Positions 1 through 32,747 of a stretch of DNA of 32,747 nt are shown piece after piece. The stretch is from Verrucomicrobiaceae bacterium (GTDB lineage Bacteria > Verrucomicrobiota > Verrucomicrobiia > Verrucomicrobiales > Verrucomicrobiaceae): the NCBI GenBank assembly GCA_947477755.1, contig CANJVS010000004.1, positions 1 to 32,747 of the forward strand, given 5' to 3'. The position numbers and the translations under genes are program-made. The notes beneath the pieces were generated by a model. That model saw only the letters and a program-made list of their open reading frames with translations. It was not told the origin of the DNA and did no database searches. Position 1 is the first letter of the stretch; the number at the start of each line of letters is the position of its first letter.

Positions 1-113
1 AGGCAGAACCCCAGCAGCATGAAGAGTAAACGCCACAGATCAGTGGGGCGCAGACGATGGGATGAGGAACGCAGTCGCAAAGGTTCGTCGAGGTAGGACA
101 TGAGCGTGGGCAT
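1..113 (-). CDS. Partial hypothetical protein, runs off the left edge
   Basis: An open frame on the minus strand starts at an ATG (complement of 111-113), with a second in-frame ATG at 101, and stays open to base 1. It reads MPTLMSYLDEPLRL and then a leucine-rich stretch near LWRLLFMLLGFC that could begin a membrane segment or an amphipathic helix. It lies 21 bases after the exonuclease stop, in the same direction, so it may be the next gene of that operon. Too little is visible to name a family, and it could be a chance open frame. Confidence 0.4.
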   Translation of the reverse strand, partial: MPTLMSYLDEPLRLRSSSHRLRPTDLWRLLFMLLGFC

Positions 114-134
114 GATTCGGGATGGGTGAGAGAT

Positions 135-971
135 TCAGGCGCTCAACGCCGCCGTGGGTTGCGGGCGGTAGCTCTTGGTGAAGCACCACAGCTCGCGGGC
201 ATTGTTAAATGCCTGCCAACACGGTTCGTGCTCCTCACGCGGCCAGACCTTCACCTGCACCGGCGTGGGCTCGACGGAGTTGATCACCACCGAGGCAATG
301 TCCTCAAGCTTGCGGCTGCATTCTCCCGCATGATTGAGTGCCTTGAAGTAGGCCATCAATTGCAGCGGCCAGGTTTCATAGTAGCTGGCCTGATAGTTGC
401 CCTTCTTGTCGGGCTTCATCTTCTGCGTCTTGAAATCAATCAAGGCCCAGGTGCCTGCGTGACGCAGTTTGGCCACGAGGTCGATGCGACCAGCGAAGCC
501 GAACTCCGAATGCACCGCCACGGTTTCCACCAGACCGATGCGCTCGATGTGATCGTCGATCCAGAGTTTGACCGGCATGAACAACCGCAGGATGTCCGGG
601 TTCTCGGGTGGCTCACCGGTTTGCAGATAGACCTCGATGGCCGCGTGCACGGCGCTGCCTAGATCAGCAGCGGAGCGGACCTGCTCGCCCATGTCGGTGA
701 CGACACGACGCGCAAAAGCATCAAGGGATTCGTCGTCTCGCTTGGGCAGCGTCAGAGCGGCCATGATGGCCTGCTCCTGCTTCCAAGCGTCGAGGCCAGG
801 CTTGGCCAAGACGCCGAGGATGTTGGTGACTGAAGGCAGAGCATTGACCTTGCGGGCATCACGCAGAGTGACACTGCGCATGCCGTTGCCGTCCGCCCGG
901 ACCACCTCGTGATACGGGGTGCCATCGGGCAGATACCAGTGCGAGGGGGATTCGCGTTGAATAAGGATCAT
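135..971 (-). CDS. RecB-type (PD-(D/E)XK) phage-like exonuclease
   Basis: This 278-residue protein carries the motif order of the RecB/lambda-exonuclease-like PD-(D/E)XK nucleases: GSAVHAAIE (His110), HSEFGFAGRIDLV (Asp164), ALIDFKTQK (Asp179, Lys181) and a following WPLQLMAY (Gln204). That is a full set of metal-binding and catalytic positions, so activity is plausible. Length fits stand-alone phage or prophage exonucleases, which resect DNA ends for single-strand annealing recombination. It starts at the ATG at 971, 30 bases downstream of the OB-fold-like gene and in the same orientation, suggesting a shared transcript. An alternative is a Cas4-like nuclease, but no cysteine cluster is present, which argues against Cas4. 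Confidence 0.72.
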   Translation of the reverse strand: MILIQRESPSHWYLPDGTPYHEVVRADGNGMRSVTLRDARKVNALPSVTNILGVLAKPGLDAWKQEQAIMAALTLPKRDDESLDAFARRVVTDMGEQVRSAADLGSAVHAAIEVYLQTGEPPENPDILRLFMPVKLWIDDHIERIGLVETVAVHSEFGFAGRIDLVAKLRHAGTWALIDFKTQKMKPDKKGNYQASYYETWPLQLMAYFKALNHAGECSRKLEDIASVVINSVEPTPVQVKVWPREEHEPCWQAFNNARELWCFTKSYRPQPTAALSA

Positions 972-1001
972 GGGGGTGAGTTGGGTTCGGGGTTTGAAAA
1001 C

Positions 1002-1736
1002 TCAGTAGGCGATGTCATCCGACTCAGGGGCCGCAGGCTTGGTGAGCCCGAACTCCACAGCGGCCTTCTCCACAGCCGCCATCAGGTCGCGGTCTGCTTT
1101 GAGCGGTTTGACCAGCGCCTTGGCAATGGGCAGCCAGTTCTCATAGAGACCACACACCGCCGCCTGATCGAGTTCGCAGAGTTCGAGTCCCTGGTGCTTG
1201 CCGACGTGGACTTTGGTGAAGCGCCAGTCATCCGCAGGCTGCGTATCTTGAGACGCAGGTTGGGAAACACGATTGTAGGAGGCATCTTTGTCCTGGCGAT
1301 CCTTGACGCGGATGTACTTGCCGGAGGGCTTCAAACCATCGCCGCTCTTGTCAGGACGGATGAGGCCGATGTTGGCGTAGGTTTCGCCGTTGCGTCCCTC
1401 GTTGTGGACGATGACGATCTGCGCGGTGCGACCAATAAGAGTTTCCGTGTCGAACTCCTGCTGCTCGGCGGCGGTGAGATCGCGACCGAACCAGAGTTTG
1501 AGGAAAGCGCGCAGCGCGGACTTTTCACCCAGCGTGGTATTGAAGCCGCGTGACCACACGAGGTAGGGCTTGCCGTCATCGCGGAGCTGGGTGGTTTCAA
1601 AGACAAAACGAAACTGCTCTTTCGGGCCGTAATCGGTCTGCACCGTTTTGGGAGCGGTCACGTCAACACAGACGGCGAGGCCGTTGTATTCGGGGTGAGT
1701 ATCGAAGGGCTTGTTGGACTGAGTGGTGAGTTTCAT
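1002..1736 (-). CDS. Phage-type accessory protein, possible OB-fold ssDNA-binding protein
   Basis: This 244-residue soluble protein has no signal peptide or membrane segment. Residues 15-140 alternate short beta-like segments (GLAVCVDVTAPKTV, QFRFVFETTQ, TAQIVIVHNEG, ETYANIGLIRP), as expected of an OB-fold domain. A charged, low-complexity linker and an alpha-helical, Lys/Ala-rich tail ending in acidic SDDIAY follow. A short acidic C-terminal tip is common in single-strand binding proteins, though here it is only a hint. The position directly upstream of a RecB-type exonuclease matches phage recombination cassettes. The family was not recognised with certainty; the OB-fold call is inference from pattern and context. 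Confidence 0.5.
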   Translation of the reverse strand: MKLTTQSNKPFDTHPEYNGLAVCVDVTAPKTVQTDYGPKEQFRFVFETTQLRDDGKPYLVWSRGFNTTLGEKSALRAFLKLWFGRDLTAAEQQEFDTETLIGRTAQIVIVHNEGRNGETYANIGLIRPDKSGDGLKPSGKYIRVKDRQDKDASYNRVSQPASQDTQPADDWRFTKVHVGKHQGLELCELDQAAVCGLYENWLPIAKALVKPLKADRDLMAAVEKAAVEFGLTKPAAPESDDIAY

Positions 1737-1805
1737 AGTAAGTTAGTTGCGTGTTTGGATGTTGTGGGTGTGTGGATTGAAAACTTGTGATGATCTTATG
1801 AGGTC

Positions 1806-2042
1806 TCAGGCTGACTGAGGATGTGAGGCATCACGCTTTTGTGTGGTCAGCCAGAGCCTCACGGCTGCTAGGTCAAACCTGACCATGTCGCCTATCTCGA
1901 AGGCAGGCAGGCCGCGCCTGCGCAGGTTGAAGATGTGCCGTTCCGAGCAGCCGAGGTATTGAGACAGGCGGCCCGTGGTGATCAAATCTCCCGGCGGATC
2001 GCCGCCGGAGTTGAATAGAGTGCTTGGTGATGTTTGATTCAT
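1806..2042 (-). CDS. Excisionase-like / AlpA-type HTH DNA-binding protein
   Basis: This 78-residue protein contains one winged-HTH domain of the excisionase/MerR-like (HTH_17) type over about residues 20-66: LITTGRLSQYLGCSERHIFNLRRRGLPAFEIGDMVRF, then RLWL. Such proteins act as recombination directionality factors or as small regulators in prophages and integrative elements. It is the first minus-strand gene after the repeat-rich control region and diverges from the ATPase gene, so it is well placed to bind the CCCTATG repeats. Two further proteins of this type, more similar to each other than to this one, lie near 27.4 and 30.0 kb. No integrase is visible in the window. Confidence 0.7.
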   Translation of the reverse strand: MNQTSPSTLFNSGGDPPGDLITTGRLSQYLGCSERHIFNLRRRGLPAFEIGDMVRFDLAAVRLWLTTQKRDASHPQSA

Positions 2043-2147
2043 GATCGCGTTGCGTTGTTGCTTTTGAGGGCGGCACTCGAAATCGAGAGTGCGGCCACGC
2101 GAGAATCATGCGGTGTCAAACCGGGTTTGTCGGCAGTCCTTGGAATA

Positions 2148-2224
2148 CCCTATGCAACCCCACATAGGGCTATGTGAACCCTATGCCGCGCTATGTATGG
2201 GGTATGCATAGGGTTTCCATAGGG
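2148..2224. repeat. Cluster of five CCCTATG/CATAGGG heptamers
   Basis: The heptamer CCCTATG or its complement occurs at 2148-2154, 2163-2169, 2179-2185, 2207-2213 and 2218-2224. Two larger symmetric units stand out: CACATAG-GG-CTATGTG (2161-2176), and AACCCTATGC (2177-2186) facing GCATAGGGTT (2206-2215) as a perfect 10-base inverted repeat. The array sits between the divergent HTH gene and the ATPase operon. It could be an operator, an excisionase-binding array, or replication-type iterons; the sequence alone does not decide. Confidence 0.75.
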
Positions 2225-2297
2225 TTAGCAAACTCATGTTGGGTTGCGCCCGCTTTGAAGTGACTGTGATAGCCTTGCTGAATAGGATAGCACCTGT
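2225..2297 (+). promoter_or_regulatory. Presumed promoter and leader of the ATPase-kinase operon
   Basis: This short stretch separates the heptamer array from the ATPase start codon. TTGAAG (2255-2260) followed after 18 bases by TGAATA (2279-2284) is a weak sigma70-like pair. AGGA at 2284-2287 lies 10 bases before the ATG at 2298 and can serve as a ribosome-binding site. The promoter call is tentative; the ribosome-binding site is more credible. Confidence 0.3.
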
Positions 2298-4187
2298 ATG
2301 AACACCCATCCTTCCTCCCACCGCATCAAGCGCCTCCAGGTCACTGGCGGCTTTCTCATCGGCCTCGACATCAGCTTTCACGACGGACTCAACTGCATCA
2401 TCGGTCCAAGGGGCACAGGCAAGAGCAGCGTGCTGGAACTGGTGCGCTACAGCCTGGACATCATGCCGGGCCGGGAAGGTGATCCGCTGCGCAAGCGGAT
2501 CACCTCCGTGATCGAGAATAACCTCGGCGGAGGGCGTGTTGAATTGACAATCGAAACCAAGGACGGCCTCACCTATGTTGTAAGCCGCGCCGCAGGCGAG
2601 GATTCCATCCTGCTTGATCCTGACCGCAAACCGCTTTCGGTGGAATTTTCATCCCAGTTGTTCGGGGCCGATGTGTATTCGCAGAATCAGATCGAGAGCA
2701 TCGCCGAGACGCCGCACTACCAGCTCGATCTCATCGACGGTTTCGAGCAGGAGAAGCTCAATACCATCCACCATCGCCTTGAGGCGACGCTGCGCGAACT
2801 GCGCGCCAGCGCTGGGCAAATCCTGCCGCTGATGACGGAGAAGGAAACGCTGGAGGCTGCTCTCTCACAGATCGACATGATCAAGGAGAAGCTCAAGGGG
2901 TTTGCCGCTGTCGAAGGCGAGGATTCTGAGGAGGTCAACCGGGCGCACCTGCTCAAGTCGCTGCGCGACAGGGAGAACAAGGCGCTCGCTTACGCCAGCG
3001 ACGCCACCACCCAACAGGCCGATGCCATCAAGGATCTGATGGGGCGATGTGAGGCCAGCGTGCTGGCGTTCTTCTCACCGGACGTGCTCACTGGACCCAA
3101 CGGCGCAATCATCACCGACGCCGTGGCCAGCCTGCGCACCGCGATCCGCAGTTCGGAAAAGGCGCTTGCCACGGCCGCACAATCTCTGGACGCGGTTCTG
3201 CTTGAACTGACGCGGGCTAGGGGAATCATCGAACAGGCTCACGTTCCCCAGGAGCTGGCCTTCCACGCGATCATCGAGAAGCAGCAGCAAAACCAGACGC
3301 AGTCGGTTGAGCGCGCAAAACTCGAAAAGCAGCAGAACGACCTGCTCTTCAAACAGCGCCGCCATGAGGAGGTGGTTTCCCAGCTCAGAAATCTCAAGAG
3401 CCGTCGTGACGAACTGCTCGCGCGACTCTCCGATGAACGCGACATGCGATTCAAAGTCCGCGACTCCGTTGCAGAGCGTCTCAGCACCCGGCTCAAGCCG
3501 AACATCCGTGTGAGCATCGCACAAAACGCCGATCCGGACGACTACCGCAAGTTTCTCGAAAACAATCTGCGCGGACTGGGCATCCAGCACAACCGGGTCG
3601 CCACCACCATCAGCAAGGCCATATCGCCGCAGGAGCTTGGTGAACTGGTACAGGCAGGCGAGCCCGCATCGCTAGCCCGTCGAAGCGGCATCAACGCGCA
3701 GCAGGCAGGCAGCGTGATCAAGGCGTTCAACTCGGAGGAAAGGCTGATGGATCTGCAGATTCTGGACATGGATGACCAGCCGAGCATTGAGCTGTGCGAC
3801 AACGGGGTTTACAAACCGTCCACCGGATTGTCCACAGGGCAAAAATGCACCGCAATCCTTCCTCTACTCATGTTCGACCGCGTCAACCCGCTGCTGATAG
3901 ACCAGCCCGAGGACAACCTCGACAACTGCTACGTCTATGAAACAATCGTGAACAGCGTCAACGACGTGAAGCGCATGCGCCAGCTCATCTTCGTCACCCA
4001 CAATCCCAACATCCCAGTGCTCGGAGACGCCTCGAGGGTGTTCGTCATGCAGTCCGATGGCCGGACGGGCAGCGTCAAAGTTGAAGGCGACGTGGACCGT
4101 TGCCGGGACGATATTATCAATCTGCTTGAGGGGGGTGAGAAGGCCTTCGATCTGCGCACCGAGCGCTATAAAACCGCCCAGCCATGA
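2298..4187 (+). CDS. SMC/RecF-like AAA ATPase with coiled-coil insert
   Basis: This 629-residue protein is an ABC-type ATPase of the SMC/RecF/Rad50 class. Walker A GPRGTGKSS is at residues 36-44. A helical, Glu/Gln/Lys-rich stretch follows at roughly 150-380 and is likely a coiled coil. The ABC signature-like LSTGQKCTAILPLL then leads to Walker B LLIDQPEDNLDN (Asp535) and the switch histidine LIFVTHNPNIPVLGDA. The motif set resembles ATPases of the TrlF/RloC/Septu-PtuA kind used in phage defence, which sense DNA or drive a partner effector. No nuclease or PHP domain is visible here, so an effector must come from a partner. It is the first gene of the cluster, and its stop overlaps the kinase start (ATGA). 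Confidence 0.85.
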   Translation: MNTHPSSHRIKRLQVTGGFLIGLDISFHDGLNCIIGPRGTGKSSVLELVRYSLDIMPGREGDPLRKRITSVIENNLGGGRVELTIETKDGLTYVVSRAAGEDSILLDPDRKPLSVEFSSQLFGADVYSQNQIESIAETPHYQLDLIDGFEQEKLNTIHHRLEATLRELRASAGQILPLMTEKETLEAALSQIDMIKEKLKGFAAVEGEDSEEVNRAHLLKSLRDRENKALAYASDATTQQADAIKDLMGRCEASVLAFFSPDVLTGPNGAIITDAVASLRTAIRSSEKALATAAQSLDAVLLELTRARGIIEQAHVPQELAFHAIIEKQQQNQTQSVERAKLEKQQNDLLFKQRRHEEVVSQLRNLKSRRDELLARLSDERDMRFKVRDSVAERLSTRLKPNIRVSIAQNADPDDYRKFLENNLRGLGIQHNRVATTISKAISPQELGELVQAGEPASLARRSGINAQQAGSVIKAFNSEERLMDLQILDMDDQPSIELCDNGVYKPSTGLSTGQKCTAILPLLMFDRVNPLLIDQPEDNLDNCYVYETIVNSVNDVKRMRQLIFVTHNPNIPVLGDASRVFVMQSDGRTGSVKVEGDVDRCRDDIINLLEGGEKAFDLRTERYKTAQP

Positions 4188-5269
4188 GCACGCCCGACGA
4201 CCCGCCCGCAGTCTCCTGGACGACTCGCCGCAAGCAGGCGGAGGAGCAGTGTGCCGCACTGCTGCTGCGACCAGACGAGGAGGTTGCGGGTGAGGTTGTC
4301 AGGCTTGCGAACGATCCCAAATGGGAAGTGCGCAAGGTCGTGGCAGAGAGTATGGCGGCGTTCCCTGAAAAGGTGTTCCGGGAACTCTCCATTCTCTTTG
4401 CCTCCGAGCGCAACGCGCTGGTGGCGGCCGCGTTTGAGCGTTCGCTCGCACGCCGCAGTCCAGTGGCTGACATTGCCCCGGCCCATGCCGACCTACTGCA
4501 GGGCGAGGTCGCCAAGATCACTCACAAGTTCGGCCCCGATGCCGCAGATGCCGCCCTCAAATTCGCCGAACGCTGCACGTTTCTGCACATCCGGTCGGCG
4601 GGGCACGACCTGAAGAACATCCTCAGCTACCTCAAGCTTGATCCGGATGCGCTCATCAAGGAGCCAGCCAATGCAAAGCACAAAAGCAAAATCCAACGCT
4701 ACAAGAATGGCCGGGATTACCTCCACCGTCTGTCGGAGATGATGGAAGTTTACTCCAGCCCGCTCGATATCAGGATGCAGCCGGAGGATTTGGTCGAGAT
4801 GGCATTTGAAGCCATCACGGCCGCCCGCGAACAAGTGGAGAAGGGTGGCGTGGATTCAACGTCAGTGGCATGTGACGTCGAGGCACCGGAGTCTGTCATT
4901 GTTCCAGTTTCGCGCTATCACATTGCGATGGCGCTGACGAACCTGGTGAAGAATGGTATTCAGGCCTACGCCTTGCCCGACTCCAAGTTCGGCGAGGGCA
5001 GAGTGTTGATCCGCATCATCAAGGATGCTGAGTGCGTGACCATCACGGTGGCAGATGGCGGTTGTGGTGTTGCTCCCGGTGATTTGCAGAATCTGGTGCA
5101 GTTCATTCCCGGCGGCACGGCAAAGCGCGGTGGATCTGGCTACGGGCTTCCGATCTGCCGCAGGTATTTGCAGGCGCATGGCGGGCAGATATGGCTCGAA
5201 AGCACGAAGAACAAGGGAATGACCGTCACGGTCACGATTCCCTGCAACACCTGCGATGCGGTTTTATGA
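4184..5269 (+). CDS. Soluble histidine kinase with N-terminal HEAT-like repeats
   Basis: This 361-residue cytosolic protein has no membrane helix. Residues 10-110 look like HEAT-type helical repeats (e.g. VVRLANDPKWEVRKVVAESM), probably the sensor or docking part. The phosphoacceptor box is GHDLKNILSYL (His141). The HATPase_c domain shows the N box NLVKNGIQAY, G1 box VADGGCGV and G2 box GSGYGLPIC, so all parts needed for autophosphorylation are present. It overlaps the ATPase gene by four bases and the response regulator by four bases, implying coupled translation and a cognate pair. The ATPase upstream takes the place normally held by a membrane sensor. Confidence 0.88.
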   Translation: MSTPDDPPAVSWTTRRKQAEEQCAALLLRPDEEVAGEVVRLANDPKWEVRKVVAESMAAFPEKVFRELSILFASERNALVAAAFERSLARRSPVADIAPAHADLLQGEVAKITHKFGPDAADAALKFAERCTFLHIRSAGHDLKNILSYLKLDPDALIKEPANAKHKSKIQRYKNGRDYLHRLSEMMEVYSSPLDIRMQPEDLVEMAFEAITAAREQVEKGGVDSTSVACDVEAPESVIVPVSRYHIAMALTNLVKNGIQAYALPDSKFGEGRVLIRIIKDAECVTITVADGGCGVAPGDLQNLVQFIPGGTAKRGGSGYGLPICRRYLQAHGGQIWLESTKNKGMTVTVTIPCNTCDAVL

Positions 5270-6264
5270 TTAGAATACTTGTCATCGACGACCAGGATGA
5301 TGTTCGCGACGAGCTTCGCGAGCGGATCGCATCCATGAACTATGAATCCGATGAGGCGGCCTCGCAGGAGCAGGCGCTCGAAAAACTGAGCGATCTTGCT
5401 TATGATCTCGTGCTGCTTGACCTGAAATTACCCCTGAGTTTTGGGGGCGTGACCCGCATGGAACATGGGCGCAACCTGCTGCAAAGAATTGTGGCGATGC
5501 CTGCGGCCCCTCCCGTGATCGTCATTACCTCGCACTATGGTCCTCAGGGACACAAGCTTGCGACGGAGATGATTCACCTGGGAGCGGCCAGTTTTGTGGG
5601 CAAGCCTTTCGACGACGATCCGCCCGAGCCAAAAATCGAGATGGTGCTTGCCCGCAGGAAGACCCGCGCAAAGGAAGCCGAGAAAAAGGAAGAAACCTTC
5701 TCGGGTGGAGTGCTGCTCCTGCACGATGACGGCATCGAGTTGTGCGGTTTTGTTGTGGGGGGGATACGAGGCAACGCCATCATCCGCCGCGTCGTTGAAA
5801 TGCTTGCCCAGCGGACGAACGGCAAGCTGCGCAAGGCATCTGCCCAGGTCTTGGCGGATGCGCTTTCAAAATCCGTCACGGCGGCCACCGTGACCAGCGC
5901 CATCAACGAGTTTCGCTCCCAATGCTCCGAGAAGCTCGCCCATGCCGGCATCAAGTGTGACAGGAACGACGTCATCCTCACTGTGAAGGGCGGCGGGTAT
6001 CAGTTTGCCCCCGGGATTGAGGTGCGTGTGGGTAATGAAGAGTTGCCGGCATCGCAGGTCGAACAAGACTGCGAGCTGCTCTTGAAGCAGTTCCGCCGGC
6101 GCGGCAAGATGACGGTCAAGCAAGCGCGCGAGTCGGTTGATATTCCGGCTACGAGAGTGAAGACGGCCCACGCGGCGCTGATGGAACGCAAAATGATTGA
6201 TATTGTTAGCGGCAGTGGGAGCACGACCACCTACATGCTGATCAAAGCCGAGATGCCAGCCTAG
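5266..6264 (+). CDS. Response regulator with OmpR-like winged helix and extra C-terminal domain
   Basis: The protein is 332 residues when begun at the ATG of the ATGA overlap (5266); the 25-residue upstream extension in the ORF track lies inside the kinase gene. The receiver domain is complete: acidic pair Asp8/Asp9, phosphoacceptor Asp52 (LVLLDLKLPL), Thr88 (VIVITSH) and Lys113 (VGKPF). A charged linker (about 125-145) precedes a region ending in DVILTVKGGGYQFAPG, which resembles the OmpR/PhoB winged-helix end. A second winged-helix-like unit (MTVKQARESVDIPATRVKTA) fills the C-terminus. It probably binds DNA and may control this cluster, possibly through the upstream heptamers. Confidence 0.85.
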   Translation: MIRILVIDDQDDVRDELRERIASMNYESDEAASQEQALEKLSDLAYDLVLLDLKLPLSFGGVTRMEHGRNLLQRIVAMPAAPPVIVITSHYGPQGHKLATEMIHLGAASFVGKPFDDDPPEPKIEMVLARRKTRAKEAEKKEETFSGGVLLLHDDGIELCGFVVGGIRGNAIIRRVVEMLAQRTNGKLRKASAQVLADALSKSVTAATVTSAINEFRSQCSEKLAHAGIKCDRNDVILTVKGGGYQFAPGIEVRVGNEELPASQVEQDCELLLKQFRRRGKMTVKQARESVDIPATRVKTAHAALMERKMIDIVSGSGSTTTYMLIKAEMPA

Positions 6265-6281
6265 AAAGAAATGATGCAGAA

Positions 6282-7862
6282 ATGAAGACGAAACCGCTCG
6301 CCCTGATTGGGGATGACAATTTTTGCGTTCGCGAGGCGGTGGAGGACCGCGTTGCCGAACTTGAGCATGACTTTCATTCCGTGGGATCACAGCATGAAGC
6401 AGCCGAAGCCCCACCCATTCCTGTCGAGGTTGATGTCCTGAGCTTTTCCAAACTCTTTGAGGACTCAGCCTTTCCGATGGCGGTGGACACCTATCAAAGG
6501 GGCTTCGTCTGGAACGACGACAAGATCCGCCAGTTGAAAGATGATTTGGCAGCCTATCAGCGCGATGCCGACCCGAAGCCGCCCTACTACATGGGCACGA
6601 TCTTGGTCCACCGGAACAAGGACAAGCTGAAGCACTTCATCATCGACGGCCAGCAGCGGCTCACGGCGCTGTGTGTGCTCCACCAGCAACTAAAGGGTAG
6701 CTTGCCCGGCAAATGTGCGCTGACCTATTCACCGAAATCGGCGCGGCGCATCCGTGCGGCGGCCGGGATTTTCGAAGAGCCGCTCTCCCGCCCGACTGCC
6801 GCCATCTTCGGGCAGATTGTCTTCACGGTCATCTGCGTGGAGCGGGTGGATTTGGCATTCACGTTCTTCGACACGCAGAACAACCGGGGCGTGCCGCTTC
6901 ATGCCACGGACCTGCTCAAGGCTTACCACCTCCGCGAGGTGAAGGGCGAACCGGATTCCCGCAAGGAAGCAATGCAAACCCTCTGCGCCCGGCGATGGGA
7001 AAGCATCCAGCAAGGGACGCCGGTGATGTCGCACGATCAGGAGTTTGACCACTCCTTGTTTACCAAGTTTCTCTGGCGGGCTCGCTACTGGAACGGCGCT
7101 CGCGTGACGATCGGTAATCACGACGCGCTGATGGAGGAGTTCCAAAAGCAAACGTGGCGGATGGAGGGCAAGCCGGACACCATCCCGCTTTACCGCTCCC
7201 GCCACAATCGCTTGGGCACGGCCCTATCGCTGACGAAGGACGGGCACAGTGAGATCCACACCAACCGGATTTCCCTCAGTCCCAAGGCCGAGGATTTGCC
7301 CTTCGCCATCCGACAGCCGATCCATAAGGGCATCGGCTTCTTCCTCTATGCCGACAAATATGCCTCGCTGCTGCGCAACCTGGTGACCAATGCGACGGAT
7401 TCCGGTGAAGTCGCGCGATTCCGCGAGGTTTACGAGAAGCTAATTATGGCGAACTCACTCTTTCTGCGGGAGATTTTTCTCCTCTCGTCGCTGATGTATG
7501 TGGATCAGTTTGGGGATGAGAAGCTGTGGGAGTTTTCTCTGTGGATGGAACACGCCCTCGGTGCGATCCGACTGGAAAAGCAGCAGGTGCGTTACGAAGC
7601 GGCGCAGAACTTTTTCAAACAGGACACCTTGAACCTACTGGATGTCATCGCGAGCGGCTACCGACCGGAGCAGGTCATTGCTCATTTGAAAAGCCACCAC
7701 ACGCGGCGTGCGATATACGCGGACGAGAAGATCGAGACAGGGAAAGGCGTGCAGGGCATCTACAAGACAGCGGTGCTGTGCTATTACGGTCGTGCGGAAC
7801 TTGCGTCGTTGAGTGGCAAGCATGCATGGATCGCGGACAAGTTGAACGGAGGTGCGGCATGA
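6282..7862 (+). CDS. DUF262 (GmrS-like ParB/sulfiredoxin-fold) protein, no HNH tail
   Basis: This 526-residue protein has the DUF262 hallmarks: YQRGFVW near residue 70, FIIDGQQRLTAL with the DGQQR box at 122-126, and FFDTQNNRGVPLHATDLLKA around 195-212. DUF262 is the nucleotide-handling half of GmrSD type IV restriction enzymes, which cut modified DNA and need NTP. The C-terminal 300 residues are helical, and no DUF1524 HNH motif is visible, so it probably needs a partner for cleavage. It lies 17 bases after the response regulator and overlaps the next DUF262 gene by four bases (ATGA). A roughly 45-residue acidic leader precedes the DUF262 core. Confidence 0.85.
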   Translation: MKTKPLALIGDDNFCVREAVEDRVAELEHDFHSVGSQHEAAEAPPIPVEVDVLSFSKLFEDSAFPMAVDTYQRGFVWNDDKIRQLKDDLAAYQRDADPKPPYYMGTILVHRNKDKLKHFIIDGQQRLTALCVLHQQLKGSLPGKCALTYSPKSARRIRAAAGIFEEPLSRPTAAIFGQIVFTVICVERVDLAFTFFDTQNNRGVPLHATDLLKAYHLREVKGEPDSRKEAMQTLCARRWESIQQGTPVMSHDQEFDHSLFTKFLWRARYWNGARVTIGNHDALMEEFQKQTWRMEGKPDTIPLYRSRHNRLGTALSLTKDGHSEIHTNRISLSPKAEDLPFAIRQPIHKGIGFFLYADKYASLLRNLVTNATDSGEVARFREVYEKLIMANSLFLREIFLLSSLMYVDQFGDEKLWEFSLWMEHALGAIRLEKQQVRYEAAQNFFKQDTLNLLDVIASGYRPEQVIAHLKSHHTRRAIYADEKIETGKGVQGIYKTAVLCYYGRAELASLSGKHAWIADKLNGGAA

Positions 7863-9820
7863 AGATCGCATCCAAACTCTACAGTCTGGCCGAACTCGTG
7901 AAGGAAAGCCCGGACTGGCATTTCAACATCCCGATCTACCAGCGGCTCTACGTGTGGGGCGAGGACCAGGTGCTAACGCTCTTGAACGATCTCGTGAACG
8001 CTTATGAGCGCCGTGAAGAGTTGTTTTTCCTCGGCGGAACACTGCTGGTCGAGCAGGAGGGCAGCAAGGGGCGGCACTTCGATCTCATCGACGGGCAGCA
8101 ACGATTCACGACGCTATGGCTGCTCAGCCATGCCTGGAGCAAGGCATTGAAGCCATTTCTTACCGTCACGACCGATAAATTTACCGAGCCGCGTCTCCGA
8201 TTCGCGATACGCCCCGAGGTGAACCAATTTCTGGAAACGCTGGCCTTGGGTGATCGTGGACAACCCATGCCTGATGAGGAGGCGACCAAACGGATGCGCA
8301 CGGCGCTCGATCTGATGATGTCGGTGTTCGCGAAGCGGCTACTGCCCGCTGGGGTGAGTGATCAAGCGGCGCATATCGCGGGATTGACGGAGTTTGTTTT
8401 CGGCAAGGTGAAGTTTGTCGTCACGACCGTTCCCCGTGAGACCGACCTGAATAAATTGTTCGAGGTGATCAACAATCGAGGGGTGCAACTCCAGCACCAT
8501 GAGATTCTCAAGGCGCGAATGCTGGATGCGCTGACAGAAGTCGAACGCGGCCCTTTTGCTGTCATGTGGGAAGCGTGCGCTGACATGGAGAACTTCATCG
8601 AGCGTAACCTGAGTGGTATCTCGGGACTGTCGGCCAGTGAGGTGACCGCGTTCTATGAACAGGGTGAATTGGCGAATGCGCCCATTGTGCGGACCAAGCT
8701 GCAAGGACGGATGCAGGGCCAGAGCGACCATCATGCGATGGCACTGGAAGAAATCCTGAAATCGGTAGAAGAATCGCCAGCATCCGAATCCGCCGCCAAG
8801 GATGACGACGCCGATCCCACATGGGTCCGGAGCATCTTCGGCTTCCCGTTGCTCCTCCAGCACACGCTGCGGATTTGGCTGTTGGAAAACGAGCGCGCTG
8901 ACCTGCCGCGATTGCTCGACCGCGAGCTGCTAGAACTATTCGAGGCACACTTTTTTCAGGACACGGACACGCGTGCTGAGAACGTGCGGTCGTTCATTGA
9001 TTTGCTCTGGCGACTGCGCGTAATCTTCGACGAGCACATCATCAAGTGGGCCGACCAAGGCGAAGAGGAAATCCACCTGATCAGCACGATCAGCGTAAGC
9101 ACAAGCAGCGGGAAGCGCTATATGAGCCGGTCGCGACAAACCGATTCACACCGGGCCATTTCGCTTCTCCAAAGCATGCTCTATCACTCGCAGGAAATCA
9201 CGACGCAATATTGGGTGACGCCGCTGCTCCTGTTCATGCACCAAAATCCCGGCGAGAAGGCGGAGCGGTATTTCGCCTACCTGCGCCACCTCGACAATCA
9301 TCTCCTCGGCTCGGCTGCCGATGACTCCTTGGTGGTGCGGACGCTGGCGTTCATGAAAGACCCGTGGCAATGCCGCGCCCTAATACATCAGACGGAATTG
9401 ACCAACGCGAGCGGGGTCAAGTTTGCCCACTACTGGTTTTACAAGCTGGAGTTCGTCCTATGGTTTCAGGAAAAGAGGGCCGATGAGAGATGGAAGAAAT
9501 TCCGGCTCACCGCCAAAAGTTCGGTTGAGCATATCTCTCCCCAGACTCCAACCGAGCGGGACGACAACCGAGTCGATCAAGCGCTCGATCACTTTGGCAA
9601 CCTGGCACTCGTTTCCCGCAGCCTGAACTCCGAATATGGAAACATGCCTTACAACGAGAAGCAGCGAAGATTTATTAACAGCAACAAGAGCCGCGTCGAC
9701 TCGCTGAAAATGGACCTGATTTATGTTAACGAGCAGTGGAACGACACGAAGGCTTTCGCCCATCAGCAAGAGATGATCGATTGCTTGGAAAGCTACTGTG
9801 CCGACACGCCGAAAGAGTAA
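7859..9820 (+). CDS. DUF262-DUF1524 (GmrSD-type) restriction protein
   Basis: Read from the ATG at 7859 that overlaps the previous stop, this is 653 residues; the ORF-track start at 7526 is an out-of-frame extension. The DUF262 core shows IYQRLYVWGED, LIDGQQRFTTL (DGQQR at 78-82) and NNRGVQLQHHEILKA. The C-terminus has a DUF1524-like HNH pattern, SVEHISPQTP (His558) followed by HFGNLALVSRSLNSEYGN and YNEKQRRF, which is the nuclease half in GmrD. The gene is therefore a probable single-chain type IV restriction enzyme or nuclease toxin working with the DUF262-only neighbour. BrxU of some BREX islands belongs to the same family, so cooperation with the adjacent BREX operon is plausible but inferred. 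Confidence 0.87.
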   Translation: MKIASKLYSLAELVKESPDWHFNIPIYQRLYVWGEDQVLTLLNDLVNAYERREELFFLGGTLLVEQEGSKGRHFDLIDGQQRFTTLWLLSHAWSKALKPFLTVTTDKFTEPRLRFAIRPEVNQFLETLALGDRGQPMPDEEATKRMRTALDLMMSVFAKRLLPAGVSDQAAHIAGLTEFVFGKVKFVVTTVPRETDLNKLFEVINNRGVQLQHHEILKARMLDALTEVERGPFAVMWEACADMENFIERNLSGISGLSASEVTAFYEQGELANAPIVRTKLQGRMQGQSDHHAMALEEILKSVEESPASESAAKDDDADPTWVRSIFGFPLLLQHTLRIWLLENERADLPRLLDRELLELFEAHFFQDTDTRAENVRSFIDLLWRLRVIFDEHIIKWADQGEEEIHLISTISVSTSSGKRYMSRSRQTDSHRAISLLQSMLYHSQEITTQYWVTPLLLFMHQNPGEKAERYFAYLRHLDNHLLGSAADDSLVVRTLAFMKDPWQCRALIHQTELTNASGVKFAHYWFYKLEFVLWFQEKRADERWKKFRLTAKSSVEHISPQTPTERDDNRVDQALDHFGNLALVSRSLNSEYGNMPYNEKQRRFINSNKSRVDSLKMDLIYVNEQWNDTKAFAHQQEMIDCLESYCADTPKE

Positions 9821-9825
9821 CGATC

Positions 9826-9975
9826 ATGGCTGAGATCCCACGCTCCGAACGAAAGACGCAGAACCGCGTCATCGCCCTGTTTATCGACAAGGCACGAATC
9901 GATTGCCTCGGCGAGTGGAACAAGCGGGAGCACCTAGCATTACCGATTTCAATTCTGCCATCCGAAGCCTATTGA
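9826..9975 (+). pseudogene. hsdR: N-terminal stub of a type I restriction subunit (HsdR)
   Basis: Five bases after the DUF262-DUF1524 stop, an ATG opens a 49-codon frame beginning MAEIPRSERKTQNRVIALF, the usual opening of HsdR subunits, followed by LGEWNKRE, which matches the LGxWxxRE segment. The usual GYxYLG run before it is shortened, and the frame ends in an unrelated tail and TGA. HsdR proteins are near 1000 residues, so only the first part of the N-terminal domain survives. The stub suggests the DUF262 genes once preceded a type I restriction operon whose remainder was lost at the BREX junction. A short unrelated ORF is the alternative. Confidence 0.65.
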
Positions 9976-10079
9976 CGTGCTCCATGCCGCTATCGACGTA
10001 TGGCCGACCGAAACGGCATCCACAGTCGAGATGAACGGAATGAGTCGATTAAGAAGCTCAGAAGCCACAAGGCCAAAGC

Positions 10080-11558
10080 CTACGCCGGGTTTTCTGTGCG
10101 CAGTTGGAACGTGTAAACGACGTTCGAGAACTCATCGGGCAAGATCACTGCCAATTGGTCAGTGACTCGCTTTCGCATTTCCACGGCGAATTCGAGGACC
10201 CATTCGAGTTCCTCGCGCTTGAGGCTCTCTGGCGAACGGCGGTGGGGGTAGAGGAGCTTGAGAAGACCAGCAGCCGTTTTCTTCACTGCATCCTGGTTGC
10301 GCCCAGTCATGCCGCCGAAATCGGCCCAGTAGTTGACGTGAGTCTGGTAGTTGAGCCGCCGCAGTTCGGCGAAAATCTCAGCGAGGTAATCGGTCAGAAA
10401 GCCGTAGCCGGTGGCGTAGTTTTCAGGCCGAATCTTCGGAACTTCCCAACCCGGCAAATAGGCATGGATGCGATCCAGGAAAGCAGGATCTTGAAGTTCC
10501 GGCGGAAGGACGGAAAAGAGATGTTTGTAGTGGGTCGCCGCAGTTTTCCTTTCGAGGTCGGTGTCGATGTTGCCACCAAGAACAATTGAGCAAGGCGCAG
10601 AGAACTCCTGGTCACCTCTGCTGAACTTGCCGGTCTGCATGTAGTCCTTGAGCACACTGATGCTTGCCTCCGCATCGTCGAAGTTCGTGTGTGCGATTTC
10701 ATCAAAGAACACGAGATGCTTCAGTCCGATGACCCCGAGCTTTCGCGTGGCCTTGTTGTAAAAAAGCGTGGCGGGCGTCGCCTTGCCACCGGACACGACG
10801 AAACCGCGATTCGATGTGTTTCGGAAGGTGTAGGTCTTGCCAGTCTCGCGCGGCCCGAGTTCGATGAGGTTGTAGTTTGCCTCGACGAACGGAACCATGC
10901 GCAAAAGTAAGAGCATCTTCGTGCGCCGATCAAATCGAGCGGGATCGAAGCCGATTGACTGGATGAGCAGGTCGAGCCATTCGTCGTCGGTGAATAGCGA
11001 GCGCTTTTCGATGAAATCATCGAGGTTCAGCCTTGAGTATTGCAGCGGCGTGAACTCGCGTATGTAAAACGGATATTTGCGGCTCTTGATTTCGTAGGTC
11101 GCGTCATACTCGATCTCCATTGTGCCCCATGCACCGCTCGTGAGCAGCAGATCGCTGTAGCTAGCCAGGACATTCGCTGAGACGCGCACGGTATCATCGC
11201 CAAGCGCCGGAACATTCGCCCAATAGTGGTCTTTCGCCTGGTCGAGACGGACAGTGAGCTGGCCGATGAGCGTGTATTGGCCTTTCTCTTTGATTCGGCT
11301 CTTGATGAGTTCCTTCTTGGCGCTCTCCGCATAGTGCTCGGTGAGAATTCGGTCGATCTTGTGCTGTCCCGTCACCGGGTCTTCCGGTTTCACGTAGCGG
11401 CTGACGAGATACTCCATCACGTAGCGAGGGAACTCCTTGTATGCCTCATTCCATCGCGTGAGCGGCTTGAGGATCACGCGGTCGCCAAGGTGTTCGAGAA
11501 TCTTCGCATCAAGCGCATTCGCGGCGGAGGGGCCGTTGGTTGTAGAAGTGTCAGGCAT
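10080..11558 (-). CDS. brxL: BrxL-like ATPase of BREX, lacking the Lon-like C-terminal domain
   Basis: This is a 492-residue protein from the ATG at 11558; a TTG at 11567 overlapping the pglZ stop would add three residues. Its N-terminal part and AAA-type ATPase match the BrxL pattern: Walker A ELGPRETGKT, Walker B HLVFFDEIAH, then HAYLPGWEVPKIRPENY and a helical end. BrxL forms DNA-binding hexamers and is needed for phage exclusion in type 1 and type 4 BREX. Known type 1 BrxL proteins are near 680 residues and end in a Lon-protease-like domain. Here the chain stops just after the ATPase lid (FSNVVYTFQLRTENPA). It is the last gene of the operon. Type 3 BREX usually lacks brxL. Confidence 0.82.
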   Translation of the reverse strand: MPDTSTTNGPSAANALDAKILEHLGDRVILKPLTRWNEAYKEFPRYVMEYLVSRYVKPEDPVTGQHKIDRILTEHYAESAKKELIKSRIKEKGQYTLIGQLTVRLDQAKDHYWANVPALGDDTVRVSANVLASYSDLLLTSGAWGTMEIEYDATYEIKSRKYPFYIREFTPLQYSRLNLDDFIEKRSLFTDDEWLDLLIQSIGFDPARFDRRTKMLLLLRMVPFVEANYNLIELGPRETGKTYTFRNTSNRGFVVSGGKATPATLFYNKATRKLGVIGLKHLVFFDEIAHTNFDDAEASISVLKDYMQTGKFSRGDQEFSAPCSIVLGGNIDTDLERKTAATHYKHLFSVLPPELQDPAFLDRIHAYLPGWEVPKIRPENYATGYGFLTDYLAEIFAELRRLNYQTHVNYWADFGGMTGRNQDAVKKTAAGLLKLLYPHRRSPESLKREELEWVLEFAVEMRKRVTDQLAVILPDEFSNVVYTFQLRTENPA

Positions 11559-11563
11559 GTGGA

Positions 11564-14365
11564 TCAAATGTTATCGAGACTGGCGAGCGCGTCTGTATCG
11601 AGTTTCGTCGGCTTTGGCTTGACATGCACAGGCACAGTGACTTGGCCGCCAGCAGGTTCGCGCATCTCGCCTGTGAGCGTTGTGTGGCGGAGACGGAAGG
11701 AAACAGCGCGCAATGTTGCGGATGGGTCCACTTCCCGCGCTGTTGTGAGCTTGTATCGACCCAGCAATTTGATACTGAACTTCTTCGCTTCGCCGGGCGG
11801 GAGCGTGCCTTTGTCGCGGAGCAATTCTTCGCCGAGATTCGTTCGCGCCTCGACGAAGTATTCCACGGGCACCGTGCCACGGTTCTGAATTTGAAAACCA
11901 ACATCCTGGGCCTGATCCTCTGGAATTTCGAGAGTGTCCGGCAATCCTTCGAGGGTCGCGCGGGCGGACTTGGACGAGACACGTTTGAGCGCGACTGCGG
12001 GCACCACCATCTCAGCAAGCGAGACCCCACCGTGCGAGTAGCGCGTCGGCTGTTTCGTGTTGTCGCGGCAGAACCAACGGCGACCAACCGCGAGTGCGTG
12101 CGGCTCGCCCCGCACGTTCACCGCAACAGCTCCCGGCGCGGAAGCGGGCTGCAAACCGAGCACATAGCGCCAACGCACATCATCTTTGAGACTGCGCCCG
12201 GCGGTGGCGACTTCTGCGGCGGAGACGGAGACCCCGTCGCCAGCGAGCAACTCGATGAAGCCGTGATCCGAAACAACCACCACGTCATCCGCAGGCTGGA
12301 TGCGACGCAGCAGATCGTCGAGGATTCCTGCCACACCGTGCGCCTTGTTGCCGAGCAGGTCGCTTCGGATTTTTTGATGAAATGCGCCGAGGTCGCCGTG
12401 GAAATCGTGGCAGTCGTCGGAGATGCCGTAGATGAGCACGTTCACGAGCTTTGCCTCGGAATCGGCGCTGGCAAGTTTGGCGCGGGCCTTGAGAGTTTCA
12501 GCATCGGTCAGCAGGCGAAACTTCGTCTTCGCCTCCTGCGCCGTGAGACCAAGGTTTACCGCTGCGAGATTGGCCTCGTTGTCAGTAGGCTGGCCTTGGA
12601 ATCCTTTCCAGTCGGGCGGCGAAGCACCGGCTAGCAGGCTGGTGCGAGCGATGGTGGTGTAGCTCGGAGCGACGCAGAAAACCGGGCGGTCATCGGTTAC
12701 TTCAAAATGCTCCGTGAACAGCGGTCGCACTACCAGCCGCCAAGTGTCGTATCGCATCCCATCGAAGACTAGAATCCACACTCGGCCATCACCGTCACCT
12801 GCGGTAATTTCGTTCACCCGATGTCGCAGGCGTGAGTGGATGTAACCGGTGCTACTCCACGCCCCGGTTGCGAAGGCGTCTGGCGATGGTCGCACCAAAG
12901 CGGCGAGTTTCTCATCAAGCGAGTCGAGTCGAGTCCGCACGCGGTCTTTGAGCGAACCGGGTGAGGGCCTCGTGTCGTCGCCCCCGGAACCGAATGCATG
13001 GGTGTGCAATGCGGAGACCACTTCATCGTCATCAAACTGATGCGCGAGATGCACGATTTGCGCGAGGTCGGTTTCGAGGCGGAAGTAGCCTCCATCGACA
13101 AATAAGCTGAGCAACGCGGCTGGCTGAGTCGCCGGGGCCAGTGGAAGAGCCAGCGTCTGCTCGATGCGCTGCCACTGACAAAGTAGATTTACACCAGCCT
13201 GCGCGCGTCGTGCGGAATCGGCCAGATCGGCCAGACTTGCCTCGGCTGGAGCGGTGGTGCCTGACCAGGCAGAAAGCGCGGCGGTCAGGTCGGCTGGCTG
13301 TGCGAGCACCCGCAGCAGAAGTCTGCGGAGCACAGCGGAGCGCACAGTCACGATGGGCGTGTTGGCCACGAGGTTGGCCAGCGCAGCAGGATCGCCGGTG
13401 GCAGTGCTTGTGAGCGTTAACAGCTTCTCGACACGCTTTGGGCCGAGATAAGGCGCGGCAGCTTCCTCGACGGCGGGCCAGACTCCGGTGGAATTCAACT
13501 CCCGAATGACCTTGGCCGCGAGCGGTTCAAAACGCGACCACTCATAGTCAGCGGGCAGCAGGCCCACACCCGCGAGTTGTGCGGTGGGGTTCTGAAGCTT
13601 TTGCTGACCGGCGAATGCTCGGAGCACGAGGTAGCCAGCGAGGTCTTCCACGGGAGGCGCGAGCCAGAAGATCTGTTCATTGACTCCTGGCAACGCCACG
13701 CCACGCGCGAGATCGAGCACTACGGCGCGGTGCGCCGCAAGTTCGGGGCGAGCGAGGAGGAGACGCAGAACTTGGGCGAAGAAACCGGCGGGCGAATCGC
13801 TCTCCGGCCACACGTCATCGAGCGCGAGGTGCGGCGCGTGGGCAAGCAGCACGAGCGCGGCGACTTGGGGGCGACCCCAATCGTCCGGCTTACCCCATCG
13901 CGCGGTGATCTTTTTGGCTGCGGCGGAAAGCTCCCCGGTTCGAGCAAGGAGTGCGGGCTTGTAGTGGCGGAGCTGCGCGGGTGGAAAATTGATCTGCGGA
14001 CAAAAGCGGCCGAGATACCGCGCAAGCGAAAGGTCGAGCGGCGTGGTGCCCTCGTGACGGGAGAGCACGTCGCCGATGGTTGATACGTCGAGTTTCCTTT
14101 CCGGGTCTGGCGAACCGATAATTACGACAGCCACGCGGCCCTGAGCGGCGGCTTTGCGAAAGGCGAGGCGGAACCGCAAATCATCACCGCGGAAGACGGC
14201 GAGGTGCCACGCTCTTCCGGCGGGATCGGTGACGACGGGTTGGTCGAGCGCACGATCCTCGGCAAGCAGACGGTCGGTGTCGCAGGCCACCACCACACGC
14301 GCACTGTCGGGCTGCTGTTCCAGCCATCGCTCAAAAACGTCGCGGGGTGTGAGCACAGGTGACAT
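11564..14365 (-). CDS. pglZ: BREX phosphatase-like protein PglZ
   Basis: This 933-residue protein is the BREX signature gene. The alkaline-phosphatase-fold core shows VWILVFDGMRYDTWRL (Asp535 as the likely metal ligand), the APSYTTIARTSLLAG segment in the position of the catalytic Thr/Ser, VVVVSDHGFIELL (Asp700, His701) and YSHGGVSLAEMVVP. The N-terminal half is helical and Leu/Ala-rich; the last 130 residues look beta-rich. PglZ is essential in BREX and is thought to act with the methyltransferase. The ATG lies three bases after the methyltransferase stop, and its own stop abuts brxL, so the three are one transcript. Large antisense ORFs here are shadows. Confidence 0.92.
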   Translation of the reverse strand: MSPVLTPRDVFERWLEQQPDSARVVVACDTDRLLAEDRALDQPVVTDPAGRAWHLAVFRGDDLRFRLAFRKAAAQGRVAVVIIGSPDPERKLDVSTIGDVLSRHEGTTPLDLSLARYLGRFCPQINFPPAQLRHYKPALLARTGELSAAAKKITARWGKPDDWGRPQVAALVLLAHAPHLALDDVWPESDSPAGFFAQVLRLLLARPELAAHRAVVLDLARGVALPGVNEQIFWLAPPVEDLAGYLVLRAFAGQQKLQNPTAQLAGVGLLPADYEWSRFEPLAAKVIRELNSTGVWPAVEEAAAPYLGPKRVEKLLTLTSTATGDPAALANLVANTPIVTVRSAVLRRLLLRVLAQPADLTAALSAWSGTTAPAEASLADLADSARRAQAGVNLLCQWQRIEQTLALPLAPATQPAALLSLFVDGGYFRLETDLAQIVHLAHQFDDDEVVSALHTHAFGSGGDDTRPSPGSLKDRVRTRLDSLDEKLAALVRPSPDAFATGAWSSTGYIHSRLRHRVNEITAGDGDGRVWILVFDGMRYDTWRLVVRPLFTEHFEVTDDRPVFCVAPSYTTIARTSLLAGASPPDWKGFQGQPTDNEANLAAVNLGLTAQEAKTKFRLLTDAETLKARAKLASADSEAKLVNVLIYGISDDCHDFHGDLGAFHQKIRSDLLGNKAHGVAGILDDLLRRIQPADDVVVVSDHGFIELLAGDGVSVSAAEVATAGRSLKDDVRWRYVLGLQPASAPGAVAVNVRGEPHALAVGRRWFCRDNTKQPTRYSHGGVSLAEMVVPAVALKRVSSKSARATLEGLPDTLEIPEDQAQDVGFQIQNRGTVPVEYFVEARTNLGEELLRDKGTLPPGEAKKFSIKLLGRYKLTTAREVDPSATLRAVSFRLRHTTLTGEMREPAGGQVTVPVHVKPKPTKLDTDALASLDNI

Positions 14366-14368
14366 AGG

Positions 14369-17266
14369 TTAGAGATCGAGCACGGTTTGCTTGTCGTCTT
14401 CGACGCGGCGCTTGCTCTTGGGTGTAGCAGCTTCGGTGTCCTCGGCGGCGGCGGCGAGGCGCTGACCGGCGACGCGGACCTGCTTTTGCGCGGCACTTAA
14501 CGTGCCTGGTTCGACGCCATCGGGAATGAGGCGGTGGCTGAGTTTGACGATGAGCTGGTATGCTTCCGTAATGTCAAAGCCGGGGTGAGTCTCGGCGGTC
14601 GCATCGCCCTCTGCGAGTTCCTTGCAGGTGTCGAAGAGCACAGCAATCCACTCGCACAGTTCGCGGCTGTCCGGCGTGCGGCCAAGGGTGCCTGCGGCGA
14701 GACGGTCGGCATCGTGGAGGACACGCAGGGCGCGGTCGTCGTTGATCTTCTCGCGTTCCTCGGGTGTGGGTTCGCGCCAACGGTTGCTCGCTGCATCGCG
14801 CCAGAAATTTTCACGGAGCAGCGTTTCGAGGACGAGAGTCTGCGATAGCGAAGCCGGAAGCAGGCCGGTTGCGCGCATCCAAAACGGCTTGAGTTCGCCG
14901 ATGAGCTTTGGGCCACCATGGAGTTGCTGCCGAAGCCAGGCGATGGCGGTGAGCTCGTTGGAAACGGTCACTTCTTCGGCCACGAGTTCGCCCCCGTTGC
15001 CGCCCACGGCCTCACCGCGAAGATACCAGCGTTGCCCGATCTTTCGGAAGAAGCGTCCGCAGACGCGCTCGATAAAGGGAAGGTTCAGCCGCTCGACGCT
15101 CACCCCCTTGGGGATGAGTGTGTTCATCAACATGGAGTTGATGGTGGCGGTGGTTCGGTGGTCGTCGCTGTATTTAGTCGGCTCGGCGGCGATGCGCTCG
15201 GGTAAAGTCGCCAAATGTTGCCGCACGGCCTCGGCAACCTGCTGCTCCAAGTCGGTGTCCTCCGCGCGCATTTCGCGCCGGAATACAGAAGGTTTGTGGA
15301 GATTGAAAAGAACATCCTTGTCCACCACATCTTCCTCACCGACCGCGCCTTTGAGTTGTTTGAAGGTCTTTTGCTCTTTGTCTAGTAGAAGCATATTGGC
15401 GATTTCAAAGCCAGCGTCGCGGATCGCTTGCTTGATCGCTTCAAAGACACTGCCATCCGAGTTATTGAACTCCACAGTCGTCCACCGTCCCGGTTTGAGA
15501 ACGCGAAAGGCCTCTCGAAATGCTTCGGCCATCAGCCGTGCGTAATCCGGCAGCCGCTTTGTGCCCCCATCATTTTTGCGATGAACTACGGCCTCAAGGG
15601 CAGTCTCGGTTGTTCTTCCAAGCCACACCTCCCAGAGAAGGTTCGGCTCGGAATAGTAGATGTTTGAGCCGAATGGCGGATCGATGAACACGTAGTCCAC
15701 CGACTCATCGGCAACTTCAACTAGAGCGGTGGCGGAACAAACCCGAACAAAAGAGTTGCCGCTAGTGAAGACGCGGTTGGCATGCGTGAAAAAATTTACA
15801 ATATCCTTTTCCTTGGCCGACCACGCCTTCAGCAAATTGTCTTCGCGTGTGATAGACGAAATCGTGAGGTTGTGTGTGTTACCGGCACCGCCGCTTTCGC
15901 GGAACTCCGACTTCCGAGAAACCCGAGCAACAAAGCTCGTAAGCATAAACTGAGCGGCACTTGATAGGCGTGGATCTTCGATGCTTGACGCGTGGTGCCA
16001 CAGCGCGGAAATCGCACGACGGTTCCGCACAGTCCAAAAATCTACGACCTTTTTAATGCCGCGAACACTCAACGCGCTTCGCCTATATTGTGGTCCGTTT
16101 GTGTCCATCGGATCTTCGGGAATCCAATACGGACACTGTCCTCTGTCGATTTCTGCAATGCGCTCTACCTCTCTCGCGCTAATGCGTCGCGCGCAGCGGT
16201 GACGAGCCTCATCGACGCCATGTTTGGTGCGAATAAGCTTCGTGGTCAGTAAGTTAGTCACCACCGGCGATGCGTTGACACGTGAAAGATGGATCTTCTT
16301 CCAGATGGCGCCACAGGATGGACAGGGGAAGTCATCGGTGACTTCACCGGTTATATGATCGCGCGCGGCGTCCCACAGCGAGAAATCTGCCCCGCAGCCT
16401 CTTGCCACACGTGTCTTCCGCACCATTGGTTTCCCCGCATTCTTTCCGCGCGTGCTAATTTTGCCGGTAGGCTCTTCTATCGTAACGAAGCCCTCACACT
16501 TATACACGTCCGACCAGATCGTGTATTGGATGGTCGCCGGAATGCAGACCCATTGTTTAACTTGGCCGAGATCGAGGTCACCCCACGCATCGTCCCGCGG
16601 AAGATTGGTCACGGGATACCCGAGTCTCTCCTCGACTTCCTCACGAGTGAGTAGCTCCCAATTGCGCTCCGTCGCTTCCAGCAGATTGGACGGACCAAGA
16701 CCGCGGGGTGGATTCTTCAAGCGTGCCGCCACATCGGGTTGCGCCGGTTCATAGAGTCCGACCGCAGGTTCGTAGTGCTCGGTTCCGTAAAGCCAGGCGA
16801 ACTCCTCCGCCACCGCAGCGCGAATGCGCTCGAACTCGTGGCGCAGCGCACTGACATCAACGGGAGTGTTGTGGTTGTAAGCGATATGGCAGGCGGCGGG
16901 CGAAAGGTCACTCAGCAGGCAGGCGCGTGGACCGACGCGGTCCTTCAATTCCGGAAACTGCTCGAGCAAGTCAGCCGGCGGCTGGGCGCACATCTGTGCC
17001 GCCACTCCCGTCATCCCCGACCCGCAGAAAACATCGAGAACCAAGTCGCCAGGCCTCGTGTAGTTCAAGATGTAGGGAATGATGCTCCGGGGCGGAACCT
17101 TGGTGTGATAGGAGTGGGCGTTGTAAGTCGGATCGTTCTTGCCTTCCTTAATGTCCGCAGCGAACGGCGGGCGCTCGTAGTCGTCCGTGGCGGGATCGTA
17201 GGGCCGGACGTGCTTTTTAAGGAACGCCGACAGATCAGGAGCGGGTGTGAAAGCTTTGTCGCTCAT
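14369..17266 (-). CDS. pglX: BREX type 3-like DNA methyltransferase (PglXI type)
   Basis: The likely start is the ATG at 17266 (MSDKAFTPAPD), four bases after the brxC stop, giving 965 residues. The 165-residue upstream extension in the ORF track lies inside brxC and has a low-complexity Ser/Arg/Pro composition. Motif I VLDVFCGSGMTGVAA is at about residues 76-90 and motif IV YVFIDPPFGS at 525-534, the motif order of pfam01555 N6/N4 amino methyltransferases. About 440 residues between them hold a probable zinc knuckle (CPSC at 315-318). PglXI of type 3 BREX has this architecture and marks host DNA, probably at adenine. The large insert and C-terminal third may hold target recognition. Confidence 0.85.
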   Translation of the reverse strand: MSDKAFTPAPDLSAFLKKHVRPYDPATDDYERPPFAADIKEGKNDPTYNAHSYHTKVPPRSIIPYILNYTRPGDLVLDVFCGSGMTGVAAQMCAQPPADLLEQFPELKDRVGPRACLLSDLSPAACHIAYNHNTPVDVSALRHEFERIRAAVAEEFAWLYGTEHYEPAVGLYEPAQPDVAARLKNPPRGLGPSNLLEATERNWELLTREEVEERLGYPVTNLPRDDAWGDLDLGQVKQWVCIPATIQYTIWSDVYKCEGFVTIEEPTGKISTRGKNAGKPMVRKTRVARGCGADFSLWDAARDHITGEVTDDFPCPSCGAIWKKIHLSRVNASPVVTNLLTTKLIRTKHGVDEARHRCARRISAREVERIAEIDRGQCPYWIPEDPMDTNGPQYRRSALSVRGIKKVVDFWTVRNRRAISALWHHASSIEDPRLSSAAQFMLTSFVARVSRKSEFRESGGAGNTHNLTISSITREDNLLKAWSAKEKDIVNFFTHANRVFTSGNSFVRVCSATALVEVADESVDYVFIDPPFGSNIYYSEPNLLWEVWLGRTTETALEAVVHRKNDGGTKRLPDYARLMAEAFREAFRVLKPGRWTTVEFNNSDGSVFEAIKQAIRDAGFEIANMLLLDKEQKTFKQLKGAVGEEDVVDKDVLFNLHKPSVFRREMRAEDTDLEQQVAEAVRQHLATLPERIAAEPTKYSDDHRTTATINSMLMNTLIPKGVSVERLNLPFIERVCGRFFRKIGQRWYLRGEAVGGNGGELVAEEVTVSNELTAIAWLRQQLHGGPKLIGELKPFWMRATGLLPASLSQTLVLETLLRENFWRDAASNRWREPTPEEREKINDDRALRVLHDADRLAAGTLGRTPDSRELCEWIAVLFDTCKELAEGDATAETHPGFDITEAYQLIVKLSHRLIPDGVEPGTLSAAQKQVRVAGQRLAAAAEDTEAATPKSKRRVEDDKQTVLDL

Positions 17267-17270
17267 GCGC

Positions 17271-20200
17271 TTAGGACTGCGAATCGCCAGACGGACGTTC
17301 AGTGCGGAGGAAGAGGCGAACACGCTTGCCGGAGCCTTGCTGAGCGCGCGCGTCTTTGAGTTTCTTGCGGAGGAGTGTGGCGAATTGGTCCACGACGTCA
17401 TCAATGCGCTCGCCATCAATTGCGCCGATTTGGTCGAGCACATCCGCGAGCGAGACTTCGACCTGTGCAAGATTTTGCTCCTGGAGCAGCTTGCGGAGGA
17501 ATTCGAGCAAGTCGTCGGAGAGGACGGCGACGAGCTTTTCGGCGTTGGCGGCCTGAATGACCGCAAGCAGCGTCTTGAGGTCGGCGCGCTCGCCGGACTC
17601 GGCGGCTTTTTGCAGGATTGCGGCGATGGCGGCGTCCTTGAATCGCTGCATTCGGTCGGCGAGGCCGAGTTGGACCGCGTTTTGCAACGCGGCGAGTGCG
17701 GGTGCAGGAAGTTCTTCGCCGGGGGTCCATGCGCAGGTCGGGCAGACAGCCTTGGCACCATGCACGGGAGCCTCGACGGCGTCGGTGCAAATCCAGGTGC
17801 CCTTTTCGAGTGAGGTGAGATCGGTGCTGACCGATGCCGTGGCGGGGAGCGGCGGGCCTAGCTCGACGAGGGAATTGAGTCGGGCCAGCCCGCGCACTTT
17901 TGGCGCGAGCGTTTCGGCGGCGGCTTTGATCTTTGTCAGCTCCTCGTAGTGGGCACGATGCGCCTTGCGGTAAGCCTGCACGTAGCGAGTCTTCCACTTG
18001 CGGAAACTATCTAGCCGAGCGTCGAGGATGCCGGGATTGGCAAGAAGCGAATCAAACGAGAGCAGGCCGAGTTGGGTGGCGCGCTCGAAGGCGACTGTCT
18101 TGTCCACGTCGCACGCCTCGCCCAAATAGCCGCGAACGCCGAGCAGTTCGACGCCAGAGGCGTTGAGCGTGCGAGCGCTCACGTAGCTGGTGTGAGCCGC
18201 TGCAAATTCTTCAGGTTTGGCGTAGCTTTCGCGAACTGCGGCATCGAACTCGTGAAAATCCGCCGTCTCCGCAATCGCTCGGAATCGGCCGAGAGTGAGT
18301 TTCAAATCGACCGGGATGATGCCGTTCATGCCATTCGCAAGCTGGATGAGGCTTGACTCGACCTGCGGCACCTCGGCTTTGAGGACCGAAAGCAGCTTCC
18401 GCAATTCGGTGTTTCGTTCCTGCTCCTCGTCCGGCGTCGAAGCAGTCTTGAGATTTGGATCGAGGACGCGGGCGTAGGGCAGGACTTCATTCCAGCCTTT
18501 CTGCGTGGATGCAACCAGCCGCGCGCCAAGGAGGGATTTGTCGAGCTTTGCGTTCCATTCCATTAGACCAAGCGTGTGCGCGGTGAGCTTATTGCCGGGA
18601 AGCGGCTTGCCGTCCCCGAGTTGCGCAGGGGTGGCAGGATTCAGGGCGAGTTCCCAGCCGCCGAGTTTGAGCAAGGCAAAGACGTAGAGCTGGACCATCC
18701 AGTCGGTGAGGGCGTGCGGCGAGGCGCAGAGCGCGGCCTTGATGTCCTTCACCGGCAAGTCGGTCTTGCCCTTGAGACAATCGCGGATGCGCTTGAGCGC
18801 CTGCGAATCGTCACAACGGAATTCCTGCGGCGCACTTTTCTTCGAGAGTTCAAGGCCGGGGCCATAGTTGGTGACTGCATCTCTGTCGGCCTTCTGCGCT
18901 TCTTTGCTGAACAGGCCGGAGAAGACCTTGCGCGCCTCGGTTTCGGCAAATGGCTTTTTGATTTCGGTCGGACTAAAAAGAGGCTTGTCGTAAGCCTTTT
19001 CGAGAAGCCGGCGGGCGATGTCTTCGGTCTTTTGCGCGGGCGCGCTGAATACGTCCGCAGAAGGGATGCCATAATCAGCCTTGGTGAGAATCTTGCAGGT
19101 GCGGAACTCCAGAAGCTGCTGCTTGAGCACCGCCTTGATGGCATCCCCGCGCTTTTCAAAGGCGTAATCACGGAGCGAAGTTGTCTGGGCGTAATCGCGG
19201 CGCATTTTTTCCGCAGCGAGAAGGTCTGCCACCGCCTCGCGCGTGTCGGCGCTGAGGGCTTTCGGTCGGCACACTGCAATTCGCGGATCCACAAGAGCCT
19301 TGAGGATCGTCTCGTTATTCGCAGAGCCATCAGCGGAGAGATAGACGACTCGAAAGTGGATGTCTGACTTGTCGAGTGCCTGTCCCCATTCGTCGCGCCA
19401 GCGTTCGGCAACAATGGCTTCTCCAGCGTAGTTGACACTGTGGACCCGACGGGTGGCACCCGAGACGGTTTTTGGAAGCTGATAGCGGGCGGTCTGACCA
19501 TGCTTGATCTCTTCCGCGTTTCGTTGGTCATCGGGCTGGAACTCCGAGAAGATACCACCATTCAGTTGAAGCTCCTGCTGGATCTCCGGTGTCACGATTG
19601 TGATGTCCCAAAACAGTGATTCGAGCCACTTCGCGTCCTGTGCGGCGGAGTCATCTTTGAACTTCTTTTTCAGCGGGCCGAAGATCGTGGACGGGTTTTG
19701 TTTCAGCGCCGCAGTCTCATAGGAAAAGACGGTGACTTCCGCCCCACCTCTGGTCTTCTTGTCTTTGCGAACGGGCGAGCCGCCGGAGATCAGCACATCG
19801 AGCAGATGCTCCGCCTGCCCCGTGGAACCCACCGCGTCGTCAGCAAGCCACGCGGCTTCCGCCACTTCCTGCCCCGTGAGGCCGTCGCGCATATTCTCCG
19901 GGACGCTGATCGCCTGAAGAAACAATGTCTCCAAAATGCGCTGAGCTTGCTCACGTTCCTCTGGTGCGAGCTGGAATTCGGCGAGTTGCTCAATAGCCGA
20001 TTGAAGATTCAAATACTTCTCGCGATAGAGTTCGCTGTTCAGTCCCTTGCGCATCTCGTCGCTGCGGATGAGGTCTGAGACGACGACGAGGCGCTTTTCA
20101 TTGAGCAGCTTACCGTCCGAGATGCACTGCCATGCCATGCGAATGGCCGAACGCGCTGTGGGAAGATTGTTGCTCTCCGCACTCTGCGTGATGCGCCGAA

Positions 20201-21344
20201 GAATCTCGAAGACACGCGGCTGGAAGGGGAAAATACCGGAGAACTGCTCGAATGAGACATTAGCCTGCTTGAGAAACTTATACTCTTTTCGGCACTCGTT
20301 GAAGTATTCCCGGACATCGGTGCCCGCTCCGGCGACGTGCTCGATGGTGCGGAACGCGACGATTTCGCCGAAATCGTTCTTGTTCTGGTCGCCGAGCAGG
20401 ATGAGCGGAATGAAACGATCGTTCTTGCCACCACCCGAAAGCTTCTGAGGCACATCACCCTGGCTAGCGATGACCGTAATGACGTTGACGCCTTCGCCGG
20501 GCAGAATGTGAGCGAGTGTTTCGAGCACATCCTCGTCCTCACCCGCAACGCTGCTGTGCTGAACATGGCGATCCTGCCACGAGCGAAATTCGTCCACGAC
20601 GAAAATAACGCCGGTGTAGCCACCGAGCTTGATAATCTGCTGGCAGATATGGGTGAATCGCTCCTTGTATTTCGATTTTAGATGCCCGCCGACGAGATTT
20701 GAGGCTGCGATTTCCTGACCGAATTTCTTGTCACCATGTTGCTTGCGAAACTCCGCCGCACCGAGCTGATGGTGCTCTTGGAGGTAGGCATCGACAGCCA
20801 CTTTGAGGTGCCCGGCGGCCTGCTTCTCATACCACTCCAAAGCGAGTTCTGAGCTGGTCACGCGAACCTTTTTGGCCAGCTCCGGAGCGAGATCACCAAG
20901 GCTCTCGACGATCTGATCCTCGAAAATCCGCATGAGGCTGTCGAACTGGGCACCGCGCGCGTCGCCCAATCCCTTGACCGAAAACGCCACGGGGAAGAGC
21001 CGGAGCTTGGAGATGGCGTGCTCATATTCGTCGCGTAGTTCTTTGTCGCGAAGAATCTCCCAGACCTTTTCATCCTCGCCCCACATTAAAAGGCACAACA
21101 TCGTTCCGAGAAACGAGGTCTTGCCCGCGCCGTATTCGGCCTGAACCCAGAATCCCTGACCCTTTTGGTGGACGGCGCACTCAAAGATTCGCTTCGCAAA
21201 AGAACGGAGCGATGGCGTGAAAAGGTAGTTGGCGACAGTTTCACGCGAGCGGTCGCGCCGAATGATTTGATTGAGTGTCGGCGTGGTCTCAGGCTCGGGT
21301 TTGAGCGCAAGAATCTTGCTGAGAACAGGGAGGGAGGCAGGCAT
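17271..21344 (-). CDS. brxC: BrxC/PglY-like large P-loop ATPase
   Basis: This 1357-residue protein has an N-terminal P-loop ATPase (Walker A VQAEYGAGKTS at 68-77, Walker B VIFVVDEFRSW with Asp251/Glu252), then a long helical body without recognisable enzymatic motifs and a late CPTC pair. Size, motif form (YGxGKT) and position before the methyltransferase fit BrxC/PglY, the large ATPase of BREX, possibly the DUF6079 branch; that branch label is from memory and unverified. BrxC is required for defence in BREX and may act as a scaffold or DNA-remodelling ATPase. The start is ATG at 21344, three bases after the preceding stop, so the genes are translationally linked. Confidence 0.78.
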   Translation of the reverse strand: MPASLPVLSKILALKPEPETTPTLNQIIRRDRSRETVANYLFTPSLRSFAKRIFECAVHQKGQGFWVQAEYGAGKTSFLGTMLCLLMWGEDEKVWEILRDKELRDEYEHAISKLRLFPVAFSVKGLGDARGAQFDSLMRIFEDQIVESLGDLAPELAKKVRVTSSELALEWYEKQAAGHLKVAVDAYLQEHHQLGAAEFRKQHGDKKFGQEIAASNLVGGHLKSKYKERFTHICQQIIKLGGYTGVIFVVDEFRSWQDRHVQHSSVAGEDEDVLETLAHILPGEGVNVITVIASQGDVPQKLSGGGKNDRFIPLILLGDQNKNDFGEIVAFRTIEHVAGAGTDVREYFNECRKEYKFLKQANVSFEQFSGIFPFQPRVFEILRRITQSAESNNLPTARSAIRMAWQCISDGKLLNEKRLVVVSDLIRSDEMRKGLNSELYREKYLNLQSAIEQLAEFQLAPEEREQAQRILETLFLQAISVPENMRDGLTGQEVAEAAWLADDAVGSTGQAEHLLDVLISGGSPVRKDKKTRGGAEVTVFSYETAALKQNPSTIFGPLKKKFKDDSAAQDAKWLESLFWDITIVTPEIQQELQLNGGIFSEFQPDDQRNAEEIKHGQTARYQLPKTVSGATRRVHSVNYAGEAIVAERWRDEWGQALDKSDIHFRVVYLSADGSANNETILKALVDPRIAVCRPKALSADTREAVADLLAAEKMRRDYAQTTSLRDYAFEKRGDAIKAVLKQQLLEFRTCKILTKADYGIPSADVFSAPAQKTEDIARRLLEKAYDKPLFSPTEIKKPFAETEARKVFSGLFSKEAQKADRDAVTNYGPGLELSKKSAPQEFRCDDSQALKRIRDCLKGKTDLPVKDIKAALCASPHALTDWMVQLYVFALLKLGGWELALNPATPAQLGDGKPLPGNKLTAHTLGLMEWNAKLDKSLLGARLVASTQKGWNEVLPYARVLDPNLKTASTPDEEQERNTELRKLLSVLKAEVPQVESSLIQLANGMNGIIPVDLKLTLGRFRAIAETADFHEFDAAVRESYAKPEEFAAAHTSYVSARTLNASGVELLGVRGYLGEACDVDKTVAFERATQLGLLSFDSLLANPGILDARLDSFRKWKTRYVQAYRKAHRAHYEELTKIKAAAETLAPKVRGLARLNSLVELGPPLPATASVSTDLTSLEKGTWICTDAVEAPVHGAKAVCPTCAWTPGEELPAPALAALQNAVQLGLADRMQRFKDAAIAAILQKAAESGERADLKTLLAVIQAANAEKLVAVLSDDLLEFLRKLLQEQNLAQVEVSLADVLDQIGAIDGERIDDVVDQFATLLRKKLKDARAQQGSGKRVRLFLRTERPSGDSQS

Positions 21345-21347
21345 GAT

Positions 21348-21824
21348 TCAGACGGTTGAAAAACAGTTCTTCGCGAGATCAGATCGGTCGAAGTAGTTAA
21401 CAATGGCGCGCGGATGGCACTCGATTTCGGAAGGAAGATCAAGTTTTTCCGGGGTGCCTTCGATCAATAGCACCGCCAATCCACGGTCACCACAAAACCA
21501 GTCAAAGAATTCCCTCAATCCGAGGTTGTAGCGCACGAGTAGGCCCGCAGATTTTACGACCAGAATGCGACGTTGCCCGATGGAAGGGGCAATCGAGACG
21601 AGCTTTTCTCGCAATGCATGGCGAAAGAAATGGATCACGTCGTCTTCGCTGTCAGGGAGGCTGGATTCATCGAACAGGTCGAGGAGGTCGAGGTCAACAG
21701 TGGAAACGCCTGAAACGGCGAGAATTGCGGAGTTCAGGGCCGACTCCGGGCCGAGCCAAAGCGCGACATCTTTGTCCCAAGTCCGCTGCGACGCGAAGCG
21801 TGTAAATTCTGCTGCGGATTTCAC
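21348..21824 (-). CDS. BrxF-like small BREX protein with degenerate P-loop
   Basis: I place the start at the GTG at 21824, which overlaps the brxA stop (GTGA) and follows an excellent AGGAGGGAG ribosome-binding site. This gives 158 residues instead of the 172 from the ATG at 21866. Size and position fit BrxF, the small P-loop protein of type 3 BREX. The expected Walker A site reads LWLGPESALNSAI, with no GK[ST], while a Walker B/sensor-like RRILVVKSAGLLV and LAVLLIEGTPEKL remain. It may therefore be a non-ATPase BrxF relative or another small protein such as BrxB. The gene sits between brxA and brxC with a three-base gap. Confidence 0.55.
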   Translation of the reverse strand: MKSAAEFTRFASQRTWDKDVALWLGPESALNSAILAVSGVSTVDLDLLDLFDESSLPDSEDDVIHFFRHALREKLVSIAPSIGQRRILVVKSAGLLVRYNLGLREFFDWFCGDRGLAVLLIEGTPEKLDLPSEIECHPRAIVNYFDRSDLAKNCFSTV

Positions 21825-22642
21825 GATGGCACTCCCTCCTTTAGCAAATCGGAAAGAGTCCGGCATGTCGTGACCTGCTCCAGCCGGTCAGCGACCACGT
21901 ATTTTCCAAGAGAACCGGCATGAACGGCCTCCTTGAGAAAATCGCGGAATTCATCTTCGGATCGGATTCCAATGAATCGCCAGAACGGGTTGGCAACAAG
22001 CGTCCCGAACTCAATGCTGCGTTGTGTATCGACATTGAACGCGTGATGCAGCGCGAGGATCAACGCCACCTTGTTAGCCGGGGGTGAGACGACCCGATCA
22101 CCGGTCGAGGTCCGCTCCAAAAACCCGAGTTTCCTGAGATTCGAGAGCAGTCGTTTTTTTGTCTGAACACTCAACTCGTGGCCCGTCAGCTTCGCCGTGG
22201 CCCCAGCGAGGTAGTCACCTGGGACAAGCACACCCTCTGAGAGCTTGGAAATGACTGAAGCCACGCAGGTTCCCACGATTGGCTCTGCCGACAGATAGAG
22301 ATAGCGGTTGATTGCGATCTGGATGTCGTTGCTTTGAAACCGTTTCCATACCGTCGAGGCAAATCCAGAGAGGCCATCCCGAAAAAACCATCGGATCAGG
22401 GAATCAACATACCGGCGGCGAGTGCCTTCGCTGTTTTGAGGAAGGGCGGATGCGATTCTGTCTCTGAGTTCCGCAATGTCCTGCGATTCCTGAGCCAGAC
22501 GCACTGCGAGCAGCGATTCTTTGAGCAGAACCTCCTGAAGAGTGTGTTGCGTTCTGTTATAAATTCGCGGCAGATCAAGGGAATCCCCACCCCGGCTAAG
22601 GACGGGTTTTGTTGAGAATAGTTCCTCTTGGGTGTGGGGCAT
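21821..22642 (-). CDS. brxA: BrxA-like (DUF1819) BREX protein
   Basis: This is a 273-residue soluble, helix-rich protein and the first gene of the BREX operon. Size, operon position and the central TKKRLLSNLRKLGFLER winged-helix-like segment followed by a VVSPPANK turn fit BrxA (DUF1819), a small DNA-binding BREX protein found in types 1, 3, 5 and 6. The middle third (RYLYLSAEPIVGTCVASVI) resembles the helical DUF1819 core, but similarity is judged by eye only. The start is the ATG at 22642; no strong ribosome-binding site precedes it. A different helical regulator is the alternative, though the PglZ/PglX context makes BrxA the best guess. Confidence 0.6.
   Translation of the reverse strand: MPHTQEELFSTKPVLSRGGDSLDLPRIYNRTQHTLQEVLLKESLLAVRLAQESQDIAELRDRIASALPQNSEGTRRRYVDSLIRWFFRDGLSGFASTVWKRFQSNDIQIAINRYLYLSAEPIVGTCVASVISKLSEGVLVPGDYLAGATAKLTGHELSVQTKKRLLSNLRKLGFLERTSTGDRVVSPPANKVALILALHHAFNVDTQRSIEFGTLVANPFWRFIGIRSEDEFRDFLKEAVHAGSLGKYVVADRLEQVTTCRTLSDLLKEGVPS
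21832..21840 (-). promoter_or_regulatory. Strong ribosome-binding site deciding the BrxF-like start
   Basis: On the minus strand AGGAGGGAG lies 7 bases before a GTG codon whose last bases form the brxA stop (GTGA). The usual four-base overlap plus this consensus site supports GTG at 21824 over the upstream ATG at 21866, whose leader has only a poor GGAG far from the start. Confidence 0.7.
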
Positions 22643-22827
22643 CTAAATGGAAGGTGTGCCGCTCTTCAGCAGCAGGAAAACACTTGTGCTGCGCTTATGA
22701 AGCCAAATCAACACAGATGGCGCTCTGCCACACTGTTTTTCTCTGAGACTCTCCGCATACGGTTTTCCACACGACGGGACTAGCAGCGATGAACGTTTAC
22801 GCATAGTTTAACGGGCTAATTCCGCCC
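22643..22827. promoter_or_regulatory. Divergent control region between BREX and the helicase cluster
   Basis: These 185 bases separate the BREX operon (leftward) from the small protein and helicase genes (rightward), so both promoters should lie here. I see no convincing -35/-10 pair, hairpin or repeat array. The region is more AT-rich on its right half (CGTTTACGCATAGTTTAACGG). The call rests on the divergent arrangement alone. Confidence 0.35.
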
Positions 22828-23346
22828 ATGCACACCTTCGCCGATCTCGCCAAAACCCTGAACCGATCCACGGTGTATCTCTCCGGCCTGCAAACGCGCT
22901 TTGAACTCCCCACGTTCGACGGTGCATGCTATTCGGCAGCCTATCTCGCCTTTCTCCAGACGGTGGTGCATCTGCGCACGCTCTCGATCACGGAAGAAAC
23001 GCTGCGGGATCTCTGGCACATCGAGAAGAAGCTCTTGGTGCTGCTCCATGCCGACTCCACCGGATCAGCCACCTGGTTTCTCGATTCTTGCGGTGCCACC
23101 ACCAGTCCCAAGCGCCGCCTGCTGCTGACCAACTACGAACTCGGTGCCGAGGTCCATGGCAAAGGCCTGCAGTTGGGCCTGAACTTCGCCGACACCGCCC
23201 CGGAACTCTTTGCCGGACAGGAGATGGGCGAAGACGTCCTGCGTGTGCTGAACGATTACCGCAGACACCACGCCCGCATCGCCGCCGACGTGAAAGCCGA
23301 ACTGCCGCAGGTCCGTGCCGCTGTGGCGTGGGCAAAGCAGGTGTGA
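22828..23346 (+). CDS. Unknown 172-residue protein, possible HTH at the N-terminus
   Basis: I do not recognise this protein. The N-terminal TFADLAKTLNRSTVYLSGLQTRFELP has the spacing of a MerR-type or related helix-turn-helix, and the first half continues with helical ITEETLRDLWHIEKKLLVLL. The C-terminal half looks alpha-helical and charged (VLNDYRRHHARIAADVKAELPQVRAAVAW). There is no signal peptide or membrane segment. It is the first gene rightward of the divergent BREX promoter region and ends 29 bases before the nuclease-helicase gene, so a regulator or partner of that gene is a reasonable guess. No strong ribosome-binding site is visible. Confidence 0.65.
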   Translation: MHTFADLAKTLNRSTVYLSGLQTRFELPTFDGACYSAAYLAFLQTVVHLRTLSITEETLRDLWHIEKKLLVLLHADSTGSATWFLDSCGATTSPKRRLLLTNYELGAEVHGKGLQLGLNFADTAPELFAGQEMGEDVLRVLNDYRRHHARIAADVKAELPQVRAAVAWAKQV

Positions 23347-23375
23347 ATAAGATGAAATTGTAGCGCATTAGCATC

Positions 23376-26300
23376 ATGAAAAAACAATCAGGTTCCGTTG
23401 TTTATTCGCCGAGCGATCTGGTTCGCTACTTCGGCTCACCATTTGCATCCTGGATGGATCGTTACCACTTGGAGAGGCCCGGTGAGGTGCAGCCCGATGA
23501 GGAGACCGAGGATCAAAAGCTCATCGCGGAAACTGGCAACCAGCACGAGCGGAACGTGCTGGCGGAACTCAAAACGACGGTCCCCGGACTGCATGAAATC
23601 GCCAAACGTGACTTCGATACAGCGTGTGCCGAGACGGTTGCCGCACTCGCAGCCAAAGCTCCCATTGTTTTCCAGGCGGCGTTGGAACACGATGGGTTCG
23701 CGGGCTTCGCCGACTTCGTCATGCTTGAAGCCGACGGTAGGTATCAGGTGTGGGATACCAAGCTGGCCCGCTCGCCCAAACCCTACTATGCCATTCAACT
23801 CTGCTGCTACTCAGAGATGCTCGCGGCAGTGACGGGCGATGGCATGCCTGAGAAGTTCGGGATCATCCTGGGCAGCAACGAGCGGGTGGAGTTCCGCATC
23901 GAGGATTTCATGCATTTCTACCGCCAACTCAAAGCTGGCTTTCTGACACTGCAGAACGGTTTCACGCCTGATCTGGCCCAGCGGCCTGAGCCGCTACCTC
24001 GGGCCGACCAAGGGCGGTGGTCATCTCATGCGGAGGCGTTGTTCCTGCAAACGGATCACCTCGTGCAGGTCGCTGGCATCAGCGTGGGGCAGATGAAGAA
24101 ACTGCGAACTGCCGGTTTGCACAGGATGGCTGAACTGGCGGGTCTTGCTGAACGCCAGATCCCGAAATTGGCCGCTGACACACTGACGAAGCTGGCAGCG
24201 CAGGCGAGATTGCAGTGCCTGACGCGCGAGGACCGTCTGGAAAAACCGGACGCACCGCCGAGGTATGAACTGCTGCCACAGGCAGACGAGACCGATACTC
24301 CCGTGGGATTGACCGCGATGCCTGCGGGTGATCCTGCCGACGTGTTTTTTGACATGGAAGGCTATCCCCTCGTCGCGGGCGGGTTGGAGTATCTGTTCGG
24401 CGTTTGCTTCCGCGATGCTGACGCCTGCACTCTGCACTTCAAGGACTGGTGGGCGCATGACCGGGAGGATGAGAAGCGGGCCTTTGAGGGTTTCGTGGAC
24501 TGGGTTTCCGCTCGATGGCAAGCCCATCCCAACATGCACATTTACCACTACGCCGCGTATGAAGTGAGTGCGGTGCGGCGACTGAGCACTCGCCATGACA
24601 CGCGGCAGGACGAGGTGGATGAACTGCTGCGTGGGGAGGTCTTTGTGGATCTGTATCAGGTGGTGCGGCACGGGCTTCGCATTGGTGAAGACAGCTATTC
24701 CATCAAGAAGGTGGAACATCTCTATCGACCCAAGCGGGTTACCGAGGTGGCCACGGCGGTGGATTCGATCGTGCAGTATGCGCGATGGATCGAGTGCGGA
24801 CAGGCGCGGGACTGGAAAGACAGCGCGATCCTCAAGGGCATTCGCGACTACAATGAGGACGACTGCAAGTCCACGGCTGAACTCGTGGACTGGTTGCGCG
24901 AAGTGGCCGAGGCCAACCAGATTGGCAGCCTAGGCTCACGTTTTCTTGCCGAAGAACCCACTGCCCGGGAGTTGCCTCCCGAGGTGATGGCGCGCAAGGA
25001 AACAGCAAGGCTATTGCGTGAACAGGGCGATGAGGTGGCCGTGATTCTCAGTGATCTGATCGAGTTTCACCGGCGCGAAGGAAAACCGGTTTGGTGGCGG
25101 ATGTTTGACCGCGCAGACGCGACTCCCGAACAACTGCGCGACGATCAGGGCTGCATCGAGGGCGTCAGGGCACGGGGAGCACCGAGGCCTGAAAAGAAAT
25201 CGCTGGTGCAGGTTTATCGGTTTGATCCCAGCCAGGAATGCAAGCTTGGGGCTGGCGAGAAGTCGAAGGTGATGTTCACGCACAACCTCGGCATGAAGTT
25301 CATCCTGTTAACCATTGATCTTGCGACTGGATCGCTCGAACTGAAAGCCAGTCAGAAGAGTCTATCGGACAAGTGCGGTGGCAAGTTTCCATCGGCCGGT
25401 TCGCTGCTGCCGGATGAGTTCGTGTCGCCAGCGGGTATTCCTGACGCGTTGAGGGAAGTCGCCTACGGCCATGTGAAGCGGCAACTTCATGCTCCGGTGG
25501 CCGCGCTGTTGAATCGCCTGCCGCCGGCAAATCCCATGCAGGTGGCTGAGGAGACCACTGTTGAGGCGGCCGTTCGCATTACCGGCATGATGAACGGCGG
25601 CTGCCTCGTGATTCAAGGTCCACCAGGAACCGGGAAGACCTACACGGCTTCCCATGTGATCACTGCTCTTCTGTCGCAGGGGAAGAAGGTGGGCGTGTCG
25701 TCCAACAGCCATAAGGCGGTGCTGAATGTCTTCAGCGCTTGTGGTGAGGCGATGCGGCAGTCAGGAGGTGCTCTGCAAGGGATCAAAGTCGGAGGAGATC
25801 CCACAAGCGAAGTTTATAGCAGCAATCCAAGCCTGAAATTTGTCGAACAGACGGGTGACGCATGTGATGTCTACACGTCGGGGGTGGTCGGCGGAACGGC
25901 GTGGCTATTCACCCGGCCTGAATGGGTGGCGCAATTGGATTATCTCTTCATAGACGAAGCCGGGCAGGTGCCTCTGGCAAATGCGGTCGCAATGTCTCGC
26001 TGTGCTAGGAACCTCGTTCTGCTGGGTGACCAGATGCAACTCGAACAACCAGTGCAGGGATCGCACCCCGGCGATGCGGGGCTCTCGGTGCTGCAGTTTG
26101 CTCTCAAGGACACGGCCGCTAGTCAACCGGACGCGCCGGTGTATCACGCCGTGGTGCCACCGGAACTCGGGCTATTTCTTGGTGAAACCAGACGCATGCA
26201 CCCGGAAGTATGTCGGTTCATTTCGGACAGCATCTATGAAGGCCGACTCCATTCCCACCCTGACTGCGCACGACAGCGCATTGCTCTTCCGCTTTCAGGT

Positions 26301-26786
26301 TGGTCGCTGATCAATCAGGAATCAGGAATCATGTTCAGTGCCGTGGTTCACGATGGAAATGTTCAGCAAAGCGATGAGGAAGTGGCTCGGGTGAAGACGA
26401 TCTTCGAGGAGCTGCGAGGGCGCGATTACACGGACAAACACGGCGCAAGCAAGGCTCTGGAACTGGAGGACTTCCTCTTCATCGCCCCCTACAACGCGCA
26501 AGTGCGTGCATTGCAGACGGCCCTGCCCGAGGGCGCGCGTGTGGGCAGCGTGGACAAGTTTCAAGGGCAGGAAGCGCCCGTGTGCATCTTCTCGCTCTGC
26601 TCCAGCTACGGCGAGTATGGTTCACGTGGTCTGGGTTTCATTCTTGATCGCAACCGCGTCAACGTCGCCATCTCTCGCGCCAAATGCCTAGCCATAGTGG
26701 TCGCCGATCCCCGCATTGCCCAGTCTTCTGCCAACTCGATCACCGAGATGATGTTGCTGAATCTCTTCTGCAAGATAACGGGTTAA
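23376..26786 (+). CDS. Nuclease - RNase H-like - SF1 helicase fusion (TM0106/Dna2-like)
   Basis: This 1136-residue protein has three parts. Residues 1-190 are a RecB/Cas4-like PD-(D/E)XK nuclease (GFAGFADFVM, VWDTKLARS, YAIQLCCYSEML). Residues 315-510 are an RNase H-like DEDD exonuclease of the YprB type (VFFDMEGYPLV, IYHYAAYE, YNEDDCKSTAEL). Residues 730-1136 are an SF1 helicase (Walker A QGPPGTGKT, Walker B LFIDEAGQVP, then GDQMQLEQPV, VDKFQGQEA, RVNVAISRAK). TM0106-family proteins share this order and are thought to process nucleic-acid ends. It sits beside BREX, but BrxHI and BrxHII are SF2-type helicases, so this is not their direct equivalent. All catalytic motifs appear intact. Confidence 0.87.
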   Translation: MKKQSGSVVYSPSDLVRYFGSPFASWMDRYHLERPGEVQPDEETEDQKLIAETGNQHERNVLAELKTTVPGLHEIAKRDFDTACAETVAALAAKAPIVFQAALEHDGFAGFADFVMLEADGRYQVWDTKLARSPKPYYAIQLCCYSEMLAAVTGDGMPEKFGIILGSNERVEFRIEDFMHFYRQLKAGFLTLQNGFTPDLAQRPEPLPRADQGRWSSHAEALFLQTDHLVQVAGISVGQMKKLRTAGLHRMAELAGLAERQIPKLAADTLTKLAAQARLQCLTREDRLEKPDAPPRYELLPQADETDTPVGLTAMPAGDPADVFFDMEGYPLVAGGLEYLFGVCFRDADACTLHFKDWWAHDREDEKRAFEGFVDWVSARWQAHPNMHIYHYAAYEVSAVRRLSTRHDTRQDEVDELLRGEVFVDLYQVVRHGLRIGEDSYSIKKVEHLYRPKRVTEVATAVDSIVQYARWIECGQARDWKDSAILKGIRDYNEDDCKSTAELVDWLREVAEANQIGSLGSRFLAEEPTARELPPEVMARKETARLLREQGDEVAVILSDLIEFHRREGKPVWWRMFDRADATPEQLRDDQGCIEGVRARGAPRPEKKSLVQVYRFDPSQECKLGAGEKSKVMFTHNLGMKFILLTIDLATGSLELKASQKSLSDKCGGKFPSAGSLLPDEFVSPAGIPDALREVAYGHVKRQLHAPVAALLNRLPPANPMQVAEETTVEAAVRITGMMNGGCLVIQGPPGTGKTYTASHVITALLSQGKKVGVSSNSHKAVLNVFSACGEAMRQSGGALQGIKVGGDPTSEVYSSNPSLKFVEQTGDACDVYTSGVVGGTAWLFTRPEWVAQLDYLFIDEAGQVPLANAVAMSRCARNLVLLGDQMQLEQPVQGSHPGDAGLSVLQFALKDTAASQPDAPVYHAVVPPELGLFLGETRRMHPEVCRFISDSIYEGRLHSHPDCARQRIALPLSGWSLINQESGIMFSAVVHDGNVQQSDEEVARVKTIFEELRGRDYTDKHGASKALELEDFLFIAPYNAQVRALQTALPEGARVGSVDKFQGQEAPVCIFSLCSSYGEYGSRGLGFILDRNRVNVAISRAKCLAIVVADPRIAQSSANSITEMMLLNLFCKITG

Positions 26787-26844
26787 AGAACTTTTGGCGG
26801 ATCGCTCCAACACAAAGATTTACCTTCCGCAGGAATATTGATCC

Positions 26845-27348
26845 ATGTCCGACCTCATCCTCTATCAGTTAAGCCGGGATCGTGTGGAAGCCGGTGATGC
26901 CAAGGATTTTCTGTCCAGGTTTGGCAAGAGCAGTCTGCCGAAAGGCAAAAAGCTGGAAGCCATGATGAACAGCGTGGCCTTAATGATCGACGGCTATAAT
27001 CACGACCCCCGAGAGATCTATGCCATCCCTGAAGTCAGAGCGTTATACAAGCAGCTTTGGGAGGTCTGGCCCTACTGGCTGTATTTTTGCAATCTGGAAA
27101 CCGAGAACCTGATGATGATGGTGATGTGCTGTCTCGAATCACTGGACGCGCTGAAGGTGAAAGGTCAGAGCCAGGTCAAAGTCAGTATCAGTCCCTTGGA
27201 GGTCGTTCGATTCATCAGCTCCGGTTTTGTGCCAATGAATGAAATGTGTGAGCGTGCCGGAATGACCGAGCGCCAGATATTCGACCGGACCAAGGCAGTG
27301 TTCGAGTATTTCAACCTGCCCTTCGACGCTGGTCCACCCCCGAGGTGA
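26845..27348 (+). CDS. Unknown 167-residue soluble protein
   Basis: I do not recognise this protein. It follows the nuclease-helicase gene by 58 bases on the same strand and has a fair ribosome-binding site (AGGA about 10 bases before the ATG at 26845). The first half is mixed, with Tyr/Trp-rich LWEVWPYWLYFCNLETENLMMMVMCCL, a hydrophobic stretch too irregular to call a membrane helix. The C-terminus has an HTH-like pattern, EMCERAGMTERQIFDRTKAVFEY. There is no signal peptide. It could be a helicase partner or a small island gene; no function can be assigned. Confidence 0.6.
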   Translation: MSDLILYQLSRDRVEAGDAKDFLSRFGKSSLPKGKKLEAMMNSVALMIDGYNHDPREIYAIPEVRALYKQLWEVWPYWLYFCNLETENLMMMVMCCLESLDALKVKGQSQVKVSISPLEVVRFISSGFVPMNEMCERAGMTERQIFDRTKAVFEYFNLPFDAGPPPR

Positions 27349-27368
27349 AGGCGCTCCAATGGATCATA

Positions 27369-27596
27369 TCAATCCTCAAACCAACGCTTCACAGCCTCAG
27401 GGCTAAAGCGCACCAGATGACCCAACTTGCGAAAAGGCAGCCCCTTCTGTTCACGCAGTGTGGTGACATGGCGGACGCTGCATCGCGCATAGCGAGCAAC
27501 GTCATCAATTGTCCAGAGGTAGGGTTCAGACTGAATTGTGGACTGAGAATCAGGAGATGGTAGTGGCTTATCAGGGTGAGTTTGAGATGGGCTCAT
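27369..27596 (-). CDS. Excisionase-like HTH protein (left copy)
   Basis: This 75-residue protein has a Pro/Ser/Gln-rich start and a winged-HTH of the excisionase/AlpA (HTH_17) type: LWTIDDVARYARCSVRHVTTLR, then LPFRKLGHLVRFSPEAVKRWFED. It is a close relative of the protein encoded at 29813-30034 (nearly the same wing and C-terminus) and a more distant one of the HTH at 1806-2042. Such proteins regulate excision or transcription in integrative elements. The gene lies just left of the IS1595-family insertion. The start is ATG at 27596. Confidence 0.75.
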   Translation of the reverse strand: MSPSQTHPDKPLPSPDSQSTIQSEPYLWTIDDVARYARCSVRHVTTLREQKGLPFRKLGHLVRFSPEAVKRWFED

Positions 27597-27677
27597 AACA
27601 CAACAAATAACCTAGCCAAATCTTGGCGCTAGTCACCCTTGGAGGTTTCGAGGGTGCAACAGAACATTGATCATTTG

Positions 27678-27692
27678 CCGAATTATGCACTT
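27678..27692. repeat. Left inverted repeat of the IS1595-like element
   Basis: CCGAATTATGCACTT is the exact reverse complement of the right end at 29750-29764. The match stops at both outer ends, where the 8-bp duplication begins, and at the inner side. Confidence 0.8.
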
Positions 27693-27714
27693 CACAAAAC
27701 CCAGCTAAGGCATG

Positions 27715-27748
27715 AAAAAACCGCAGGGTTCGCGCCCTGCGGTTTTTT
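27715..27748. terminator. Bidirectional rho-independent terminator
   Basis: AAAAAA-CCGCAGGG, loop TTCGCG, CCCTGCGG-TTTTTT: a perfect 8-base-pair GC-rich stem flanked by A and T runs on each side, so it can stop transcription in either direction. It lies 8 bases beyond the P63C stop codon and inside the left IS end, where it would end the P63C transcript and shield it from reading in from outside. Confidence 0.9.
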
Positions 27749-27756
27749 GAGGGACG

Positions 27757-28818
27757 TTAGCTCTTGTCGTCCCAGTCTGCTGGGTCATCGAACAACCCTG
27801 GCTCTTCTGGATAGATGGGGGCCACAATGTCCAACTGCTTCAAGAATGTGTCATAATCGGTATTGAGTTTCATCACACCAACAGAGACTCCAAGCTGCAT
27901 AATCAGGGCTTTAAGTCCGACATCCTCACTAAGGACAGAATGAAGTTTCGCGCTCTTGCCACCAAGCTCATCACGCCGCTCTTTCAGTCGCTTCAGCAGG
28001 GTGGGAGCAATGCGCCGATAAATGATGTTATTGGTAAGTTTGCCGAAGTATTGAGGCAGACGCATATCATCACGTAACTCGACTCCGCGCAGGCGGCACA
28101 GTTGCTTGAAGTAGTCCGAGGGGAATGTTCGCACCCAGCGACGCAGATTGTCAGACAGGAACTTTTTAAGCTGCTGCTCCAGATCACGACGGGGACGGAC
28201 ATACTGGTAACCCGTGGCTTCATCCACAAGGGCAATGATGCCTGTCTCTGCAAGGCCGTGATAAACGATCTCTAACAATTCTGCCACTGCGGTCTGCTTG
28301 GGCTTCAATGCGCCTGCCTTCCTCGCATCCATCCACACTCTACAGATTTTGGGGATGGCCTTGGCTGGAATGCCTTTGGATGCAATACCGCCGACAGAAC
28401 GATATGAAATCGGCGAAAAATGCAGAGGGTCTAATGCGCTGTCAATGAACGGTTTAAGTGCCGCTTGAGCCAAAAACATGGGCAAAACTGCAGAACCCTC
28501 TTCAGCGGCATCACGATGCTGTTTGGCGATGAATCCACTGTAATACATTCCGACCGCTCGCATGAACTCGCTTTGCCCCACGACGCGGACAGCCTCACCG
28601 CCATACTCAATGACGGCGGCCTGAAATTCAACGCCGCCGATATTGAGCGGCCCTTCATAGGTGGCTTGAGGCAGGTTCTTCGCCCAGCGTGCGGCGGAAG
28701 CCTTTTGTGCAATCTCTTTCCGTGCTTCTGGGGTGAGCTTGTCTCTTCTGGCATTTCCTCCTTTGGATTGAAGGCTTTCTTTTTCTGGTTCGTCGTCGGG
28801 TGGTGGGAGTGCTTTCAT
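27757..28818 (-). CDS. P63C-domain protein, IS passenger gene
   Basis: This 353-residue protein is recognisable by its P63C domain (about residues 185-285): LVDEATGYQ, then FLSDNLRRWVRTFPSDYFKQLCRLRG and KLTNNIIYRRIAPTLLKRLKERRDE. The N-terminal start GGNARRDKLTPEARKEIAQKASAARWAK is basic and may bind nucleic acid; residues 60-120 form a mixed domain with GGVEFQAAVIEYGGEAVRVV. The function of P63C is not established. The gene is inside the IS, divergent from the transposase, with its own terminator, so it is a passenger. It appears intact, while the transposase is broken. Confidence 0.82.
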   Translation of the reverse strand: MKALPPPDDEPEKESLQSKGGNARRDKLTPEARKEIAQKASAARWAKNLPQATYEGPLNIGGVEFQAAVIEYGGEAVRVVGQSEFMRAVGMYYSGFIAKQHRDAAEEGSAVLPMFLAQAALKPFIDSALDPLHFSPISYRSVGGIASKGIPAKAIPKICRVWMDARKAGALKPKQTAVAELLEIVYHGLAETGIIALVDEATGYQYVRPRRDLEQQLKKFLSDNLRRWVRTFPSDYFKQLCRLRGVELRDDMRLPQYFGKLTNNIIYRRIAPTLLKRLKERRDELGGKSAKLHSVLSEDVGLKALIMQLGVSVGVMKLNTDYDTFLKQLDIVAPIYPEEPGLFDDPADWDDKS

Positions 28819-28847
28819 AGCATGGACATCATAAACGGGCCTTTATT

Positions 28848-28884
28848 CCTTGCAAGGCTTTTATTTTTTGCTTGCAAGCAAGCT
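28848..28884. promoter_or_regulatory. Palindromic CTTGCAAG repeats between passenger and transposase
   Basis: CCTTGCAAGG (28848-28857) is a perfect palindrome. CTTGCAAG (28871-28878) repeats its core 23 bases further on and runs into CAAGCTTG (28877-28884). These lie in the divergent gap between the P63C and transposase genes, where promoters and an operator are expected. Confidence 0.45.
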
Positions 28885-29579
28885 TGAAAATTAAACCACG
28901 CACACAAAAAGGCCAGCACCTACAGGATCTCACGGAAGATCAGGCACGCGCTTATATTGAGCGGTTGCTGTGGGTGAATGGCGCTGTGTGCCCGCATTGC
29001 GAAGCTACAGGCGAAATGGTTTACAGGATGCAGGGCAAAACCTGCTGTGATGGCCTTCATCGCTGCCGCTCCTGCGAAAAGCAGTTCACCGTCACTGTGG
29101 GCACTATCTTTGAAGATTCCCACATCCCTCTGCGCAAATGGGTCCGCGCCTTCCACCTCATGTGCAGCAGCAAGAAGGGCATCAGCGCCTTGCAGTTGCA
29201 GCGCAACCTTGGCCTTGGCAGCTATCGCACTGCTTGGCACATGGCACACCGTATCCGCCTCGCTATGAAGTGCGAGCCTATGGCTGCTCTCCTCTCTGGC
29301 GTGATCAAAGCTGATGAAACCTATGTGGGCGGCAAGCTTGAAGGACAGGGCCGTAAAGCCGCGTGGGACAAGAAGGTGCCAGTTGTCTCCCTCGTTGAGC
29401 GCGGCGGCAAGAAGCGCTCTATGGTCATGGAGAAGGTTTCCATCAAGAACATCTCTGAGGCTGTGTAAGCGCACGTTGCAGCCGGTTCTACCGTTCACAG
29501 CGACGAAGCCTCATGCTACACCCAACTGGCGAGCAAAGGCTACCAGCATGACACAGTCAACCACAGCAAGAAGCAGTAA
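28872..29579 (+). pseudogene. IS1595-family transposase, nonsense-interrupted and C-terminally lost
   Basis: The reading frame begins at a TTG (28872; TTG at 28884 is also possible). It has the IS1595 zinc ribbon (CPHC ... CRSC), the IFEDSHIPLRKW segment and the first catalytic aspartate (IKADETYVGG). A TAA at 29466 ends the frame after NISEAV, yet the same frame then continues AHVAAGSTVHSDEASCYTQLASKGYQHDTVNHSKK, carrying the second catalytic aspartate, before another TAA at 29577. The expected EGFFSLLKRG-type third catalytic region is absent. A Lys/Glu-rich tail in another frame (ends 29703) may be a leftover. It is probably inactive unless supplied in trans. Confidence 0.82.
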
Positions 29580-29701
29580 CCAGTCTGCATCCGCTCACCA
29601 CGTCGCAGGCTCTATGCGCTGCTCTGCGGATCAAGCCGCTGAGCTGAAGGCGCTTGAAGAGAAGGAGAAGGCAGACAGAGCCGCGAAAAAGCGGAAGAAG
29701 T

Positions 29702-29746
29702 AAACCCCGCCGAAAAAGATCCCCTCACGATAGGGGATGGGGTTTT
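29702..29746 (+). terminator. Hairpin terminator near the right IS end
   Basis: A 7-base-pair inner stem (ATCCCCT / AGGGGAT, loop of six) is enclosed by an outer AAACCCC / GGGGTTT pairing and is followed by a T run (TTTTC). It would end rightward transcription from the transposase just before the right inverted repeat. Confidence 0.65.
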
Positions 29747-29749
29747 CTC

Positions 29750-29764
29750 AAGTGCATAATTCGG
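29750..29764. repeat. Right inverted repeat of the IS1595-like element
   Basis: AAGTGCATAATTCGG is the exact reverse complement of the left end at 27678-27692. The 8-base ATTATTTG that follows is the right half of the target duplication. Confidence 0.8.
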
Positions 29765-29812
29765 ATTATTTGGAGGTGCGTTCAGTTGCTCGGATGGGAT
29801 GACGTCTATTGT

Positions 29813-30034
29813 TCAATCCTCAAACCAACGCTTCACCACTTCAGGACTAAACCGGACTAGGCGACCGGCCTTGCGGAAAGGCAGACCTTGGTTTCGCAGA
29901 TTGCTGACGTGTCGAGTGCTACAGCGTGCATAGTCTGCCACATCACGAACAGTCCAGAGGACGGGTCCGTTTTGGGTGGAGGAGTTAGCGGCAGCAGGGG
30001 TTTCTGAGGGATTTGGGGTTGCGTTCATCGACAT
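29813..30034 (-). CDS. Excisionase-like HTH protein (right copy)
   Basis: The ORF track begins at 30118, but the likely start is one of two close ATGs (30034 or 30028), giving MSMNATPNPSETPAA and about 73 residues, the same size as the left copy. The HTH reads LWTVRDVADYARCSTRHVSNLR with the wing and tail LPFRKAGRLVRFSPEVVKRWFED, nearly the same as the protein at 27369-27596. At the DNA level the 3' ends share a run beginning TCAATCCTCAAACCAACGC. A tandem duplication before the IS landed between the copies, or capture of two related island genes, would explain this. Confidence 0.72.
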   Translation of the reverse strand: MSMNATPNPSETPAAANSSTQNGPVLWTVRDVADYARCSTRHVSNLRNQGLPFRKAGRLVRFSPEVVKRWFED

Positions 30035-30118
30035 GATTAGCGTGTCAACCAGTGGGTGCATGTCATCACCATTAGCTTCCACACAAAGCACCTTGTTGCG
30101 CAACGAGCACTGCTGCAC

Positions 30119-30404
30119 CCCTGGGCACCCTTACCATTCTTTGAGAGGAGCGGAGATTCGTGGCATGACAAGTTGTGACAACCAACCTTCCAATTCATTC
30201 CATGACGAGCACGATGCCAAAAACCAAATATAGAACCAGCCCTAGTGAAGTGGAAAAGAGTGGCACTATAGAGAACAATGATTTCCCGCCCCATATCCAT
30301 TGCCAATCGAAGCTGCGGAGTTCTTTCGTTCGATCGGAGAACTGTGTGTCCGGAGATGGGCCGGTTAAGCTGTAGGGAAGGGCGGGTGGTGACGTTCTCC
30401 ATGG
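30119..30404. other. Gene-poor stretch between the HTH gene and the hydrolase pseudogene
   Basis: I find no convincing gene in these 286 bases. A minus-strand frame (part of ORF 30195-30668) ends in a hydrophobic run, LFSIVPLFSTSLGLVLYLVFGIVLVM, which looks like a membrane helix. The upstream part of that frame is antisense to the hydrolase remnant, so a real small membrane protein is possible but unsupported. Confidence 0.4.
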
Positions 30405-30671
30405 ATGCTGCGCATTCTTGGATTCTTCTTCGCCTTCGGACTCAGCTTTTAGGCCATTGCCGATGAGGCATATGACGCCATCAAGCACGTGACCCTCATG
30501 AGCAACGATGAGAATGGCATAAAAGTCTTCGAACTGGCGCAGAAAGCCGGGGCTGTCTGCACCTATCAGATCCTGCCGGGCATTGATCACTAAGGCGTTT
30601 ACAAGGGATCTGGATTTGACGAGGCCACACGCCTCGCCGTGAAGTGGTTTGATCAGCACTTGCGTCACTGA
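30405..30671 (+). pseudogene. Decayed secreted alpha/beta-hydrolase remnant
   Basis: One frame from ATG 30405 to TGA 30669-30671 (88 codons) has in-frame stops at TAG 30450 and TAA 30591. It starts with a signal-peptide-like MLRILGFFFAFGLSF-stop-AIADEAYDAIKHV and ends with AVCTYQILPGIDH-stop-GVYKGSGFDEATRLAVKWFDQHL, which matches the histidine-containing C-terminal end of dienelactone-hydrolase-like alpha/beta hydrolases. The middle of the protein, including the nucleophile region, is missing. It is therefore an old deletion product with two nonsense changes. It converges on the sulfatase gene and probably marks the chromosomal side of the island. Confidence 0.6.
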
Positions 30672-30685
30672 TCAAACGGAGTCGT

Positions 30686-32020
30686 TCATTTCTCCAGGGC
30701 TTGCCAGGGCACCGCTCCGCCGCGCTGCACCTGTTTTCGCAGCAGTGCATTGAGTTCGGCGGTGACCGGCTTCCTCTTCGCCGCGAGATCAGTCGTCTCG
30801 TAGGGATCATCGGTCAGATTGTACAGTTCAAGCGGCGCAAAGGGACTGTCCTGCACGAGTTTCCAGGCGCCATGCTGATAGGCTTCGATGGTCTTGCCAC
30901 CGTATTGCGGACCGCCTTCACGCCGCACGAAGTAGTGGTCGCGCATGAGGCCGGTCTGCGGCTTGCCAAGCAGGGCCGGCAGGATGCTGATGCCGTCGAT
31001 TTGATCCGGAGGCTTGATCCCTGCGGCATCCAGCGCGGTGGGAAAAAGGTCCATACTCATCGCGCTGAAGCTGCTGGTGCTGGCGGGTTTGATCTGAGCG
31101 GGCCAGCGCGCGGCGAAAGGAACGCGCAGGCCGCCTTCATACATGTGAGTCTTGCCACTGCGCCATGGGCCATTGTTGGCACCGCTGGGCAGCAGTCCGC
31201 CATTGTCGGAGGAGAACATGACCAGCGTGTTTTCGGCCTGGCCGTTGATCTTCAGGACATCGAGCACCCGACCGATGCCGGCATCAAAGTGCTCGATGAG
31301 CGCGACCAGTTTTATGCGTTTCTCATCCATTTGCGGCTCGCGCTGCTTCACCTTTTCCAGCCACTCGGGCGGCGGCTGCACAGGGTCGTGCGGCGCGTTG
31401 TAGGCGAGGTAGAGAAAGAATGGCTGCGCCTGCTTGCTGCGTTCCGTAAGATATTCGCAGGCCCATTCGGTAAACAGGTCCGTCGCATGACCCTTGGGCG
31501 TGATGATCTCGCGATTGTGGCGCATGAAGTTCTGGCCGTGGCGCAGGTGCGTCCAGTAGTCGTCCATCATGTCGCCGAGAAAACCGTGAAACAGATCAAA
31601 GCCGCGATCATTTGGCAGATTCGGAGCACTGATGCCGAGGTGCCACTTGCCGACGATGGCACTGTGGTAGTTCGCCTGCCTCAGCAGCACTGGAAGCAAA
31701 ACCGCCTCCTTTGCCAGATGGCCCCAGGAGTTCGCCGGTTCTTCCTCGCGTATCACTCCCGGCACGCCGACGCGATCCGGGTGACAGCCCGTCAGCAGGG
31801 CTGCGCGTGTCGGCGAGCAGACGCAGCTGTTCGCGCGGAAGTTCTCAAACGTCATCCCCTCGCGAAACAGGCGGTCCACATTCGGCGTGCGGATGTCCTT
31901 GGTGCCGAAGGCGCTGTAATCCGCGCGGCCAAGGTCGTCAGCGAGGATGATGAGAATGTTAGGCTTTGTTTCCGCGAATGCGGCGCTGACAATCAAAGCA
32001 AGGAAGATGATGCACCTCAT
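30686..32020 (-). CDS. Secreted formylglycine-dependent sulfatase (arylsulfatase A type)
   Basis: This 444-residue protein has an N-terminal signal peptide (MRCIIFLALIVSAAFA). The sulfatase core begins NILIILADDLGRADYSAFG with the metal-binding Asp28/Asp29. The active-site motif CSPTRAALLTG supplies Cys68, which a formylglycine-generating enzyme must convert. Further family segments are GKWHLG, FFLYLAYNAPHDPVQPP and MFSSDNGG. It would hydrolyse sulfate esters on polysaccharides or other exported substrates. PVC bacteria carry many such genes. Its start is four bases from the beta-propeller gene stop, in the same direction, so the two form an operon with this gene second. Confidence 0.93.
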   Translation of the reverse strand: MRCIIFLALIVSAAFAETKPNILIILADDLGRADYSAFGTKDIRTPNVDRLFREGMTFENFRANSCVCSPTRAALLTGCHPDRVGVPGVIREEEPANSWGHLAKEAVLLPVLLRQANYHSAIVGKWHLGISAPNLPNDRGFDLFHGFLGDMMDDYWTHLRHGQNFMRHNREIITPKGHATDLFTEWACEYLTERSKQAQPFFLYLAYNAPHDPVQPPPEWLEKVKQREPQMDEKRIKLVALIEHFDAGIGRVLDVLKINGQAENTLVMFSSDNGGLLPSGANNGPWRSGKTHMYEGGLRVPFAARWPAQIKPASTSSFSAMSMDLFPTALDAAGIKPPDQIDGISILPALLGKPQTGLMRDHYFVRREGGPQYGGKTIEAYQHGAWKLVQDSPFAPLELYNLTDDPYETTDLAAKRKPVTAELNALLRKQVQRGGAVPWQALEK

Positions 32021-32024
32021 AGGG

Positions 32025-32747
32025 TTAGAGCTTCGTCCCGGTTACCTTGGTCCATGGCGTGAAGGCACCCATCGCATGCTGCTGGATTTTGCGTTTCCAG
32101 ATCTTGTTTCCGCAGAAGGCGAAGAGCGTGTCCTTGTCCCTGCCACCAATGGCCACACCGGTCACGCGACTGCGGTCGGGAACGGGGAGAATGATCTGCG
32201 TTGGGCCGTCGTCGGCGCTGATCTGCACGCCGCTTTTGGTGGCGATGAACTGCCGTCCTTCGAGCGAGTAGCACAAGCATTCCGCACCTGCATCGTCCTC
32301 CCAATCGGCAACGTGCAGGTGGAAGAAGCGCTCCTTGTGGATGAGCGTGCCGTCGTCCTTCATCTGGTAGCTGTAGACCCACTTTGAATGGCCGTCGGCC
32401 ACGGAGAGGAGCCATTGGTCGGGGCGATACGCCATGCCGGTGGCGAACTTCATGCCCTTGTCGACCAGTGTCTTTTTTCCATCCTTGATGAACCACACGG
32501 TGCCCGGCGCATTCGGTTTATCACCATTGGTGGTGACGTAAAGACCGCCGGTGGGAGTGGCAAGGATCGAGTGGCCGAGAATGCCATCGACCACCACACT
32601 GCCAGTGCCTGCCGCATCGTAACTCATGAGTTTGCCGGATTTTTCCGAGATGCTGTAAAGCCTGCCATCCGCGCCGACAGTCACACAGTGCGCGTTCCCC
32701 GTGTCAGACGCGAACTCCTTCACGCGGCCGTCGAGATCGATGCGGTG
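32025..32747 (-). CDS. SMP-30/gluconolactonase-like beta-propeller protein, partial
   Basis: The frame is open to the right edge, so the N-terminus is missing; the visible 240 residues include in-frame HRIDLDGR before the GTG used in the ORF track. The repeats are typical of SMP-30/LRE-type six-bladed propellers: GNAHCVTVGADGRLYSISEKSGKLMSY, LATPTGGLYVTTNG, FATGMAYRPDQWLLSVADG and TGVAIGGRDKDTLFAFCGNKIWKRK. Such proteins hydrolyse lactones or act as secreted accessory proteins; a signal peptide cannot be judged here. It lies four bases upstream of the sulfatase gene, which suggests a joint role in using sulfated sugars. Confidence 0.8.
   Translation of the reverse strand, partial: HRIDLDGRVKEFASDTGNAHCVTVGADGRLYSISEKSGKLMSYDAAGTGSVVVDGILGHSILATPTGGLYVTTNGDKPNAPGTVWFIKDGKKTLVDKGMKFATGMAYRPDQWLLSVADGHSKWVYSYQMKDDGTLIHKERFFHLHVADWEDDAGAECLCYSLEGRQFIATKSGVQISADDGPTQIILPVPDRSRVTGVAIGGRDKDTLFAFCGNKIWKRKIQQHAMGAFTPWTKVTGTKL

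What the first reader, a model, noticed from the sequence alone, without database searches (positions are those of the whole stretch)
10080..22642. Hybrid BREX layout: type 3-like genes with BrxL and without BrxHII
The order brxA - brxF-like - brxC - pglXI-type methyltransferase - pglZ - brxL does not match the six published types. Type 3 has BrxHII and no BrxL; types 1 and 4 have BrxL but a different methyltransferase or none. It may be an unnamed subtype or a recombinant in which BrxL replaced the helicase.
Basis: partly seen in the sequence, partly recalled or inferred. Interest (0 to 1): 0.72.

Follow-up and report, generated by a model that had tools for sequence, protein, structure and literature searches.

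The report
Widespread unnamed BREX phage-defence subtype
A six-gene bacterial anti-phage (BREX) operon with a gene set matching none of the published BREX types turns out not to be a one-off hybrid but one member of an old, coherent family found in many bacterial phyla and some archaea, so the BREX classification appears to be missing a type.

Summary
Window 10080-22642 (- strand) is one tight operon: brxA-like, brxF-like, brxC-like, PglXI-type methyltransferase, pglZ, brxL; no BrxHII. The set matches no published type: the January 2026 BREX survey states that BrxL is "entirely absent" from types 2 and 3. But it is not a type 3 system in which BrxL replaced the helicase. Only the methyltransferase is type-3 kin. 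BrxC lies outside DUF6079; PglZ scores 46 bits against a 250-bit cut-off for type 3. BrxC, PglZ and BrxL are nearer to type 1 by profile comparison. A BrxC-profile scan of 85,462 genomes found the same gene set in Verrucomicrobiota, Planctomycetota, Acidobacteriota, Methylomirabilota, Thermodesulfobacteriota, Chloroflexota, Cyanobacteriota, Spirochaetota, methanogens and others. BrxL is present in all 26 clade loci whose sequence reaches it. Trees separate this lineage from types 1, 3 and 4. BrxL and BrxC divergences correlate (r = 0.95), so BrxL has co-diversified with the core. Best reading: an unnamed BREX lineage (candidate seventh type), mechanistically type-1-like with a type-3-like methyltransferase. 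Function is inferred; type 2 sequences were not obtained.

The parts
21821..22642 (-). brxA-like: 273 aa, predicted DNA-binding (winged-helix-rich) subunit
   Evidence: No Pfam/NCBIfam/PADLOC match above cut-off. Aligns with the Halorarius 'BrxA family protein' (PF08849 over cut-off) only weakly in pairs (E 0.017) but strongly through relatives; hhalign of the family to type 1 BrxA 90.7%, 1.5e-7. AlphaFold model pLDDT 89; best PDB matches SspB/DUF4007 at E 3e-3 to 9e-3, a family the 2026 survey describes as mirroring BrxA.
21348..21866 (-). brxF/brxB-like: 172 aa, P-loop-fold protein without a Walker A motif
   Evidence: No profile match. AlphaFold model pLDDT 83; PDB matches are AAA+/ORC-Cdc6 proteins (best E 8e-5, low TM 0.38-0.45). 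No GxxxxGK[ST], unlike type 3 BrxF of Leisingera and Roseomonas. Same position in relatives. Homology to type 3 BrxF or type 1 BrxB not significant.
17271..21344 (-). brxC-like AAA+ ATPase, 1357 aa, Walker A GAGKT at residue 72
   Evidence: No Pfam or NCBIfam match, so neither DUF6079 nor DUF499; own family across phyla; hhalign of clades I+II to type 1 BrxC 1e-36 full length, type 3 2e-24, type 4 2e-12; PDB: BrxC of 9ZN5 and a 'putative conjugative transfer protein' 9ZLL, both at E 1e-3.
14369..17266 (-). PglXI (BrxXI)-type N6-adenine methyltransferase, 965 aa
   Evidence: PADLOC PglXI 494 bits, N6_N4_Mtase. Motif I DVFCGSG at 78 and motif IV DPPFG at 529; the stretch between (281-520) is hypervariable within clade I, 26-47% against mostly 57-89% elsewhere apart from the C-terminus, as expected of an inserted target-recognition domain. 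Nearest outside type: type 3.
11564..14365 (-). pglZ: alkaline-phosphatase-fold nuclease, 933 aa, with a C-terminal extension beyond the PglZ domain
   Evidence: PF08665 33 bits over cut-off 25; PorX structures 1e-24; metal-site residues D535, T570, D650, H653, D700, H701, H778 conserved in the family. In the hhalign alignment T570 and H778 fall on the conserved type 1 'PS.T' and 'HGG' motifs.
10080..11567 (-). brxL: BrxL N-terminal domain plus MCM/Lon-like AAA+ ATPase, 495 aa, no C-terminal Lon or HKD domain (TTG 11567 or ATG 11558 start)
   Evidence: TIGR02688 476 bits; BrxL_N and BrxL_ATPase; PDB 8EMC 350 bits over residues 18-487; Walker A GPRETGKT at 238.

Best explanation
The operon is a complete BREX phage-exclusion system of a distinct, so far unnamed lineage (a candidate seventh type), widespread across phyla. 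Its BrxC, PglZ and BrxL are closer to type 1 than to type 3 by profile comparison, and it uses a PglXI-type methyltransferase otherwise known from type 3 and the BR systems. Inferred working: the methyltransferase, guided by its inserted target-recognition domain and helped by BrxC, PglZ and the P-loop-fold BrxF-like subunit, marks one strand-specific adenine site in host DNA. On unmarked incoming DNA the BrxC:BrxF:PglZ assembly, with BrxA as DNA-binding helper, switches to restriction: PglZ nicks or cuts, and the BrxL ATPase ring acts on the DNA, taking the place that the SNF2 helicase BrxHII holds in type 3. Shown here: gene set, domains, intact catalytic motifs, recurrence and co-diversification. 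Inferred from type 1 work: methylation dependence, complex formation, nicking and phage exclusion.
For: Six-gene unit with near-zero spacing. Recurs with the same set in clade I (46-66% BrxC identity: L014, L016, L017, L027, L033), clade II (28-30%, Chloroflexota, Cyanobacteriota, Myxococcota) and clade III (20-26%, many phyla and methanogens). BrxL found in all 26 clade loci whose sequence reaches it, besides the window. BrxC tree: Halorarius + I + II + III one group, SH-aLRT 97, apart from types 1, 3, 4. PglZ tree: I+II 100/100, types 1, 3 and 4 each apart. BrxL tree: I+II 100/99; I+II+III with a Thermus pair 99/94, apart from type 1 (97/94) and far from type 4. Distance correlations BrxC-BrxL 0.95, BrxC-PglZ 0.98, BrxC-BrxA 0.93, BrxC-MTase 0.84, none of 1000 permutations as high. 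No flanking gene of the window recurs in the relatives, so the six genes are the unit. Intact motifs. PglZ nuclease, BrxB:PglZ and BrxB:BrxC:PglZ complexes in type 1: PMC11974810, PMC13326643.
Against: No activity is shown. BrxA- and BrxF-like assignments are by position, weak profile comparison and fold. Type 2 representatives were not obtained and types 5/6 were not added as such, so the trees test separation from types 1, 3 and 4 only. The BrxC tree is a quick tree with long branches; in the PglZ tree the deeper joins (I+II with type 3 and Halorarius, 91/76) are unsure and clade III does not group with I+II. Most relatives are metagenome bins. The Halorarius relative lacks BrxL.
Confidence: 0.78

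Rival explanations
1. A type 3 BREX in which BrxL recently replaced the BrxHII helicase.
For: The methyltransferase is PglXI-type and groups with type 3 (99/99); BrxHII is missing; the survey finds BrxHII in only 77% of type 3.
Against: BrxC has no DUF6079 match while a true type 3 BrxC scores 1994 bits. PglZ 46 bits against 250. hhalign of clade I BrxC to type 3 gives no match, to type 1 1e-13. Gene order differs. BrxL tracks BrxC over 24 loci, r 0.95. The survey found no BrxL in type 3.
Confidence: 0.04
2. A deep side branch of type 1 in which PglX was exchanged for PglXI and BrxB for a BrxF-like protein; a naming matter more than a new type.
For: hhalign ranks type 1 first for BrxC (1e-36), PglZ (5e-31, 785 columns) and BrxA (1.5e-7); BrxL 40% identical to type 1.
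Against: All four trees keep it apart from type 1 with long stems; type 1 reference sets were larger and more varied than type 3 or 4, which favours them in hhalign; BrxC below NCBIfam BREX_BrxC detection.
Confidence: 0.15
3. A decayed or repurposed locus with no phage-exclusion function.
For: No experiment; the genome is a partial assembly (53% complete); brxF-like lacks a P-loop.
Against: All six frames open with no stops, catalytic motifs intact, set conserved across phyla; P-loop loss is normal for BrxB-type subunits per the survey.
Confidence: 0.03

Closest known systems
Type 1 BREX (brxA-brxB-brxC-pglX-pglZ-brxL)
   Same: Same functional slots and the same order apart from the brxF-like gene in the brxB slot; BrxL 36-42% identical; BrxC, PglZ and BrxA nearest by profile comparison.
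   Different: PglXI instead of PglX; no DUF1788 BrxB or DUF1819/BrxA profile match; BrxL lacks the C-terminal domain; separate clades in the BrxC, PglZ and BrxL trees.
Type 3 BREX (brxF-brxC-pglXI-brxHII-pglZ-brxA)
   Same: PglXI methyltransferase with inserted variable region, 29% identical to Leisingera; methyltransferase clades join.
   Different: No BrxHII, has BrxL; BrxC not DUF6079; PglZ below the BREX-3 cut-off; brxA at the other end; brxF-like protein without a P-loop.
Type 4 BREX
   Same: BrxL without a C-terminal extension.
   Different: BrxL 28% identical and far in the tree; no PAPS reductase; PglZ not matched.
BREX-related (BR) types 1-3 and BRC (PMC12839542)
   Same: MTase plus BrxC-like ATPase; type-3 BR also has PglZ and an inactive P-loop-fold protein.
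   Different: ATPase not DUF499; no helicase; PglZ is not standalone; BrxL present; no HerA.
Halorarius halobius plasmid locus NZ_CP101162 (no named type)
   Same: MTase-brxA-brxF-like-brxC-pglZ; its BrxC groups with this lineage.
   Different: No BrxL; a metallophosphoesterase gene follows pglZ; 22-27% identity.

Membership tests
BREX (superfamily) | PglZ-domain protein | tested here: met
   PF08665 over cut-off, metal residues intact
BREX (superfamily) | BrxC-type large AAA+ ATPase next to pglZ | tested here: met
   Family profile matches type 1 BrxC full length at 1e-36; no single-protein profile match
BREX (superfamily) | DNA-modification enzyme | tested here: met
   PglXI methyltransferase 494 bits with motifs I and IV
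BREX (superfamily) | Phage exclusion and site-specific host methylation | not testable with these tools
   Needs cloning, phage challenge and methylome
Type 3 BREX | DUF6079 BrxC | tested here: not met
   No PF19557 match at E 0.1; true type 3 1994 bits
Type 3 BREX | BREX-3 PglZ (NF033449) | tested here: not met
   46 bits against 250; outside the type 3 clade
Type 3 BREX | BrxHII helicase (77% of cases) | tested here: not met
   None in the window operon
Type 3 BREX | PglXI/BrxXI methyltransferase | tested here: met
Type 3 BREX | No BrxL | tested here: not met
   BrxL 476 bits; survey statement
Type 1 BREX | PglX (BREX-1) methyltransferase | tested here: not met
   No PglX model hit; PglXI instead
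Type 1 BREX | BrxL | tested here: met
   BrxL tree joins type 1 side, not type 4
Type 1 BREX | BrxC, PglZ inside the type 1 clade | tested here: not met
   Separate clades, type 1 100/100 in PglZ and starred in BrxC; types 5/6 references thin
Type 1 BREX | BrxB (DUF1788) | tested here: inconclusive
   172-aa AAA+-like fold without P-loop in that position, but no significant profile match
Type 2 BREX (Pgl) | PglW, PglY, BrxHI, BrxD | tested here: inconclusive
   None seen among operon proteins; no type 2 sequences for the trees
Type 4 BREX | PAPS reductase in place of MTase | tested here: not met
BR types 1-3 | DUF499 ATPase plus helicase | tested here: not met
   No DUF499 match, no helicase

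The most novel reading that the evidence does not exclude
A seventh BREX type: an ancient lineage, spread by horizontal transfer over more than a dozen phyla, that always carries BrxL with a PglXI-type methyltransferase, and in which DNA-reading subunits (methyltransferases, Mrr-N, DUF7662 or sigma-region-4 proteins) are exchanged through one common C-terminal tail, including operons that have lost the methyltransferase altogether.
Probability: 0.5. Interest if true: 0.7.

Novelty: new variant of a known kind. Interest (0 to 1): 0.58.

Why it matters
The most recent exhaustive survey (8475 taxa) holds that BrxL is confined to types 1 and 4 and that type 3-style methyltransferases go with SNF2 helicases. 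This lineage breaks both rules consistently. It offers a natural test of what BrxL and BrxHII do: the same methyltransferase kind works with a SNF2 helicase in type 3 and with a BrxL ring here, and one relative (L033) carries both. Current profiles give no name to its BrxA, BrxF and BrxC, so the systems are mis-typed or overlooked by annotation tools.

Tried and rejected
Single-protein scans of viral contigs with BrxC and the methyltransferase found nothing; an alignment query was needed. Single-sequence BrxC search of 388 Verrucomicrobiota genomes found only the window's genome; the profile search likewise gave one strong hit (1675 bits; the next is 53 bits, a ~1250-aa protein of type 3 BrxC size), so the system is rare in this phylum. 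Apparent absence of BrxL in L029 and L020 by ORF calling was an artefact: tblastn finds it. A set of 1650-1830-aa BrxC-like hits (L054, L057-L061, L063-L079) belongs to another group and was left out. An SspC match of BrxC (16.5 bits) was not taken as evidence of an Ssp system. The 2015 founding BREX paper was not held and supplements could not be read, so whether the survey's unassigned leftovers include this lineage is unknown.

Full report
What is there. On the minus strand of 10080-22642 six open frames lie head to tail, with overlaps or gaps of a few bases. Profiles name three of them firmly: BrxL (TIGR02688, 476 bits), a PglXI methyltransferase (PADLOC, 494 bits) and a PglZ-domain protein. 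The other three get no name from Pfam, NCBIfam or PADLOC above cut-off. There is no BrxHII-like helicase in the operon.

It is not type 3. A true type 3 BrxC (Leisingera plasmid) scores 1994 bits to DUF6079; the window protein does not match that model at all. PglZ scores 46 bits to the BREX-3 PglZ model whose cut-off is 250. True type 3 loci (L004-L007) have brxF first, brxA last and no brxL. Only the methyltransferase is close to type 3: 29% identity over 871 residues, joint grouping at 99/99.

It is not a one-off. BLAST in plasmids gave one distant relative, a haloarchaeal locus with MTase, BrxA, a BrxF-like protein, BrxC and PglZ. Aligning its BrxC with the window's (A1) found two viral-collection contigs, one of which (L011) has brxA, brxF-like, MTase, brxC, pglZ and brxL. 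The four-sequence alignment A3 then found 68 loci in the GTDB genome collection. About 45 of them belong to this lineage: clade I, 46-66% identical BrxC, in Verrucomicrobiota, Planctomycetota, Acidobacteriota, Methylomirabilota, Thermodesulfobacteriota and Myxococcota; clade II, 28-30%, mainly Chloroflexota, Cyanobacteriota and Myxococcota; clade III, 20-26%, in Omnitrophota, Pseudomonadota, Spirochaetota, Bacillota, Synergistota, methanogens and others, with BrxL usually near 680 aa and the MTase before brxC or after pglZ. In clades I and II the order is the window's. tblastn finds BrxL in 26 of these loci besides the window; the others end inside or just past pglZ, apart from L055, where brxC is a fragment, and the haloarchaeal locus. 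Because the scan used two patterns around the Walker A motif, the numbers are lower bounds. Most records are metagenome bins, so individual phylum labels carry that uncertainty.

BrxL belongs. In the BrxL tree clade I is 100/100, I+II 100/99, and the lineage with a Thermus pair (a different BrxL context) is 99/94, apart from type 1 (97/94) and far from type 4. Pairwise divergence of BrxL follows that of BrxC (r 0.95, 24 loci), as does that of PglZ (0.98) and BrxA (0.93), with the methyltransferase somewhat looser (0.84); none of 1000 permutations reached these values. Within clade I alone the correlations are 0.69-0.76 on six loci. A recent replacement of the helicase by BrxL in the window is therefore unlikely. 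No gene flanking the window operon recurs in the relatives, so the six genes are the unit.

Where it sits. In the BrxC tree (quick method, long branches) the haloarchaeal protein and clades I-III form one group (SH-aLRT 97) apart from types 1, 3, 4, a DUF499 protein and a further group of very long BrxC-like proteins. In the PglZ tree clade I, clades I+II, clade III and types 1, 3 and 4 are each well supported, but clade III does not join I+II, and the deeper order is unsure. Profile comparison puts type 1 first for BrxC (1e-36 against 2e-24 for type 3 and 2e-12 for type 4), for PglZ (5e-31 against 1e-20) and for BrxA (1.5e-7 against none), and BrxL is 40% identical to type 1 and 28% to type 4; the methyltransferase matches type 3 at 9e-178. 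The type 1 reference sets were larger and more varied, which helps them. Type 2 sequences were not obtained.

The unnamed subunits. The brxA-like model (pLDDT 89) has SspB (DUF4007) structures as its only credible PDB matches, at E 3e-3 to 9e-3; the 2026 survey describes DUF4007 as mirroring BrxA. The brxF-like model (pLDDT 83) matches AAA+ ORC/Cdc6-like proteins (best E 8e-5, modest TM) and lacks the P-loop motif, which type 3 BrxF of Leisingera and Roseomonas keep. That fits an inactive BrxB-type subunit, but sequence homology to BrxB or BrxF was not significant.

How it probably works. [quoted passage not shown]). The window PglZ keeps D535, T570, D650, H653, D700, H701 and H778; its T570 and H778 align with the type 1 PS.T and HGG motifs. 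The BrxC and BrxL ATPase motifs are intact. The MTase has motif I at 78 and motif IV at 529 with a stretch between (281-520) that is hypervariable within clade I (26-47% identity against mostly 57-89%; the extreme C-terminus also varies), the behaviour of a target-recognition domain inserted in the catalytic domain, as the survey describes for type 3. So the likely working is site-specific adenine marking of self and PglZ-plus-BrxL action on unmarked DNA. None of this was measured.

Known or new. The January 2026 survey (PMC12839542) defines types 1-6, three BR types and BRC, states BrxL is entirely absent from types 2 and 3, and mentions only a small unassigned remainder. Searches of the held literature for a seventh or new type found nothing. 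I rate it a new variant of a known kind, with a fair case for a new type.

Noticed in passing
L022:7502-8896, L025:11694-13217, L029:16328-17284, L011:8944-9750, L024:14384-17140, L028:5703-9152: A C-terminal tail of about 75 residues of the clade II/III methyltransferases recurs on separate proteins in the same operons that carry Mrr_N, DUF7662 or sigma-region-4 domains: possibly exchangeable DNA-reading subunits docking by one tail. Several scores are weak (21-52 bits).
   Followed up: partly
L024, L025, L028: Operons of this lineage with brxC and pglZ but no recognisable methyltransferase of this family in the fetched stretch; a tail-bearing HTH or sigma-like protein sits in its place. L024 and L025 carry brxL; the L028 stretch ends in pglZ.
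   Followed up: partly
L033:21424-24044: A SNF2 helicase 30% identical to BrxHII lies directly after brxL in a clade I operon: both candidate motors in one locus.
   Followed up: no
L017:6817-7530, L016:14270-14827, L027:16725-18425: Extra genes inserted in clade I operons: a NYN-domain protein, a PIN-like protein (by eye) and a Schlafen-AlbA_2 protein, possibly back-up effectors.
   Followed up: no
L083:9516-17593, L085:9568-17527: Thermus and Meiothermus plasmids carry BrxL beside vWA and tubulin-like genes without PglZ or BrxC annotated nearby, a different BrxL context whose BrxL groups near this lineage.
   Followed up: no
L054, L057-L061, L063-L079: A group of BrxC-like ATPases, mostly 1650-1830 aa, in Spirochaetota, Desulfobacteraceae and others, distinct from all types in the BrxC tree; some lie beside SNF2 helicases.
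   Followed up: no
window 2298-9820 and 23376-26786: Other defence-like genes flank the operon: an SMC/AAA protein, a sensor kinase and response regulator pair, two GmrSD-type proteins, and a TM0106 RecB-like nuclease-helicase.
   Followed up: no
L003:9185-20421: Halorarius halobius plasmid: a related BREX-like set without BrxL and with a metallophosphoesterase after pglZ.
   Followed up: partly
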